The position numbers and the translations under genes were made by a program. Shown in pieces: positions 1 through 64,000 of a DNA stretch of 64,000 nucleotides (position 1 is the first letter of the stretch; each line of letters opens with the position of its first letter). Under the pieces are notes generated by a model. It did not search any database and was not told the DNA's origin. It saw only the letters and a program-made list of their open reading frames with translations. Source of the stretch: Lautropia mirabilis (GTDB lineage Bacteria > Pseudomonadota > Gammaproteobacteria > Burkholderiales > Burkholderiaceae_E); assembly GCF_900637555.1 (NCBI RefSeq), contig NZ_LR134378.1:196001-260000 (forward strand). The letters run 5' to 3'.

Positions 1-128
1 CCATCCCGCTCACGGACGAAGGCCGCGCCTGCGGCAAGATCCGTGTCCTGGGTTGCGGCCAGCTCATCGGTGAAACCATCCTGCGCATCAACCGCTCCGA
101 CTCCGTCTCCATGCTGTTCATGGAGTGA
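1..128 (+). CDS. prs: Ribose-phosphate pyrophosphokinase, C-terminal end (partial)
   Basis: Only the last 41 residues are present, read from base 3 to a TGA at 126-128. They match the PRPP synthetase tail: a GKIRVL-type strand, then an ETILRI helix and a short acidic end (SMLFME). The family makes PRPP from ribose 5-phosphate and ATP for nucleotide, His and Trp synthesis. The downstream order rplY-pth-ychF is the usual betaproteobacterial neighbourhood of prs, which supports the call. The active-site region lies outside the window. Confidence 0.85.
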
Positions 129-400
129 GTGCGGCTCAGTCAGACGCGCTTCCCACGTATCCTCCCCGGCCAGCGCACCACCGCTGGCCATACAGCCCCT
201 GAGGGGCCGACGGCCTCAGCCCCCTCCCCTCAGCGGCTTCTGCAGCCATGAGCCGACACCGAATCGGCCACCGGCCTGCACCGAATGCCGGATGCCCGCC
301 TCCTTGGCCCGTCGGCGCCGACATCGGTTATCATCTTCCGCTTTCTCAACCCCTGCCGGATCTGGTCGCGGACCGGCAGACATATCCAAGGAACTGCCCA

Positions 401-1048
401 ATGCAGATCAGTGCCCAAGAACGCAAGGACGTGGGGACGAGTGCGAGCCGCCGCCTCCGTCGCGCCAATCAGGTACCCGGTATCGTCTACGGTGGCGAAG
501 CCGCCCCCATCCAGGTCGCCCTGGACCACAACACGCTCTATCACGCCCTGCGCGTCGAAGCCTTCCACTCGTCCATCCTGGACATGGACATCGACGGCAA
601 GAAGCAGCGCGTGCTGCTGCGCAACGTGCAATGGCACCCGTACAAGCAACAGGTCCTGCACGTCGACTTCCAGCGCGTGGCCGCCAACCAGAAGATCACC
701 GTCAAAGTGCCGCTGCACTTCATCAACGGTGAGAACTCGCCGGCCGTCAAGCAGACCAAGGCTGTCGTCAACCATGTCATGACCGAGATCGAAGTCCAGG
801 TTCTGCCCAAGGACCTGCCCGAGTTCATCGAAGTCGACCTGGCCGAACTGGCCATGGAGCACTCCATCCACCTCAGCAGCATCAAGCTGCCCAAGGGTGT
901 TACCGCCGTCGTTGCCCCGGGCACCGATCCTGTCCTGGCCTCCGCCTCGCTGGTTGGCGGCTCCGACATCGATGCCGAAGCCGAAAGCGCCGTGGCCGAT
1001 GCCGCCCCGGCAGCTGCTCCGGCTGCTGGCGACGCCGACAAGAAATAA
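401..1048 (+). CDS. rplY: 50S ribosomal protein L25/Ctc
   Basis: A 215-residue L25 protein of the long Ctc type, which binds 5S rRNA in the large subunit. The N-terminal L25 domain (about 1-95, with [16 protein letters not shown]) is followed by the TL5/Ctc C-terminal beta domain (about 100-190) and an Ala/Asp-rich tail ending in DADKK. I chose ATG 401 because an AAGGA lies 8 bases upstream and the family begins there; the frame is open further upstream, but that sequence is not L25-like. It follows prs with a 272-base gap and is followed by an intrinsic terminator, so it may be its own unit or the end of a prs-rplY transcript. Confidence 0.95.
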
Positions 1049-1130
1049 GGCCCTCGCGGCCAAGACGGACATCCGTCGCTGCCGGACCTCCCCCGATGCG
1101 GGCCCCGGCAGCGACAGGATGTCCACCCCA

Positions 1131-1155
1131 ACGGGCCGCCAGTCGGCCCGTTTTT
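1131..1155 (+). terminator. Rho-independent terminator after rplY
   Basis: A 7-bp perfect stem (ACGGGCC at 1131-1137 with GGCCCGT at 1145-1151) and a 7-base loop are followed directly by a run of T to 1155. It lies 82 bases after the rplY stop and before pth. Confidence 0.8.
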
Positions 1156-1268
1156 CATAAGGATCGGGTCACGGCCATCGGGCATGTCCCGAAGGCCCTC
1201 ACGGCAGCACCAGCCCCTCCTTCGGCGCATCAGCTGCCTGACATCCCGCACATACAAGCCACGCCCGC

Positions 1269-1919
1269 ATGAACGCCCCCCGCCTCATCGTCGGCCTGGG
1301 CAACCCCACCGACCAGCACGCCCACGACCGGCACAACGCCGGCTTCTGGTTCATCGACGCCCTGCTGCGCCACTACCCCGGCCAGATGCGCCCCGACGCC
1401 AAGTTCCTGGGCGATGTCGGCGAAGTCCGCATCGGCACCCAGGTCGTGCGGCTGCTCAAGCCCATGACCTACATGAACCGCTCCGGCCAGTCCGTCGGTG
1501 CGCTGGCGCGCTTCTACCGCCTGGAACCTGCCGACATCCTTGTCGCCTACGACGAGCTCGACCTCATGCCCGGCTCCGCACGCCTCAAACTGGGCGGCTC
1601 CAGCACCCACAACGGCCTGCGCGACATCACCGCCCACCTTGGCACCCCTCGCTACTGGCGCCTGCGCCTGGGCATCGGCCATCCCCGCAGCCTCAACCTC
1701 AACAAATCCGTCGTCGACTTCGTCCTAGGCAAACCCAGCCAGAGCGACCAGCAGCTCATCGACCAGGCCACCGACCGCAGCGTCGACCACCTGCCCATCC
1801 TCATGCGTGACGGCTGGGAAATCGCCACCCAGCAACTGCACGGCGCCGACCCCGCCATGCAGCAAGCCAAGGCCGCCCGCAAAGGCAGCCCCGAAGCCAA
1901 ACCCACCGACTCGCTCTAG
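1269..1919 (+). CDS. pth: Peptidyl-tRNA hydrolase
   Basis: A 216-residue Pth. It releases tRNA from prematurely dropped peptidyl-tRNA. Catalytic residues are visible: N12 in GLGNP, H22 in DRHNAGF, D95 in YDELDL and N115 in THNGLRD. The glycine-rich stretch before HNGL reads GGSSTHNGL, where most Pth proteins have GGHGGHNGL or similar, so the substrate-gating loop is altered while the catalytic Asn is kept. The C-terminal tail (about 195-216) is Lys/Ala/Pro-rich and extends past the usual end. It lies between rplY and ychF in the conserved order. Confidence 0.95.
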   Translation: MNAPRLIVGLGNPTDQHAHDRHNAGFWFIDALLRHYPGQMRPDAKFLGDVGEVRIGTQVVRLLKPMTYMNRSGQSVGALARFYRLEPADILVAYDELDLMPGSARLKLGGSSTHNGLRDITAHLGTPRYWRLRLGIGHPRSLNLNKSVVDFVLGKPSQSDQQLIDQATDRSVDHLPILMRDGWEIATQQLHGADPAMQQAKAARKGSPEAKPTDSL

Positions 1920-2036
1920 AATCCCGGCATCCCGATCCGGCATACCCAGGGCATCCACGGCACAGATCCCCCTGAGCTGACACCCCTGCCCTGCCGGAAC
2001 ACCCCCCCCTACACCGCCCAGCAAGAAGGACACCCC

Positions 2037-3128
2037 ATGGCACTCCAATGCGGCATCGTCGGCCTGCCCAACGTCGGCAAATCCACCCTCTTCAACGCGC
2101 TGACCAAAGCCGGCATCGAAGCTGCCAACTACCCCTTCTGCACCATCGAGCCCAACGTCGGCATCGTCGAAGTCCCTGACCCCCGCCTCGCCAAGCTCGC
2201 TGAAATCGTCCAGCCCCAGAAGATCCAGCCCGCCATCGTCGAATTCGTCGACATCGCCGGCCTCGTCGCTGGCGCCAGCAAAGGCGAAGGCCTCGGCAAC
2301 CAGTTTCTCGCCAACATCCGCGAAACCGACGCCATCGTCAACGTCGTCCGCTGCTTCGACGACCCCAACGTCGTCCACGTCAATGGCCGCGTCGACCCCA
2401 TCGCCGACATCGAGACCATCGTCACCGAACTCGCCCTGGCCGACCTCGCCACCATCGAGCGCGTCCACGCCCGCGAAATCAAGAAAGCCCGCGCCGGTGA
2501 CAAGGAAGCCCTGCGCCTCACCACCCTGCTCGAAAAACTCCAGCCCCACCTCAACGAAGGCAAACCCGCCCGCTCGCTGGACCTGAGCGCCGAAGACAAG
2601 GCCCTCCTCAAGCCCTACGGCCTCATGACCCTCAAGCCCGCCATGTACGTCGCCAACGTCTCCGAGGACGGCTTCCAGAACAACCCGTACCTCGACAGAC
2701 TGCGTGAACACGCCGCCAAGGAAGGCGCCCCCGTCGTCGCCCTCTGCGCCCAGATCGAAGCCGAACTGGCCGACCTCGACGACGAAGACAAACTCGCCTT
2801 CCTCGCCGACCTCGGCCTCGAAGAACCCGGCCTCAACCGCCTCATCCGCGCCGGCTACGACCTCCTGGGCCTGCAGACCTACTTCACCGCTGGCGTCAAG
2901 GAAGTCCGCGCCTGGACCATCCACAAAGGCGACACCGCCCCCAAAGCCGCCGGCGTCATCCACACCGACTTCGAACGCGGCTTCATCCGCGCCCAGACCA
3001 TCGCCTTCGACGACTTCATCCAGTACAAGGGCGAACAGGGCGCCAAGGAAGCCGGCAAGATGCGCGCCGAAGGCAAGGACTACGTCGTCCAGGACGGGGA
3101 TGTGCTGAACTTTTTGTTCAATGTGTGA
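2037..3128 (+). CDS. ychF: Redox-regulated ATPase YchF
   Basis: A 363-residue Obg-family P-loop protein, full length. G1 is GLPNVGKS at 9-16, followed by the DIAG G3 motif. The G4-like position reads NVSE rather than NKxD, the feature that makes YchF prefer ATP. The C-terminal TGS domain (about 280-363) is present. YchF binds ribosomes and affects stress responses. An AGAAGGA lies 9 bases before ATG 2037. It is the last core gene before the defence island, and no strong intrinsic terminator follows it. Confidence 0.95.
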
Positions 3129-3528
3129 ACAGGCAAGCCAAAGCCGAATCTGAGTGCACTGAAGAAGGGCTGCAACGGCGCAGCCCGGCCAGACAATGGC
3201 TGGGCTGCTGGACACCCCTGTGCCCCTGCTGAACGCGCTGCCCATATCGGAAAGCGGTCGCCTCGCTGACGCCCACGAGATCGCCTCCCCGACGCCCACA
3301 GAGCAGAGCCTCTCCGCCACACTCAGAGAATGGCGAAGGTGGCGGAAAGCGCCTGTGGTTCATACCTGACGCCATCATCAGCGTCCCATCCGGAAGAGGT
3401 GCAGACACAAGGCAGCCTGCCTATTATAGGGGCTGTCACCATCACCAGGGAGACAGGCCTCTGGACATCAGTCGGCCCGAGTCCCCTGCACAAAAACCCG
3501 ACACCGAACCACCAGAGACATACCGGCC
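3129..3528 (+). promoter_or_regulatory. Intergenic region with candidate promoter of the defence operon
   Basis: No gene is seen in these 400 bases. There is a TATTAT -10-like hexamer at 3422-3427 but no convincing -35 at 16-18 bases. Just after it, GGCTGTC (3430-3436) is mirrored by GACAGGCC, an operator-like inverted repeat. A weak hairpin (GGGCTG 3167-3172 with CAGCCC 3181-3186) lacks a T run. This is the only obvious place for a promoter of the genes from 3529 onward. Confidence 0.3.
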
Positions 3529-6500
3529 ATGGACGACGTCTTCCAGTTTCGAGACAAACTCATTCAGGAGTATGCACGTTTCTCCCGCAGCTTCGTCCAG
3601 ATCGCAGCCCCCGACATCAGGAACAAGGTAGAGGAAGAGTACGCCAACGGCCGTTACTGGCCCGAACCGCTCGTCCAGATCAACCCACACTACCAGCGCA
3701 GCGGCACGATCCGGGAACTGGTGGACGCCGGGACGCTCCATCCAGGCTGTCTGGGCATTTTCCAGACAGGCAAGACAGAGGGCACCCCTACCCCCCTCTC
3801 GCTGTACACGCACCAGAAGGTCGCGTTACACATTGCCCAGCAACGCAAAAGCTACGTCGTCACCACAGGCACAGGATCGGGCAAGTCGCTTTCGTTCTTC
3901 ATACCCATCATCGACCGCATCCTCAAGGCGCGGGAATCGGACAGTACGGCGCGCACCCGGGCCATCGTCATCTACCCGATGAATGCCCTGGCCAACAGCC
4001 AGCTTGAAGAGCTGGACAAGTTCCTTCACGGCTACGACGATCTGGACCGCCCCATCACCGTGGCCCGCTACACCGGCCAGGAGAGCACAGCAGAACGGGA
4101 GCGCATCGCCAAATGTGCCCCGGACATCCTGCTCACCAACTTCATGATGCTGGAATACATCCTGACGCGCTATACGGAGACTGACCGGCAAGTCATCGAG
4201 CATTGCGCTGGGCTGGAGTTTCTGGTGCTGGATGAACTGCATACCTACCGGGGCCGTCAGGGCGCCGATGTCGCCCTGCTGGTGCGCCGTCTGCGCGAAC
4301 GGCTGAATGCCGACAGACTGGTGTGCATCGGTACCTCAGCCACCATGTCCAGCGCAGCCAGTGAATCGGAGCGCAACCGGGTCGTGGCAGAAGTCGCCAG
4401 CAAGCTGTTTGGCACACGCATCACCGAACACGAGGTCATCGGAGAAACGCTGGAAAGGGTCACAGACGCAAACCGGGATATCGACGCCATACGCCATCAC
4501 CTGCTCGCGGCTGTCCGGTGCGAACAGTACGCATGGCCCGATTACCAGGCATTTCAGAACGACCCGCTCGCCATCTGGGTGGAACTGACGCTGGGCGTCA
4601 CCATTCCGGACGACACCAGCCCCATTCGCCGCGCCCGCCCCATAGCCCTGAAAGAAGCAGGCCAGCGACTTGCCAGCGATGCCGGCTGCAGCCCTGACGA
4701 GGCCCAGAGCGCCCTGGCGCGCTTTCTGCTGGCCGCCAACGACGTCCGCACCCCACAGGGGCGCCCACCCTTTGCCTTCAAGCTTCACCAGTTCATCAGC
4801 GGCCCCGGCATGGTGCTGACCACGCTGGAGCCACGCGATGTACGGCACATCACCCTGGATGCTCAACGCTTCGCACCGGGCAGACAGGAAGAAAACGTCC
4901 AGCTGTACCCTGTTCATTTCTGCCGGGACTGCGGCCATGAATACATGCCGGTCTGGCATCTGCCAGACAAGGGCCGGTTTTTTCCCCGGGAGCTCGATGG
5001 CTCCACCATCGACGATGAGACCGCACAGCGTGGTCTCCTGTGCATACGAACACCCGGGCTGAACTACACCAGGCCGGAAGATCTCCCCGAAGACTGGATC
5101 GATGTCAGCGGAGACACTCCGAAAATCCGCCCAAACTATAGAAATGCCGTTCCTGATCTTGTTGCCGTGACGCCGCAGGGAGAAGGAACATTGTGCGCGG
5201 GGAAACTGACGGCGTTCTCCCAGGCACAGCCCGAGTCAGAGGAACCCCAGGGACAAAAAGGCCAGGCATTCTGGTTCATTCCCGGAAAGCTGCGCTTCTG
5301 CCTGAGCTGCGGACGAAATTACCCTGCGGTCGGCAAGGACGCCAACCGTCTGTCCAGCCTGTCTGGCGAAGGCCGCTCCTCCGCCACGACCATGATCACA
5401 CTGGCCGCACTGGAGTACCTGTTCAAACTGCCTGACCCTCAACCGGGACAGCCAGATCCACGCAAGCTGCTGGCCTTTACCGACAACCGCCAGGACGCCG
5501 CCCTCCAGGCAGGTCATTTCAACGATTTCATTTTTCTGCTCACACTGCGCGGCGGTCTCATCGGTGCCCTGAAACACAACAATGGCATACTCACTGAAGA
5601 CACCCTGACGGCCGAGGTTTTCAACGCACTTGGCTTTGACCGTCCGGAAGACTCGGTGCGGGCCGAGTATTTGCGCGACCCCGGACTTCGTGGCCCCAAT
5701 CTCAGAACCGCACAGGCCGACCTCCGCTTCATACTCGGCTATCGACTTATCCGGGACTTGCGTCGTGGCTGGCGCTTCAACAACCCGAATCTGGAACAGC
5801 TGAAGCTGCTGGACATTCGTTACCGTGACCTGCAGGCGTTCTGTGAGGACGAAAGCTGCTTTGCTGACTTCAACGAACTACGGGATCTTCCCCCGGCACA
5901 GCGGGTCGAGCTGTATGAGGTTCTGTTCAACCGGATGCGTACGGAACTGTGCATCGAAAGCCGCTACCTGGACGATATCGAACAGGACAAGATCATAACC
6001 AGAAGTTACGCAAGCCTGAATGATCGCTGGGCCATCGCTCAGGACGAGCGTCTTGAAACCGGACGCTATCTGGTTCTGGAGAATTACCTGGCCAGCAAAC
6101 GCAAGCGGCGATATGACCTCATATCCGGATCGGAACGGTCCGGTCTTGTCCGCTCCATCAAGCGAAAGCTCTCGAGCGGCCCTGACCACCTCAGAGACCG
6201 GAGCAGCAAATGGCGAGGTGAAAAATGGGCTGCGCTGGTGCGAGACATGTTGCGTGCTGCCGAGAACTACGGGTATGTACAACGGCAGCCCATCGACAAG
6301 AGCCTGTTCGGCTGGCGCCTCAACGCATCGCTCATAGACTGGTGCCTGGCACCTGCCCTGCCCGAAGAGCAGCCAGGTCAGCCAAATGCCTACTTCCGTG
6401 CACTCTACGAGAGCACGGCCAAACTGCTGGGAACCATCTCGCACCCGCTGTTCGAATTCGAGGCACAGGAGCACACGGCGCAAGTCGACGCCCAGACCAG

Positions 6501-8925
6501 ACAGGTTCTCGAGCAGCGCTTTCGATACAGCCAGAAAGACCAGGACGAATGGAAGTCTCACAACAGGGCGCCACTTGAACGGCTGCCCCTGATGTTCTGC
6601 TCTCCCACCATGGAGCTGGGTGTGGACATTTCTGCGCTCAACACGGTATACCTGCGCAACGTCCCCCCAACGCCGGCAAACTACGCACAGCGCAGTGGCC
6701 GTGCCGGGCGCTCCGGCCAGCAGGCGCTGGTTGTCACCTATTGCGCGGCCCTGAGCCCACACGATCAATGGTTCTTCCACCGGGCACAGGACATGGTGCA
6801 TGGCGTGGTAAGGGCTCCCACCCTGGATCTGGCCAACCGCGATCTGGTACAGAGCCACCTGCAGGCAGTCTGGCTGGCGTGTACAAGACACTCACTGGAC
6901 GACAGCATTGCCGAGCTGCTCGACATGAACGCGCCAGGAAAACCACCCAAACCTGAGCTCATGGCAGCACTGCGGGCGCCTGACGCACAGGCACGCGCGC
7001 AGCTCGGAGCCGCACGGGTCATTGAACAGCTGGCTGGAGAGCTGGATGACAGCACGTGGTTCACACCTGACTACGTACAGAATGTCATCGCAGATGCTCC
7101 CCAGGCGTTTTCCCGGGCACTCGAGCGCTGGCGCACCCTGTTCGAGGCAACACAGGAGCAGCTCAAGATGGCCCAAAGCATCTCGAGCAGCCACGCCGTC
7201 ACCGAACAGGAACGCAAGAGTGCCGAACGACGCGCATCTGATGCCCAGCAGCAATTCAACCTGCTTCTGAAACCCGGCAACAGCCAGAACAGCGACTTCT
7301 ACACCTACCGCTATCTGGCCAGCCAGGGCTTTCTTCCCGGCTACAATTTTCCACGCCTTCCACTGATGGCCTGGGTTCCCGGTGGCGGCCGCAAATCGGC
7401 CACGAGTGCCAACGACCACGGTGCCATGGTCAGCCGCCCGCGCTTCCTGGGCCTGTCAGAGTTCGGACCACGCAGCCTCATCTACCACCAGGGCAGGATG
7501 TTCCGCGTGGTACGTGCCAAGCTCAGCGCAAGCAACCGCAGCCACATTTCCGGCTCCGTCACACTCACCACACTGGCCTCCCTTGTGTGCGGTCGCTGCG
7601 GTTACGGCCATGCCAGCGATCCTGCTTCGCAGCAGGCGCCTGTCGATATCTGCGAAAGCTGTGGCACACCACTGAGTGAAGACAACTGGGTACGCGAACT
7701 CTACCGTATCGAAACAGTGGAAACCAGGGCCACCCAGCGCATTTCCACCGATGATGAAGAGCGACAGCATCAGGGATTCGAGCTTCAAACCACCTACCGC
7801 TTTCTGCCTGGCCCGGATGGCCGTATCCAAAAAAGGGAAGCCAGCATCCAGATCGAGAGCCCGGACGAACAGACCGAGGAGCTTGGCACATTGACCTACG
7901 CCCCCGCCGCACAGATCTGGCGGATCAACCGTGGCTGGCGTCGCCGCCGCTTCAAGCAGCAGCTCGGCTTCCTGATCAACCCCCTCACAGGCAGATGGAG
8001 CCCGGAGGAATCCCCCGACGGTGATGACACTGACAATGCCGACGACGAGAAAGATGGCAAGGAAGACAAAATCCCTCCCCAGCGCATCGTTCCCTACGTC
8101 GAGGACTTCCGCAACCTGCTGATCTTCACACCAGCGCAGGAACTGGACCCGGAGGCCATGGCGACAGTGCAGGCTGCGCTCAAACGCGGCATCGAGATGG
8201 TTTTCCAGATTGAAGAATCCGAACTCGTGGCCGAACCTCTACCCAAGGCCGATGCGCGTCGTGCCATTCTATTCTACGAGGCAGCCGAAGGGGGCGCCGG
8301 CGTACTGACCCGGTTGGCCAGCAATCCGGCAGATCTGGCCACCGTGGCCCGTGCTGCGCTGAAGGTCATTCACTACCATGAACCCGCCAGCGGCATCTGG
8401 ACGCTGGAAGGACTGGCCCAACTGGAAAAAACCACAGTTGACGGCCAGCGCCCCTGCGAAGCCGGCTGTTACCAGTGCCTGCTGTCGTACTACAACCAGC
8501 CCGAGCATCAGCACATCAACCGCCGCAACCAGCAGGCACTGGCCCTGCTCGTGGCCCTGGCCAACGCCCGAGTCGCACCAGCCCCGGCCACAATACCCGA
8601 ACCAGTCAGCAGCCCGCTCACGGGTACGGCGCCAAACGGTACCCCACCAACGGATAACCTGACGGAAGCCTGGCTGACGGCACTCCAGCATGGCGGATAC
8701 CGGCAACCCGATGCCTGCAATGTGCCTGTCAGCGATGGCAAGGCCATGGCAGCAGCCCAGTACAAGGCAGCCCGCACACTGGTATTCCTGGCAGCCATGG
8801 ATGAAGAGGTGCGAAACAGCCTGCTCGACCGCGGCTGGCAGATACTGCTGTTTACTGACCCGGCACGATGGCATGAACAGTTTGCAACCCACCCCGAGGT
8901 GTTTGGCACCCCTATCAAGGAATAA
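3529..8925 (+). CDS. DEAD/DEAH helicase with DUF1998, DruE-like or fused DrmA-DrmB-like
   Basis: A 1798-residue defence-type SF2 helicase. Motifs in order: Walker A TGTGSGKS (113-120), YPMNALA (149-155), DELH (235-238) within an LDELHTYRGRQGAD block typical of the MrfA/YprA and DruE group, TSAT (269-272), and motif VI QRSGRAGR (1054-1061). Several CxxC pairs follow, for example C1354/C1357. A full DUF1998 zinc domain follows, with EAAEGGAGVL and GCYQCLLSY (1646-1654). The last ~110 residues look like a degenerate restriction-endonuclease fold ending in an RGWQILLFTDPARW segment, without clear catalytic residues. In DISARM, helicase (DrmA) and DUF1998 (DrmB) are separate proteins; in Druantia DruE they are joined, as here. 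It is the first gene of the operon. Confidence 0.85.
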   Translation: MDDVFQFRDKLIQEYARFSRSFVQIAAPDIRNKVEEEYANGRYWPEPLVQINPHYQRSGTIRELVDAGTLHPGCLGIFQTGKTEGTPTPLSLYTHQKVALHIAQQRKSYVVTTGTGSGKSLSFFIPIIDRILKARESDSTARTRAIVIYPMNALANSQLEELDKFLHGYDDLDRPITVARYTGQESTAERERIAKCAPDILLTNFMMLEYILTRYTETDRQVIEHCAGLEFLVLDELHTYRGRQGADVALLVRRLRERLNADRLVCIGTSATMSSAASESERNRVVAEVASKLFGTRITEHEVIGETLERVTDANRDIDAIRHHLLAAVRCEQYAWPDYQAFQNDPLAIWVELTLGVTIPDDTSPIRRARPIALKEAGQRLASDAGCSPDEAQSALARFLLAANDVRTPQGRPPFAFKLHQFISGPGMVLTTLEPRDVRHITLDAQRFAPGRQEENVQLYPVHFCRDCGHEYMPVWHLPDKGRFFPRELDGSTIDDETAQRGLLCIRTPGLNYTRPEDLPEDWIDVSGDTPKIRPNYRNAVPDLVAVTPQGEGTLCAGKLTAFSQAQPESEEPQGQKGQAFWFIPGKLRFCLSCGRNYPAVGKDANRLSSLSGEGRSSATTMITLAALEYLFKLPDPQPGQPDPRKLLAFTDNRQDAALQAGHFNDFIFLLTLRGGLIGALKHNNGILTEDTLTAEVFNALGFDRPEDSVRAEYLRDPGLRGPNLRTAQADLRFILGYRLIRDLRRGWRFNNPNLEQLKLLDIRYRDLQAFCEDESCFADFNELRDLPPAQRVELYEVLFNRMRTELCIESRYLDDIEQDKIITRSYASLNDRWAIAQDERLETGRYLVLENYLASKRKRRYDLISGSERSGLVRSIKRKLSSGPDHLRDRSSKWRGEKWAALVRDMLRAAENYGYVQRQPIDKSLFGWRLNASLIDWCLAPALPEEQPGQPNAYFRALYESTAKLLGTISHPLFEFEAQEHTAQVDAQTRQVLEQRFRYSQKDQDEWKSHNRAPLERLPLMFCSPTMELGVDISALNTVYLRNVPPTPANYAQRSGRAGRSGQQALVVTYCAALSPHDQWFFHRAQDMVHGVVRAPTLDLANRDLVQSHLQAVWLACTRHSLDDSIAELLDMNAPGKPPKPELMAALRAPDAQARAQLGAARVIEQLAGELDDSTWFTPDYVQNVIADAPQAFSRALERWRTLFEATQEQLKMAQSISSSHAVTEQERKSAERRASDAQQQFNLLLKPGNSQNSDFYTYRYLASQGFLPGYNFPRLPLMAWVPGGGRKSATSANDHGAMVSRPRFLGLSEFGPRSLIYHQGRMFRVVRAKLSASNRSHISGSVTLTTLASLVCGRCGYGHASDPASQQAPVDICESCGTPLSEDNWVRELYRIETVETRATQRISTDDEERQHQGFELQTTYRFLPGPDGRIQKREASIQIESPDEQTEELGTLTYAPAAQIWRINRGWRRRRFKQQLGFLINPLTGRWSPEESPDGDDTDNADDEKDGKEDKIPPQRIVPYVEDFRNLLIFTPAQELDPEAMATVQAALKRGIEMVFQIEESELVAEPLPKADARRAILFYEAAEGGAGVLTRLASNPADLATVARAALKVIHYHEPASGIWTLEGLAQLEKTTVDGQRPCEAGCYQCLLSYYNQPEHQHINRRNQQALALLVALANARVAPAPATIPEPVSSPLTGTAPNGTPPTDNLTEAWLTALQHGGYRQPDACNVPVSDGKAMAAAQYKAARTLVFLAAMDEEVRNSLLDRGWQILLFTDPARWHEQFATHPEVFGTPIKE

Positions 8926-8930
8926 GCACC

Positions 8931-11768
8931 ATGAACGCGCTCGAACACAGTTTTCAGCCCGGCAGCCTCGTCCGTGCCCGCGGTCGCGAATGGGTGGTGC
9001 AATCCGAATCTCGCCCGGACTGGCTTCGCTTGCGTCCACTCAGCGGCGCCGATGATGAAAGCATTGCACTGATTCCGGAACTTGAGCTGCAGCCCGTCGA
9101 ACCCGCCACCTTCGCCTGGCCCAGGCCTGCCCTGGCCGGCAACCACGCAGGTGCGCTGCTGCTGCGCGACGCTCTGCGCCTGACCCTGCGTGCCGGAGCA
9201 GGGCCTTTCCGGTCATTCGGCAACATTGCCGTGGAACCCCGCAGCTACCAGCTGGTCCCGCTGCTGATGGCCCTGCGCCTGTCCACCGTACGTCTTCTGA
9301 TTGCCGATGACGTGGGGGTGGGCAAAACCATTGAGGCCGGCCTGATCGTCCGTGAACTGCTGGACCGCGGCGAAATTGCCCGGCAGGCCATTCTCTGCCC
9401 GCCACATCTGGTCGAACAGTGGCAGTCCGAACTGGAAACCCGCTTCAACCTGCAGGCCATCGCCCTGACCTCAGCCACGGCAGCACGCATCGAACGCAAT
9501 CTGCCTCATGGTGTCCGGCTGTTCGACCATCACCCAGTGGTTGTGGTCAGCCTGGACTACATCAAGAGCGAGCGGCACCGTGAACAGTTTCTGGCAGCAG
9601 CCCCCGAATGCATCATCGTCGATGAGGCACATACCTGCGCCAGCAATGGCGCTGGCAAGCAGCTGCGTTTCGAGCTGCTCAAACGACTGGCAAAGGATGA
9701 GCACCGCCACCTGATCCTGCTCTCCGCCACCCCACATTCAGGCGACGAATCTGCCTTCTACAACCTGCTGTCACTGCTCAACCCCCGTTTTGTGGAGCTG
9801 CAGGGGCATAACCGGGCCGAAGATCCACTGCGCCAGGAACTGGCACGACACTTCGTACAGCGCCGCCGCAAGGACATCGCCGAATGGCAGTCCGAAACCC
9901 ATGATGGCAAAGGCCTCCCCCGCCGCATGACCACCGAGCTGACCTACCGCCTCAGCGGCGGCTGGGGAGAATTTTTCGATGCCGTGCAGGACTATTGCCG
10001 CGACCTGGCAGAGGCCGCGGAACAACAGGAAAGCCAGAACGGCAACCCCGGCGGCCCCCGTCTGGTCTGGTATGTAACTCTGGCACTGCTGCGCTGCGTG
10101 GCATCATCTCCTGCCGCGGCCATCCGGGCACTGAGCCGGCGTCTGGACGGCCATATGACAACGGATGAGCTGTTACCGGAGGATCTGCTGCAGGATGCCC
10201 GCCTCGACGACGGCCAGGCTGATGACCTGTCCGCCGACGACCAGGAGCCACCTGCCTTGCTACAGGAGGCCAAGCCACGGCTACAGGCCCTGATCCGTGA
10301 CGCCGAACGCCTGTCCGGCAAAGCTGGCGACCCCAAACTGGCCACGCTCATCCAGCATATCGGGCAGTTGCTGAAGGACGGTTTTCGGCCGGTGATATTC
10401 TGCCGTTACGTAGCCACAGCCCATTATGTGGCTGAGCACCTGAAAAAAGCTTTCCCCAGGGTGGGCGTTGAAGCGGTCACAGGTGAACTCACACCCGAAG
10501 AACGCCGCGAGCGCGTCGGGAGCCTGGAAGAGGCCGAGTCCCGCATTCTGGTTACCACCGACTGCCTGTCCGAAGGCATCAACCTGCAGCATCTGTTCAC
10601 GGCGGTCGTGCACTATGACCTGACCTGGAACCCCACCCGCCACGAACAACGCGAAGGCCGGATTGACCGCTTCGGGCAGCAGGCAGAAGAAGTACGCTGC
10701 ACCATGCTGTACGGCGAAGACAACCCGGTGGACGGCTTTGTGCTCAACGTCATTCTGCGCAAGGCCGAGGCCATCCGCAGGGAGCTGGGCGTGCTGGTCC
10801 CCATGCCCGAGGATGATACGTCCATCAAACAGGCCATGATCCGTGCAGCCCTGATGAAGCGGCGGGAGCACATGCACTCCCCCCAGGCCAGCCTGGACTT
10901 TGGCGATACCGAAGAAGAGCTTGCCCCCCTGCAGGTCAAATGGCGGGACGCCCTGGACAGAGCCAGGACCAACCGTACCATCTTTGCCCAGCGCACCATC
11001 CGCCCCGAGGAAGTATTGCCTGAATGGCAAAAGCAGCAGCAGGCACTGGGCACCCAGCAGGATGTGCAGCGCTTTCTGGAAAGTGCCTGTGTGCGATTGG
11101 GTTCCCCGCTGGAAAAGGGACGCAACAGTGGATCCGCTGTTTTCATCGCCAGCAACCTGCCGGAAGCACTGACACTTCGCCTGAAGGATGAAAGCATCCT
11201 GAAAGACAACAGCAAACAGGCACAAACACTGTCCCTCAACCTGAACGAACTGCACCGCAGCCACCCTTTGGTAGGGTTGCTGGCGCAGTACCTGCTGGAA
11301 AACGCGCTCGACAGCGAGAACCCAGTGGCAGCCCGCTGTGCTGTAACACTCACCGAAAATGTAGAGGTGGTAACTACCCTCTACCTGCTGCGCCTGCGTC
11401 ATCAGCTCAGCTATGTGCGACGTCGTGAACCCTTCCAGATGATGGCCGAAGAAACCATCACCCTGGCAGTGCGCGGCCGTGTCAACCCGACATGGGAGTC
11501 TGGCGACAGCACCAGCCAGCTGCTGGCATGCAAGCCCAGCGGCAACCTGCCCGTCGAAACCATTCATCGGGAAATTCACGCCGCCCTGCAGTTCCTGACA
11601 GACCATCCGGAACAGCTGGAAAAACTGGCCCACGAACGCGCCAATACCCTGCTGGCCGATCACCAGCGCGTCCGCGAGGCAGCCAGGGATGTGGGGCAGT
11701 ACAAGGTTTCTCCCTGTCTGCCCGTGGATGTCATGGGTGTGTATGTTCTGCTGCCGGATTCACTCTGA
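8931..11768 (+). CDS. SNF2-family helicase, DrmD-like
   Basis: A 945-residue SWI2/SNF2 ATPase. Walker A is DVGVGKT (127-133) within ADDVGVGKTIEAGL, the Walker B box is DEAH (231-234), motif III is SATPHSG, and the C-terminal helicase lobe ends in HEQREGRIDRFGQ (571-583), the SNF2 arginine-finger motif. Length and layout match RapA-like defence helicases such as DISARM class 1 DrmD. It starts 5 bases after the previous stop, with an AAGGA overlapping that stop, so the two are co-translated. In DISARM class 1, drmD precedes the adenine methylase gene, which is also the order here. DNA translocation is likely; the in vivo substrate is unknown. Confidence 0.88.
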   Translation: MNALEHSFQPGSLVRARGREWVVQSESRPDWLRLRPLSGADDESIALIPELELQPVEPATFAWPRPALAGNHAGALLLRDALRLTLRAGAGPFRSFGNIAVEPRSYQLVPLLMALRLSTVRLLIADDVGVGKTIEAGLIVRELLDRGEIARQAILCPPHLVEQWQSELETRFNLQAIALTSATAARIERNLPHGVRLFDHHPVVVVSLDYIKSERHREQFLAAAPECIIVDEAHTCASNGAGKQLRFELLKRLAKDEHRHLILLSATPHSGDESAFYNLLSLLNPRFVELQGHNRAEDPLRQELARHFVQRRRKDIAEWQSETHDGKGLPRRMTTELTYRLSGGWGEFFDAVQDYCRDLAEAAEQQESQNGNPGGPRLVWYVTLALLRCVASSPAAAIRALSRRLDGHMTTDELLPEDLLQDARLDDGQADDLSADDQEPPALLQEAKPRLQALIRDAERLSGKAGDPKLATLIQHIGQLLKDGFRPVIFCRYVATAHYVAEHLKKAFPRVGVEAVTGELTPEERRERVGSLEEAESRILVTTDCLSEGINLQHLFTAVVHYDLTWNPTRHEQREGRIDRFGQQAEEVRCTMLYGEDNPVDGFVLNVILRKAEAIRRELGVLVPMPEDDTSIKQAMIRAALMKRREHMHSPQASLDFGDTEEELAPLQVKWRDALDRARTNRTIFAQRTIRPEEVLPEWQKQQQALGTQQDVQRFLESACVRLGSPLEKGRNSGSAVFIASNLPEALTLRLKDESILKDNSKQAQTLSLNLNELHRSHPLVGLLAQYLLENALDSENPVAARCAVTLTENVEVVTTLYLLRLRHQLSYVRRREPFQMMAEETITLAVRGRVNPTWESGDSTSQLLACKPSGNLPVETIHREIHAALQFLTDHPEQLEKLAHERANTLLADHQRVREAARDVGQYKVSPCLPVDVMGVYVLLPDSL

Positions 11769-11869
11769 TGGCCACCAGACGCACCATGAATGCGAAAACC
11801 CGTATCCCTGGCCCAACCAAAGGCAGCTACCGGAAAGCCACAGACACCACTGGCAAGGACAAGCCCTGA
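11768..11869 (+). CDS. Candidate 33-residue basic protein between the SNF2 and methylase genes
   Basis: ATG 11768 overlaps the TGA of the SNF2 gene (TGATG), and its own TGA (11867-11869) ends one base before the methylase ATG at 11871. This is exactly the arrangement of a translationally coupled gene. The product starts MATRRTMNAK, ends GKDKP, is rich in Lys, Arg and Thr and has no hydrophobic segment. No family is recognised. The alternative is that the segment is the N-terminus of the methylase, which is open from 11790 in another frame, or just a translated spacer. Confidence 0.4.
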   Translation: MATRRTMNAKTRIPGPTKGSYRKATDTTGKDKP

Positions 11870-11870
11870 C

Positions 11871-14800
11871 ATGAAACGCACCCGCAAGACCGAGGCTGCC
11901 CTCTCCCTTCCTGCCACGCTGACACTGGAAGGTGGACTTTTCCTGCCCGATCAGGTTCAAAAGGCCACGCAGGGCCTTGCCAGCGCCCAGCAGGATGCTG
12001 ACTACCGGCTGCCCAAGGGCCTCAAGGCCAAGGATGAATACAGCCGCGCCTTCCAGATTGCCTGCGCCCAATGGCAGGACTTTGCCCAGCAGCTGGAACG
12101 GCGGGACATCGACGCTACCCAACTCACCACCCGCTTTGTGCAGGAGCTGCTGCGCGACGCCTTTGGCTACAACCTGCGTCCGGCACGGCCACTGGAAGTG
12201 GATGGACGGCGTTACCCGGTCAGCTTCCTGGCAGGTAATCTGCCCATTCTGGTGGCGCCCCACACACTGGGGCTGGACGACGCCGACGCCAGCATGGCCA
12301 TCGAAGGCAGCGGCAGCCGCCGCAAGACCCCTTTCCAGGCCATGCAGGAACTGCTCAATGCCAGCGAATCGCTGCTGTGGGGCATCGTCAGCAACGGCAG
12401 GCAGCTGCGGCTGCTGCGTGATGCCGCGTCGCTTACCCGCCCGAGTTTTCTGGAAATCGACCTGGTCGACCTGCTGGGCAGCAAACACTACGCCGAGTTT
12501 GCCAATGCATGGCGGCTGCTGCATGCCAGCCGGGCACTTACAGATACCCAGAATACGTCCTGCATCTGGGAACGATGGCGCCACGAGGGTCAACAGGAAG
12601 GTACCCGGGTACGGGATGGCCTGCGCAACGGCGTCGAAAAGGCATTGCTCACGCTGGGTGAGGGTTTTCTGCAGCATCCATCCAACGACAACCTGCGTGC
12701 TGCGCTGGACAGTGGTCAACTGGGTCGCGACGCCTACTTCCAGCAACTGCTGCGGCTGGTGTACCGGCTGATTTTCGTGTTCACCGTGGAAGAACGCGGG
12801 GTTCTGCACCCGCAGTGGAATGACCCCGAGACGAAGGCTGCCCGCCGCGCCTACGCCGAAGGCTACGCACTGGCCCGACTCCGCAACTTCAGCCTCAAAC
12901 GTCGCCCCCGCAACCGGCACGATGACCAGTGGCAGGCCATTCGCATCGTCTTCCGGGGGCTGGACCAGGGCGAGCCCCGGCTGGCCCTGCCCGCACTGGG
13001 CGGCCTGTTTGCCGCCAGCCAGTGCAAGGACCTGGACGCCGCCAGTCTGGACAATGCTCACCTGCTCGAAGCCCTGAAAGATTTACGCTGGGCACGCCCC
13101 CCTGGCTCAGACAGCCTGGTGCCCGTAGACTACCGCAACATGGGGCCAGAAGAGCTGGGCAGTGTATATGAAAGCCTGCTGGAGCTGGTCCCCACGGTGG
13201 ATGTCCATGCCCGCTCATTCGACTTCGTGGGCAGAACCGACGCAGCCAGTACGGCAGGTAATGCCCGCAAACTGACCGGCAGCTACTACACCCCCGACAG
13301 TCTGGTGCAGGAACTGATCCGCAGTGCACTCGAACCCGTCATCGAGCAGCGGCTTGCTTCCAGCCCCGCAGCACCGGAAGCAGCCCTGCTGGCCATCCGC
13401 GTCATCGACCCGGCCTGTGGCAGTGGGCACTTTCTGCTGGCCGCTGCCCGGCGTCTGGCGGAAAGGCTGGCGCTGCTGCGCAGTGTGGCCAGCGGGTACG
13501 AGGGGGCCATCCGGCCGAAGGACTACCGTCACGCCCTGCGTGAGGTCGTGGCACACTGCATCTATGGCGTGGACCGCAACCCCATGGCCGTCGAGCTGGC
13601 CCGCATGGCACTGTGGCTGGAAGGGTTTGAAGAAGGGCGCCCGCTGGACTTTCTGGACCACCACCTGCAGGTGGGCGACGCCCTGCTGGGCCTGACCAAT
13701 CTGGATGCCCTGACCCGAGGTATTTCCAAAGACGCTTTCAAGCCCCTGAGCGGTGATGACCGGGAAGTGTGCAAGGCACTGACCAAAACCAATGCTGTCG
13801 CCCTCAAACAGCTGACCAGAGACTTGCAGAGCCAGCAGATGCTGCTGGGTATGGACAACACGTCCGGCCTGCAGGCCATGCGCGCCATCGAAGACATGCC
13901 CACCAACACGCCGGAGCAGGTCAGTATCAAGGAGACCCGCTGGCTGGAATTCATGCAGACTGCCGCACAAAGTCCGCTGGCACAAGCCGCAGATGTGCTG
14001 GTGGGCGCCTTCCTGCTGCCCAAGACCACGGACAGGGGCGCAACCGTACCGACCAGCGCCACGCTGCATACCCTGCTGACCACCCCCAACGACATCACGG
14101 GTCCTGCCGCCGATGCGGTGGCAGCAGCCCGCGCCGCCTGTGCCGAGGCACGCGTACTCCACTGGCCCCTGGCGTTTCCGCAAGTGTTTACTCCCCGCGG
14201 CACCGAGGGCCACCGGGGCTTTGACTGTGTGCTGGGCAACCCACCGTGGGAGCGCATCAAACTGCAGGAAGAAGAGTTCTTTGCCACCCGCAACGCCGAC
14301 GTGGCAGCGGCACGCAACAAGGCAGAGCGCAGCCAGCGTATCCAGTGGCTCAGCGAAGGCCGGCTGGCGCAGAACCTGCACTTCGGCCGCACACCTGCAC
14401 CAGACGGCGCACCACAGCTGCAACACGCAAATGGCCCTGACGAGGCCGAGAGGCGCCTGTACCGGGAGTTTGTCACTGCCCGCCGCACAGCTGAGGCCAC
14501 GAGCCTTTTCGCCCATGTAAGCGGAAGCGAGGGGGGACGCTACCCGCTCACCGGCGTGGGCGATGTAAACACCTATGCCCTGTTTGCCGAAACCATCCTG
14601 CAAATTCACGCCCGGGACGGCCGGGCCGGCTTCATCGTGCCCACAGGCATTGCCACCGACGACAGTACCAAGGCCTACTTTGGCCACATCACGCAGTCGA
14701 AGCGGCTGGTCAGCCTGTACGACATCGAAAACCGCGAAGCGGTATTCCCTTCTGTGCACCGCAGCTACAAATTCTGCCTGCTCACGCTGGGTGCTTCCGA

Positions 14801-16364
14801 ACAGGCCGAATTTGTCTGCTTTGCCACCCAGGTCAGCCAGCTGGCGGACGAGCGCCGGCGGTTCACGCTGACACCGGAAGACTTCCGGCTGATCAACCCC
14901 AACACGCTGACCTGCCCGGTGTTTCGCAGCAAACGCGATGCCGAACTGACCAAAAAGCTCTACCGGGCAGCACCGGTCCTGATACGTGATGCCTACGTCG
15001 AAGGTAAGGGCAAGCATGCCAGGGAGGTTCCAGCGCAGAATCCATGGGGCATTACGTTCCAGCGAATGCTGGATATGGCAAACGACAGCCATCTGTTCGA
15101 ATACCAGAACAACCCGGAACCGGGCAGCAGCGCAACAGACACGAAGCGCCTGCCCCTGTACGAGGCAAAACTGATTCATCATTTCGATCACCGCTGGGCC
15201 ACTTACACAACCGACCCAAATACTGGCACCGTAGCCAGCCGGGATGTGACCCTGCAGGAAAAACAGGATACGTCCTTCAGCATCACGCCCCGGTACTGGG
15301 TGCCTGCCCGTGAAGTCTGGCTGCGACCGGCAGATCTGCCGGACGAACTGATGCGCGCCCTCAAGGCAGACGATGGGCACGCCACCGTACTTGCCGTCAC
15401 CAAAGTGCTGTTTGGGCGCCACCTGACCGCTCTGCACGAGGAGGCTCCGGGCACAGCAGCACTGGCCGCCTGGGAAAGCTTTGTTGACCTGCACGCTTAT
15501 GCCAAGGATATCGACCCCGAAGAGCTGGGAGTCAAACCGCTCAAGAAAAACGCAGGCGGCCTGCTGGACGAAGGTCTACCCCTGGCCGAACAGCAACTGC
15601 TGCGCCTGGCCGATGAAGCCAGTAACCTTCCCATGCCACCCGCAGGGCTGAGCAGCGAAGAAAGCGCACAACGACTGGCGGAGCGCTGGCTGGAGGAAAG
15701 CTGCCCGAAATGGTTGATGGGGTGGCGGGATATCTGCCGGGCAACGGATGAACGGACGGTGATTGCTTCGGTTTTGCCGGCGGTGGGTGTGGGTCACACC
15801 ATGCCTCTGCTAACAACGGTTTGGGATGCCCGCCAAACATCCGCGCTTCTTGGCAACCTGTGCTCCCTTGTACTGGATTTCTGCGCGCGAGTGAAGATCG
15901 GCGGCACACACCTTACCTACAGCTATCTGAAGCAGTTTCCGGTCATCCCACCCGAACGCTACACTGAACCCGATCTTGATTTCATCACGCCCCGCATTCT
16001 TGAGCTGACCTATACCACCAAGGACATGGCTCCTTGGGCCACGGCCCTTATCAGCGGATGGAAGCTGGACAATGGCAACTGGAAGCCAGGCACCCCGGAG
16101 CCCATCCGTCGATCACCCTTGGCTCCCTTCCCTTTCGACCCTGCACGACGCGCCATCTTGCGTGCAGAACTCGATGCATACTACGCCCGCCTCTATGGCC
16201 TGGACCGCAACGAGCTGCGCTACATCCTGGACCCGGAAGACGTGATGGGCAACGACTACCCCAGCGAAACCTTCCGCGTGCTGAAAGACAGGGAAATCCG
16301 GGAGTATGGGGAATACCGCACCCAAAGGCTGGTGCTGGAGGCCTGGGACAGACAGCATACCTGA
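11871..16364 (+). CDS. N6-adenine DNA methyltransferase, Eco57I/DrmMI-like
   Basis: A 1497-residue class I SAM-dependent DNA methylase. The AdoMet motif I is DPACGSGHF (513-521) just after a GSYYTPDSLV segment, and the catalytic motif IV is NPPW (790-793) in VLGNPPWERI. Together these indicate adenine-N6 methylation, as in Eco57I, BREX PglX and DISARM DrmMI. The ~480-residue N-terminal part is a type IIG-like helical region; the ~600-residue C-terminal part is probably for target recognition. No PD-(D/E)XK nuclease motif is seen, so this is a modification-only enzyme. ATG 11871 is chosen for an AAGGA 11 bases upstream; an in-frame ATG or GTG near 11790 would add 27 residues. Confidence 0.88.
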   Translation: MKRTRKTEAALSLPATLTLEGGLFLPDQVQKATQGLASAQQDADYRLPKGLKAKDEYSRAFQIACAQWQDFAQQLERRDIDATQLTTRFVQELLRDAFGYNLRPARPLEVDGRRYPVSFLAGNLPILVAPHTLGLDDADASMAIEGSGSRRKTPFQAMQELLNASESLLWGIVSNGRQLRLLRDAASLTRPSFLEIDLVDLLGSKHYAEFANAWRLLHASRALTDTQNTSCIWERWRHEGQQEGTRVRDGLRNGVEKALLTLGEGFLQHPSNDNLRAALDSGQLGRDAYFQQLLRLVYRLIFVFTVEERGVLHPQWNDPETKAARRAYAEGYALARLRNFSLKRRPRNRHDDQWQAIRIVFRGLDQGEPRLALPALGGLFAASQCKDLDAASLDNAHLLEALKDLRWARPPGSDSLVPVDYRNMGPEELGSVYESLLELVPTVDVHARSFDFVGRTDAASTAGNARKLTGSYYTPDSLVQELIRSALEPVIEQRLASSPAAPEAALLAIRVIDPACGSGHFLLAAARRLAERLALLRSVASGYEGAIRPKDYRHALREVVAHCIYGVDRNPMAVELARMALWLEGFEEGRPLDFLDHHLQVGDALLGLTNLDALTRGISKDAFKPLSGDDREVCKALTKTNAVALKQLTRDLQSQQMLLGMDNTSGLQAMRAIEDMPTNTPEQVSIKETRWLEFMQTAAQSPLAQAADVLVGAFLLPKTTDRGATVPTSATLHTLLTTPNDITGPAADAVAAARAACAEARVLHWPLAFPQVFTPRGTEGHRGFDCVLGNPPWERIKLQEEEFFATRNADVAAARNKAERSQRIQWLSEGRLAQNLHFGRTPAPDGAPQLQHANGPDEAERRLYREFVTARRTAEATSLFAHVSGSEGGRYPLTGVGDVNTYALFAETILQIHARDGRAGFIVPTGIATDDSTKAYFGHITQSKRLVSLYDIENREAVFPSVHRSYKFCLLTLGASEQAEFVCFATQVSQLADERRRFTLTPEDFRLINPNTLTCPVFRSKRDAELTKKLYRAAPVLIRDAYVEGKGKHAREVPAQNPWGITFQRMLDMANDSHLFEYQNNPEPGSSATDTKRLPLYEAKLIHHFDHRWATYTTDPNTGTVASRDVTLQEKQDTSFSITPRYWVPAREVWLRPADLPDELMRALKADDGHATVLAVTKVLFGRHLTALHEEAPGTAALAAWESFVDLHAYAKDIDPEELGVKPLKKNAGGLLDEGLPLAEQQLLRLADEASNLPMPPAGLSSEESAQRLAERWLEESCPKWLMGWRDICRATDERTVIASVLPAVGVGHTMPLLTTVWDARQTSALLGNLCSLVLDFCARVKIGGTHLTYSYLKQFPVIPPERYTEPDLDFITPRILELTYTTKDMAPWATALISGWKLDNGNWKPGTPEPIRRSPLAPFPFDPARRAILRAELDAYYARLYGLDRNELRYILDPEDVMGNDYPSETFRVLKDREIREYGEYRTQRLVLEAWDRQHT

Positions 16365-16377
16365 CAGACGCATCACC

Positions 16378-17202
16378 ATGAACGAAACCCTGATTGCCCA
16401 CGTAGCCACGAACAACGGGTTCGACATGGCCACCCCGGCAGGAAACGGTAGCATCACGCTGACCACGGCACGACATGAAACCCGGGCCGTCATAAGCCCG
16501 TGGCTTACGGGGATAGGGGTCATCATTCAGTCGCCATACCCCAACCTGGTGGCAGAACTTGCCCGCAGCGTACCTCCCTGGCCATCCAGAAACGACCAGT
16601 TCCATCTGGCAGATCTGGAGCAACTGGCGGCATTTTTACGAAGAACGACCCAGCTCTCAATGGCATTCCGTAAACAGCAGGGAGCGGCCATGCACATTGG
16701 CCATTCTTCAACTTCCGATGCCATCCCGGCCCCCCAACCAGAAGCGCCCCCAGACATTAACAGCCAATCACCCACGCTTTCCGCAGAAACGGAGATCGAG
16801 CGCATCCGTCGGGAACGAATTGGCCAGAACATCTATCGCAAAGCACTCATGGAATACTGGCGAGGCGCCTGCGCTGTCACTGGAATCACGCTGCCCGAGG
16901 TACTGCGCGCCAGTCATGCCAAGCCTTGGGCGGAATGCACCCGCGACGCGGAGCGACTGGATGTATTCAATGGTTTTCTGCTGGTGGCCAATCTCGATGC
17001 CCTGTTCGACCGTTTTCTGGTCAGCTTTGATGATCAAGGCAAGCTGATGGTCAGTCCACGATTGTCTGCCGTAGAAATGCAAAAACTTGGACTGACCCAG
17101 GGCATGAAGCTGCGCTGGGTAGAAAAACAACACCTTCCATACCTTCACTGGCATCGCAATCAGTTTATACTGGCAACAAGTAATCACGATGTGGCGCCAT
17201 AA
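16378..17202 (+). CDS. HNH endonuclease family protein (HNH_2)
   Basis: 274 residues. The C-terminal half (about 145-265) has the HNH_2 pattern: IYRKALMEYWRGACAVTG, then RASHAKPW with H180, then DVFNGFLLVANLDALFDRF. The first ~120 residues are unlike any domain I recognise, and a Pro/Ser-rich linker joins the halves. ATG 16378 lies 13 bases after the methylase stop. Such nucleases are common as the cutting subunit in modification-linked defence operons. Here it could supply the nuclease that canonical DISARM takes from DrmC (a phospholipase-D fold), which is absent. This role is inferred from position only. Confidence 0.75.
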   Translation: MNETLIAHVATNNGFDMATPAGNGSITLTTARHETRAVISPWLTGIGVIIQSPYPNLVAELARSVPPWPSRNDQFHLADLEQLAAFLRRTTQLSMAFRKQQGAAMHIGHSSTSDAIPAPQPEAPPDINSQSPTLSAETEIERIRRERIGQNIYRKALMEYWRGACAVTGITLPEVLRASHAKPWAECTRDAERLDVFNGFLLVANLDALFDRFLVSFDDQGKLMVSPRLSAVEMQKLGLTQGMKLRWVEKQHLPYLHWHRNQFILATSNHDVAP

Positions 17203-17220
17203 TTCGCCAACACACTCGAT

Positions 17221-18312
17221 ATGATTTACACCAAGGCCTGGAAAAGCTATCAGGAACAGCTTGACCTACTCGTATCCAGAGGTTTGCTTGTGACTGACCC
17301 CAACCTTGCCTTGCAGCATCTGGAGAGAATTGGTTATTACCGGCTGAGTGGGTACTGGTATGCATTCCGTGAAAGAAGTGCTGTGGCGTGCCCACTCGAC
17401 AACAACCTCAGGAAACCCAGTAAGGTCACTGAAACACGTATTACCCTGGACAGCTTCATCCCTGGGGCATCCTTTCATGATGCGGTTGCCCTGTACATCT
17501 TTGACAAGAAGCTCCGAATGCTGGTGATGGACGCGATGGAGCGCATTGAGATTGCACTGCGTGTCGATATTTCCCATACGCTCGGCAAGCTTGATCCGTT
17601 TGCGTACCTGAAGCCAGAGCTGCTTCACGAAGACTTCAGCATCAAGCTCGACAGTACCCGAGGAGTTACCGAGCACCATACCTGGCTGGGCAAGCATGCC
17701 CAACTGATTAGCCGCTCAAAAGAACATTTCATCGACCACAACAAAGAAAGGTATGGCCTGCCGATCGCCATATGGGTTGCCTGCGAAGTATGGGACTTCG
17801 GTACGCTGTCCAAGCTTTTTGGCGGCATGCGTGAACGTGACCAGGACGCCATTGCACAAAAATACGGCATCGGCAATGGGCGAGTATTCGCAAGCTGGCT
17901 CAGGAGCCTCAACCATTTGCGCAACATCTGTGCCCACCATGGGCGCCTGTGGAATCGCAATATCAGTGACCAGCCCAGGCTTCCCAATAAAAGGGGCTCT
18001 GCTGGACCAAAAGCTCACCTGTCAACGTCAACCGGTGGAGAAGGCCACACCAAGCAGCACCTCGGCAATCCTCCGTGGGTCAAGCACTTCGAATCGGACA
18101 CACACGCCAGGGCACGTTGCTATGTTTTGTTAATTATTGTCAAGCACTTGTTGGCAACGATCTGTCCCAACTCCAGCTGGCCAGACCGCATGAAAGCGCA
18201 TCTGGACGCCTTCCCTCCACTGGATCACGTCGGGCTGAACCTAAGAGGCATGGGTGCACCGGACGACTGGCAGGCCATTTGGGATGGGCCAAAAAAGAAC
18301 CCCTCAGCGTGA
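17221..18312 (+). CDS. Abi family HEPN protein (Abi_2, AbiF/AbiD-like)
   Basis: A 363-residue Abi_2 protein. Typical elements are LERIGYYRLSGYWYAF near residue 36, a middle ERIEIALR helix, and the HEPN ribonuclease motif RNICAH (234-239) followed by HGRLWNR. HEPN proteins of this type are RNases that arrest infected cells. It starts 18 bases after the HNH stop and may be co-transcribed. Its last codons run into a hairpin that, on the other strand, is a terminator of a small RNA gene. That layout fits a toxin with an RNA partner, but this is inference. The weak spacer RBS suggests modest translation. Confidence 0.85.
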   Translation: MIYTKAWKSYQEQLDLLVSRGLLVTDPNLALQHLERIGYYRLSGYWYAFRERSAVACPLDNNLRKPSKVTETRITLDSFIPGASFHDAVALYIFDKKLRMLVMDAMERIEIALRVDISHTLGKLDPFAYLKPELLHEDFSIKLDSTRGVTEHHTWLGKHAQLISRSKEHFIDHNKERYGLPIAIWVACEVWDFGTLSKLFGGMRERDQDAIAQKYGIGNGRVFASWLRSLNHLRNICAHHGRLWNRNISDQPRLPNKRGSAGPKAHLSTSTGGEGHTKQHLGNPPWVKHFESDTHARARCYVLLIIVKHLLATICPNSSWPDRMKAHLDAFPPLDHVGLNLRGMGAPDDWQAIWDGPKKNPSA

Positions 18313-18347
18313 ACAGTACAACCTAGTTCACGAGAGGGGCCGTGTTG
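18291..18347 (-). ncRNA. Predicted ~57-nt hairpin RNA antisense to the abi 3' end (copy 1)
   Basis: Read on the minus strand, the RNA starts CAACACGG and folds as CCCCTC (paired with GAGGGG) plus GTTCACG/CGTGAAC, a 13-bp stem with a small bulge and an 11-base loop. It ends in TTCTTTTTT, a classic intrinsic terminator. A sigma-70-like promoter lies immediately upstream at 18354-18382. The abi stop codon (18310-18312) lies inside the hairpin, so the two transcripts converge and overlap. A second copy with compensatory stem changes occurs at 19742-19797. It may be an antitoxin or guide RNA for the HEPN protein, or only a terminator. Confidence 0.5.
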
Positions 18348-18353
18348 AGAGTA

Positions 18354-18382
18354 AGGTTAGCCTACTTTGCCCCCCAAGTCAA
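18354..18382 (-). promoter_or_regulatory. Sigma-70-like promoter of hairpin RNA copy 1
   Basis: On the minus strand, TTGACT (18382-18377) and TAACCT (18359-18354) are separated by exactly 17 bases. The predicted start falls near 18347, just before the conserved CAACACGG. Confidence 0.45.
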
Positions 18383-18525
18383 TGCTAACGTTCCTTGCCC
18401 ATCCCTGCATTCCCCGCAGGGGTATCGGGTACGCAACGCCCCCTGAATCCATAGTCCCTGCCCTTATGAACTCGGCCCCGATGCTTCTCTTCTGCCCACC
18501 GGCCCCTCCTTGACCACATCACCTT

Positions 18526-19539
18526 ATGAAGATGAGCACCCGCGAGCTGGAAACCCTGATCCTGCGCCAGAACCGTGCAGCCCTGCGCTGGGACAACGAA
18601 CCCATCGATCAGCCCCTGAGTACGCTGAACGAGGCACGCATTCGCCAGTTCGTGCAGACGGCGGGGCTTTCCTAGGACAACATCACCAACACGCTGGACA
18701 AACTGGGCCTGCTGCGCGACGGCCGTCCCGTCAACGCCGCCCGGCTGTTCTTTGCCGATGAACCCATCGAGCTTCGCTGTGCCGTGTTCGCCACCCAGAC
18801 CAGCGCAACCATTCTCGACCGCCACGACTTCCACGGCACGCTGCTGGAACTGATCAATGAGGCCCAGAAGTTCGTCCTGAAGAACATCCACATCGGCATG
18901 CGACTGGATGGCATGCGCCGGGTCGATGTCCCCGAAATTGCCGTCCCGGCACTGCGGGAAGCCATCATCAACGCCTTCTGCCACCGCGACTGGCGCGACC
19001 CGGACTATGTACAGGTCGCCGTTTATCGTGACCGGGTCGAGATCCGCAACCCCGGCGAACTGTACGAGAACCTGACGCTGGAAGAACTCCGTCGGGGCGG
19101 CGTATCACGCCGGCGCAACCCGCTGATTGCCGACCTGCTGCGCCGTATCCATCTGGTGGAAGCCTGGGGCCGTGGCGTGCCGCTGATCCTTGCAAACGCT
19201 CCCGATGTCACTTTCCGGGAGGTGGCCGGGCTTTTCATCGCCAGCTTTGCACGGCCGTCGGCCCGGCATGCCGGGGCAGAAAGCGCCCCCTCGAAAACTA
19301 CCCCGAAAACTGCACCAGAACAGCAGGTCCGGCGGCGCCAGAAGACGGGAGAAACCCTGCTTCAGATACTTCGGCAACAGCCACACCTGAGTACAAGCGA
19401 GCTGGCCCAGATGACCGGATTGAGCCAGGATGGCATCAAGTACAACATCAACCAGCTCAAACGCACCGGCAAGCTGGTTCGCCATGGCCCTGCCAAAGGC
19501 GGCTACTGGGAAGTCACGGACAAATCTGGCGACGAGTAG
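18526..19539 (+). pseudogene. Broken Schlafen/AlbA_2-type ATP-binding regulator
   Basis: The reading frame starts MKMSTRELETLILRQN, meets an in-frame TAG at 18673-18675 (after QTAGLS), and continues for 288 codons to 19539. The second part has the GHKL-like block PALREAIINAFCHRDW, RIEIRNPGELY-type strands, GRGVPLI and a C-terminal winged helix (about residues 200-250) with LSTSELAQMTGLSQDG. The family normally starts with an AlbA_2/Schlafen domain; that part is missing and the frame is closed by a TGA just upstream. An internal restart at ATG 18784 could still give a 251-residue ATPase/HTH fragment. The gene lies between the two hairpin RNA copies. Confidence 0.75.
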
Positions 19540-19549
19540 CCTTGGCCTG

Positions 19550-19592
19550 CCCTTTACTACGGTGTCTCATGGAAGCAGAGGCTAGTAAAGGG
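19550..19592. repeat. 10-bp perfect inverted repeat after the broken regulator
   Basis: CCCTTTACTA (19550-19559) is mirrored by TAGTAAAGGG (19583-19592) around a 23-base loop, 10 bases after the stop. It has no T run, so it may be an operator, a Rho-dependent end or a mobile-element scar. A partial third copy (CAGTAAAG) lies about 60 bases further on. Confidence 0.4.
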
Positions 19593-19668
19593 ATTACGGC
19601 CAACTTGTTGATTTATATGTTTTCTTTACCCTGAATCCAGTCAGGCTTCAGTAAAGCCCCCCACGGAG

Positions 19669-19760
19669 CGCCTCCGCGCCCCCTTGCGGGAGACGCCAGA
19701 CAGCACCGACGTGCCATGGCCAGGGCACATCTGGAACAGCCAAAAAGAACCCCTCAGCGT
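19669..19760 (+). pseudogene. Possible remnant of a second abi 3' end
   Basis: In one frame this stretch reads APLRE...DVPWPGHIW...KEPLS. This resembles the abi gene's own end (LRGMGAPDDWQAIW...KKNPS) and the usual PL-x-MG-x-P...W...IW finish of Abi_2 proteins. It runs into the second hairpin copy just as the intact abi gene runs into the first. The rest of the gene is gone. The match is short and by eye. Confidence 0.25.
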
Positions 19761-19797
19761 CCGCTTCACGAGCAGGCGGACGGGAGGGGCCGTGTTG
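19742..19797 (-). ncRNA. Predicted hairpin RNA, copy 2
   Basis: It has the same build as the RNA at 18291-18347: CAACACGG, outer stem CCCCTC/GAGGGG (19784-19789 with 19750-19755), an inner 7-bp stem GCGGACG/CGTCCGC, an 11-base loop and TTCTTTTT. Three inner base pairs differ from copy 1, and each change is compensated on the other arm. A perfect TATAAT (19808-19803) lies just upstream on the minus strand; the -35 region is weak. Confidence 0.4.
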
Positions 19798-19802
19798 AAG
19801 GG

Positions 19803-19808
19803 ATTATA
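19803..19808 (-). promoter_or_regulatory. TATAAT -10 box before hairpin RNA copy 2
   Basis: A consensus TATAAT on the minus strand, 5 bases before the conserved CAACACGG. At 17 bases upstream the hexamer is TGCCGA, a poor -35, so promoter strength is uncertain. Confidence 0.35.
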
Positions 19809-19886
19809 GGTCATCTTCAGCATCATCGGCAGCCTGTCACTTTTCGTAAAATCTCCTCCATTCATACCGCTGGAGGGGAGAACCAC

Positions 19887-22800
19887 GTGAACGCACAGGA
19901 ACGCATCATCCGTTACTGGCATGCCGTCGAGCTGCTGCAACCGTCCCAGCTCAAGAAGCCCGAGGACAGTGCCGGCCGTTCACCAAAGGACGAATTCGTC
20001 CATGATATTCAATCCAGTAACGAGCCATTCCCCTGGGAACCGGGCAGCGAGGCCAGCCGGCAGCCTTTGCCCCTTGATGAGATAGACAAACGTACCGGAA
20101 AGCCCAAAGTCTACACATGGTTCCACACGCTCTACGTTCAGATCTTCCCGACAAAGACCATCACCGATGCACTGGACAGGGCATTCGGCGCCGACCAAGG
20201 CTATCGCGACCCCGCAGAACGGGAATATTCAGCGCTGTATGCCGCCGAATTCACCCATGACGGCCAGCTCGTCCCGGGCAGCTTCACCCTGTCCAGCGAA
20301 GCCTGGTTCCTCGGACGACTGACCAGTGGCAGTGACTGGTCGAAGGATTTCAACCAGGACCAGACTTCCATCAGGCAGCAGGCCGAAGCCCGCCTGACTG
20401 GGTCGGTCAACCGGCAAGCCCTGGACGAACTCACGACATTCGTCATCCAGCAGTGTGGGCTGCAGACTGTGTTGTCCAACCCGGAAAAAGCCGTGCTGCG
20501 CTCCTGTAGCCGGCCCGTTGAAGTCAAGGGACAACAGCACGACACAATCAGCGACACAGCAGTCGGGGTCATCCCTGCAAAGGCAGCCCCCACATCCAGG
20601 CCCTCTGCCCACGTTGTTGCAGACACGTCCAAAGGGGGAGGCACGGCGACGGGAGAATCTATAACACGCCCCCAACCCCGCCAAAGCGATCTCCCCCTCA
20701 ACAGCTTTCTGCTGGACGATCTGATCCAGGTTGCAGAAGCAGTTGCCACCGGCAATACCAGCAAGGCCCTGTCACAATATCTGGATCCGAACGCGAGCAT
20801 CACCCGCCACACCATCGGCAGCGCGGAACTGGAAAGCGCCATTGTCGACCATCTCCTTCCCCACAAGCACCCCACCGGCTGCTGGCCTGCCGAGGAGCAT
20901 CGCGGACTGGTGCACGCGCAGCAACTGGCCATCAATTTCATTCTGGAGCAGCTGGGGGAAGGAGCCGGTATTCTGGGTATCAATGGCCCCCCAGGAACCG
21001 GCAAGACTACCCTACTGAGGGATCTGGTGGCCGCCATCGTCACGCAGCGAGCCGATGCCCTGGCGCAACTCCCGCGCGCCTCGGATGCATTCCAGAAAAA
21101 CGCGAAAGAAACCGGCAATGCCAGTGGCAAGAAACAAAACGCCCACCCCCTGCAGCCTGACCTGTTCGGTTACGAGATCATCGTTGCCTCCTCCAACAAT
21201 GGCGCTGTCGAGAACATCACCCGGGAGCTTCCACAACGCAGCAAGATCGATGGCAGCTGGCTGCCAGAAGCCGATTATTTCGGCGAACTGGGAACACTGA
21301 CCTCCGGCGCCCCCTCATGGGCCTTGATCTCTGCCGCGCTGGGCAGCAAGTCACGACGAAGCAAGTTCATCGATCACTATTTCTTTGGCAACCGCACCAG
21401 GGAAGAGCTGGTAGCGATCACCGGGAAACTGCAATATCCGCATGGGCTGCAAGGCTGGCTGAGTGGGCACGCAAACCAGTACAAATCCATGTCCAATGCG
21501 TCGGCAAATCGGCAACAGCGCTGGCAGCAGGCAGTGGAATCCTACAACGAAGCCAAGGCAGCCGAATCGTCCATCCGCCACAGTGTGGATGCATTTCTCA
21601 CGAAAATCCAGCATATCCAGTCACAGCGCAACCAGCTTCCTGTGCTGCTCTCGACGCTGCAGACACTGGAAAACAGCCTCCCTGACCCCATTGCCGTATT
21701 GGAGAGGGATGCCGACTCCGGTCTGCTTGCTGCTCAAAGCCGGCAAAAAGCATGTGCGGCGGAGGTACTGCAGCACCAGACACGCAAGCCCGGCCTCTGG
21801 CAGAACCTCGCCACACTCTGGAGCGCCAGCCGCGCGTGGCAAGCCAACCAGGCATCTCTGCAGGCCACCCAGCTCAGGGCCGAACAGGCCGTGGCACAAT
21901 GGCAGCTCCTTCAGCACCATCAGAACCAGACAGCCACCGATGTGCAGAACGCCATCCAGGATGCCACCAGGCTGCAGGCCCAGCATATCGTTTCGTGGCT
22001 GCAGACGGGACATACCACCGGAGACCGGCAGAATGAACTGCACGAGCCCTGGCCCCTACCCCACTGGCGACAGGCCCGTGCTCGTGTCTTCCTGGAGGCG
22101 CTGCGGCTGCACCAGACCTTCCTGGCGCTCGAAGCCACACGTATCCGTGCCAACCTGGATCTGGCCAATGCCCTGATCCAGGGCCAGTCCTTCAGCGGCT
22201 ATTCCCGAGACGCCATCCGCTCCGCCTGGGCATCCCTGTTCATGGTGGTACCGGTACTCAGCAGCACCTTTGCCTCCTTCGACCGCTCCTTTGGATCGCT
22301 TGGTTGCGAGGAAATCGGCTGGCTATTGGTCGACGAAGCCGGACAGGCCACTCCACAGGCGGCCGTGGGTGCCCTCTGGCGCGCCCGCCGTGCCGTGTTC
22401 GTGGGCGACCCACTGCAGCTCAAACCCATCATGACCGTATCAGATGCGGCACTGGAGCACATGCGTACCCACTTTGGGGTCGACAATCATTGGTTGCCCA
22501 ACCGCCACTCAGCCCAGACACTGGCAGACCAGGCCACGCCATGGGGACGCACAACCGGCCCCGATGACCACCAGTCCTGGGTGGGTCTGCCGCTGGTGGT
22601 ACACCGTCGCTGCGACAGGCCAATGTTTGAGCTGGCCAACCGCATTGCCTACGACGGCAACATGGTCTACGGCACCATTGCCCCCAGACCGGATCGTGAA
22701 ACGCCGGCCCACCTTCCCACCGGGTGGTTGCATGCCACGGGAACATCGCAGGGCAACTGGGTAGCGGAAGAGGGCAGAATGCTGCAGGCCCTGCTGGCGG

Positions 22801-23318
22801 CACTGCGCAGCGACGGTGTCGCACCCGGCGATATCGCCATCGTCACCCCGTTCCGCGGCGTCCTCAAGAAAATTCCCGCCCTCGTCCGCCCCTATCGGGG
22901 CAAGGGCAAAACAGGAAAAATCAACTGCGGCACAATCCATACCATGCAAGGCAAGGAGGCTCCCGTGGTGATCATGGTACTGGGCGGCAACACCGCCTCT
23001 CCAGGCGCCCGCGACTGGGCTGTGTCGGAACCCAACCTGCTGAACGTAGCCGCCACCCGCGCCAAACGGCGTTTCTATGTGATTGGCGATCGCAACGACT
23101 GGCAGCGCCGTGCGCTCTTCTGCGATGTCATGGACCTTCTGCCGGCACTGGATCTCCACGCCGAAGATATCGGCGGAGCACTCCATCAGAAGGCGCTGGC
23201 CTCGCGGGACCGGGCACGTGCCACTGGACGGTACCGTTCTGCCGACGAAGTCCTGGATGGCCTGCGTGCCCTGCGCGACGAGGAACGCACGCGCCGAACT
23301 GCGGCAAGAAAGGCATGA
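19887..23318 (+). CDS. Large SF1 helicase/ATPase (AAA_11/AAA_12, Upf1-like)
   Basis: 1143 residues from GTG 19887, which has a strong GGAGGGGAG 6 bases upstream; the open frame before it overlaps the hairpin RNA and is not protein-like. Walker A is GPPGTGKTT (367-375), Walker B is DEAGQ (816-820) followed by FVGDPLQLKPI, and late motifs include TPFRGVLKK, HTMQGKEAPVV and NVAATRAKRRFYVIGD. About 400 residues separate motifs I and II and look helical. The ~320-residue N-terminal region is unassigned. Large SF1 helicases of this type are frequent in defence islands. It may act alone or with the ATPase/DUF4276 pair that follows after 132 bases. Confidence 0.8.
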   Translation: MNAQERIIRYWHAVELLQPSQLKKPEDSAGRSPKDEFVHDIQSSNEPFPWEPGSEASRQPLPLDEIDKRTGKPKVYTWFHTLYVQIFPTKTITDALDRAFGADQGYRDPAEREYSALYAAEFTHDGQLVPGSFTLSSEAWFLGRLTSGSDWSKDFNQDQTSIRQQAEARLTGSVNRQALDELTTFVIQQCGLQTVLSNPEKAVLRSCSRPVEVKGQQHDTISDTAVGVIPAKAAPTSRPSAHVVADTSKGGGTATGESITRPQPRQSDLPLNSFLLDDLIQVAEAVATGNTSKALSQYLDPNASITRHTIGSAELESAIVDHLLPHKHPTGCWPAEEHRGLVHAQQLAINFILEQLGEGAGILGINGPPGTGKTTLLRDLVAAIVTQRADALAQLPRASDAFQKNAKETGNASGKKQNAHPLQPDLFGYEIIVASSNNGAVENITRELPQRSKIDGSWLPEADYFGELGTLTSGAPSWALISAALGSKSRRSKFIDHYFFGNRTREELVAITGKLQYPHGLQGWLSGHANQYKSMSNASANRQQRWQQAVESYNEAKAAESSIRHSVDAFLTKIQHIQSQRNQLPVLLSTLQTLENSLPDPIAVLERDADSGLLAAQSRQKACAAEVLQHQTRKPGLWQNLATLWSASRAWQANQASLQATQLRAEQAVAQWQLLQHHQNQTATDVQNAIQDATRLQAQHIVSWLQTGHTTGDRQNELHEPWPLPHWRQARARVFLEALRLHQTFLALEATRIRANLDLANALIQGQSFSGYSRDAIRSAWASLFMVVPVLSSTFASFDRSFGSLGCEEIGWLLVDEAGQATPQAAVGALWRARRAVFVGDPLQLKPIMTVSDAALEHMRTHFGVDNHWLPNRHSAQTLADQATPWGRTTGPDDHQSWVGLPLVVHRRCDRPMFELANRIAYDGNMVYGTIAPRPDRETPAHLPTGWLHATGTSQGNWVAEEGRMLQALLAALRSDGVAPGDIAIVTPFRGVLKKIPALVRPYRGKGKTGKINCGTIHTMQGKEAPVVIMVLGGNTASPGARDWAVSEPNLLNVAATRAKRRFYVIGDRNDWQRRALFCDVMDLLPALDLHAEDIGGALHQKALASRDRARATGRYRSADEVLDGLRALRDEERTRRTAARKA

Positions 23319-23450
23319 AATAACGCTTCGTTCACCTCACTTTGCGGGAAACTGGGCGCGGATCTGCCCATACCTGCAAGCACAGCAGACCCGCGCAATC
23401 AGGCACAATACCCCCACCACCAGCCCAGCCTCCAGCCCGGAGCCCATGCC

Positions 23451-24653
23451 ATGAGCATCCCCGTCTTTCTGCAGCGGGTCATCCTGCAAAACTACAAAAG
23501 CATCGGCCACTGCGATGTCCGCCTCCATCCCCTGACCTGGCTGGTCGGCGGCAATGGTGCCGGCAAGAGCAACTTTCTGGACGCGCTCCAGCTGGTCAGC
23601 GATGCCCTCAACGGCTCACTGGACAATGCACTGAACGAGCGCGGCGGGATCAACGAAGTCCGGCGCCGCTCCCGCGGCCACCCCACCCACTTCGGCATCC
23701 GGCTGGAATTCCACCTGCCGGATGGCAGGGAGGGACACTTCGCATTCCGGATCGGCGCCCTGAAAAACGGCGGATACGAAGTACAGAACGAGGAATGCAT
23801 CATCGGGGGCATCGGCCGGGGGCCGGCCTACCAGGTCGAACGGGGAACCCTGAAGCACAGCAGCGAGCCCACCTTCCCCGCCATCACCTCAGACCGTCTG
23901 GCCCTGGTCGCTGTTTCCGGTACGGCCGCATTTCGTCCGGTGTTCGACGCACTGGCCTCCATGCGCTTCTACAACCTCAACCCCCGGTTGATGCGTGACC
24001 TGCAAACCCCACAGGACGGAAAGCTCCTCAAGGAAGAGGGCGAGAACATTGCCAGTGTCATAGGTCACCTGCAGCGTGTCGGTGATGGACAACTGGATGC
24101 CATCCAGGAGTATCTGCGCATTGTGGTGCCGATGATTCACGGTGTTCAGCGCAAGCAGATCAGCAGCAAGGAGACCCTGGAATTCCGGCAGGACGTAGGA
24201 GACAGCACGCCGTGGCGTTTCGAAGCCCAGAACATGTCCGATGGCACACTGCGCGCGCTCGGCGTGCTGACCGCCCTCTTCCAGGGCAACCGGGACTTCG
24301 CCCCCTCTCTGGTAGGTATTGAAGAGCCCGAGACCGCACTGCACCCAGCTGCCAGCGCGGCACTGCGTGAGGCGCTGACCCGTGCCTCCAAGCAAACCCA
24401 GATCATTGTGACCAGCCACAGCCCCGACCTACTGGACGACACCAGCATACCGGCCGACACCGTTCTTGCCGTGGTGGCCGACCAGGGCAACACACACATT
24501 GCCTCGCTGGATGAAGCCTCCCGGGACAGCATGCAGAAACACCTGTTTTCTGCCGGAGAACTGCTGCGGCTCGACCAGCTGCAGCCCGACCCGAATGAAC
24601 TGGAACATCAGACAAGGCATCAGGCCTCCTTGTTCAATGAACTTCCTTCATGA
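23451..24653 (+). CDS. AAA ATPase, OLD/AbiEii-like
   Basis: A 400-residue ABC/SMC-class ATPase. Walker A is GGNGAGKS (33-40), Walker B is GIEEPETALHP (289-299), then TSHSPDLLDD as the switch/H-loop. A signature-like NMSDGTLRAL precedes Walker B. The TOPRIM domain of full OLD nucleases is missing; the next gene encodes a DUF4276 protein that could provide it. The stop at 24651-24653 is 18 bases before that gene, so the two form an operon. ATG 23451 is preferred over the ATG 5 bases upstream, which is in another frame. Confidence 0.85.
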   Translation: MSIPVFLQRVILQNYKSIGHCDVRLHPLTWLVGGNGAGKSNFLDALQLVSDALNGSLDNALNERGGINEVRRRSRGHPTHFGIRLEFHLPDGREGHFAFRIGALKNGGYEVQNEECIIGGIGRGPAYQVERGTLKHSSEPTFPAITSDRLALVAVSGTAAFRPVFDALASMRFYNLNPRLMRDLQTPQDGKLLKEEGENIASVIGHLQRVGDGQLDAIQEYLRIVVPMIHGVQRKQISSKETLEFRQDVGDSTPWRFEAQNMSDGTLRALGVLTALFQGNRDFAPSLVGIEEPETALHPAASAALREALTRASKQTQIIVTSHSPDLLDDTSIPADTVLAVVADQGNTHIASLDEASRDSMQKHLFSAGELLRLDQLQPDPNELEHQTRHQASLFNELPS

Positions 24654-24671
24654 CGGCGGGGAGTCTCATTC

Positions 24672-25253
24672 ATGAAAATCGCTGCCATTGTCGAAGGCCA
24701 TGGCGAAGTCGCCTCACTGCCCATCCTGCTGCGCCGGATCGCCCAATGGCGCACACCCGCGCGATATTCCGAGGTGCTGCGCCCCATTCTCGTCAAGCGC
24801 AACCAGTTCCTCAACAGGGAACAGGAGTTCCACCGCTACCTGCAGCTGGCTGCCGGCAAGGCGGGAGATGAGGGATGCGTACTCATCCTGCTGGACGCAG
24901 ACGATGACTGCCCTGCCCAACTCGGCACCACCATCCTGCATCGGGCGCAGGACTATATTCCGCACCGGCATGTCTCCGTCGTGCTGGCCAACCGGGAATA
25001 CGAAGCCTGGTTCATCGCCGCCGCCGCATCCCTCGATGGCGAAAGGGGATTTGCGCTGCGGCCATCCGACCATGATGCCGACCCCGAGTCGCCGCGCAGT
25101 GCCAAAGACTGGATGGGAAGCAGAATGCCCAGGGGATACGGTGAAACAACCGACCAGCCTGCATTCTCTGCACGTTTCGATCTGCAGCTGGCCCACGACC
25201 GCAGCCGCTCGTTCCGCAAACTGTGCAGCGAGTGGGACAGGATGGGACACTGA
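24672..25253 (+). CDS. DUF4276 family protein, TOPRIM-like
   Basis: 193 residues. EGHGE (8-12) after the first strand and LLDADDD (73-79) after the third give the acidic pattern of TOPRIM metal sites (E...DxD). NREYEAWFIAAA around 110 is the DUF4276 signature. A GGGGAG lies 9 bases before ATG 24672. Paired with the upstream ATPase, it looks like a split OLD nuclease or a relative of PARIS (ATPase AriA plus TOPRIM-fold AriB). The likely role is an effector nuclease released or controlled by the ATPase; this is inference from pairing. Confidence 0.75.
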   Translation: MKIAAIVEGHGEVASLPILLRRIAQWRTPARYSEVLRPILVKRNQFLNREQEFHRYLQLAAGKAGDEGCVLILLDADDDCPAQLGTTILHRAQDYIPHRHVSVVLANREYEAWFIAAAASLDGERGFALRPSDHDADPESPRSAKDWMGSRMPRGYGETTDQPAFSARFDLQLAHDRSRSFRKLCSEWDRMGH

Positions 25254-25460
25254 TGTGCCGCCCGGCAACCCGGTCATCCATGAAACACGACCGGGCACCG
25301 CAGGACATGACACGCCCCCTGCTCCCCCCACGGACATGTAACCCTTCTGGCCATCCGCCACCCAGGTGAGGCAGACTATCATCAGGGAGTCTGGCATGGA
25401 CATCTCCAGGGAAGACGCCCTGACGGGGGCAGCCCGCATGCGCGCCCCCAAGGAGACATC

Positions 25461-26204
25461 ATGGCCGCCCACACCATAACCATCCGCTACTGCACCCTCT
25501 GCAACTGGATGCTCCGCGCCGGCTGGATGGCGCAGGAACTGCTCTCCACCTTTGGCACCGATCTGGCCGGTGGCATCACGCTGATCCCCGACACCGGAGG
25601 CGTCTTCCAGATCCATTGCAACGGCGTGCCCATCTGGGACTGCAAGACCGACGGCGGCTTTCCCGATGCCAAGGTGCTGAAACAGCGGGTCCGTGACCAG
25701 ATAGACCCAACCCGAAACCTGGGCCACATCGACCGGCACGCCGCCTCGCATCCGCCAGGCCGGTCACACCCGGCAAGTCCGCTGCCCCCGAACGGCCAGC
25801 CCGGTGCACCGGCCTTCGCCGACCGTGCCATCGAAGCCCTGACCAGGGACGGTCACCCGGCAGGTTCCGCCCATGCCGGCAACACCCACATCAACGCCAC
25901 CCACAACGGCACCTCCCGCAACGGCACCTCACACATCAACGCCTCTTGCAACGGCGCTTCACCGGCCGGCAGCTCCCATGCCAGCCAGGCACCTGTCAAC
26001 TGGAGCGACACCAGCCACGCCCATACCAGCCACACCGATGCCGACCATACCTATGCCGGCAGCTCCCTCAATGGCAGCCGGAACAACCCGCCCTCACCGC
26101 CGGTAACTTCTGCCCGGCAGGACGCCGGAGACGTGATGAGAGCCCTGCAGGAGCTGCTCGAGAAGGAGCTTCGACAGAGGCCCTCGCCGGACGCCCCCCG
26201 ATGA
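25461..26204 (+). CDS. SelT/SelW/SelH (Rdx) family protein with a long repetitive tail
   Basis: Residues 1-95 are a clear Rdx-type thioredoxin-like domain: RYCTLCNW with the CxxC redox pair, WMAQELLSTFG, GGVFQI and DGGFPDAKVLKQRVRD. The family normally ends near here. This protein runs on to 247 residues with a low-complexity tail rich in Asn, Ser, His, Thr and Gly (repeats such as NGTS and HINA), then a short predicted helix (VMRALQELLEKEL). An AAGGAGA lies 5 bases before ATG 25461. It sits between two defence modules without obvious link to either. The function of the tail is unknown. Confidence 0.8.
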   Translation: MAAHTITIRYCTLCNWMLRAGWMAQELLSTFGTDLAGGITLIPDTGGVFQIHCNGVPIWDCKTDGGFPDAKVLKQRVRDQIDPTRNLGHIDRHAASHPPGRSHPASPLPPNGQPGAPAFADRAIEALTRDGHPAGSAHAGNTHINATHNGTSRNGTSHINASCNGASPAGSSHASQAPVNWSDTSHAHTSHTDADHTYAGSSLNGSRNNPPSPPVTSARQDAGDVMRALQELLEKELRQRPSPDAPR

Positions 26205-26376
26205 GGGCAAACCCCGAATCCGTGCACGGCCGGCGTTACCCTGCCTGGCACGGAGACCACCCCTGCAGATGGCGTCTTGCCGGCACACGGCCAGGGCCAC
26301 ACACGACCAGGGCCAGCACAGGAATGAACGGCCCCCCGACACGCTCCGGCCCCATGGCACATTCTAGAATCCCCCC

Positions 26377-27657
26377 ATGATCACCCCCCGCGCCCTGGTC
26401 CATGCCCTCCACACCCACTGGGACACCATCGAGGTGCTGGCACGCCTGTCACGTGAGTTTCCCATCTTCACGACCGAACAGGTGCGTGCCTGCATCGCAC
26501 GGAGCAACCCCGGGCTGAACGCCGAACAGCAGGGTGCCCTTCTGCGCCAGATGGTCAACAGTATGTTGCTGCAAACCGTGCCGCGCAGCGATGATCTGCA
26601 GCTCGATCCGCATGTCCTCACCTTCGTGCGTGGCCTGACCCGCGAGCACGAGCTGGGCCTGACCGCCGTCCTGCAGGCCCGTGTCGCCGCCATCCGCGAT
26701 GCCACGGAAGCACTGGCCGAGGGCATCGTCCGGCACGACATCGACCGCGTGCGCTGGCCCGCCAGCCAGCTGGCCGAGCTGTTCCGGCAGATCGGCCTGC
26801 AGCTGGAGCAGGACCGGCATGCCATTCAGGAGCTGGCCGAAAATGCCCGCAGTGCCGACGCCCACATGCCGGCCAGCCAGCGCTACCAGCGCGTCCTGCA
26901 GGCGTACGACCAGTATGTCGAACCCATGAACAGCATGATGGACACGGGGCCGGAAGGCAGTTTCTACCAGCATCTGGAGGCCGCCGAGCGCACGCTGGAC
27001 CAGGCGCTGGAGCAGTTCACCATCCAGGGCAGCCTGTATTCGCACCGGCTGCAGTTGCGGCAGGTGTCCTATCAGGCCAAGGAGCTGCGCCGGTTCGGGC
27101 GGATCGTGGCACAGCAGTGCGCAGACATCCTGCTGCCGCTGCGCGAGGAGGCGCTGCAGCACAACGCACTCACCAGTGCCATCGCCTCCCTGCTGCAATC
27201 GGTACGCAAGAAGGGGCTGCACCGGGTGCTTTCCCGTCCGGCCAGAGACAGCCGCTTGCCGGTCTGGCGCAATGGCCGCGGCCTGAAAATCCAGGCCGGA
27301 GACGAAGTGCGCGACATCATGGCGGCAGCCCGGCACTACCGGCCGCAGGCGGTTGCCTTTCCGCAGGACCTGCCTGCTTCCGAAACGGTACCCCTGCCCG
27401 ACGTGGTGGACGAGGCCGCGCTGCGCAGCCATCTGGCCGCCAGCCTGCCCGTGACGGACCTGCTGGCCTGGCTGAAGGCCAGCTACGGCCACCTGCAGGA
27501 TGCCACGCTGATGCGGCTGTTTCATGACCTGCAGCATGGTGACGTGCCCTGGCAGACCACGCCAGCCAGCACCACCCGGCAGCTCGACCTGCATGCCATC
27601 CGTGTGCTGCATCACCCCCATGAAGCCGTGGCCATTGCGCCATCATCGAAACCATGA
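26377..27657 (+). CDS. jetA: Wadjet protein JetA (MukF-like kleisin)
   Basis: 426 mostly helical residues with no catalytic motif, opening with a winged-helix-like region (ALVHALHTHWDTIEVL, FTTEQVRACI). It is the first of four overlapping genes whose order and types (kleisin, small WHB partner, SMC ATPase, TOPRIM nuclease) define Wadjet, an anti-plasmid condensin system. JetA bridges the JetC heads and recruits JetB. Its TGA overlaps the jetB ATG (ATGA). Subtype is uncertain; the short JetC suggests type II rather than type I. No strong promoter is seen in the 172 bases upstream beyond a TTCTAGAA palindrome. Confidence 0.8.
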   Translation: MITPRALVHALHTHWDTIEVLARLSREFPIFTTEQVRACIARSNPGLNAEQQGALLRQMVNSMLLQTVPRSDDLQLDPHVLTFVRGLTREHELGLTAVLQARVAAIRDATEALAEGIVRHDIDRVRWPASQLAELFRQIGLQLEQDRHAIQELAENARSADAHMPASQRYQRVLQAYDQYVEPMNSMMDTGPEGSFYQHLEAAERTLDQALEQFTIQGSLYSHRLQLRQVSYQAKELRRFGRIVAQQCADILLPLREEALQHNALTSAIASLLQSVRKKGLHRVLSRPARDSRLPVWRNGRGLKIQAGDEVRDIMAAARHYRPQAVAFPQDLPASETVPLPDVVDEAALRSHLAASLPVTDLLAWLKASYGHLQDATLMRLFHDLQHGDVPWQTTPASTTRQLDLHAIRVLHHPHEAVAIAPSSKP

Positions 27658-28496
27658 ACGGATCCGCATCTTCTCCCCTGGCCTCCGCGCTGGGGCCACT
27701 CGCCTCGCTGGACGCGCTGTTCCGGCTCTTTCTGGCGGGCCGGCACCTGAACCGCGTGGCCGATCCGGCGCTGTGGGCCGAGCTGGAAAGGCACGAGGCC
27801 GATTACACGCTGCTGTTCTCGTCGCTGGGCTACACGCTGCGCGTGGATCACCGGGGATTTGCGTGGTTCCACACGCCGTCGGCCAGTGCCCCCATCAACC
27901 GGATCAGCCGGCAGCTGGCCCTGCTGTTCATGGTCATTTTCGATACGCAGGCCAATGCAGGGCAGACACTGCAGCGGTTTGCCGACTGGCTGGTCACGCG
28001 CGAGCTGCTGGCCGAGACGCACAAGCAGCATCAGGACATGCTGGAGGCCGAGGGGCTGGACACCGAAGGGCTGCGGGAACTCTTCGACCGGGCCGCTGGT
28101 CTGGGTTTTGCGCAGCGTGATGGCGCCGGCTGGCGGCTGCTGCCGGCGGTGTATCGCTACCTGGACCATTTTCAGGCGCTGGCCGCCGACGAACGCGACA
28201 CCACAGACGCCGGGTTCGGTCCGTCCGACGATGCAGATGGTATGCAGGCAGGCGCAGGGGGCGCGGCCTCCAGCGAAGCGGACGGTCTTTCCGGCAGGAT
28301 CAGCCCCCGGAGAAGGCCCTCCCCCATCGATGATGACAATGCCGGCGGGGATGCCCCCTGCCCATCCGGCGATGCGATAGGCAACGGCAACGAAGTCATG
28401 ACCGGTGAAGACGACCTGTCCATTGACGACAACCCAGCCAGTGAGGACGCCCCGTCCAGCGACGCCCCTGATACCGACACCGGAGAGGCTCCCTGA
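27654..28496 (+). CDS. jetB: Wadjet protein JetB (MukE-like)
   Basis: 280 residues. Residues 1-175 are a winged-helix MukE-like domain (LDALFRLFLAGRHLNRV, ELERHEADYTLLFSSLGY, RISRQLALLFMVIF). The last ~100 residues are low-complexity and strongly acidic (many Asp, Ser, Pro, Gly), an unusual extension for JetB. It overlaps jetA by 4 bases and shares one base with jetC (TGATG). It binds JetA in the complex. The assignment rests on fold pattern and gene order. Confidence 0.78.
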   Translation: MNGSASSPLASALGPLASLDALFRLFLAGRHLNRVADPALWAELERHEADYTLLFSSLGYTLRVDHRGFAWFHTPSASAPINRISRQLALLFMVIFDTQANAGQTLQRFADWLVTRELLAETHKQHQDMLEAEGLDTEGLRELFDRAAGLGFAQRDGAGWRLLPAVYRYLDHFQALAADERDTTDAGFGPSDDADGMQAGAGGAASSEADGLSGRISPRRRPSPIDDDNAGGDAPCPSGDAIGNGNEVMTGEDDLSIDDNPASEDAPSSDAPDTDTGEAP

Positions 28497-31243
28497 TGCA
28501 ATACGGTTTCCAGCGTCTGGTGCTGCTCAACAGTGCCGGCTATTCCCGCGCCGAGCTGCCGCTCGATGGTTCGGTGTCGCTGGTGGCACCCAACAACACG
28601 GGCAAGACCAGTCTCATCAACGCGCTGCAGTATCTGCTGATCATCGACCGGCGGGTGATGAATTTCGGCGCACACGATGCCGACAAGAGCCGGCGTTTCT
28701 ATTTTCCGCACAACAGCGCCTACATCCTGCTGGAGGTCACGCTGCCCGAAACCGGCACCGTGGTGCTCGGTTGCGTGGGCAAGGGCGTGAGTTTCGATTA
28801 CGAGTATTTTGCCTATGCGGGGCCACTGAATGTGGACGAATACCGGCTGCCTGGTGGCGAACTGGTGGCCCAGCCGCAGCTGGCGGCCCATCTGGCTACG
28901 CACGAGCGGCGGGTATTCAGCTATTCGGGCAGCGAATTTGCCGACATGATCTACGGCGGTCGCAACCGCAAGGCCACCAGCGAGCTGGACCTGTGTGTGT
29001 TCCGGCTGGAACATGCCAGTGATGCGGCCAGCTTCCAGCGGGTGCTGACGCACACACTGAAGCTCGACCGTCTCACCTCGGCCGACGTCAAGAAAAACCT
29101 GCTGCAGATATTCCGGCGCGATCTGCCCGATGCGGGCATCGATTTCAAGGCCGAATGGGACCGTGCCTTTGCCGATCTGAATGGGGAATGGAGCCAGTAT
29201 CGTGCGGCCGTTGCCCAGAAAGTGTTGCTGGAAACACTGGAACAGAAACACGAGGCGCGACTGGAATTGCGCGGCCGGCTGCTGTGCATGAAGCCGCTGA
29301 TCGACGACGCCCTCGCCCACTGGCAGCAGCATTACGACACACGCCACCAGGCACTGACGCGGGAGCTGGGCCAGCACGACACCGAGATGAAACGCCTGCG
29401 GGACGAGGACATCCAGCTGGCCCGCCAGCAGAGCCTGGCCGAACAGGAAGAAAAACAGCTGCGCCAGCAGACCGACCAGCTGCAGGCGCTGCAGCGCCGC
29501 TTTGCCCTCATTCCGGAACGGCAGCTGCTGGACCAGCAGCGCGCCGCGCTGCAGCAGGACATCGATGCCATCGTCGTGCGCATCGGTCAGGCGCAAAGCC
29601 GCGAGCCGGCCGCCATCGAGCGCGAAATCCAGCGCCTGCAACGGGAACTGGCCCAGCTGGAACAGGAAATCCGCACGCAGGGCAACAACCTCTACCAGCA
29701 GCTGGCCAGCCAGCTCGCGCCGGAACAGCTGACCGTCCTCAACAGGACACTGGCCCGCTCCGTGCTCACCCTGGGCGCAGATGATTTCACGCTGGATGCA
29801 GCGGCGCTTGCGTCAATCCTGACCTCGCAGCCCTCCGGCCTGCCGGGGCTGAAACTCAATCTGGACGCACTGACGGCCCAGCACGAACAGCGCAGCCTGG
29901 CCGAACTCACCACCCTGCAGCAGGAGTTGCAGGCACAGCTGAAACAGCTGCATGAACAGCTCGACACGGCCCGCACGCTGGAAACGGTCAGGGCCCAGCG
30001 TCAGGCACTGGATGCGCAGCTGAAGCAGCTCGACGAGGACATCCGCGCCTGGGCCGAGATGCAGACCCTGCAAACCGCCGAACCGGCACGCCAGCAGCGG
30101 CTGACGGAACTGCAGCAGATGCTGGCCACACTCACCGAAACGCTGGCAAAGGCCGCTGAAAGACAGCAGGCCCTGGACCGGCAGCGCCAGCAGCTGCAGC
30201 AGGATCTGCACACGCTGCAGGAGCAGCACCGGCGCATCGAGCAGCGCCGCAACCAACGGCAGGATCACCAGCCACCCTTCACCTGGCTGCCCGAACTGCC
30301 CCATCACCCCTGGCTGGCCCAGCCGGACCTGGCCATGGACAAGCTGGCCGACCACCTGCAGCACTATCTGGCCGACTGCCGGCAGCTACCGGAACTGGAC
30401 GAGCAGATTCGCCGGCTGCTCATCGACCTGAACACCGGCGGTCTGACCAAGTACCACCTGAGCGAAAATCCGGAAACGGAGGTGAGCCGCCTCATCACTT
30501 TTGCGCATCACCTGCCGCAGGAATTCGAGGCCCTGGAAAAGAAATCCCGCTCGGCCGTGGTCAATGTGGCAGCCAGCCTGCGCGAACTGCGCGATGGGCT
30601 CAATGCCTTCAAAGGCCGGATGCGCGAATTCAACCGCAAGATCGGTGGCCGCCGCCTGTCCGACCTGAGCGTGTTCAAAATCGAGCCCGAAGACAACACC
30701 CCGCTGGTCGAGGCCATCGAACTGCTGATCAGCACCGCAGCCACGGTGGACAGCGGCGAAACCTTCGATCTGTTCAACCAGCAGAGCGTGCTGGATGACG
30801 ACCAGCTCGACCGCGCCAAGACCCTGCTGATCGAGGAAGGCAACGCCCGCCAGGGGCTGCGCGTGGCCGACCTGTTCGAGCTGCGTTTCTGGGTGGGCAA
30901 GGAGGGGCAGACGGCCGAAGCCTTCAATGATCTGGACAGCGCCGCCTCCAACGGCACCGTGCTGATGGCCAAGCTCATCACCGGCCTGGCCATGCTGCAT
31001 CTGATGCAGGACCAGCGCCGTCCCATTCAGGGCATCTGCTATCTGGACGAGGCACTGGCACTGGATGCCCGCAACCAGCGCAGCCTGATCGACACGGCCG
31101 CCGATTTCGGCTTTTCGCTGATCTTTGCCTCACCGGCGCCACTCGTCACCGCCCGCTACATCGTGCCCATCCAGCATCACGACGGGCACAACCAGATCAG
31201 CCGCCTGAGCTGGCAGATCATCGAGCCGCTGGAAGAAGCATGA
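28496..31243 (+). CDS. jetC: Wadjet SMC-like ATPase JetC (MukB-like)
   Basis: 915 residues. The N-terminal head has Walker A APNNTGKTS (31-39) with the downstream NALQYLLI helix. The middle (about 220-640) is Gln/Leu-rich coiled coil. The C-terminal head carries Walker B ICYLDEALALD with D851 and E852, followed by FASPAPL. JetC dimers extrude DNA loops and bring circular plasmids to JetD. It is shorter than MukB or type I JetC, mainly in the coiled coil. The start overlaps the jetB stop and the stop overlaps the jetD start, so translation is coupled. Confidence 0.88.
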   Translation: MQYGFQRLVLLNSAGYSRAELPLDGSVSLVAPNNTGKTSLINALQYLLIIDRRVMNFGAHDADKSRRFYFPHNSAYILLEVTLPETGTVVLGCVGKGVSFDYEYFAYAGPLNVDEYRLPGGELVAQPQLAAHLATHERRVFSYSGSEFADMIYGGRNRKATSELDLCVFRLEHASDAASFQRVLTHTLKLDRLTSADVKKNLLQIFRRDLPDAGIDFKAEWDRAFADLNGEWSQYRAAVAQKVLLETLEQKHEARLELRGRLLCMKPLIDDALAHWQQHYDTRHQALTRELGQHDTEMKRLRDEDIQLARQQSLAEQEEKQLRQQTDQLQALQRRFALIPERQLLDQQRAALQQDIDAIVVRIGQAQSREPAAIEREIQRLQRELAQLEQEIRTQGNNLYQQLASQLAPEQLTVLNRTLARSVLTLGADDFTLDAAALASILTSQPSGLPGLKLNLDALTAQHEQRSLAELTTLQQELQAQLKQLHEQLDTARTLETVRAQRQALDAQLKQLDEDIRAWAEMQTLQTAEPARQQRLTELQQMLATLTETLAKAAERQQALDRQRQQLQQDLHTLQEQHRRIEQRRNQRQDHQPPFTWLPELPHHPWLAQPDLAMDKLADHLQHYLADCRQLPELDEQIRRLLIDLNTGGLTKYHLSENPETEVSRLITFAHHLPQEFEALEKKSRSAVVNVAASLRELRDGLNAFKGRMREFNRKIGGRRLSDLSVFKIEPEDNTPLVEAIELLISTAATVDSGETFDLFNQQSVLDDDQLDRAKTLLIEEGNARQGLRVADLFELRFWVGKEGQTAEAFNDLDSAASNGTVLMAKLITGLAMLHLMQDQRRPIQGICYLDEALALDARNQRSLIDTAADFGFSLIFASPAPLVTARYIVPIQHHDGHNQISRLSWQIIEPLEEA

Positions 31244-32391
31244 GCAAACACGAAAACGCATTGCGAGCCGCCCTGCTCAGACTCAACGGCCAGAACCCAC
31301 TGCCCGTCAGCGCATTCACCCCTGCCCAGCGCCGGGCACTGGAACGGTTCGGCCAGCAGACGGGCGCCGTACAGTTTCTGGCCCGGGGCAGCGGCGGCAG
31401 TTACCGCATCAGCAACCCCGCCGTCTTCGCGCTGCATCTGCGCACCCTGTCGCCGCTGGCCCCCATCCCGCCAGTGCCTGCCTCTCCCGAGGCAGCACCG
31501 GCACCTCACCCCCGTTCCTGGGTACCGTCTCCCGCCAAAGGTGCACCGCCCGTTGCAGATTCGACAGGCACGCCCTGCGCGCCACCTGATACAGACACGC
31601 CCCTCACCACGGGCACATCAGCCGCTGCAGGCGCGCCTCCCATCCGCGCCCACAACATCGGCCACCGCCGTGACAGCAAGGCCGGCCGGCATGCACACGA
31701 CGCTGGCTATGTCCTGCTGAAGGCAGCCTTCCCCCGTCGGAACAGCGTCATGCCTCCTTCTTCGGGGCAACCGGAAAGTGGTTCTGACTCACCCTGGGGT
31801 GCCAGCCACATCGCCATGACGGTGCCGGACAGCGTCCCAGCCGGACAGGGCACATCGAGCGCCCCCCTCGACTGGCATGCCCCCACCAGAAACCTGCACC
31901 TGCCCCTGGCAGCACACACCCGCGACTTCGGGGCAGCCTGCCTGCGCATCACCCCGGACGACGACTGGCATACCGACGCCCCCCTCTGGCTCATCGAGAA
32001 CCAGGCGCTCTTCGACCGCACCGACTGGCTGCCCCCGGGGCCTGCCGTCACGCTGCTCTACTACAACGGCCAGCTCTCCGACCTGCTGGTCCGCTGGCTG
32101 GCAGCACGCCCACGGGGCAGCCGGCTGATCCATTTCCCCGACTACGATGGCATCGGGCTGGCCAACTTTGCCCGCCTGCACGCGCAGCTGGGCGATGCCT
32201 GCCACTTCTGGCTGATGCCCGGCTGGGCAGACAGCCTGCAGCGCTATGGCAGCCATGCACTGTGGCTCAGAACGCTGGACCCGTTTCTGCGTGTCCGGCC
32301 CGACCTGCCCAGCCATCTGGCCCCCCTGCTCACGCAGATGGAGCTGAATGGTCTGGCCCTCGAACAGGAGGCCGTGTGGCTGACGGCATGA
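31240..32391 (+). CDS. jetD: Wadjet nuclease JetD (DUF2220/TOPRIM)
   Basis: 383 residues. The N-terminal winged helix (about 1-75) is followed by a Pro/Ala/Thr-rich stretch (about 85-150), then RRDSKAGRHAHDAGYVLLKA. The TOPRIM/Spo11-like domain has E253 in LWLIENQALF and D301/D303 in FPDYDGIGLANF, the metal-binding triad that cuts plasmid DNA in characterised JetD proteins. The Pro-rich insert is longer than I would expect and may be a linker. ATG overlaps the jetC stop (ATGA), and its TGA overlaps the next gene in the same way. Confidence 0.85.
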   Translation: MSKHENALRAALLRLNGQNPLPVSAFTPAQRRALERFGQQTGAVQFLARGSGGSYRISNPAVFALHLRTLSPLAPIPPVPASPEAAPAPHPRSWVPSPAKGAPPVADSTGTPCAPPDTDTPLTTGTSAAAGAPPIRAHNIGHRRDSKAGRHAHDAGYVLLKAAFPRRNSVMPPSSGQPESGSDSPWGASHIAMTVPDSVPAGQGTSSAPLDWHAPTRNLHLPLAAHTRDFGAACLRITPDDDWHTDAPLWLIENQALFDRTDWLPPGPAVTLLYYNGQLSDLLVRWLAARPRGSRLIHFPDYDGIGLANFARLHAQLGDACHFWLMPGWADSLQRYGSHALWLRTLDPFLRVRPDLPSHLAPLLTQMELNGLALEQEAVWLTA

Positions 32392-32852
32392 GCATGAAAG
32401 ACACTCCCACCCCAACCTCACTCGCCGGCTATGCCGACTGGCTGGCCAGCCTGAAGCGCCGCATCCACCACGCCCGGCAGCGCGCCGCACTGGCCGTCAA
32501 CCAGGAACTGATCGGCCTGTACTGGCAGATCAGCCGGGACATCCTGCAACGCCAGGCCGAGCAGGGGTGGGGAACGAAAGTGATCGACCGGCTGTCACGG
32601 GATCTGCGCACGGCCTTCCCGGAGATGAAGGGGTTTTCGCCGCGCAATCTCAAGTACATGCGTGCATTTGCCGAGTCGTGGCCGGAACCCGAATTTGTGC
32701 AGCAGCTTGCTGCACAATTGCCCTGGGGACACAACCAGGTCATGCTGGACAAGCTCGATACCCCACGTTCCCGCCGATGGTACGCCTCGAAAGCCATCGA
32801 ACAGCTCGAACGGGAACTGGGCACGTCCGGGGAGGGCGACACCGGGGCATGA
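32388..32852 (+). CDS. DUF1016 N-terminal domain protein, truncated
   Basis: 154 residues matching only the N-terminal DUF1016/YhcG domain: ARQRAALAVNQELIGLYWQIS, GWGTKVIDRLSRDL, GFSPRNLKYMRAF and LPWGHNQVMLDKL. Full proteins continue for about 200 residues into a PD-(D/E)XK nuclease; here the match ends after RRWYASKAIEQ and the frame closes. ATG 32388 overlaps the jetD stop (ATGA), so it is the fifth gene of the Wadjet operon in layout. It may be a decayed passenger or a DNA-binding accessory. A start at ATG 32394 is equally possible. Confidence 0.7.
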   Translation: MSMKDTPTPTSLAGYADWLASLKRRIHHARQRAALAVNQELIGLYWQISRDILQRQAEQGWGTKVIDRLSRDLRTAFPEMKGFSPRNLKYMRAFAESWPEPEFVQQLAAQLPWGHNQVMLDKLDTPRSRRWYASKAIEQLERELGTSGEGDTGA

Positions 32853-32972
32853 CCCCCGCCCACCCCCTCCCGCCAACCGCCCCGCCCCTTCGGCACGACA
32901 TCCCCGGCCCGGTGACGCACCATGGCGCCGGCCCGTCAACACTTCTGTCTGCACCGCCCCGGAGACTCCGCC

Positions 32973-33743
32973 ATGGGCACCACGCCGCAGCCCGATTCCC
33001 CGTCCACCGCCCACCCGCCGGAGACCGTCCGCCTGCCCACGCGCCCGCTGGCCCGCATGGCCGGCCTTGGCCTGATGACGCTGGCACGTGCCCTGACGGG
33101 GGTGCGCAGTTTCTGGAGCGGCTGTGCGCCGGAACCGCGTCAGCGCGTCTACTTTGCCAACCACAGCAGCCACACCGACTTCCTGCTGCTCTGGGCCTCG
33201 CTGCCACCCGCGCTGCGTGCCGTGACCCGGCCCGTGGCCGGCGCCGATTACTGGAACGGCTCCACGCTGAAGCGCTTCATCATCCATGACGTGTTCCATG
33301 GCGTACTGGTCGAACGCAGCAGCAGCACAGCGCCGGCCGATGCCGGCACCCCAACCGACACCGCCCGCGCCGAGGCCGCCGCGCGCGCCATGCAGCCTCT
33401 GCACGATGCGCTGGCCAGGGGGCATTCACTGATTATTTTTCCCGAAGGCACCCGCAACCTGGGAGACGGACTGCTGCCCTTCAAATCCGGCATCTACCAC
33501 CTGGCCCGGGCCTGGCCGCAGGTCGAGTTCGTGCCGGTCTGGCTGGAGAACCTGAACCGGGTCATGCCCAAGGGGCAGGTCATTCCGCTGCCGCTGCTGT
33601 GCACCGTGACCTTCGGTGCACCGGTTCCCCTGAACGACGGGGCAAAACCAGAGGCGGCGCAGAACATGCCGCACTCCCCCAAGGACGACTACCTCGCCCG
33701 CGCCCGTGCCGCCCTGCTGGCACTCAGGCCCCAGCGGGACTGA
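32973..33743 (+). CDS. 1-acyl-sn-glycerol-3-phosphate acyltransferase-like protein
   Basis: 256 residues of the PlsC family. The acyltransferase motif H64-x4-D69 lies in NHSSHTD, and FPEGTR (156-161) binds the phosphate. The FKSGIYHLA and VPVWLENLNR blocks are also typical. It transfers acyl groups to lysophospholipid at the inner membrane. ATG 32973 is chosen because GGAGA lies 8 bases upstream; an earlier ATG at 32922 would add a non-conserved segment. It precedes a CdsA-like gene, an arrangement seen in accessory lipid operons, so the pair probably makes and activates phosphatidate together. Confidence 0.88.
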   Translation: MGTTPQPDSPSTAHPPETVRLPTRPLARMAGLGLMTLARALTGVRSFWSGCAPEPRQRVYFANHSSHTDFLLLWASLPPALRAVTRPVAGADYWNGSTLKRFIIHDVFHGVLVERSSSTAPADAGTPTDTARAEAAARAMQPLHDALARGHSLIIFPEGTRNLGDGLLPFKSGIYHLARAWPQVEFVPVWLENLNRVMPKGQVIPLPLLCTVTFGAPVPLNDGAKPEAAQNMPHSPKDDYLARARAALLALRPQRD

Positions 33744-33892
33744 CCGGGAGCAGGCATGCCGAAACCACCGATCCCGGCACAGCCCCCTGCTGCCATGTCC
33801 CCGGCCTGCCTCCACCGGCTTCTGCCGGTTCTGCCCTTCTCCCCCACCCTGTCACGGCATATGCCTGCTCCGCCGCAGGCCGCCCCTGAACC

Positions 33893-34828
33893 ATGACGCA
33901 TCACACCCTGCTCCTCAACGGCCTCATCCTCGGCATGCTGGTGGTGGCCTCGCTCATCGGTGCCCTGCTCAAATGGCGCGTGGGTTTCGACACGCCGCAC
34001 GCCGTCATCGACAACCTCAACGCACGCATCAAGGCGTGGTGGGTGATGGCCGTGGTGATGAGTGGCACGCTGGCCATCGGTCACTGGGCGGTGATCCTGC
34101 TGTTCGCCGGCATTTCCTTCTTTGCACTGCGCGAGTTTCTCACCATCGCCCCCACCCGGCGGGGAGACCATCTGGCGCTGATCGCCGCGTTCTATCTGGT
34201 GCTGCCTCTGCAGTATTACCTGATTGCCATTGGCTGGTATGGGCTCTTCTCGGTGTTCATCCCGGTCTATGGTTTTCTGCTGCTGCCCATTCTGGCCACG
34301 CTGGGCAACGACACGCAGCAGTTCCTGACGCGCGCATCCACCGTGCAATGGGGGCTGATGGTTGCGGTCTACTGCATTTCCTGCGTGCCGGCGCTGATGG
34401 TGTTGGACATTCCGGATTATCGCGACAGCAACCTGCTGCTGATCAACTGGCTGATTCTGGTGGTGCAGAGTTCGGACGTGCTGCAGTACGTGTGCGGCAA
34501 GCTGGCCGGCAGACACCGGATTGCACCGGTACTCTCCCCCTCCAAGACCGTGGAAGGTTTTGTGGGCGGGGTGCTGTTGGCCTCGTGCCTGGGCATGGCT
34601 CTCTGCTGGATCACACCCTTTGCCTGGTGGCAGGCCGCGCTCATCGCCATCCTCGTCAACCTCATGGGCTTTGCGGGTGGCCTGGTGATGTCCGCCATCA
34701 AGCGTGACCGCGGCGTCAAGGACTGGGGCGCCATGATCGAAGGCCATGGCGGCATGCTCGACCGCCTGGATTCGCTGTGCTTCTCCGCACCCATCTTCTT
34801 CCACGTGGTGCGCTATTTCTGGGTGTGA
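33893..34828 (+). CDS. cdsA: Phosphatidate cytidylyltransferase
   Basis: A 311-residue, mostly hydrophobic protein with about eight predicted membrane segments. The CDP-diglyceride synthase signature is complete at 267-293: SAIKRDRGVKDWG...GHGGMLDRLD. It converts phosphatidate and CTP to CDP-diacylglycerol. It lies 149 bases after the PlsC-like gene. Because it is not beside frr/uppS/dxr, it is probably a second, accessory CdsA (YnbB-like) rather than the essential copy. Confidence 0.88.
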   Translation: MTHHTLLLNGLILGMLVVASLIGALLKWRVGFDTPHAVIDNLNARIKAWWVMAVVMSGTLAIGHWAVILLFAGISFFALREFLTIAPTRRGDHLALIAAFYLVLPLQYYLIAIGWYGLFSVFIPVYGFLLLPILATLGNDTQQFLTRASTVQWGLMVAVYCISCVPALMVLDIPDYRDSNLLLINWLILVVQSSDVLQYVCGKLAGRHRIAPVLSPSKTVEGFVGGVLLASCLGMALCWITPFAWWQAALIAILVNLMGFAGGLVMSAIKRDRGVKDWGAMIEGHGGMLDRLDSLCFSAPIFFHVVRYFWV

Positions 34829-34927
34829 GGCGGGTCAACCCCAACGCCGGCTCCAGCACCCGCATCAACGAGCCCGGCCGCACCGCCTGGGTACGCCTCG
34901 ACCTGAAGTGGTGACGCCCCTGCTCCC

Positions 34928-35599
34928 TCAGCCCAGGGCCCCGCTGCGCAGCAACGCCAGCGCGGGCCCTTCGGCCAGGTGCTCGTACAGGATCACCGTC
35001 CCGATCACGATCAGCACGATGCCGCCCAGCATCTCGGCGCGCCGGCCCACCAGCGTGCCCAGCAGCCGGCCCAGCATCACGCCAAGTGTCACCATCATCG
35101 TGGTGCACAGGCCGATCACCAACGCCACCTGGCCGATGGGCACGTCCACGAAGGCCAGCGTCACGCCCACCGCCATCGCGTCGATGCTGGTGGCCACGCT
35201 GGTCAGCAGCATCGACAGCAGGCCGGCCGGCAACAGACGTCCCGTCCGCAGGGCACTGCCATCTGCACCCAGCTGTACCCCCGTGTCGTACGGTGCATCC
35301 GTCTGATCATCACAGTCGGGCTCCAGAGGCTGGAACGACTTCCAGACCATGTGAATGCCCAGCCCCGCCAGCAGCACAAAAGCCACCCAGTGGTCGATGC
35401 TGGCCACGAAGCGCGAGGCTGCCGATCCCAGCAGCCAGCCAATCAGCGGCGTGGTGGCCTCGACAACGCCAAAAAGGATGCCGATGCCCAGCGCCTGAGA
35501 CAGGCGGGGTCGTGACATGCAGGCGCCTCTGGCCAGCGCCGCCGCAAAAGCGTCGGTGGACATGGCCATGCCAAGCGCAACAATGGAAAGGGCACTCAT
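34928..35599 (-). CDS. mntP: Manganese efflux pump MntP
   Basis: 223 residues with six predicted membrane helices. The family's acidic motifs are both present: [13 protein letters not shown] near the start and [17 protein letters not shown] after the central loop. The loop between helices 3 and 4 is acidic (DCDDQTD). MntP exports Mn2+. A yybP-ykoY manganese riboswitch lies 75 bases upstream, so expression should rise with Mn. No good Shine-Dalgarno precedes ATG 35599. It is convergent with cdsA. Confidence 0.93.
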
Positions 35600-35673
35600 G
35601 GGGAAAAGGGATTACCTGCGGCCGGCACGACACAACACACCACGCATCCGACCGATGCCTGCGCGGCGTGTCG

Positions 35674-35902
35674 CTCGTCGGTCTCGCCAGGCCCGGTCCA
35701 GGTGGACCGGCTGCCGGGAAGTGCGGAACGGGCTACCAAAACGCCACGCATGGCGTCAGCGCCCCTGTCCAGAAACATCCCGGGCCGCTTCCGCCACAGC
35801 GTCGAAGCAAGGACGCGCCCTGTAAAACACGTCCTATATACCGACAGCCGAGTCTGTTGACGGAAGCACTTCCATTGCGGAAGCAGGCTACTCCCCAAAG
35901 AG
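35674..35902 (-). promoter_or_regulatory. yybP-ykoY manganese riboswitch of mntP
   Basis: On the minus strand the element opens with TTTGGGGAGTAGCC (35899-35886 region), the family's most conserved block. It continues with CGTCAACAGACTCGG, which matches the GUCA-ACA-ACU metal-site motif, and closes with GGCGAGACC (35688-35680). The closing helix pairs CTCTTTGG (35902-35895) with CCGACGAG (35681-35674), 7 of 8 positions. Other stems between them are long, making the element about 229 nt. Its place before mntP is the known arrangement. Confidence 0.8.
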
Positions 35903-36042
35903 GAACGGGGGCATATTAACCCATAAGCACGTCCGTTTCACCATTCTTTCAGAGAAGCGTCAGAAATCAATGACTTGGCGGCTTCCAAATACCCATATCG
36001 CATTAAATAACAATAATCAATCTTATTAACTAGTGCTGCCGA

Positions 36043-36909
36043 TCAGTAATGTCGCCGCGCAAATGCCAGCGACTGCTCGATATTTGCAAAATGCAAATCA
36101 TTCTCTCTTGCAAGAATCTCCACGCACACCACCCGGTCCGGCACCCAGCGACGGATCGCCGCCGCCATGGTGGCATGATCGACCGCCTCTGGAAGATGCC
36201 CCGGCGGCACTCCTGACTGCACTCCCGGCTGCCGCACGCCGGCAGGCTGCCCCAGCGGCACCAGGTCCTTCTCGCTGGCATGGATATGCCGCACCCAGGC
36301 CGCGCCCTCGGCCAGCAGCGCCTCGATGTCCTCGCCATTGAGCTGCACCACCGCCGTGTCCAGCACGATACCCACGGACGGATGGCTCAGCGTCCGGGCC
36401 ATGCGCAGGCTGGACGCCGTGTCCGTCATGAAGTTCGCGCCATAGTGCGGATGCACGCCCTCCAGGCAGATCGTCACGCCTGCGTCGGCCGCCACCTCCA
36501 CCAGCCGCCCGAAGAACTCCAGCGCCCGCGTCCATGCCTCGGCATCGGTCAGCCCCGTCCGGTTGCGATTGGCCGGCGACCCGAACACCAGCCGCGTCGC
36601 ACCCAGCCAGGCCCCCACCCGACACACCGCTGCCAGATACGCCAGCATCCGCTGTTGAACGTCCGGCGGACCGAACAGGTTCAGCCCCTGCGTGCCATAC
36701 AGCAGCGACTGCATGCCCGTGATCTCGATGCCCCGATCCGCCCACCAGTCGCGCACCCGGCGCACCTCGGCCTCACGCACCGCCGCCACATCCGCAAAAT
36801 ACTTGGTGGGCGCCACGTCGATGGCATCCACCCCAAGCCGCGCCAGCAGCCCGGCCACCGCCTCGTCCCGAGACGGATCCCACGCCAGATTGGTCAGTCC
36901 CAGCCTCAT
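36043..36909 (-). CDS. Sugar phosphate isomerase/epimerase-like TIM-barrel protein
   Basis: 288 residues of the xylose-isomerase-like (AP_endonuc_2) fold. Key segments: LGLTNLAWD at strand 1, GIEITGMQSLLYG, a metal-site Glu in ICLEGVHPHYG, VGIVLDTAVVQ, WVRHIHASEKDLVPLG and VCVEILA. It starts 10 bases after the permease gene and ends the four-gene transporter operon. Substrate is unknown; a sugar or polyol derivative brought in by the ABC transporter is plausible. Confidence 0.75.
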   Translation of the reverse strand: MRLGLTNLAWDPSRDEAVAGLLARLGVDAIDVAPTKYFADVAAVREAEVRRVRDWWADRGIEITGMQSLLYGTQGLNLFGPPDVQQRMLAYLAAVCRVGAWLGATRLVFGSPANRNRTGLTDAEAWTRALEFFGRLVEVAADAGVTICLEGVHPHYGANFMTDTASSLRMARTLSHPSVGIVLDTAVVQLNGEDIEALLAEGAAWVRHIHASEKDLVPLGQPAGVRQPGVQSGVPPGHLPEAVDHATMAAAIRRWVPDRVVCVEILARENDLHFANIEQSLAFARRHY

Positions 36910-36919
36910 CCCTTGCTCC

Positions 36920-37912
36920 TCAACGTCGGCGCAGCTTCGGATCCAGCAGATCCCGCAGCCCGTCCCCCAGCAGGTTCAGCCCCAGCACCGCCAGCATGAT
37001 GGCCAGCCCCGGCCACAACGCCTGCAGCGGCGCCTCGAACAGCACCGACTGCGCATCGGCCAGCATCCGCCCCCAGGAAGGTTGCGGCGGCTGCACCCCA
37101 AATCCCAGGAACGACAGCGCCGCCTCCGCCAGGATCGCCACCGCAAAGCGCACCGTTGCCTGCACCAGCAAGAGCGGCAGGATGTTGGGCAGCACATGCC
37201 GCCACGTGATCTGCCATGGCCCCAGCCCGCAGGCCCGCGCCGCCATCGCATACTCACGCGACCACACCCCGGCGGCGGCCGCGCGCGTGATGCGCACGAA
37301 AGACGGAATGTTGTAGATGCCCACCGCCACGATGGCATTGCCCAGTCCGGCCCCGAACACCGCCGTCAGCATGATCGCCGTCAGGATCGCCGGAAAGGCC
37401 AGCATGAAATCCGCCGTGCGCATGATCAGCCCCTGCACGTGCCCCGGCCTGGCCGCGGCCAGAAGCCCCAGCAGCAGCCCTGCCCCCAGCCCGATACCCA
37501 CCGCAATCACCCCGGCCAGCAGCGACGCCTGCGCGCCCAAGAGCAGCAGCGAAGCCACATCGCGCCCAAAGGCATCCGTGCCCAGCCAGTGCGCCGCCGA
37601 AGACGGCTCCAGCACCGCCTCCATGTCCAGATCTTCCGGCCCGTAAGGTGTCCAGAACGCCGACACCCCCGCCATCAGCACCAGCGCCAGCACTAGCAGC
37701 GCACCGACCACAAAGCCCGGGTGCCGCAGCGCCCGCCGCCAGAAACCGGTCGCCCTCGCCTCCGCGACAACGTGCCCCTGCTGCGGCATGTCTTCCCCTT
37801 GCCGCGCACCACGGTCCTCCGACAGGCGCCCTGCCGCAGACTCCGCCACATGCCCTGCCCCGCCATCCCGGCGGGGCGCACTGGTCTGAAGATCCTCGTT
37901 CACCGGCACCAT
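36920..37912 (-). CDS. ABC transporter permease, DppC/OppC-like
   Basis: 330 residues. After an unusual ~55-residue polar N-terminus, the protein has the DppC pattern: an N-terminal membrane helix, HWLGTDAFGRDVAS, and the BPD_transp_1 domain with EYAMAARACGLGPWQITWRHVLPN as the EAA coupling loop. It forms the channel with the upstream-encoded permease. The gap to that gene is 12 bases. The start could also be further in, at a later ATG such as MPQQGHV, which would shorten the polar tail. Confidence 0.88.
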   Translation of the reverse strand: MVPVNEDLQTSAPRRDGGAGHVAESAAGRLSEDRGARQGEDMPQQGHVVAEARATGFWRRALRHPGFVVGALLVLALVLMAGVSAFWTPYGPEDLDMEAVLEPSSAAHWLGTDAFGRDVASLLLLGAQASLLAGVIAVGIGLGAGLLLGLLAAARPGHVQGLIMRTADFMLAFPAILTAIMLTAVFGAGLGNAIVAVGIYNIPSFVRITRAAAAGVWSREYAMAARACGLGPWQITWRHVLPNILPLLLVQATVRFAVAILAEAALSFLGFGVQPPQPSWGRMLADAQSVLFEAPLQALWPGLAIMLAVLGLNLLGDGLRDLLDPKLRRR

Positions 37913-37924
37913 CCGCCCGCCCGC

Positions 37925-38875
37925 TCAGCGCACACGCGCCCGCAGACGCGGATCGATCCACGCCGCCAGCACATCGACCAGGAAATTGATCACCACCACC
38001 ATCGCCACCAGCAGCAGCACCCCATTGCGCACCACCGGCAGGTCACGGTTGGCAATGCTCTGGAACAGCAATCGCCCCAGCCCCGGCAGCGAAAACACGT
38101 TCTCGATCACCACCGCGCCCCCCAGCAGCTCCGCAAACTGCATCCCCGCCACCGTCAGCACCGGAATGGAGGCATTGCGAAACACGTGCCCCCACAGCAC
38201 CTGACGCATCGACAGCCCCTTGGCACGCGCCGTCCGCACGAAGGGCTCACCCTGCACCTCCAGCATCGACGTGCGCACGAAGCGCGCCAGAATGGCACCC
38301 TGCACACAGGCCAGCGCCAGTGCCGGCAGCCACAGGAAGCGCAGCCCCTGCCACAGCCCGACTTCCCAGCCCTCAAAGCCTCCCGACGGCAGCCAGCCCA
38401 GCTGCACCGAGAACACCACGATCAGCAGCATCCCCAGCCAGAACCCGGGCGTGGCCATGCCCAGCTGCGCCAGCGCCATCAGCCCCACATCGCCCCAGCG
38501 ACGATGATGCAGCGCCGCATACACCCCGGCCAGCAGCGCCATGCCGCCGGCCAGCCCCATCGCCAGCAGCGTCAGCGGCACCGTCAGCACCAGCCGCTCG
38601 GCCAGCAGCCCCGCCACTGGCACCCCGTAGGCCTGACTCATGCCCAGCTCGCCCTGCAACAGCCCCAAGAGCCACTGCCCATAGCGCACCCAGGCCGGCC
38701 GATCCAGCCCCAGCTGCACCGCCAGCGCCTGCACCGCTTGCGGATCCGCATCCGGACCCAGCATCACCTGCGCCACATCTCCCGGCAGCACATCCAGCAC
38801 CAGGAACACCACGGCACTGGCCGCCAGCAGCGTCAGCACCAGTCCCAGGCACCGGCCCAGCAGGAAACGCGTCAT
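37925..38875 (-). CDS. ABC transporter permease, DppB/OppB-like
   Basis: 316 residues with six predicted membrane helices. FLLGRCLGLVLTLLAASAVVF is the first helix, DRPAWVRYGQWLLGLLQGELG the periplasmic loop, and FVRTARAKGLSMRQVLWGHVFRN the EAA loop. It partners the DppC-like permease. It lies between the binding-protein gene (18 bases) and the second permease. Confidence 0.9.
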   Translation of the reverse strand: MTRFLLGRCLGLVLTLLAASAVVFLVLDVLPGDVAQVMLGPDADPQAVQALAVQLGLDRPAWVRYGQWLLGLLQGELGMSQAYGVPVAGLLAERLVLTVPLTLLAMGLAGGMALLAGVYAALHHRRWGDVGLMALAQLGMATPGFWLGMLLIVVFSVQLGWLPSGGFEGWEVGLWQGLRFLWLPALALACVQGAILARFVRTSMLEVQGEPFVRTARAKGLSMRQVLWGHVFRNASIPVLTVAGMQFAELLGGAVVIENVFSLPGLGRLLFQSIANRDLPVVRNGVLLLVAMVVVINFLVDVLAAWIDPRLRARVR

Positions 38876-38893
38876 GAGACGACAGCCTTCATC

Positions 38894-40432
38894 TCAGCTC
38901 ACCCAGCGCATCGACCGCAGATCGTTCACCAGCATCGGCATGTCATCCCACAACCCCACCAGCGACTTGCGGGCCACCGACACCCAGTGCGGCTGATACA
39001 GCCACGCCAGCACACAGTCCTCGGCCAGCAGCTTCTGCACCTGCGCCAGCAGATCCAGCCGCTCCTTCTCGTTCACCGCCGTCACCAGCTGCCGATAGAG
39101 CGCATCGAAGCGCGGCGACCGATAGCCCCAGTAATAGTCCGGCTTCGTGAAATTGCCCAGATCCAGCGGCTCCACATGAGAAATGATGCTCAGATCGTAG
39201 TCGTGGTTGCGGTACGTGCCTTCCAGCCACTGCGCCCACTCCACCTGCTGCACACGGCACTGGATGCCCACCTTCGCCAGCTGCGCCATCACCACCTGCG
39301 CGGCCTGCCGCGCATAGGGCGGCGGCGGCACCGTCAGCGACAACGACAGCGGCAGCGTCACCCCGGCCTCCTTCAGCAACGCCCGGGCCCGCTCCGGATC
39401 ATGCGCATTCACCGCCGTCATATCCACGTAACCCGGCGCATCCGGCGTGTAATGGCTGCCGATCGGCGTGCCATGCCCCAGCTGCCCCGCCTTCAGCACC
39501 GCCTGCCGATCGATCGCCGCCGCGATCGCCCGCCGCACCCGCACATCCGCCAGCACCTTGCGCCGATGGTTGATAGCCACCAGCGTCTTCGCCCGCGAAC
39601 CCGACACCACCACCTGCCAGGCCGGATTCGCCTTCAGCCGCGCCACGGCCCGCTCCGTCACCCGCGGAAACACATCCACCTCATTGGCCATCAGCGCCGC
39701 CATCTGCGCCGCCGGCTCACTGATGAAACGGAACGTCACCTGCGGGAATGACACCGAAGCCGCATCCCGGAACTCCGGCCACGCCTGCAGCGTCAGCGAC
39801 GTACCCCGCCGCCAGCTTCCCAGACGATACGGCCCCGTTCCCACCGGCTGCGCCCCGTTGCCCGCCGCACTCGAAGGCTCCACGATCACCGCAGTGGCCT
39901 GCCCCAGCATGAACAGGAAATCCGCATCCGGACGCGCCAGCCGGATCACCACCGTCTGCGCATCCTTCGCGTCCACCGACGACATCGCCGCAAAGAACGC
40001 CCGGTCCTTGTTCACACTGTCCGCACGGCCGGCCCGCTCGAAACTGAACTTCACCGCCGCCGCATCACAGGGCTTTCCGTTCTGGAATTTCACCCCCGGC
40101 CGCAGATGAAACGTCCACGTCAGCCCATCCTCCGACCCCGACCAGCGCTCGGCCAGCAGCGGCGACAGCGCCCCCTTTGGCCCCACATGCACCAGCGTCT
40201 CGAACACGTTGTACAGCACCACCTCGGCAATGGCAGCAGCGGCACCCGCCGTCGGATCCAGCGCCGGCGGCTCCAGCACCATGCCCAGCACCAGCGGCTT
40301 GCGCACCAGCGCACCGGCCGCAGGCTCCTGCGCCACCGCCTCTGTCATCCAGCCCGACACACCGGCCCGACCAGACACCACCATCCCGCCGGCCAGCCCC
40401 AGCGCAGCCCCCGTAAACGCACGGCGCTTCAT
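38894..40432 (-). CDS. Peptide/nickel-type ABC transporter substrate-binding protein
   Basis: A 512-residue SBP_bac_5 (cluster C) binding protein. The leader has twin arginines (MKRRAFTGAALGLAGG), so Tat export is likely, with cleavage near AVAQEP. VGTGPYRLGSW and DYDLSIISHVEPLDL are typical cluster C blocks. It is the first gene of the minus-strand operon; the DppD/DppF-like ATPases needed for transport are not in the window, so they must be shared from elsewhere. Ligand is not predictable; peptide, sugar and opine binders all use this fold. Confidence 0.85.
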   Translation of the reverse strand: MKRRAFTGAALGLAGGMVVSGRAGVSGWMTEAVAQEPAAGALVRKPLVLGMVLEPPALDPTAGAAAAIAEVVLYNVFETLVHVGPKGALSPLLAERWSGSEDGLTWTFHLRPGVKFQNGKPCDAAAVKFSFERAGRADSVNKDRAFFAAMSSVDAKDAQTVVIRLARPDADFLFMLGQATAVIVEPSSAAGNGAQPVGTGPYRLGSWRRGTSLTLQAWPEFRDAASVSFPQVTFRFISEPAAQMAALMANEVDVFPRVTERAVARLKANPAWQVVVSGSRAKTLVAINHRRKVLADVRVRRAIAAAIDRQAVLKAGQLGHGTPIGSHYTPDAPGYVDMTAVNAHDPERARALLKEAGVTLPLSLSLTVPPPPYARQAAQVVMAQLAKVGIQCRVQQVEWAQWLEGTYRNHDYDLSIISHVEPLDLGNFTKPDYYWGYRSPRFDALYRQLVTAVNEKERLDLLAQVQKLLAEDCVLAWLYQPHWVSVARKSLVGLWDDMPMLVNDLRSMRWVS

Positions 40433-40771
40433 GAAAAAACCTCCCCGTCAGCACATCGAAACCGCAAATCCTACCCTACCACGCCCCCGGCAGCGCACCA
40501 TGCGGGGGAATACCCGGGCACCACCCTCAGGGTCAGTAGTGCCCTCTCGTCTGCCCCTCCCTTCGGCGGATCCTCCCTGATCCCTTCCACAACGTCCCGG
40601 TCCCATCACCCCGGCCCCATCGTGCCCAAAGCCCATTGACAACTCTCAACAATAATAAGTATCAATAGAACTAGCATTCATTACATCTGGCTAGAGAGAC
40701 ACATGGCCTGCGAAAGACAGCATGGCCACCACCATCGGCATCAACCAGAACACCCTCCCAAGGAGAACACC
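40433..40771. promoter_or_regulatory. Divergent intergenic region with cupin-gene promoter and Fur-like box
   Basis: 339 bases between the divergent binding-protein and cupin genes. On the + strand TTGACA (40636-40641) is followed after 18 bases by TATCAA (40660-40665). The AT-rich core ACAATAATAAGTATCAAT (40649-40666), covering the -10, resembles a degenerate Fur/Zur half-site pair. The rest is GC-rich and shows no gene; no clear promoter is visible for the minus-strand operon. Confidence 0.4.
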
Positions 40772-41314
40772 ATGAACGCCATCCGCCCCCTCGCCACCCT
40801 GCTGGCCACCGCCGCCCTGGCCACCCTGCCCCTGGCGGCCAGCGCCCACGAAGACAACGCCAAGCACGACCACGGCACCGACGCACATGCGCAGGTGCCC
40901 CAGGGCGTCGACAAGGTCCTCACCCCCGACCAGATCGACCTTTCCTCCGGCAAGGCCATCCTGGACGCCAACGACCACTACAACGTCCGCATCCTGCGCA
41001 TCCAGATCCCCGCCAACAAGGAACTGCAACCTCACGGCCCCAAGGAAGGCTACTTCTTCGTCAACGTCATCAGCGGCACCCTGCAACTGGGCTTCGGCAA
41101 CACCTACGACGCCAGCAAGCTGCAGACCCTGCCCCCCGGCAGCATCTTCACCCACCCCGCGGGCCAGCAGCACTTTGCCAAGACCGGCAACGAACCCGTC
41201 GTCCTGCAGATCACCGCCATCAACCCCCACAGCGCCAAGAAGCATGACCACCACCATCACGGCAAGAAACACGACCATGCCAAGGGGCATCAGCACGAGA
41301 AGTCGGGCAAATAA
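40772..41314 (+). CDS. Periplasmic cupin protein with His-rich tail
   Basis: 180 residues from ATG 40772, which has AGGAGA 6 bases upstream. A Sec signal peptide (cleavage after LAASA near residue 25) leads into an HEDNAKHDHG segment. A single cupin fold (about 60-155) includes LQPHGPKEGYFFV and IFTHPAGQQHF, which supply the metal-binding histidines. The last ~25 residues are mostly His and Lys (HDHHHHGKKHDH), a likely metal-buffering tail. The product is probably a periplasmic metal-binding cupin of unknown substrate. The promoter has a Fur/Zur-like sequence. Confidence 0.8.
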   Translation: MNAIRPLATLLATAALATLPLAASAHEDNAKHDHGTDAHAQVPQGVDKVLTPDQIDLSSGKAILDANDHYNVRILRIQIPANKELQPHGPKEGYFFVNVISGTLQLGFGNTYDASKLQTLPPGSIFTHPAGQQHFAKTGNEPVVLQITAINPHSAKKHDHHHHGKKHDHAKGHQHEKSGK

Positions 41315-41457
41315 AGACCGTACCCTCGCGTAGTCACCGGGGCCGGCGTGCCAGAGCGCTGGCCCACCTCTTCATCAGACCACCACCTGATCACCGACAG
41401 TCGGCAGGCATCAGCCGCTTCCGGCTCAGCTGCGCAGGCCGCTGGTACCATGCCAAG

Positions 41458-41898
41458 ATGCACTCCACGGCCCGCGATCCCATCGTCCAGCACCTGCGCA
41501 GCCACCTGCCCGGCCTGCTGGCCATCTACGCCTTTGGCAGTCGCATCACCGGAAACACCACCCCGGACAGCGATCTCGACCTGGCCGTGCTGGTCGCGGG
41601 CCATGCCGACATCATCACCCTGTTCAATCTCTCCAGCGACCTGGCAGATCTGGCAGGCTGCGACGTGGATCTGGTGGACCTCCGTGCCGCCTCCACCGTC
41701 ATGCAGCACCAGATCATCCAGACCGGCGTGCGCTGGTGGGCCAAGGACCACCAGGCCGACCTGTTCGAGATCTATGTCTGCAAGGAAAAATGGGATCTCG
41801 ACAGATACCGTGCCGGCCTGCTTCAGGATATCCAGCAACAAGGCCGTATCTACAGAGAAGGCCGAGCCACCCCGCCCCCACCCACGGAGAAGCAGTAA
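41458..41898 (+). CDS. MNT-type nucleotidyltransferase domain protein (MntA-like)
   Basis: 146 residues. The nucleotidyltransferase motif is intact: AFGSRITGN...DSDLDLAVLV, with a third acidic residue in DVDLVDL. In HepT/MntA toxin-antitoxin pairs this protein AMPylates and silences the HEPN toxin. No HEPN gene follows or precedes, so it is an orphan antitoxin or has another partner. A Pro-rich tail ends the protein. Confidence 0.85.
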   Translation: MHSTARDPIVQHLRSHLPGLLAIYAFGSRITGNTTPDSDLDLAVLVAGHADIITLFNLSSDLADLAGCDVDLVDLRAASTVMQHQIIQTGVRWWAKDHQADLFEIYVCKEKWDLDRYRAGLLQDIQQQGRIYREGRATPPPPTEKQ

Positions 41899-42215
41899 GG
41901 CCCTGCTTCAGCACGACAGCCGGCCTCGCCCGTAACCGGCATCCATCACACCCCGTCAAGATGGGAAAACCATCCGGACCACAGCACGGACATCCTCCTG
42001 GCGCTTGCACTGGGAGCGTGGACAGGAAGCGCATGGGGCGATGACGATACCGAATGAGCGCCCATTTCAATACATCCGTACAACGTTCCAACAACAGCAA
42101 TCCAACTTACGCCCGACACATGTCCGTAACACGTCAGGCCCATGAATAGTGATGGACGGCCTGTCATGTCGCAGTGCTACGCTGCCGTGGATTCACTCAC
42201 CCGGAGAACACGCAC
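41899..42215. other. Intergenic, no gene seen
   Basis: 317 bases between the MNT gene and the secreted protein gene. Both strands lack a convincing reading frame, and no HEPN partner is hidden here. A moderately AT-rich patch near 42050-42130 may hold the downstream promoter. Confidence 0.5.
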
Positions 42216-42911
42216 GTGCACTTGCCCAAGAACATCCCGCTGAAAGCCGCCCTGCTCACCCTGGCTCTGGCAGCCAGCCACGGCGCCCACGCCGCCACCT
42301 TCCAGGACGAAGCCATCGCCTTCGCCACCAACAACCCCATGTCGCTCACCGTGCAGGGTGACGACGTGACGGTCAACCTCACGACCAACGTGTCGCTGCT
42401 GCCAGGCGTACACGTCGAACAGAATGAAGAGGCGCCGTGCCCCATCGGCCTCACCACCGCCAACGAGAACGGGAACGACACCCTCACCATCAAGCGTGCC
42501 GACAACACCCAGCCTTGCAAGGCCGTCGTCGTTGTCAACCTTACTGAAAAGAGCTCGGTGAGATTCACCCAGCGCACACCGTCGATTGATGCCAAGGGCA
42601 ACTTCGGCAAGATCAGCACCCACGCCGAACACATGGGCATCACCTTCCAGGGCCGCGCCGACAGCCTGGAGCTGAGAGCAGCCGGCGTCGCCACAGCCAG
42701 AATCCGGGTCCAGCAGCTGCCCATCTCGCTCATCAGCGTCAGTGGCCGACACGTCGCCACCAACATCAGCCTGCCCGCCGGCGCGACGGCCGACTACAAG
42801 ATCGACCCGGCCTCCAGCACCTTTGACAAAGGTGTGCCCGGCGGCAACCCCAGCGACACCACGATCCGTCTGAGTGGCAGCACCGTGGTGGGCGCGGCGC
42901 GCAATCAGTAA
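42216..42911 (+). CDS. Secreted protein of unknown function, DUF4097-like beta-rich
   Basis: 231 residues from GTG 42216, with GGAG 10 bases upstream. The first ~26 residues are a signal peptide ending HGAHA-ATF. The mature part is beta-rich with repeating strands (LTVQGDDVTVNL, TLTIKRAD, LELRAAGVATARI, PISLISVSG), like the DUF4097/adhesin-type beta-solenoid group. Two Cys residues (APCP and TQPC) could form a disulfide. No membrane anchor or enzyme motif is visible. Starting at the earlier ATG 42174 would put a charged stretch before the signal peptide. Confidence 0.6.
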   Translation: MHLPKNIPLKAALLTLALAASHGAHAATFQDEAIAFATNNPMSLTVQGDDVTVNLTTNVSLLPGVHVEQNEEAPCPIGLTTANENGNDTLTIKRADNTQPCKAVVVVNLTEKSSVRFTQRTPSIDAKGNFGKISTHAEHMGITFQGRADSLELRAAGVATARIRVQQLPISLISVSGRHVATNISLPAGATADYKIDPASSTFDKGVPGGNPSDTTIRLSGSTVVGAARNQ

Positions 42912-42932
42912 GCCGCTTCAGATCTCATGACA

Positions 42933-43026
42933 GGGCTGCCTGGATAACCGGGTGGCCCGGACGGTAGCCGCCACCCAAGGGGTAGCCCCCGCGAAGCCAT
43001 CAGGGGTTCGTGACGGGATGCCCCTT
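42933..43026. repeat. Structured repeat flanking brnTA, left copy
   Basis: 94 bases, direct repeat of 43810-43907. The right half (GGGGTAGCCCCC to GATGCCCCTT) is identical except for one base. The left half has diverged in sequence but keeps a stem (GGTGGC with GCCGCC). In the right half GCGAA pairs with TTCGT. It lies 22 bases after the secreted-protein gene. Confidence 0.7.
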
Positions 43027-43046
43027 CTTGCTTCTCTCGATTTCCC

Positions 43047-43075
43047 TTGACTTTTCAATAACCTGTATCTAAAGT
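43047..43075 (+). promoter_or_regulatory. Promoter of brnTA
   Basis: TTGACT (43047-43052) and TAAAGT (43070-43075) are separated by 17 bases, with a predicted start near 43082, 58 bases before brnT. BrnTA complexes usually repress their own promoter; no clear operator palindrome is seen. Confidence 0.5.
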
Positions 43076-43139
43076 CAGTCAGGACGTTCTATCGTGCGCC
43101 CGTCCATAACACCCCAGCGACGGCAGCCGTTCATGAGAG

Positions 43140-43409
43140 ATGAACTATTCCTTTGACCCCGCCAAGCAAGCCATCAACGTTGCCAAGCATGGAATTTTCT
43201 TCTCTGAGGCCATAGCATTCGACTGGGAAAAGGCTCTACTGCATCCAGACAACCGCCGCGCCTATGGAGAATCGCGTTTCGTTGCCATTGCCCCCATAGG
43301 CAGCCGTCTACACGTCATGGTTTTCACTCTCCGTGAAACCTCTGTACGGATCATCAGCTTGAGAAAAGCAAACCGTCGGGAGGCCAAGCACTATGCAGAT
43401 CACCACTAA
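43140..43409 (+). CDS. brnT: BrnT family ribonuclease toxin
   Basis: An 89-residue BrnT/RelE-fold toxin. FDPAKQAINVAKHGIFFSEA opens the protein, and RFVAIAPIGSRLHVMVFTLRETSVRIISLRKANRREAKHY closes it, with the Arg residues (ISLRKANRRE) needed for RNA cleavage. It is followed, with a 17-base overlap, by the antitoxin gene, the usual toxin-first order of this family. Type II toxin-antitoxin role is well known for the family. Confidence 0.9.
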   Translation: MNYSFDPAKQAINVAKHGIFFSEAIAFDWEKALLHPDNRRAYGESRFVAIAPIGSRLHVMVFTLRETSVRIISLRKANRREAKHYADHH

Positions 43410-43728
43410 ATCAGGACTGACCCTTCAGCTACCCAGCCTTGAAGAAGACGCCCAGATAAGCGCCGCCCTTGATGAAGAGAGTCCGGAACTGGAAGAATCG
43501 TTCTTCCAGCGGGCTGTTCCTGCCAAGGACATCCTTGGAAGCGACATGGTCTCATGGCTGAATGGCAAAGCTCCCACACCAGAGAACACCCCCCCGACAG
43601 GTGCGCATGGACCATTCATGGAGTCCATCCAGCTTTCATCGGATGTCATTGACGGATTCCGTGCCGCCGGCCCCGACTGGCGGAACCGCATTGAGCACAT
43701 ACTGCGCGAGTGGCTGGCAACGCATTGA
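43393..43728 (+). CDS. brnA: BrnA-like antitoxin
   Basis: 111 residues. The C-terminal ~40 residues form the BrnA ribbon-helix-helix domain (SIQLSSDVIDGFRAAGPDWRNRIEHILREWL). The N-terminal part is acidic (EEDAQ, DEESPELEESF) and would wrap the basic toxin. It overlaps brnT by 17 bases. DNA binding for autoregulation is expected from the family. Confidence 0.85.
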   Translation: MQITTKSGLTLQLPSLEEDAQISAALDEESPELEESFFQRAVPAKDILGSDMVSWLNGKAPTPENTPPTGAHGPFMESIQLSSDVIDGFRAAGPDWRNRIEHILREWLATH

Positions 43729-43809
43729 CGCCATGCCTCAGCCCACGCTGATGACGCTGGAAAACCTTGAGCCGATGAGTTCAGGAAGGTAGCTTCTGCG
43801 ACCATGAAA

Positions 43810-43907
43810 GGGCTACTTAAAAGCCAGGTAGCTTGGGCGGAAGCTGCCATCAAAGGAAAGGGGTAGCCCCCACGAAGCCATCAGGGGTTCGTGACGGGAT
43901 GCCCCTT
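43810..43907. repeat. Structured repeat flanking brnTA, right copy
   Basis: 98 bases, direct repeat of 42933-43026. The left half stem is GGTAGCT/AGCTGCC, a covarying version of the left copy's stem. In the right half CACGAA pairs with TTCGTG; the one base that differs from the left copy (A here, G there) keeps the pair. It ends 5 bases before the Rpn gene stop, so it may also serve as that gene's 3' end. Confidence 0.7.
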
Positions 43908-43912
43908 TTCCG

Positions 43913-44848
43913 TTACTGCGTCCGAAACACCTCATCCATACTCCGGGCCGACAGCAGGTTGCGGCCCCAGCGCTTCAGCGTCTCCTCATCGGCCTGCTCC
44001 AGGCGCGCCTGCACGGCCTCATCCAGAGCACCGAAGCGCTCGGCCAGCAGATCGGCCAGAAGCCCGAGCTGTCCTTGCCGAAGCCCCTTCTGCAGCCCTT
44101 GCTGCAAGCCCTGCTGCAACCCCTTCTGCACGCCCCGCTGCTCACCCTGATCCAGCAGTCGCTCGCTCCACTGCATCATCTGCGCATCCTCCGTTACGTA
44201 AAGTTCTCTATACCGCCGCCTCTCATCCTCGTCAAGCGCACCATAAGCTTCCACGAAGTCGATGTACTTCCGCTGCCTTTCCCAGCTGGACTCCAGCGTC
44301 ATGAGCCCGCGCACGGCATGGCCATAGGCGTGTATTCGCTGGCCCTTCCCCAAGCGCATGTTCACCAGGTTAAGGCGAGCCACAATGTTCTGGCTGTTCA
44401 GATGGTCTTCCACCGGGATCTCCGGCAGCACACAGGCAATGTAGTGAAAATCCAGATAGCACTGCTGATCACTGCCCATGCGCAGCTGGCGAGCAATCGA
44501 AGCCCCACTACGCAGGAAGATGACCACCGGTACCACCCGGTCGGTGTCATAGAACTCGCCAATGGCCAGACAGTAGGACGCCAGCTTGCGGATGGAAAAA
44601 CGTGCCGGATCCGTCTGCTCTTCCACCACGAACAGCAGCGCCTCTCGCCTGCCATCTGGCCATTCGGCCAGCAGTGGCACATCCAGCTCGAAGAAGCGAT
44701 CTCCTAGTCTGTCCTTGGGCAACTCTTCCCGCACCGAGCGGATGACAACATCAGGCGGCAAGGCCTTTGCCTCTTCCGGCGCAGAAAAGGCCAACGCCTG
44801 CAAGGGATAGTCAAGAATCAGGTTCTTGAAGTTCTGGTCATGGCTCAT
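43913..44848 (-). CDS. Rpn family recombination-promoting nuclease/transposase-like protein (paralogue 1)
   Basis: 311 residues from ATG 44848, chosen because the paralogue at 53200 starts at the matching MS(T)SHDQNFKN. The PD-(D/E)XK core has D56 (FFELDVPLL), E76-x-Q78 (VVEEQ), and a following helix with ARFSIRKLASYCLA. The C-terminal part carries tandem GLQQG/GLQKG repeats before a helical end, typical of Rpn proteins. E. coli Rpn proteins are Mg/Ca-dependent DNases that raise RecA-independent recombination. The promoter carries a LexA-like box. A second paralogue lies 8 kb away in the opposite orientation. Confidence 0.85.
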   Translation of the reverse strand: MSHDQNFKNLILDYPLQALAFSAPEEAKALPPDVVIRSVREELPKDRLGDRFFELDVPLLAEWPDGRREALLFVVEEQTDPARFSIRKLASYCLAIGEFYDTDRVVPVVIFLRSGASIARQLRMGSDQQCYLDFHYIACVLPEIPVEDHLNSQNIVARLNLVNMRLGKGQRIHAYGHAVRGLMTLESSWERQRKYIDFVEAYGALDEDERRRYRELYVTEDAQMMQWSERLLDQGEQRGVQKGLQQGLQQGLQKGLRQGQLGLLADLLAERFGALDEAVQARLEQADEETLKRWGRNLLSARSMDEVFRTQ

Positions 44849-44936
44849 GGGCATGATGGAAACCCCGAGAGATTGTCCCCGTACCGCCGACCCACGCCCC
44901 TTCAGCGAAGGCATGCGCAAGCGCTACGGCCACGCC

Positions 44937-44965
44937 ATAATACTGTCATTACATACAGCACTCAA
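44937..44965 (-). promoter_or_regulatory. Rpn paralogue 1 promoter with LexA-like box
   Basis: Minus strand: TTGAGT (44965-44960), 17 bases, TATTAT (44942-44937). The spacer contains CTGTATGTAATGACAG (44958-44943), a perfect CTGT-N8-ACAG SOS box that would block the promoter when LexA is bound. The predicted start is about 80 bases before the ATG. Confidence 0.65.
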
Positions 44966-45069
44966 CCATCGCGCCAAACTTTCCAAGAAGCTGTCAAGAA
45001 CACCGGCGGCCCCATGCCTCGTTCAACGCCACACGGAGCCGGTAAAGCACCCCAGCCATCAAAAGCGCA

Positions 45070-45861
45070 TCAACCAAGCCAGGGAATCCACTCAGGCTCC
45101 ACCCCTCGCCACTTGTTCGGTCGCTCATCTTCAGCCGTCACGCCCCGAAGCCGGATGACCGCTTGCGGCTCACCATACGCCAGAGCAATGTCCACAACCC
45201 GCATGAGCCGGCCACGAAAGGACATGAAGTGTAGGTTATTGCTGTACACCGCATGTTCCATCTGCTTAAGCAGCTGCTCATTCATGTACCGGCGTCGTGA
45301 GTTTCCGGGACGATCCATGAACTCCAGCACGACGCCAACACTTCCTGGACAAGGATCCCTATCCGTGAACAGAAGGAAATCGGGCACATGCAAGACGCCC
45401 TCCCGCCTGTCATGTGCCTTCTGCTCCTCAATCGATCGAAGCCTTTCCTCTTCCCTCTCTATCAGCTTGAACATGTACTCTTTCGTGCAGTTCTGACAGT
45501 ACATGGTCTCGCCCGGCTCCGTGCCCTTCAGCCACACAATCCCTTTCTGATCAGAGTACTCAATCCAGTCACACGGCGTGGATGATCCTCCCAACGACGG
45601 GATACAACAGTCCTTCCAGACCTTCTTCCCCCGGCGTTTCACCACGGGCTGAACACCATACCGCTCCCACCGTGACAGGATGAGCATGATGTCCAGATCA
45701 TTCATCGCCCCATCCCGAAACAGATGTTCGTCAAACCAGATGGGGCCACTGCCCACGGCGCCCCGGTGATCCAGCAGGCACTGCACCAGCCCGCCCGGAT
45801 ACTTCTTTCGGATCACGCTGAACGGAACAATGAAATTGATGCATTCGAGTGCAACAGCCAT
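45070..45861 (-). CDS. Hypothetical protein
   Basis: 263 residues from ATG 45861, which has a strong GGAGGAG 7 bases upstream. The first ~75 residues (ALECINFIVPFSVIRKKYPGG, FDEHLFRDGAMND) look like a small domain found at the start of various uncharacterised proteins. The middle has a CxxC (YCQNC) and a charged helix (LIEREEERLRSIEEQKAHDRR). The end contains DFLLFTDRDP and GVVLEFMDRP strands. No catalytic motif is certain. It lies between the Rpn gene and the membrane protein gene, in an accessory region. I do not recognise the family. Confidence 0.7.
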   Translation of the reverse strand: MAVALECINFIVPFSVIRKKYPGGLVQCLLDHRGAVGSGPIWFDEHLFRDGAMNDLDIMLILSRWERYGVQPVVKRRGKKVWKDCCIPSLGGSSTPCDWIEYSDQKGIVWLKGTEPGETMYCQNCTKEYMFKLIEREEERLRSIEEQKAHDRREGVLHVPDFLLFTDRDPCPGSVGVVLEFMDRPGNSRRRYMNEQLLKQMEHAVYSNNLHFMSFRGRLMRVVDIALAYGEPQAVIRLRGVTAEDERPNKWRGVEPEWIPWLG

Positions 45862-46163
45862 GAGATCGCTCCTCCATGTCAGGCCAGCCTCTATGGCGAA
45901 GCATTCTGAAACAATGGGTCCAGGTTGTGCATGACTGCCGACAGAAGGAACATGGACCCGGACCTGCGACAAGAACAGCGCCCTACCCGGCGTGTGTAGA
46001 GCAGCCGGTGATCGGCAGAGCTCGCCCGGCTAGCCGCATGCCTGCACACCCGCAACCAGCGGCATGACAGCATCGCCCCCAAGGCCCGATCCGTCCAGCA
46101 CCAAAGCCTCTTCCCAAGCCTCTTCCCAAGGGGCTAATCCGCCGCCCCGGCAATCACGCTGCC

Positions 46164-46898
46164 ATGAACCTGCCCGTAGCTTCCATCCTGGTACTGCTCT
46201 ACACCCTGGTGGCATGGGTCTGCGTGTGGAACATCATCGTCAACCGAAGAGCAGACGCAGACGAACCCGCCCTTCACACCCACCTCATCGGCATCATCCT
46301 GGGCGCTGTCGCTGCCTTGGGCATTTTCCTCATTGGCGCCACCACCGCTCTACCCATCAAGAACGATGAATTGAACCCGTCCATGAACGTCCTGGGTCGC
46401 TTCATCCTGCTCCTCTACATCTGCACTCTGGGCGGATCTCGTAACCAGAACCTCGCCACAGCACTGAAGACCACACTGAACTTCGTGCTGGTCCGCATCC
46501 ATCCCCCCAGTGCGCAGATCCGCCGGACCCCGCAGGAAAGCCACAGCCATCAGCCCCTCCAGTCCCCGGTTGAAAAACGGCTTGGCATGAGTCCCGGACG
46601 GTTCTTTGATGAACGGATCGGGGATCACACCCAGCTATGGGTCGCCCTTCTTGCCCTGGGCATATGGGGATACACGCTTCATGCAATAAGCCATATCCGC
46701 GATATAGGCACAACAGAAATGATCCTGACCGCCGGCCTGTCCCTGATCGGCATCGGGGGCATGTTCTTTATCGCGCTATGCATTCAGCCGCTACTCTACC
46801 TGATCGCCATCATCATGTTGCCCTTAGCAGCACTCAGCGTCCTGGTCGAGACGGTGCTGCGGATCTTTTTCAACAGGCCTTATGATCCTTGGTTGTGA
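46164..46898 (+). CDS. Multi-pass membrane protein of unknown function
   Basis: 244 residues with about five membrane helices: SILVLLYTLVAWVCVW, IGIILGAVAALGIFLIGA, NVLGRFILLLYICT, LWVALLALGIWGYTL and a C-terminal pair from about residue 185. A polar His/Pro-rich loop (about 115-150) sits in the middle. No transporter signature or partner gene identifies it. It could be an effector-like membrane protein of a defence or toxin system, but nothing in the sequence shows that. Confidence 0.6.
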   Translation: MNLPVASILVLLYTLVAWVCVWNIIVNRRADADEPALHTHLIGIILGAVAALGIFLIGATTALPIKNDELNPSMNVLGRFILLLYICTLGGSRNQNLATALKTTLNFVLVRIHPPSAQIRRTPQESHSHQPLQSPVEKRLGMSPGRFFDERIGDHTQLWVALLALGIWGYTLHAISHIRDIGTTEMILTAGLSLIGIGGMFFIALCIQPLLYLIAIIMLPLAALSVLVETVLRIFFNRPYDPWL

Positions 46899-47355
46899 TT
46901 AGTTCGGTTAACTTCGCCACCGACGATGAGTGCATGGATACACCATGAGCGCGAGACACTCGGAGACATAAGATTCTTACCCTCCAAAAAGCAAAATATA
47001 TACACCGAAATCAAAGACCAAGAAGACTCTTGTTATTACCACTTTGCTATTACAAAAAGCTTGATGATCCCCCCCCGGGTGACCTGACGTTTTGTCTTCA
47101 TACATGCACGAGCCCCAAGATCTAAGCCTCATGAAAAGCTCTACTACCTGGAAAGGCCAGTGAGCTATCGCGGCGGCCTAGCATGCCTTTCATAACCACA
47201 GTTCGACCGTCTGTCATCAAAGATGCTATACACGGTCTATGCGTGATAGGTTAAACAACGTCAACATGAGCTCTAACAGCGTTTGGCCCAAGACCCAGGC
47301 GCCCTGCCCAACATGGTTCGTCAAGTCCCGACACTCCCATCTCAAAGGATATAAA
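46899..47355. other. AT-richer intergenic region before the GmrSD-type gene
   Basis: 457 bases with clearly lower GC than the flanks and a run of eight C at about 47069-47076. No gene is supported on either strand. The promoter of the next gene should lie here; TATACA near 47228 is a weak candidate -10. Confidence 0.5.
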
Positions 47356-49059
47356 ATGCCAAAGACTCTTGAAGCCCAAGACAAATTAATTCGGGAAATA
47401 TTTGAAGGGAACTACCAGTTTGAGATCCCGGAGTATCAACGTCCATATGCATGGACCACCGACCAAACCACAGAGCTCTTCGATGATCTCTACGCCGCGA
47501 TGGTGGATTCCCGTTCATCAAACGCAGCAATACAGTACTTCCTTGGCAGCATTGTTCTAATCAAGAACGACAGAGATCCAAAATCATCTGTTGTGGACGG
47601 CCAACAGCGACTATCCACATTGACCATCATGCTTGCCGTTCTCCGTGATGCCATGCCGGACGCAACGGACGATATAACCGAATTTCTGTACAAAAAAGGG
47701 AAAATAAGCCTTGGAGAGAAGAACCAATATCGCCTCACTGCACGCGAGGAAGACGCCGACTTCTTCAGAACCTACATTCAGGAGCCTGGCGGCATAACAA
47801 AACTCATACAAACCAGTGACATCCTCCGAGACAGCCGACTTCGCTACCGAGAAAATGCCGCTCTTCTGCGAGAAAAGATCTTCGCCCTGCCCGACCAAGA
47901 GCGCAATGAACTATGGCGATTCATCGCAAACCATTGCTCATTGGTTGTTATTTCCACGCCAGATCTTGACTCCGCTTATCGAATCTTCTCGGTACTAAAC
48001 AATCGAGGCCTTGACCTTGCACCCATTGACATCCTGAAAGCCAACATTCTTGGCCAAATTCGAAAGACAAAGAATGAGGCACTGAGAAGAGAGTACGCCA
48101 AGAAATGGAGCGGAATAGAACTGGCACTTGGACGAGAGGCATTCGGAGAACTCTTCAGTCACATCCGAAGCATCTACGCAAAAAGAAAGCAAAAGCAAAC
48201 CCTGATCAAGGAATTCCTAGAACACGTCACGGAAAGCAATAACCCACAGGAGCTTATAGACAACGTCATCATACCTTATGCAAGGATATGGGAATTTGTT
48301 CGCAGCTCAGAATTTGAATCAAAAAGAAATGCCGACAAGATCAACGAGTACCTGAGCTACCTAAATCGCGCAAACTTCAAGGACTGGGTTCCACCAACCT
48401 TGCTGTACTTCAAGACCTTTGAACAAAACGCTGAGTTTCTTGAAAGATTCCTTCTTCTTGTGGAGCGACTCACCTATTTCATGATTGTCACCCGAGTCAA
48501 CATCTATGAACGCATAGAAAGCTTCGCCGCCCTCAGCAAGGAGATCGAAGCAAAAGGCTTTGATGGAGACCCCGACAAGCTATCCACACTTAGTCTGGAT
48601 AACGCACAAAAGCGGGACTTCATTGACCATCTGAACGGAGACATCTATCGAAAATTAGCTCCAGATAGAATGAGCATCATGCTACGGCTAGAATCACTGG
48701 TCAGCGACGGCAGCAAGAAACTCGTCTTTAACCACCTTACTCTGGAACATGTCTTGCCCCAAAACCCCGGAAAAGGGAGTGACTGGGACAAGTACTTCCC
48801 AAGCGAAAGTGAGCGCGAGTACTGGACGCATCGACTGGCCAATCTCGTCCCGCTTCACACAAGAAAGAACCCTGCAGCAGGAAACTTCGATTTCTCAAAG
48901 AAGAAAAAGATCTACCTCCAAGGCAAGGGCGGCGCAACCCCGTTTGTACTGACCCAAGAAGTCGGACGCTCCCGAATCTGGACACCAAAAGTTCTTGAAA
49001 GGCGACAGAAACGCCTACTTGATGCATTCAAGGCCCACTGGGAATTGACAATTCTCTGA
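47356..49059 (+). CDS. DUF262/DUF1524 nuclease, GmrSD-like type IV restriction enzyme
   Basis: 567 residues from ATG 47356, with AAGGA 6 bases upstream; the longer open frame upstream is not family-like. The N-terminal DUF262 (GmrS-like) part has FEIPEYQRPYAWT and the nucleotide-site motif DGQQR (81-85). The C-terminal DUF1524 (GmrD-like, His-Me finger) has EHVLPQ (464-469), then RLANLVPLHTRKNPAAGN. Such enzymes cut modified phage DNA using NTP hydrolysis. The gene is AT-richer than the core and stands alone. Many DUF262 proteins are uncharacterised, so the modified-DNA target is assumed. Confidence 0.85.
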   Translation: MPKTLEAQDKLIREIFEGNYQFEIPEYQRPYAWTTDQTTELFDDLYAAMVDSRSSNAAIQYFLGSIVLIKNDRDPKSSVVDGQQRLSTLTIMLAVLRDAMPDATDDITEFLYKKGKISLGEKNQYRLTAREEDADFFRTYIQEPGGITKLIQTSDILRDSRLRYRENAALLREKIFALPDQERNELWRFIANHCSLVVISTPDLDSAYRIFSVLNNRGLDLAPIDILKANILGQIRKTKNEALRREYAKKWSGIELALGREAFGELFSHIRSIYAKRKQKQTLIKEFLEHVTESNNPQELIDNVIIPYARIWEFVRSSEFESKRNADKINEYLSYLNRANFKDWVPPTLLYFKTFEQNAEFLERFLLLVERLTYFMIVTRVNIYERIESFAALSKEIEAKGFDGDPDKLSTLSLDNAQKRDFIDHLNGDIYRKLAPDRMSIMLRLESLVSDGSKKLVFNHLTLEHVLPQNPGKGSDWDKYFPSESEREYWTHRLANLVPLHTRKNPAAGNFDFSKKKKIYLQGKGGATPFVLTQEVGRSRIWTPKVLERRQKRLLDAFKAHWELTIL

Positions 49060-49812
49060 TTAAAAACCCAACCTGGAAAGCACAAATCTCATTAATGACA
49101 ACCCCTCACGTAAGGGGTTGTCGTCAACCAGATCAGTGCCAGCACAGAACAACCAACGAATACAATAGAGCCAAGATCCAGTTCATAAAATGCCACCCTA
49201 AACTAGGTCATTGCGCAAGCAGCAAACACAAATCGCAAACCACGTTGACCCAAAAACATCTAGAATCGACAAACCCTCATTCAACACGGACCAGGAAAGA
49301 CTCTATCTAATTAGACACTCCACAAGCCCGGATGATAAAGTAAATAAATATACGCCATGACCTTATCAGAAGTAGACTATTACCGGAAGGCTATCCCTTC
49401 AATCAAGGAACAAAGACATCAGCTTTTCTGACGATCTGGTTTAGGACTTCTCCATGATGATGCTGGGATGGATGTCTCCGTATCACCCACTTCATGACCC
49501 TTGGCCTAGACCACGTCACTCATGTCTACTTCATACTCAGCGAATAGCTTATCTGCCACTATGATCATTCCGTCCAGGATGTCATCATGACACCTAGAAA
49601 AGATCAGAGCATAGAGCAATGGGAAACGGTACTCTTCAGGCGCATAGCACCAGCAAATTGCCAGTTCTCACGCCCCAACACCACATGCGCCCCAACTAAC
49701 CCGGTCGATAATAAGGTTAACGCTGTACACTGATCGAAGCCGTATGACCGCTTAGCAAGGGTAGAAGTGCTTAGGACTCCTCCATGACGCTCTCCTGAAC
49801 AGGACCTGACGA
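49060..49812. other. 753-base low-GC spacer with a hairpin and a possible gene remnant
   Basis: A perfect 10-bp stem (GACAACCCCT 49097-49106 with AGGGGTTGTC 49113-49122, loop CACGTA) lies 37 bases after the GmrSD-type gene; it has no T run but may end transcription. On the minus strand around 49530-49640 one frame reads EEYRFPLLYALIF...DDILDGMIIVADKL... to a TAG, which looks like a decayed protein end, source unknown. No intact gene is seen. GC is low through most of it. Confidence 0.45.
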
Positions 49813-51078
49813 ATGCTCCACTCCCTCTCTGCCAACACCCGAGCAATTCTGCTATTGACAGCCCCGCTCATCGTCGGGCGTAGTACGACATCCCCGGATC
49901 TACTGGCTCCTCGTGAGTACAAACGCCTTGCCCGCCGTCTGATAGAGATCCAACACGAGCCAGCGGATCTAATGGCGCCCATTGCGGACAATCTCATACA
50001 GGCCTGCGGATCTGTCATCGAGGAAGCACGATTGAAAAGCCTTCTGGGACGCACCTCTCTTCTGAATCAGGCTATCGAACGGTGGCAAGCTCACGACATC
50101 TGGGTAATCAGTCGCGCAGACGGAGCGTATCCCCGTCGACTGAAGAAGCGACTGCGAGAGGACGCACCAGCAATCATCTATGGCTGTGGAGACATACCCT
50201 TACTGGACTCCGGGGGGCTCGCAGTAGTTGGCTCTCGTCATGCGGACGACGAATTGACAGAGTACGCGACCAAGGTTGGCCGCTTGGCAGCTAACGCGAG
50301 AAAGACGCTCGTATCAGGCGGAGCCAGGGGTATTGACAAATCAGCCATGCTTGGTGCAATCAATGCAGGGGGAAAGGTCATTGGAGTACTCGCGGACAGC
50401 CTGGAAAGAAAGGTAGTAGATTGCGATAGCCACAACATGCTTCGTGAAGGGAATCTAGTTCTGATCTCCCCCTACGATCCCAATGCGGGGTTCAATATCG
50501 GCAACGCCATGCAGCGTAACAAGCTGATCTATGCACTATCAGACGCAGCCCTGGTTGTCAGCTCCGATCTAAAGAAAGGCGGAACCTGGGCTGGCGCCAT
50601 CGAACAACTGGAGAAACTCAAGTTTGTTCCCATATACGTTCGATCCACAGGGAGCACTTCAACTGGGCTTGATACATTGCGAAACAAGGGAGCGCTCCCA
50701 TGGCCAAATCCGCAAGACACTGACGCGTTTAACGCCATTCTCGCGACAGCTCCGTCCTGTCTGCGAGTTTCTCAACAAGCAAGTCTTCCGCTTTTTTCTG
50801 AAGAAATGGCAGAGGCTGCGTCGACTCAGCTCTCCCACACGGAGGCAGAATCTGACGCAAGCCACCAGATCGCAACAAATCCCCCGACACCAGCAGACAC
50901 ATTGTTCACTACGGTCCGGGGAGTGCTTCAGTCAATACTGAAATCACCGATGAAGGATACAGAGGTTGCCTCCGCACTAAATGTTTCAAAAGCCCAGGCT
51001 AGATCTTGGCTACAACGTCTCTCGGACGAAGGTTTGATAGAGAAGCGAAAAAACCCGACCGCCTACGTTCTCAAGTAA
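49813..51078 (+). CDS. DprA-like DNA-processing protein (accessory)
   Basis: 421 residues. The Rossmann-like DprA core (about 110-290) has [24 protein letters not shown] and [12 protein letters not shown]. The C-terminal ~60 residues form a winged helix ([28 protein letters not shown]). The N-terminal ~100 residues are a helical region. Housekeeping DprA loads RecA on incoming DNA; this copy is AT-richer, away from smf/topA neighbours, and faces a phosphoribosyltransferase gene, so it is probably a mobile defence-type DprA. It has no clear Shine-Dalgarno at ATG 49813. Confidence 0.85.
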
Positions 51079-51166
51079 TTAAGTCTATTCTATTTAGCCA
51101 TGGAGTCCTTCGCAGCCCCTGAAGGACCCCATGACGAGGTTTTCCGATTCTACGTTGTCGGCACGT

Positions 51167-51862
51167 TCACGCGCCCTGCGATCTCAGAGAAAACTCAAGG
51201 TCGGCAGCATGTCGGTCTGATCTGACCAGATCGAAACTCTCGGGAATGGAACTCCAATCCGGACGATCATCGACAAATCCACATGTAGCCACCACGGCAA
51301 CGAAGATCCGTCCGACATATCGACTGCTGCGCAGCCATTCGCATGCCACCTCCAGCGTGGCACGGCTACGGCACACGTCGTCGACAAGGATCACGTCATG
51401 CCTGCCTCGCGGAATACGTGACTCGTCGACCCAGAATGAGTCACGAAGGAAGTCAAGTTTCGCCTTCTTGGTGTCGATGTTCTTTATTTGATTGCCATCA
51501 CATCTCTTCCCCAGAAATCCCTGCAGCAACTTGAAGCCCTTTACCTTGGCCAGATGGCGAGAGATCTCCGTTACTGGCTGCCAGTCTCGCGCCATGGAGG
51601 GAGGCATTGGCACAACGTAAGGCGTACTGCCACCAAACCTGGACAGAATTGAACCTGCCAACTGCTCCGCAATGGGCATAGCTGCCTCTCTTTCGTGACT
51701 GTACTTCAGTCGATAGATGAGATCACCAGCCTGTGTGCGCGTTTTCCCCCAGAACTTCTTTGCGCTATTGACGCCTGGTCTCCAGAGCACCTGGCTATAT
51801 TGATCCATGGCGTAACCATCATCCCATTGCCCACCAACAATCTTTCTGACTTCGGTCTTCAT
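51167..51862 (-). CDS. ComF-like phosphoribosyltransferase
   Basis: 231 residues from ATG 51862, with GGGAAGG 5 bases upstream. The PRPP-binding loop is VILVDDVCRSRAT, and YVVPMPPSMARDW carries the upstream Pro-Pro strand; both match ComF-type PRTases. The normal N-terminal zinc finger of ComF is absent. It is convergent with the DprA-like gene, 88 bases apart, with a GTCCTTC/GAAGGAC hairpin (51105-51127) in between. ComF and DprA both act in DNA uptake, so a joint role is likely. Substrate is unknown. Confidence 0.75.
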   Translation of the reverse strand: MKTEVRKIVGGQWDDGYAMDQYSQVLWRPGVNSAKKFWGKTRTQAGDLIYRLKYSHEREAAMPIAEQLAGSILSRFGGSTPYVVPMPPSMARDWQPVTEISRHLAKVKGFKLLQGFLGKRCDGNQIKNIDTKKAKLDFLRDSFWVDESRIPRGRHDVILVDDVCRSRATLEVACEWLRSSRYVGRIFVAVVATCGFVDDRPDWSSIPESFDLVRSDRHAADLEFSLRSQGA

Positions 51863-52103
51863 GATGACCTTCCCTTGTGATGATTGCCTTTCAAAGCTCA
51901 TTGCATGGATGAGCCACCGTCTCCCTGGTCGGCAACATGATGACTGGCGCTTATGCCACCACGTCATCACACAAGATTCAGATTCATCTACAGGAAGCTG
52001 CCCCTTTTTCGAAGTACATCTTGGCATTCCTGTTTTTCCCGGTCAGCCCTGTATTCAAAGGCAGACATCGGGATATTCTGCAACTTCTGACCCTGCTTGT
52101 AGA

Positions 52104-52140
52104 AACACCCGCCAACTCACGCCAGCGGGTGTTCGTTCTT
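52104..52140. terminator. Bidirectional hairpin between the PRTase and pilA
   Basis: AACACCCGC (52104-52112) pairs perfectly with GCGGGTGTT (52125-52133). On the + strand CGTTCTTTTTC follows; on the minus strand only TTTCTAC follows. It lies downstream of pilA. A second hairpin (AATCAGAC/GTCTGATT) overlaps the pilA stop. The rest of 51863-52195 shows no gene. Confidence 0.55.
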
Positions 52141-52195
52141 TTTCAGCCCATCCGAGTCATACCACAACCCGGATCTCAATCAGACTACTGTCTGA

Positions 52196-52711
52196 TTAGC
52201 GGCACTCGGCAGGGGCAAAGCGCGTCGGCAGCGTCGGAGACAGGGCTCCGGTAATCGTAACAGGAGACGCTACACCGTTAGCACGGCAACGCCATTGGAT
52301 GGCATCCTGAACCGGGCTGAATGCTTTAGTACCGTCCGGCAGACCATTCGCACCAGCAAACGGAGTCAGAACCAGAAGGTTCTCGGTCTTGGCGGCGACA
52401 CGAGTACGATACGTGATCGAGATTTCGCCGGTAGCCGGCGTAATCGTCACCTGATCAACGTTGGTGGACTTGCTGGGCGGGTTATAGCCCGTGCCATACC
52501 CGGTCGTCACGGCATCATTCTGACCACCAGCAGCAAGCTCTGCCACGTTCAGCTTGGCAGCAGCAGCCAGCGACAGGCCTTCCGACACGCGAGCGCGGAT
52601 CGTGTAGTCCTGGTAAGCCGGGATGGCCACGGCGGCCAGAATACCGATGATCGCCACGACGATCATCAGCTCGATCAGGGTGAAACCTTTTTGAACCTGT
52701 TTCAGCATCAT
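52196..52711 (-). CDS. pilA: Type IV major pilin
   Basis: A 171-residue type IVa prepilin. A short leader (MMLKQVQKG) is cut before [27 protein letters not shown], the conserved methylated N-terminal helix with Glu5. Two Cys residues near the end (WRC and AEC) form the D-region disulfide loop. AAGGAG lies 7 bases before ATG 52711. A sigma-54 promoter precedes it, as is usual for pilA. It functions in twitching, adhesion and DNA uptake, which fits the DprA/ComF-like neighbours, although those are separately transcribed. Confidence 0.93.
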
Positions 52712-52801
52712 GTTTGGACTCCTTGTCCAATGAGGTGAGGATGTGTTCGGGTTTCGCCTGGTGGCTGGCCCGGTCGCTTTTCACTTCGACACCCACCCTG
52801 T

Positions 52802-52817
52802 AGCGAGTGCCGTGCCA
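52802..52817 (-). promoter_or_regulatory. Sigma-54 promoter of pilA
   Basis: Minus strand TGGCACGGCACTCGCT (52817-52802): -24 GG and -12 GC with the required 10-base spacing, one mismatch from TGGCAC-N5-TTGC. It lies about 90 bases before the pilA ATG. PilS/PilR activation is expected; the 250 bases upstream hold no gene. Confidence 0.65.
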
Positions 52818-53068
52818 GCGCATGGCAACGGCATCTCTGGCCCGACAAGTGGCGGACCCTGTTCCGGCCCGTGACGGAGTCCACGGTCAGCGGACGCAGC
52901 TTGCCGTCCGGCCTGTCGTGGTCGGTCGTTGTTGGGCAGCCACAGGTGCCGTGGGGTGACGTATTGCGTCAGGGGGTGACGCAGAGGGGCAGGTTAGAGG
53001 TGGGCAGATCTGAACGTCCACAGCATGTCGCTGCATTGGACACATTCCAAGATAGCTACTGTTCCCTC

Positions 53069-53097
53069 TTGATAACTGTATAAAAAATCAGTATTCT
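53069..53097 (+). promoter_or_regulatory. Rpn paralogue 2 promoter with LexA-like box
   Basis: TTGATA (53069-53074), 17 bases, TATTCT (53092-53097). The spacer holds CTGTATAAAAAATCAG (53076-53091), a CTGT-N8-ACAG box with one mismatch. The layout matches the promoter of paralogue 1 base for base in spacing. Confidence 0.6.
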
Positions 53098-53199
53098 GCG
53101 ATTGTGCCCTTAAGCCACGGCTTGATGCCATGGGGCATCAGCTCACAGCCCTTCTTCCCTGCGGCTTTGCATGAAAGCACCTGCTTCAGAGCTCATCTC

Positions 53200-54105
53200 A
53201 TGTCCACATCCCACGATCAGAACTTCAAGAATCTGATCATCGATTACCCCCGTCAGGCGCTGGCTTTCTTCGCCCCCACCGAGGCTGCCAGCCTGCCGCC
53301 CGACGTGAAGATCACCTACATCCGGCAAGAGCTACCCAAGGACCGACTGGGCGATCGTTTCTTCGAGATGGATGTTCCGCTTCTGGTGGAATGGCCCAAC
53401 GGCCAGCGTGAGGCCCTGCTCTTCATCGTCGAAGAGGAAACGAAACCCGGCCTCTTCTCCATCCATCGACTGGCCATCTACTGTCTCACGCTGGCTGAAT
53501 TCTCAAAGACGGAGCGCGTGGTTCCGGTGGTCATCTTCCTGCGCGGCAGCACAGACATTCCGCGCGACCTGCATCTGGGCAGTGAACAGGGCAGCTACCT
53601 GGACTTCCGATACATCGCCTGCGTTCTGCCCGAGATCCCGCTACACGAACACCTGGACAGCGACAACCTGGTGGCTCGGCTGAATCTCGTGAACATGCAG
53701 TACAGCCCCAGCCAACGCATACACGCCTACGGCCACTCCATCCGCGGGTTGATGACACTGGAAAGCAATCCATCTAAGCACTTGAAATACATGAACTTTA
53801 TCGACAACTACTGCACACTTGACGATACTGAGAAACAGCGGTATAGAGAACTTTACAAAGCGGAGGACGCCCAGATGATGCAATGGACAGAGCGGGTCAA
53901 GAACGAAGGTCGGCAGGAAGGCCTGCTGGAAGGCAGGCTGGAAGGGCGCCTGGAAACATTGGCCGACCTGGTATCGATGCGCTTCGGGCCCATGGACGCG
54001 ACCACCCAGGCCCTCATGCACGCCGCCGACGACGAAACCCTGAAGCGCTGGACACGGAACGTGCTCACCGCCCAGACGCTGGAAGAAGTCTTCCGGATTC
54101 AGTAA
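53200..54105 (+). CDS. Rpn family recombination-promoting nuclease (paralogue 2)
   Basis: 301 residues from ATG 53200 (MSTSHDQNFKN), the start conserved with paralogue 1; an upstream ATG at 53104 would place the start inside the probable 5' UTR. The nuclease core has FFEMDVPLLVEW and the VEEE-x-K motif (FIVEEETKPG), that is the more usual E-x-K where paralogue 1 has E-x-Q. The C-terminal GRLEGRLE repeat is shorter than the GLQQG repeats of paralogue 1. The pair is clearly homologous along its length. LexA-like control is predicted. Confidence 0.85.
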   Translation: MSTSHDQNFKNLIIDYPRQALAFFAPTEAASLPPDVKITYIRQELPKDRLGDRFFEMDVPLLVEWPNGQREALLFIVEEETKPGLFSIHRLAIYCLTLAEFSKTERVVPVVIFLRGSTDIPRDLHLGSEQGSYLDFRYIACVLPEIPLHEHLDSDNLVARLNLVNMQYSPSQRIHAYGHSIRGLMTLESNPSKHLKYMNFIDNYCTLDDTEKQRYRELYKAEDAQMMQWTERVKNEGRQEGLLEGRLEGRLETLADLVSMRFGPMDATTQALMHAADDETLKRWTRNVLTAQTLEEVFRIQ

Positions 54106-54151
54106 GAGAACATCGGCCAGCAATCCGGCCGTATCAGGGTAGCCCCTCAAG

Positions 54152-54220
54152 CCCCTGCCCCTGCCCCTGCCCCTGCCGCAAGCCAAGCCAAGCCAAGCCA
54201 AGCCAAGCCAAGCCAAGCCA
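54152..54220. repeat. Two adjacent short tandem repeats
   Basis: CCCCTG is repeated four times (54152-54175) and AGCCA eight times without error (54181-54220), followed by AAAATTAATT. They lie 46 bases after the Rpn stop and about 260 bases before the molybdoenzyme gene. Perfect pentamer and hexamer runs of this kind vary in copy number by slippage. Confidence 0.85.
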
Positions 54221-54304
54221 AAAATTAATTATCAACCCCGAACAGGAATCATCCTGCAACCGCTGGCGCTATACCCAAAATAAATAACGAATCGCGCCTT
54301 TAAA

Positions 54305-54367
54305 TCCGTCTGCAGACGGAGCTTTCGATTATACAACGCCCTCCTTGATTTCGTTGATTCTTGTCAA
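54305..54367 (+). promoter_or_regulatory. Palindrome and FNR-like box before the molybdoenzyme gene
   Basis: TCCGTCTGCAGACGGA (54305-54320) is a perfect 16-base palindrome, operator-like. TTGATTCTTGTCAA (54354-54367) is an FNR/CRP-type box one base from TTGAT-N4-ATCAA, 112 bases before the ATG. Anaerobic activation would suit an alternative-electron-acceptor reductase. Confidence 0.45.
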
Positions 54368-54478
54368 GAGCCATGCGTTTTTGCAGATGATTCACTGCTT
54401 TACGACCTCCTGCCGGTCCTGCTCTTTTGTTATGGTGAGCACTGCTCTCCCTCTTTCATAACAATTAGGACAAGCACC

Positions 54479-57214
54479 ATGAGCACCACAAGACGGCAAT
54501 GGTTGAAGACGGGCGCAACGGGCGCTGCGGGGCTGGCTGCAGGCAGCCTGCTGCCGGGCGCGCTGAAGGATGTCATGGCGGCCGAAGCCGCCGAAGGAGC
54601 CGCCGGCGCAGAAGCGGCTGCCAAGGCAGCATCAAGTGCACCTGGCTCGGCCACTTTCACCGGGGAGGTGGCGCACGCCACGCACTATGGCCCGTTCATT
54701 GGCACGGTGAAGAACGGCCGGCTGGAAAAGGTGGTGCCGCAGGTCTCGGACAAGCGCCCTACCCCGATGCTGACGGAAGGGGTCATTGCCCGCACGTATG
54801 ACAAGACGCGCGTTGCGGGCCCCATGGTGCGCAAGTCGTATCTGGAAGGTTTTCGCACGGGCAAGACGAAGCCGGAGCTGCGAGGCAAGGAACCGTTCGT
54901 GCAGGTGAGCTGGGATGTGGCACTGGGCCTCACGGCCAAGGCCATTCTGGACACGATCGAGAAGCACGGCAACGAGGGCTGCTTCAGCTCTTCGTATGGC
55001 GGCTGGTCGCACGCGGGCATTTTCCGGCCCAACGTGCTGCAGGGGCGTTTCTTCAACCTGCTGGGCGGCTCATCCATGACGTCGGGTGACTACTCGGCAG
55101 GTGCAGGCCAAATCATCATGCCGCTGGTGCTGGGTGACCTGGAGGTGTATTCGGCCCAGACCAGCTGGGAACAGGTGGCCAAGCACACCGAGGTGCTGGT
55201 GTTCATCGGCAGCGATCCGAACAAGAACAACCGCATCGAATACACGGTGGCCGATCACGAGATGTTCCCGAACTGGGAGGCCATCCGCAAGGCCGGCGTG
55301 AAGTGCATTTCCATCAATCCGCAACGCACCACGACCGATGAGGTGATGGACGCGGAATGGGTGCCGATCATTCCGAACACGGACACGGCACTCTTCCTGG
55401 CCATGAGCCATCATCTGCTGGTGACGAATCGCTGGAACCGTGATTTCGTGCAGCAGTACACGGTGGGCTTCGACCGTTTCCGCGCCTATCTGGAAGGCAA
55501 GGACGCAGACGGCACGCCGGCCAAGACGCCGGAATGGGCCAGCCGCATCACGGGCATTCCGGCCGCGCGCATCCGGCAGCTGGCGGATCTCTTTGCCTCG
55601 AAGCGTACGCAGCTTGCGGGCTCCTGGGCCATCCAGCGCGCGCACCATGGCGAGATGCCGTATTGGGCCATCGTGAACTTTGCCTGCATGCTGGGCAACA
55701 TTGGCCTGCCGGGCCAGGGTGTGGGCTTTTCCTGGCACTATGGTGGCGGCGGCACGCCGCAGTCGGGCGCCACACCGCCCACGGGGCTTTCGCAGGGCCG
55801 CAATGCGGTCAAGAAGATCTGCCCGGCCTCGCGCATTTCCGAGATGCTGAACAACCCCGGCAAGGAGTTCACCCACAACGGCAGCCGCTACACCTATCCG
55901 CTGGTGAAGCTGATCTACAACGCCGGCAACAACTTCATGTCGCACCAGCAGGACCTGAACGAGCTGATCCGTGCGCTGCAGAAGGTGGACACGGTGGTGG
56001 TGCAGGACTGCTGGTGGACGGCTTCCACGCGCTGGGCCGACATCGTGCTGCCTGCCACCACGACGGTGGAGCGCAACGACATTTCCTCGGGCGGCACCTA
56101 CAACATCAACAAGTTCTACGCGATGAAGCAGGTCATCGCTCCGCAGGGTGATGCACTGGACGATTTCGAGATCTTCCGGCGGCTGGCCGAGCTGTGCGGT
56201 GTGGAGCTGGGCTTCACCTAAGGGCTGGAGCCGATGGATTATGTCCAGGCTGCCTATGAGAACAGTTCGGCCGCGAAGCTCATGCCTTTCGAGGAATTCT
56301 GGGAGAAAGGCGTGGTCACGCTTCCCACGCCGGAAGCGGCCCACAGCTGGGTGCGGCACGGGGACTTCCGCGCCGATCCGGTGAAGAATCCGCTGCACAC
56401 GCCCTCGGGCCGCATCGAGATGTATTCGGCCACCATCGAGAAGATGAATCTGCCGGACTGCCCGCCGATGCCCAAGTGGCTGGAGCCGGGCGAGTACCTG
56501 GGCAACGCGAAGGAGGGGCAGGTGCACGTGGTCAGCCCGCACCCGTACATGCGACTGCACTCGCAGATGGCCAACGCCGAGCCGCTGCGCAAGACCTATG
56601 CGGTGCAGACCCGCGAGCCGTTGCTCATCAACACGCAGGACGCCAAAAAGCGCGGCATCCGCGATGGCGATCTGGTGGAGCTGTACAACGAGCGGGGCGC
56701 GCTGGTGGTAGGCGCCCGGGTGTCCGACCGCATCATGCCCGGGGTTGTCAGCATCTATGAGGGCGCCTGGCCGCAACTGGACAGCAAGGGCCGCTGCAAC
56801 AACGGTCTGGTGAACTTCATCACGTCCAGCCGGCCAGCCAGCGGGCTCACGCAGGCCACCACGGCAAACACCTGCCTGGCCAGCCTGCGCAAGTGCACCG
56901 ACGCCGATCCGGGTGGCAGCAAGGCCTACCAGGCACCGCAGATCATCCAGAAGACCGACCTGAAGATCGACGAAGACGTGTTCGGCCTGGAACGTGCAGC
57001 GGCACTGCGCGAGAAAGCCTTGGCATCGATGTCGCCAGGCGAGAAAATCTTCTACCAGCGCTGCACGGTCTGCCACGGCCCGCGCGATCCGGCACAGTTC
57101 ACGCCGCGCCAGTGGCAAGGCATCACGCAGAGCATGTTCCCCCGCGCGGGGCTGAACGAGGAAGAGAAGAAACTCGTGCGTGAGTTCCTGATGCAGAACG
57201 CCAAGCCGGAGTGA
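54479..57214 (+). pseudogene. Molybdopterin reductase (TorA/BisC type) with C-terminal cytochrome c, interrupted by a stop codon
   Basis: One frame runs 912 codons with a single TAA at 56219-56221 (codon 581), inside GFT-stop-GLEP, where relatives have a Glu; GAA to TAA needs one base change. Before it: Tat signal (TTRRQWLK), the Mo-site Ser in SYGGWSHAG, VFIGSDPNKNNRIEY, and WWTASTRWADIVLPATT. After it: the Molydop_binding domain (VSPHPYMRLHSQ, TCLASLRKC) and a C-terminal heme domain with CTVCH. The family reduces TMAO, DMSO or related S/N-oxides in the periplasm; a cytochrome fused at the end would replace a separate TorC. As written, translation gives a 580-residue protein lacking cofactor-binding and heme domains. 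ATG 56234 could start the second part, without export signal. Confidence 0.8.
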
Positions 57215-57285
57215 CGCCATGAAGTCCCGGCCCCTCCTCCAGGGGTCGGCGCTTCGTGATCCTTCCTGCTGATCCGTCAGGAAAC

Positions 57286-57319
57286 AGGCCGCCTGGGATG
57301 AATGTCCCCGGCGGCCTTT
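57286..57319 (+). terminator. Terminator after the molybdoenzyme
   Basis: AGGCCGCC (57286-57293) pairs with GGCGGCCT (57310-57317), extended inside by GGG/CCC, and TTT follows. It lies 72 bases after the stop. Confidence 0.65.
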
Positions 57320-57477
57320 GTGCGTCTGAAGGCCCCAAAGAGCATGACCCACCTGACAATAACAGTAGCTTGCCAACGAGAACAACCCGGCGAACTTACG
57401 GTCTGCGCGACAATGGCACACACCCGTAACCGGATCGGCTGGCAGAATCCCGGCGTATCGGACAAAGAGACCGCATC

Positions 57478-58590
57478 ATGTCATCACAAGTAACCGGCAT
57501 GGGGCACGATGGCATGGGCGCCCCGCCCGGCCCGGAAGGCCTCATCCCCCAGGATGAGGCGTTTTCCAGCGGCCCACTGCTGACGCACTATCTGCAGCAC
57601 CTATTGTGGTGGTTCCGCGAGGGGGTGGAGCCGGTGATGGCGGTGGAGGGCCATGCGGGGCGTGCCAGCGTGGGCACGCAGACGCCCTGGCTGCAGGGGC
57701 ACATCGGGGTTCAGGTATTCGAGAGCGGCATTCTGGCCGCCGATGCCACGGGATCGCTGGCCCTGCCCTACCGGTCACGCTATGAGGAACATCACTACGC
57801 CCCGCATGTGGCCCTCACGCTGAAGATGAGTGGTGGCATGAGCTGGACGGACCTGCGCGGGCATGAGCATCATCACCCGGGGGTTCAGGAGCTGTGGTTC
57901 CAGACCGGCATGATGGAATGGCAGCACAGCACGATCCACGCCGGGCCGTGGTCGTATTGCCATGTGTCGATGCAGGCGCCGGTGCTGGAGCGCTGGCTGG
58001 CCGATGATGTCCTGGCCGACGATGCCCGCCGGCTGCTGGAGCAATGTCTGCAGCCACGCCCCCGGGGCACGGGGGCCATCCGCATCAGCAGTCTGCCCGA
58101 CGCCATGCTGCAGCCGATGCAGCAGCTGCACGCGCTGCTGTCCACGCCCGGCATGCTGATGGCCGTGCCGCTGGCGCAGCAGCTTCAGGTGGAGGGGCTG
58201 GTGCTGATGCTGCTGGGCCAATGGCTGGGTCTGCCGCCCCAGCCCTTGAAGCGCCGGCAGGGACAATGGCGACGCGCGGTGGATGACGCCATCGACATCA
58301 TCCAGGCGGAATACGGTACCGAACTGTCCATCAGCAAACTGGCCTGGCGGGTAGGCACCAACGAATGCTATCTGAAGCAGGGTTTCCGGGAGCGTCTGGG
58401 CATGGGTGTGGCCACCTTTGTGCGCCTTCAGCGAATGAAGGTGGCGCTGGCCTTGCTGGAGGAAGGCCGCCATTCGGTGAAGGAGATTGCCCATTACGTG
58501 GGCTACAGAAGCCTGGGGCATTTCTCGCAGGCTTTCCGGGCGGTGCATGGCCATCTGCCCTCGCAGGTGCGCGGGCGGAACCGGTCGTGA
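57478..58590 (+). CDS. AraC family transcriptional regulator
   Basis: 370 residues. The C-terminal ~100 residues hold two HTH units: ELSISKLAWRVGTNECYLKQGFRERLG and SVKEIAHYVGYRSLGHFSQAFRAVHGHLPSQVR. The N-terminal ~260 residues are His- and Trp-rich (RYEEHHYAPH, GHEHHHPGVQELWF) with no signature I know; overall length and style resemble PchR-like iron regulators. It lies alone between the molybdoenzyme and the monooxygenase. Ligand and targets are unknown. Confidence 0.85.
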   Translation: MSSQVTGMGHDGMGAPPGPEGLIPQDEAFSSGPLLTHYLQHLLWWFREGVEPVMAVEGHAGRASVGTQTPWLQGHIGVQVFESGILAADATGSLALPYRSRYEEHHYAPHVALTLKMSGGMSWTDLRGHEHHHPGVQELWFQTGMMEWQHSTIHAGPWSYCHVSMQAPVLERWLADDVLADDARRLLEQCLQPRPRGTGAIRISSLPDAMLQPMQQLHALLSTPGMLMAVPLAQQLQVEGLVLMLLGQWLGLPPQPLKRRQGQWRRAVDDAIDIIQAEYGTELSISKLAWRVGTNECYLKQGFRERLGMGVATFVRLQRMKVALALLEEGRHSVKEIAHYVGYRSLGHFSQAFRAVHGHLPSQVRGRNRS

Positions 58591-58906
58591 GGCTGGCCCT
58601 AGGGATCCTCTGAACAAGTCCCCGCGGCCGTCGCATCCCCGGAGAGGCTGCCAGCGTCATGCGATTTACTAATATATAAATAAAAAATCAGCGCTTGCCG
58701 TAACGCCATCACGCCCCGAGCAGGACACTCACTGCTCAAGAAGCCATATCCAGGAAACACGCTGACCAGAAAATGCCCCGCTCAGGCGGCTCCCTGAGCA
58801 ACCCAGGCATGGCGGACGCATCCCCATGCGCCTGATGATGACCATCAAGACAGGAATCGCGCGGGTCGATTAAACTGGCCTGTCCCGTTTTTTCAGGAGC
58901 CTGTCC
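58591..58906. other. Intergenic with an AT-rich patch
   Basis: 316 bases without a gene. An AT-rich run (58663-58690: ATTTACTAATATATAAATAAAAAATC) stands out against GC-rich flanks and could hold an A/T-binding site or promoter element. The promoter of the monooxygenase is probably near 58865 (GATTAAACT). Confidence 0.4.
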
Positions 58907-60124
58907 ATGGAATTCGATCTCCTCATCAGCGGTGCCGGTCCGGCCGGTCTTTGTCTGGCACGGGCCCTGGCGGATACGAGCCTCACCATCGGTCTGGTGG
59001 AGCAGCAGCCGGAAGAGGCGCTGCGCGAGGCAGCCTTCGATGGCCGCGAGATCGCACTCACGCAGCGCTCGGCCTCCCTCATGCGCGAGCTGGGCTTATG
59101 GAAACGCATCCAGGACGTGGACGGCGCGGCCTTCTCGCCGCTGCGCGATGCGCGGGTGTTCAACGGTTCCTCCCCCTTTGCCATGCTCATTGGCCACACG
59201 CTGACCAACCGCAGCGAGCTGGGCTGGCTGGTGTCCAACCATCACATCCGCCGCGCGGCCTATGCCGAAGTGAAGGCCGCCGCCGAGGAGCACGGCCGCA
59301 TCACGCTGATGACGGGCCAGCCCATCACGCGCGTGCTGGCACAGGGCGAAGGCGAGATGACCGAGGTGCTGCTGGCTGATGGCACCACGCACCGCGCGCG
59401 CCTGCTGGTGGCAGCCGACAGCCGCTTCTCGCCCACGCGCCGCGCCATGGGCGTGGGGGCCAGCATGCACGACTTCGGCCGCACCATGCTGGTATGCCAG
59501 ATGACACACGAGGTGCCGCACAACCACGTGGCCTGGGAATGGTTCGACTATGGCCAGACGCTGGCACTGCTGCCCATGAACGACGACCCGGTGACGGGCG
59601 AGCACCGCGCCTCCACGGTGCTCACGCTGCCGCACCAGCGCATCGAGCCGCTGCTGACCATGGACGAGGCTGCCTTCGGCGAGGAGATGTCACGTCGCTA
59701 CCATGGCCGGCTGGGCCGCATGAAGCTCACCAGCACGCGCCACAGCTATCCGCTGGTGGGCGTGATGCCGCACCGGCTGGTGTCGCGTCGCTTCGCCTGC
59801 GTGGGCGATGCGGCGGTGGGCATGCACCCCGTCACGGCGCATGGCTTCAACTTCGGCCTGCTCAGCATCGACACGCTGGCCGAAGAGCTGCGCACGGCTC
59901 ACGCCTCCGGCAAGGACATCGGCAGCCCCGACCTGCTTGCCCGCTACGAGCGGCGGCACATGCTGGCCACGCGGCCGCTGTATGAGGTCACGAAGCTCAT
60001 TGCCACGCTCTACACCACCGAGGCGGCGCCCGCCAAGCTGCTGCGCAATGCCGCGCTGCACCTGGGTCAGCGCTTCACGCCGTTCCGCAAGCTGGTGGCG
60101 GCTTCGCTGACGGGGTCGCTCTGA
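58907..60124 (+). CDS. FAD-dependent ubiquinone-biosynthesis-type monooxygenase (UbiH/UbiM family)
   Basis: A 405-residue aromatic hydroxylase. The FAD fingerprint SGAGPAGL (8-15), the middle DG-type RLLVAADSRFSPTRR, and the late GDAAVGMHPVTAHGFNFGL are all present. The family hydroxylates ubiquinone precursors in the membrane; the early sequence looks closest to UbiM, the 5-demethoxyubiquinol hydroxylase used by some betaproteobacteria, but UbiH/F/L cannot be excluded by eye. It is a single gene with a strong terminator after it. Confidence 0.8.
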   Translation: MEFDLLISGAGPAGLCLARALADTSLTIGLVEQQPEEALREAAFDGREIALTQRSASLMRELGLWKRIQDVDGAAFSPLRDARVFNGSSPFAMLIGHTLTNRSELGWLVSNHHIRRAAYAEVKAAAEEHGRITLMTGQPITRVLAQGEGEMTEVLLADGTTHRARLLVAADSRFSPTRRAMGVGASMHDFGRTMLVCQMTHEVPHNHVAWEWFDYGQTLALLPMNDDPVTGEHRASTVLTLPHQRIEPLLTMDEAAFGEEMSRRYHGRLGRMKLTSTRHSYPLVGVMPHRLVSRRFACVGDAAVGMHPVTAHGFNFGLLSIDTLAEELRTAHASGKDIGSPDLLARYERRHMLATRPLYEVTKLIATLYTTEAAPAKLLRNAALHLGQRFTPFRKLVAASLTGSL

Positions 60125-60182
60125 CAGGAATACCGCAGCACCGGCGGCACGCCGCCAGCCGCGGCGCACCAGTGCCCCCTTC

Positions 60183-60220
60183 AACAAAAAACCCGCCCTT
60201 ACAAAGGCGGGTTTTTTGTT
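60183..60220. terminator. Bidirectional intrinsic terminator
   Basis: AACAAAAAACCCGCC (60183-60197) is a perfect mirror of GGCGGGTTTTTTGTT (60206-60220) around an 8-base loop, with T runs in both directions. It ends the monooxygenase gene and, on the other strand, the feo operon. Confidence 0.92.
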
Positions 60221-60382
60221 GTCCATGGCCCGATGCAGAAGCGGCACGTCAGGAGGGGCACGACACCACCATCAAACGGCCGGTATGCTCAGGTAACAGG
60301 CACTGCGGACGTACGCCCTGACACACAAACCCGTCCGCATACACGAACGCGTCCGTATGTGCCCGGGCGCTGTCCTGCACGA

Positions 60383-60532
60383 TCAGTGACACCCGCCCCC
60401 CGAGCCACCGCTGCACTTGTCACAGGTGCCGCAGTCACCGCCAGCGGCGGATTTCTTTTTGAAGATGAATTTGCGCAGGACGTAGGCAAAGGCCGCGATG
60501 ACGATGACGGCCACGATGAGATTCTCGATCAT
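60383..60532 (-). CDS. FeoB-associated Cys-rich membrane protein
   Basis: A 49-residue protein: MIENLIVAVIVIAAFAYVLR is the single N-terminal membrane helix, followed by a basic KFIFKKK and a Cys/Gly-rich tail (GDCGTCDKCSGG...GCH). This is the small protein commonly encoded after feoB (P12 family). The ATG shares a base with the feoB TGA (TGATG), so it is translationally coupled. It may play the part of FeoC or bind metal at the cytoplasmic gate; the exact role is not established. Confidence 0.88.
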   Translation of the reverse strand: MIENLIVAVIVIAAFAYVLRKFIFKKKSAAGGDCGTCDKCSGGSGGGCH

Positions 60533-62463
60533 CAGAATATCCTCGACGTGATCTGGTAGACGATCATGGCCATGACATAGGCAAGTGCCAGCAGGCCGAA
60601 GGTGATCAGGAAGGTGGTTTTTGCCGATTTGGTTTCACGCCGGATCACGGCGAGCGTGGAGGCACACATCGGCGCGTACACGTACCAGGCCAGGAAGGCA
60701 AAGGCCGTGGGCAGACCCCAGCTGTCGTGCACGATGGGAATGAGCGCGTTGTGCACGGCGTCTTCCGAACCGGCGCCCACCGCATACACAGTACCCAGCG
60801 CGGCCACCACCACCTCACGGGCGGCAATGCCCGGCACCATGGCTATGCACATCTGCCAGGTAAAGCCCAGCGGGGCAAAGATCGGCTGGATCAGGTGGCC
60901 CAGCATGCCGGCCAGACTGTAGTCGATGGCCGCACCGGTGGCGCCCTCGGGGGCGGACGGGAAGCTGGTCAGCGCCCACAGCACCACGCTTACCGAGAAG
61001 ATCACCGTACCGGCCCGCACCAGAAATGCCTTCACACGGTCCCACAGGCTGGTGATGATGTGTTTGAAATTGGGCATGCGGAAGGTGGGCAGCTCCATCA
61101 GCAGCGGGAACTGCTGCACGTTGCCCTTGCTGCGTGCCATCCATTTGAGCACCCAGGCGGTGATCGCCGCCGACAGGATGCCGGCCAGATACAGCGCAAA
61201 CAGCGTGAGCCCCTGCAGGTTGAACACGCCCCACACCGTCTGGTTGGGGATGACGGCCGCGATGATCAGTGCATAGATGGGCAGACGGGCCGAGCAGGTG
61301 AGCATCGGCGCAATGGCAATGGTGACCAGCCGCTCGCGCGGATCCTGGATGGTGCGGGCGGACATGACGGCCGGCACGGCGCAGGCAAAGCTGGAGAGCA
61401 GCGGGATGAAGGCCCTTCCCGAAAGGCCGGTGCGCGACAGCAGGTTGTCGAGCAGAAAGGCCGCTCGCGGCAGGTAGCCCGAGTCTTCGAGCAGCAGGAT
61501 GAAGGCAAAGAGAATGGTGATCTGCGGCAGGAACACCAGCACACTGCCGGTACCGGCAATCACGCCGTTGACCAGCAGGTCAGACAGCAGCCCCTGTGGC
61601 AGCGTGGCCCCCACCCATTCGCCCAGCGAATCGAAGAGCCCCTGGATGCTGTCCATGACCGGCTGCGCCCAGGTGTAGACGGCCTGAAAGACCAGCAGCA
61701 GGATGGTGAGCAGGATCAGCATGCCCCAGAACGGATGCATGACGATGTTGTCGAGCGTACGGTGCCAGGGCGGCAGCTTCAGTTCGGTCTGCACCACCTG
61801 CGCAAGGATGTCCTCGACCTGTTCGTACAGGGCATTGCTGTCGAGCGCCTCCAGTTTGCGTTCGGCCTCGACCGGGTCCAGTTTGGCTGCATGACCGCGG
61901 GGCAGCGCCAGCGCCGCGGTTTCGACGGCCATGACGCCGCTTTTGCTGATGGCCACGGTTTCGAGCACGGTAGCGCCCAGCAGTTCGCCGAGTTTTTTCG
62001 CGTCGATCTTCAGGCCACGGGAGCGGGCCACGTCGCTGAGGTTGAGCGAGATGACCATCGGCAGGCCGAGGGTTTTCAGCTCCAGCATCATGCGCAGCGT
62101 CATGCGCAGGTTGGTGGCGTCGGCCACGGCGATGATGCCGTCCGGACAGACCCCGTACTTGCCCAGCAGCACGTCACGAGCCACTGCCTCGTCGGGGCTG
62201 GTGGTGCGCAGGCTGTAGGTGCCCGGCAGGTCGATGAGGCGCACCTCACGGTCGCTGATGAAACGGCCTTCGCGCCGGTCCACGGTGACGCCGGCATAGT
62301 TGGCCACCTTGGCATGGGCGCCGGTCAGGCCATTGAAGAGGACGGTCTTGCCACAGTTGGGCGCCCCCAGCAGTGCAAAGGTGGCGGCCTTGCCGCGGCT
62401 GGGCTGAGCAGCCGTGTCCAGATGGACGGGCTGCGCCAGGCTGGCGGAGGATACTTCGGCCAT
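60532..62463 (-). CDS. feoB: Ferrous iron transporter FeoB
   Basis: 643 residues. The N-terminal G domain has G1 GAPNCGKT (33-40), VTVDRREG, DLPGTYSL and NLSD as G4. The Gate-Core-Gate membrane part follows from about residue 245, with FACAVPAVMSARTI and CSARLPIYALII, the conserved Cys-containing transport motifs. It imports Fe2+. It starts 2 bases after feoA, with a GGGGAGG inside the end of feoA. The length is at the short end for FeoB; no domain seems missing. Confidence 0.95.
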   Translation of the reverse strand: MAEVSSASLAQPVHLDTAAQPSRGKAATFALLGAPNCGKTVLFNGLTGAHAKVANYAGVTVDRREGRFISDREVRLIDLPGTYSLRTTSPDEAVARDVLLGKYGVCPDGIIAVADATNLRMTLRMMLELKTLGLPMVISLNLSDVARSRGLKIDAKKLGELLGATVLETVAISKSGVMAVETAALALPRGHAAKLDPVEAERKLEALDSNALYEQVEDILAQVVQTELKLPPWHRTLDNIVMHPFWGMLILLTILLLVFQAVYTWAQPVMDSIQGLFDSLGEWVGATLPQGLLSDLLVNGVIAGTGSVLVFLPQITILFAFILLLEDSGYLPRAAFLLDNLLSRTGLSGRAFIPLLSSFACAVPAVMSARTIQDPRERLVTIAIAPMLTCSARLPIYALIIAAVIPNQTVWGVFNLQGLTLFALYLAGILSAAITAWVLKWMARSKGNVQQFPLLMELPTFRMPNFKHIITSLWDRVKAFLVRAGTVIFSVSVVLWALTSFPSAPEGATGAAIDYSLAGMLGHLIQPIFAPLGFTWQMCIAMVPGIAAREVVVAALGTVYAVGAGSEDAVHNALIPIVHDSWGLPTAFAFLAWYVYAPMCASTLAVIRRETKSAKTTFLITFGLLALAYVMAMIVYQITSRIF

Positions 62464-62465
62464 GA

Positions 62466-62783
62466 TCAGCGGACCTCCCCGGCATGGGTTGAAGAAGAAA
62501 GAGTGTGGCCATGCCCATGCGGCACGACCCGGCAGAGGATCTTGGCGGCCTCGGGTTCGCGCAGGGCAAACTGCGACTGGTTGCCCAGGCGCACGGCAAA
62601 GGGGCCGCGCCCCAGCAGCCCGGTGGCAACGACCATCAGCGGGACGCCATCGGAAAATCCGAGGTCAGCCAGGCGGCGGCCCACCATGGGGTCCAGATCG
62701 CCAAAAACCGGGTTGGGCGCGATGCGCTCGATATGCGCATGCGCCCCTTTGTGAAGCTTGGATAGAGGGAGCGTGGTCGTCAT
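62466..62783 (-). CDS. feoA: Ferrous iron transport protein FeoA
   Basis: A 105-residue SH3-like FeoA domain: PLSKLHKGAHAHIERI, RRLADLGFSDGVPLMVVATG and FAVRLGNQSQFALREPEAAKIL. The ~20-residue C-terminal extension is His/Ser-rich (PHGHGHTLSSSTHAG). It is the first gene of feoA-feoB-small protein. Fur-like and FNR-like sites lie upstream. Confidence 0.93.
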   Translation of the reverse strand: MTTTLPLSKLHKGAHAHIERIAPNPVFGDLDPMVGRRLADLGFSDGVPLMVVATGLLGRGPFAVRLGNQSQFALREPEAAKILCRVVPHGHGHTLSSSTHAGEVR

Positions 62784-62937
62784 GATCTGGATCCGTTGAG
62801 CCGTTCTTGTTAACTGGCGCAGAAGGCTTCTCGTTTCCTCTTCTGGGAAAACACACTAATGCAAACAGGATCGAAAGCCGTTCAGTTCGAAATCGGCCTC
62901 ACTTTACCCCACGAAAGCCGACCTTTCAAGCAAGACT

Positions 62938-63001
62938 GATAATGCCTATCAGATATTATCATGGAGATAATCACGCACCGTTTTGCATTGACATGGATCA
63001 A
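62938..63001 (-). promoter_or_regulatory. feo control region with Fur- and FNR-like boxes
   Basis: Overlapping Fur-type hexamers occur at 62938-62972: GATAAT, ATTATC and GATAAT on the + strand. About 20 bases further from the gene, TTGACATGGATCAA (62988-63001) reads TTGAT-CCAT-GTCAA on the minus strand, an FNR-type box with one mismatch. GATAAT (62960-62955, minus) can serve as -10. Activation without oxygen and repression by iron, as in E. coli feo, is expected. Confidence 0.6.
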
Positions 63002-63061
63002 AAAACGGGAAGCCGTCGATTTTTCATGGCTTATTAACATGTAAATCACGGACCAGGGCAC

Positions 63062-63086
63062 AAAAAAGCCCCGCCAGGCGGGGCTT
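63062..63086 (-). terminator. Terminator of the AGCS symporter gene
   Basis: A 9-bp stem (AAGCCCCGC with GCGGGGCTT, 3-base loop) followed on the minus strand by TTTTTTG. It lies 30 bases after the symporter stop. Confidence 0.85.
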
Positions 63087-63115
63087 GAGGGGCAGCGACG
63101 GCAGACGCTGCCGAG

Positions 63116-64000
63116 TCAGTGCAGCTCGCCGCTGCGGCGCTTCTGGATGAAGTCCCGGGTCTCGGACACGATGACATTGGACAGCAGCAGCAGCGCGATG
63201 AGGTTGGGCACCGCCATCAGGCCGTTGAACACGTCAGCCGCCGCCCAGACCAGGCCCAGATTGACACCGGCCCCCAGCAGCACCGTCACGACGTAGATGA
63301 CGCGGTAGATGGGCACCACTTTCTCGCCCCCCAGGTACGCGGCGCACTTCTCGCCGTAGTAGCACCAGCCCAGGATGGTGGAATAGGCGAAGAAGACCAG
63401 ACCGAAGGTGACGAGCCAGCCACCGGGCCCCGGGAGCAGGTCATTGAAGGTGTGGGAGGTGAGCGCCGCCCCCGTGTCGCCACTGGTGGCATAGAGGCCC
63501 CCGATGACCAGCACGATGCCGGTGATGCTGCAGACGACCAGGGTGTCGAGGAAGGTGCCCGTCATGGAGACCAGCGCCTGCCGGCAGGGGTGATCGGTCT
63601 TGGCCGCGGCAGCCGCAATGGGTGCCGAACCCATGCCGGACTCGTTGGAGAAGACGCCGCGCGCCACACCGTAGCGAATGGCGGTACCGATGGCGCCCCC
63701 CACCACGGCGTCCAGCCCGAAGGCCGAACGGCAGATGAGTTCGACAGCCGGAATGACCCTGTCGTAATGGAGGAAGATGATGGCGAGCCCGCCCAGCACG
63801 TAGACGATGGCCATGAACGGCACGATGAACGAGGTGGCCTTGGAGATGCTCTGGATGCCGCCCAGAACCACGACGGCAGTCAGGACCGTCAGCGCCGCAC
63901 CGGTGATCCAGGGATCGACGTGGAAGCTGGCCTGGATGGCCTGGGCCACCGAGTTGGCCTGCACCGAGCTGCCGATGCCGAAGGAAGCCAGCACGCCGAA
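63116..64000 (-). CDS. Sodium:alanine/glycine symporter (AGCS family), C-terminal part
   Basis: The frame is open to the window edge, giving the last ~294 residues. GVARGVFSNESGMGSAPIAAAAAKT is the AGCS signature, followed by QALVSMTGTFLDTLVVC. About seven membrane helices are visible, and the tail (RDFIQKRRSGELH) is cytoplasmic. It imports alanine or glycine with Na+. The N-terminus lies outside the window. Confidence 0.9.
   Translation of the reverse strand, partial: FGVLASFGIGSSVQANSVAQAIQASFHVDPWITGAALTVLTAVVVLGGIQSISKATSFIVPFMAIVYVLGGLAIIFLHYDRVIPAVELICRSAFGLDAVVGGAIGTAIRYGVARGVFSNESGMGSAPIAAAAAKTDHPCRQALVSMTGTFLDTLVVCSITGIVLVIGGLYATSGDTGAALTSHTFNDLLPGPGGWLVTFGLVFFAYSTILGWCYYGEKCAAYLGGEKVVPIYRVIYVVTVLLGAGVNLGLVWAAADVFNGLMAVPNLIALLLLSNVIVSETRDFIQKRRSGELH

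What the first reader, a model, noticed from the sequence alone, without database searches (positions are those of the whole stretch)
18291..18382. Antisense hairpin RNA gene overlapping the end of a HEPN abi gene
A 57-base minus-strand unit has its own promoter (TTGACT-17-TAACCT), a 13-bp hairpin and a T-run, and it covers the abi stop codon. There is no minus-strand protein gene to terminate. From memory, Abi_2/AbiF HEPN proteins have recently been linked to small structured RNAs and to the origin of Cas13, whose repeats also carry a CCCC/GGGG hairpin. The RNA could be an antitoxin or guide.
Basis: partly seen in the sequence, partly recalled or inferred. Interest (0 to 1): 0.8.

Follow-up and report, generated by a model that had tools for sequence, protein, structure and literature searches.

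The report
RNA partner of AbiF-like phage-defence toxin
Next to a bacterial self-sacrifice defence gene lies a tiny hairpin RNA gene that close relatives of that defence gene also carry and that probably keeps the toxin quiet; many phages carry the same RNA without the toxin, perhaps to disarm it.

Summary
On the minus strand at 18347-18291 lies a small RNA gene: promoter, leader CAACACGG, two-part hairpin, U-rich terminator. In 66 of 72 loci encoding relatives of the abi protein the same RNA gene lies convergently beside the end of abi (median gap 15 nt where measured). Promoter, terminator, G-U pairs and covariation point to the minus strand. It matches no Rfam family at gathering score, RF03085 (abiF RNA) included. 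The abi protein is a true AbiF relative: its one PDB fold match with E <= 0.001 is PbAbiF bound to ncRNA. Best reading: a type III-like toxin with RNA antitoxin, with a new RNA family in a new layout (own promoter, downstream, convergent). A guide function is not supported. New here: a second copy at 19797-19742 has no abi of its own, and at least 120 viral contigs carry the motif (capped scan), 119 without abi in the stored stretch; scrambled leaders gave 1 and 12 hits. Boldest reading: phages carry antitoxin-mimic RNAs against this defence. Nothing was shown by experiment.

The parts
18291..18347 (-). Small structured RNA gene, copy 1 (5' end about 18347, leader CAACACGG, hairpin, U-rich terminator)
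   Evidence: R1 match 50.0 bits at 18347-18294 (this copy is in the model)
18354..18359 (-). -10 element TAACCT of the RNA promoter
   Evidence: sequence; position conserved in relatives
18377..18382 (-). -35 element TTGACT, spacer 17
   Evidence: sequence; conserved in relatives
17221..18312 (+). Abi_2 / AbiD-AbiF family HEPN protein gene (363 aa), putative RNase toxin
   Evidence: Pfam Abi_2 E 4.2e-54; PADLOC AbiD E 8.1e-60; PDB 8vz6 E 5.3e-30 by sequence, 1.8e-16 by fold
17920..17937 (+). HEPN motif RNICAH (R234-H239)
19742..19797 (-). Second copy of the RNA gene, without an abi gene beside it; inner stem different but paired
   Evidence: R1 50.9 bits (this copy is in the model)
19803..19808 (-). 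TATAAT upstream of copy 2 (the -35 is poor)
   Evidence: sequence

Best explanation
Abi and the minus-strand RNA form a toxin-RNA antitoxin pair of the AbiF type. Shown by comparison: a promoter-hairpin-terminator RNA gene is kept next to this clade of abi genes, facing it. Inferred: the RNA is made constantly, starts near CAACACGG, folds into an outer CCCC-GGGG stem, a U/CU internal loop and a variable inner hairpin, binds the HEPN dimer and blocks its RNase site. When infection stops host transcription or removes the RNA, the protein cuts RNA and the cell stops growing. Leader and loop, not the inner stem, are the likely recognition parts, because they stay constant while the inner stem varies.
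For: RNA in 66 of 72 abi loci, one per locus, all on the minus strand, no other R1 match in those loci up to E 0.5. Of the six misses, L070 and L073 gave only partial abi matches and L074 and L075 are 30-32% identical; L071 keeps TATAAT and a CAAUACG hairpin, and L008 has another hairpin with a U-tract in the same place. Pair counts: 94.1% of cells paired vs 85.0 shuffled, 108 two-sided changes vs 28.7, score 0.358 vs 0.191, each reached by 0 of 500 shuffles; two weaker measures were reached by 14 and 3 of 500; slid structures give 31-64% paired (structure derived from the same alignment). In 369 genomes of the class 3 have the RNA and 37 have Abi_2; the 3 are among the 37, and in each the RNA lies within about 350 bases of the Abi_2 match. 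Fold match to PbAbiF-ncRNA. AbiF toxicity and its neutralisation by a bound hairpin RNA were shown for C. difficile (PMC12373285: abstract, sections 6, 7, 11 and first part of the discussion).
Against: No transcript, binding or toxicity data for this clade. The RNA is not RF03085: no match in window 17100-20200 at E <= 10 and none at gathering score in 16 of the 72 abi loci. The abiF RNAs whose place I saw lie upstream on the same strand (C. difficile; L076). Only 3 of 37 Abi_2-bearing genomes of the class have it (strict filters), so it is confined to part of the family. The 72 loci were gathered with the abi protein, and one of the 3 class genomes holds the same locus as L024. The copies were first picked by a plus-strand pattern allowing 2 mismatches, which favours a constant leader.
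Confidence: 0.72

Rival explanations
1. Cis-antisense control: the RNA pairs with the 3' end of abi mRNA and lowers its stability or translation, as in type I toxin-antitoxin pairs.
For: Convergent position; in the window 22 nt of the RNA are complementary to the abi reading frame.
Against: The RNA overlaps the abi ORF in 7 of 63 measured loci. What is conserved is leader, loop and covarying stems, i.e. structure rather than complementarity. Orphan copies exist.
Confidence: 0.12
2. Only a transcription terminator, for abi or for a convergent minus-strand gene.
For: It is a good intrinsic terminator on the minus strand; 40 of 88 distinct viral elements sit within 40 nt of a same-strand ORF stop.
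Against: A -10 element lies a few nt before the leader in 47 of 65 bacterial upstream regions. A minus-strand ORF lies within 150 nt in 17 of 64 loci. Leader and U/CU loop are not needed for termination. No T-run follows the stem on the plus strand. Eight of eight viral records searched whole hold one copy, one of them 262 kb.
Confidence: 0.08
3. The viral copies are unrelated in function: a phage small RNA or terminator recognised by some other host factor, and the abi clade borrowed that motif.
For: Viral copies are numerous; most lack an own promoter (TATAAT in place in 15 of 88, controls 2 and 1 of 88); examples follow SSB, major head, holin and Hsp20 genes or tRNAs. Two of 8 independent bacterial survey hits are orphans too.
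Against: Of those 8 bacterial survey hits, 5 lie beside an intact abi and 1 beside an abi fragment. L093, between phage terminase and portal genes, scores 69 bits, within the range of abi-linked copies.
Confidence: 0.35
4. RNA guide for a Cas13-like nuclease.
For: AbiF and Cas13 are related in the literature (PMC12737573, passages).
Against: No tandem array in window 17000-20500, no spacer, RNA ends at a terminator; the protein shows one Abi_2 domain.
Confidence: 0.02

Closest known systems
AbiF-RCd22 of C. difficile phi027 (PMC12373285)
   Same: Abi_2 HEPN protein with an RN-x-CAH motif; hairpin RNA beside it; RNA stems matter for neutralisation
   Different: RCd22 lies upstream on the same strand, is co-transcribed with abiF and holds two RF03085 motifs. 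Here: one hairpin of another family, own promoter, downstream and convergent
PbAbiF-ncRNA complex, PDB 8vz6 (Zilberzwige-Tal et al.; the paper itself is not held, known through passages of PMC12373285 and PMC12737573)
   Same: Homologous protein (E 5.3e-30; TM 0.66/0.80); R210/H215 align with R234/H239
   Different: Its RNA sequence and gene order could not be compared here
abiF RNA, Rfam RF03085
   Same: Hairpin with outer stem and asymmetric internal loop (1 nt on the 5' side, longer 3' side with C and U); noted by eye
   Different: Different consensus; RF03085 does not find these copies and R1 does not find the 5 RF03085 loci tried
Pseudo-ToxI RNA of phage PhiTE against ToxIN (PMC3475682, abstract)
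   Same: Phage-borne copy of an RNA antitoxin without its toxin
   Different: Another toxin and RNA; shown by experiment there, only inferred here
abiF RNA in cyanophage S-CREM1 (PMC9964418, passages)
   Same: Phage carrying an abi-type RNA
   Different: RF03085 family, found there by an Rfam search

Membership tests
Abi_2 / AbiD-AbiF protein family | Abi_2 domain | tested here: met
   PF07751 184.1 bits, cut-off 25.6, E 4.2e-54; PADLOC AbiD
Abi_2 / AbiD-AbiF protein family | HEPN motif R-polar-xxx-H | tested here: met
   RNICAH R234-H239, aligned with RNSCCH of 8vz6; RN-x-CAH in 65 of 67 relatives for which an ORF was set
Abi_2 / AbiD-AbiF protein family | Fold of PbAbiF | tested here: met
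   AlphaFold2 model, mean pLDDT 91; 8vz6_A E 1.8e-16, the one match with E <= 0.001
abiF RNA family RF03085 | Covariance model match | tested here: not met
   none in the window at gathering score, none in window 17100-20200 up to E 10, none in 16 of 72 abi loci
Type III toxin-antitoxin | Toxic protein neutralised by direct binding of an RNA | not testable with these tools
   needs toxicity and binding assays
Type III toxin-antitoxin | RNA gene linked to the toxin gene | tested here: met
   66 of 72 loci
Type III toxin-antitoxin | Antitoxin repeats upstream, co-transcribed (ToxIN layout; recalled) | tested here: not met
   single copy beside the abi end, opposite strand
Type VI CRISPR-Cas13 | Repeat-spacer array and two-HEPN effector (recalled) | tested here: not met
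   two hairpins 1450 nt apart, no tandem array in window 17000-20500; one Abi_2 domain

The most novel reading that the evidence does not exclude
A previously undescribed RNA antitoxin family, defined by leader AACACGG, a CCCC-GGGG stem with a U/CU internal loop and a terminator, guards one clade of AbiF-like toxins. Diverse phages have captured single orphan copies, often placed at the 3' end of phage genes or just after tRNAs, as RNA mimics that keep the host toxin bound during infection: a widespread RNA counter-defence against AbiF.
Probability: 0.45. Interest if true: 0.87.

Novelty: new variant of a known kind. Interest (0 to 1): 0.72.

Why it matters
AbiF is proposed as the ancestor of Cas13, and its RNA partner as the forerunner of the guide (PMC12737573, passages). 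A second, differently built RNA family in another gene layout would give an independent point from which to learn what AbiF needs to recognise in its RNA. If the phage copies are mimics, RNA-based evasion proven for PhiTE would become a common counter-defence that can be found by sequence search and tested in laboratory strains.

Tried and rejected
RF03085 as the identity of the hairpin: rejected. Plus-strand (3' UTR) reading: at first attractive because the flanks are conserved when read on either strand; rejected on promoter, terminator, G-U pairs and folding. Of the 218 G-U cells on the minus strand, 124 come from the two pairs between GG and the U-tract and 94 from the rest. The look-alike L003 in a same-genus genome (29.5 bits) has no promoter-like stretch and no full U-tract and lies among overlapping ORFs; not counted as a copy. 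Searching named phages: blastn with single copies found only 18-21 nt matches, or tRNA matches for a query that included a tRNA. Seven named phages, six chosen by an SSB protein homologue and one by DNA likeness to L108, have no R1 match. Phage sk1, of which a region was reported in 2000 to protect phage 712 from AbiF (title only, seen in reference lists of PMC12737573 and PMC6105707), has no RF03085 match up to E 5 and no R1 match, so it does not support the mimic idea. Abi homologues in viral contigs by peptide patterns: one. Results against easy claims: 12 of 13 scrambled-leader loci still score 15-23 bits with R1, so only viral copies well above that (49 of 67 loci at 40 bits or more) count as clear members; 32 of 88 distinct viral elements lack the TC...GCT signature, among them L091, L115, L178 and L184; 21 of 88 lie inside a long ORF by a crude ORF finder.

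Full report
What is there. The abi gene (17221-18312, +) encodes a 363-aa Abi_2 protein (Pfam E 4.2e-54; PADLOC AbiD). Facing it, on the minus strand, is a short transcription unit: TTGACT, 17 nt, TAACCT, 6 nt, then CAACACGGCCCC, a hairpin, GAGGGG and TTCTTTTTT. The RNA folds as an outer stem, a U/CU internal loop and an inner stem (-25.7 kcal/mol, z -5.1). A second copy lies at 19797-19742: 19-nt blocks on its two sides match the first copy at 100% and 95%, while the inner stem has changed on both sides and still pairs. These are the only two copies in the 3.17-Mb genome by a strict pattern and by R1, and the genome has one Abi_2 match. A single-sequence promoter/terminator scan did not flag the unit, so comparison has to carry the case.

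Comparison. A peptide-pattern scan of one genome for each of 84,980 species with the abi protein gave 72 loci. In 66 of 72, beside the end of abi, the same unit is present on the opposite strand. The covariance model R1, built from 63 distinct copies, the window's two included (A1), finds one match per locus and no other in those loci up to E 0.5. R1 matches its own training copies by construction; what adds is the absence of further matches. By record titles the hosts are varied beta- and gammaproteobacteria, such as Acidovorax, Polaromonas, Limnohabitans, Pseudomonas, Thiothrix, Marinomonas and Neisseria. Misses: L070 and L073 (partial abi matches), L074 and L075 (30-32% identical), L071 (a divergent hairpin with TATAAT and CAAUACG before it), L008 (another hairpin with a U-tract in its place). 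An unfiltered R1 search of these six found nothing beyond chance. The gap between stop codon and RNA end has a median of 15 nt and is negative in 7 of 63 cases measured, the window included; the overlap in the window is thus not the rule.

Which strand. Read on the minus strand, the conserved blocks fall into order: TTGAC, 16-18 nt, TATAAT, leader, stem, U-tract. In 65 distinct upstream regions TATAAT with at most 1 mismatch is in place in 47 (controls 1 and 0), and a -35 with at most 2 mismatches in 49 (shuffled mean 7.0, max 14). Consensus folding is -21.4 kcal/mol on the minus and -6.2 on the plus strand, and 59 of 63 single sequences fold better on the minus strand. 218 pair cells are G-U on the minus strand; 124 of them are the two pairs of GG with the U-tract, 94 lie elsewhere. 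34 of 63 copies have a CUUCGG loop on the minus strand. Pair counts exceed shuffles in three measures (0 of 500) and less clearly in two (14 and 3 of 500), and exceed all slid structures in percentage paired and covariation score; the structure came from the same alignment, which favours it. The nearest ORF on the right is minus-strand in 34 and plus-strand in 30 of 64 loci (2 more were too short to judge), and a minus-strand ORF lies within 150 nt in 17 of 64 (crude ORF finder), so the unit is not simply a terminator for a neighbour.

Association outside the abi-gathered set. In 369 genomes of the class, R1 hits 3, all abi-bearing, while Abi_2 is in 37. In 399 genomes of the order R1 hits 5, and in 398 of the phylum a strict pattern hits 5, the window's own genome counted each time. 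These three searches give 10 hits outside the window; two of them (L216, L228) are the loci already seen as L024 and L052. Of the other 8, 5 lie beside an intact abi, 1 beside an abi fragment (L224), and 2 (L222, L226) have none within the fetched 3 kb. Both orphans, and the window's second copy, lie among restriction or other defence genes, as expected of remnants or spare antitoxins in defence islands.

Protein. The sequence matches PDB 8vz6 (E 5.3e-30), titled in the fold search as the PbAbiF dimer bound to ncRNA. R210 and H215 of that chain align with R234 and H239 here (that these two residues were mutated in PbAbiF is from PMC12373285). A model from 29 aligned sequences has mean pLDDT 91, and 8vz6 is its one PDB match with E <= 0.001 (E 1.8e-16). 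This makes the protein an AbiF homologue. The RNA is not RF03085, and R1 finds none of the 5 RF03085 loci tried. In L076, a genome of the same order, RF03085 lies directly upstream of an abi on the same strand, the layout also reported for C. difficile; in the window 18 nt separate the preceding ORF from abi, which leaves no room for one.

Viral copies. Two scrambled leaders gave 1 and 12, none of the 13 with the internal signature. Of the 120, 119 show no Abi in the stored stretch (stretches are 1.3-15 kb, so an Abi further away is not excluded). The 120 reduce to 88 distinct elements. 56 of 88 carry the TC...GCT signature of the U/CU loop, against 2.0 on average (max 6 in 200) with letter-shuffled interiors, and all 56 fold better on the RNA strand. 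R1 finds 65 of the 67 viral loci given to it (of 120), 49 at 40 bits or more, against 15-23 bits in 12 of 13 scrambled-leader loci; the leader is part of the model and of the search pattern, so this comparison is partly circular, unlike the signature test. 15 of 88 have an own TATAAT in place (controls 2 and 1). 40 of 88 follow a same-strand ORF stop within 40 nt. Of ten neighbour genes scanned, six just before the copy matched named phage families: SSB (L086), major head protein (L091), holin (L094), endolysin (L115, a weak member at 23 bits), virion structural protein (L176) and Hsp20 (L087); one more, a release-factor-like gene (L149), is separated by a tRNA; three had no match. The copy starts 3 nt after a tRNA in L123, L149 and L178, directly after one in L184, and 7 nt after one in L085; L178 and L184 lack the signature. 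Eight of eight viral records searched whole hold exactly one copy, the largest 262 kb; they were chosen for having one, may be fragments, and one match is weak (E 0.006); seven named phages hold none. One copy per genome argues against a general terminator motif. L093, between terminase and portal genes, scores 69 bits, within the range of abi-linked copies (37.5-81.4 bits).

Mechanism. Most likely a toxin-RNA antitoxin pair of the AbiF kind (0.72). Shown: the conserved gene pair, RNA anatomy and strand, protein homology. Inferred: transcription, binding, neutralisation, activation on infection. For the viral copies I hold mimicry of the antitoxin at 0.45. PhiTE pseudo-ToxI is a proven precedent for the principle (PMC3475682, abstract), and an abiF RNA was noted in cyanophage S-CREM1 (PMC9964418, passages). 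Against it: no host link, no activity data, absence from the named phages searched, and absence from phage sk1.

Novelty. In the listings of nine paper searches I saw no description of this RNA; the leader string occurs in four papers that are unrelated by title. The Zilberzwige-Tal paper on AbiF and Cas13 is not in the library and no supplements could be read, so a mention there cannot be excluded. I therefore call it a new variant of a known kind.

Noticed in passing
window 3529-24653: Dense defence island around the finding: DruE-like (3529-8925), DpdE/DrmD helicase (8931-11768), DrmMI/IIG methylase (11790-16364), HNH (16306-17202), Abi, MkoC-like helicase (19716-23318), HEC-01A-like ATPase (23451-24653).
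   Followed up: partly
window 18526-19539: A helicase/regulator-like gene (HATPase_c_4, HTH) may be split: a 49-codon ORF ends at a TAG at 18673-18675 and the recognisable part is an ORF from 18784.
   Followed up: no
L008:2241-2320: An abi 63% identical has, in the place of the RNA, a different stable hairpin (z -4.1) with the same U-tract and following ATTG: a possible swap of the RNA partner.
   Followed up: partly
L071:4900-4985: Divergent version (leader CAAUACG, CCGAG/CUCGG stem; z -2.1) beside a more distant abi: a possible bridge to further RNA families of this kind.
   Followed up: partly
L149 and L123: Viral contigs with permuted-type tmRNA matches and several tRNAs; L149 also has a release-factor-like gene near the RNA copy.
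   Followed up: no
L003:1497-1553 / L082:6366-6422: A look-alike hairpin in a same-genus genome, 29.5 bits with R1, without a promoter-like stretch; status unclear.
   Followed up: partly
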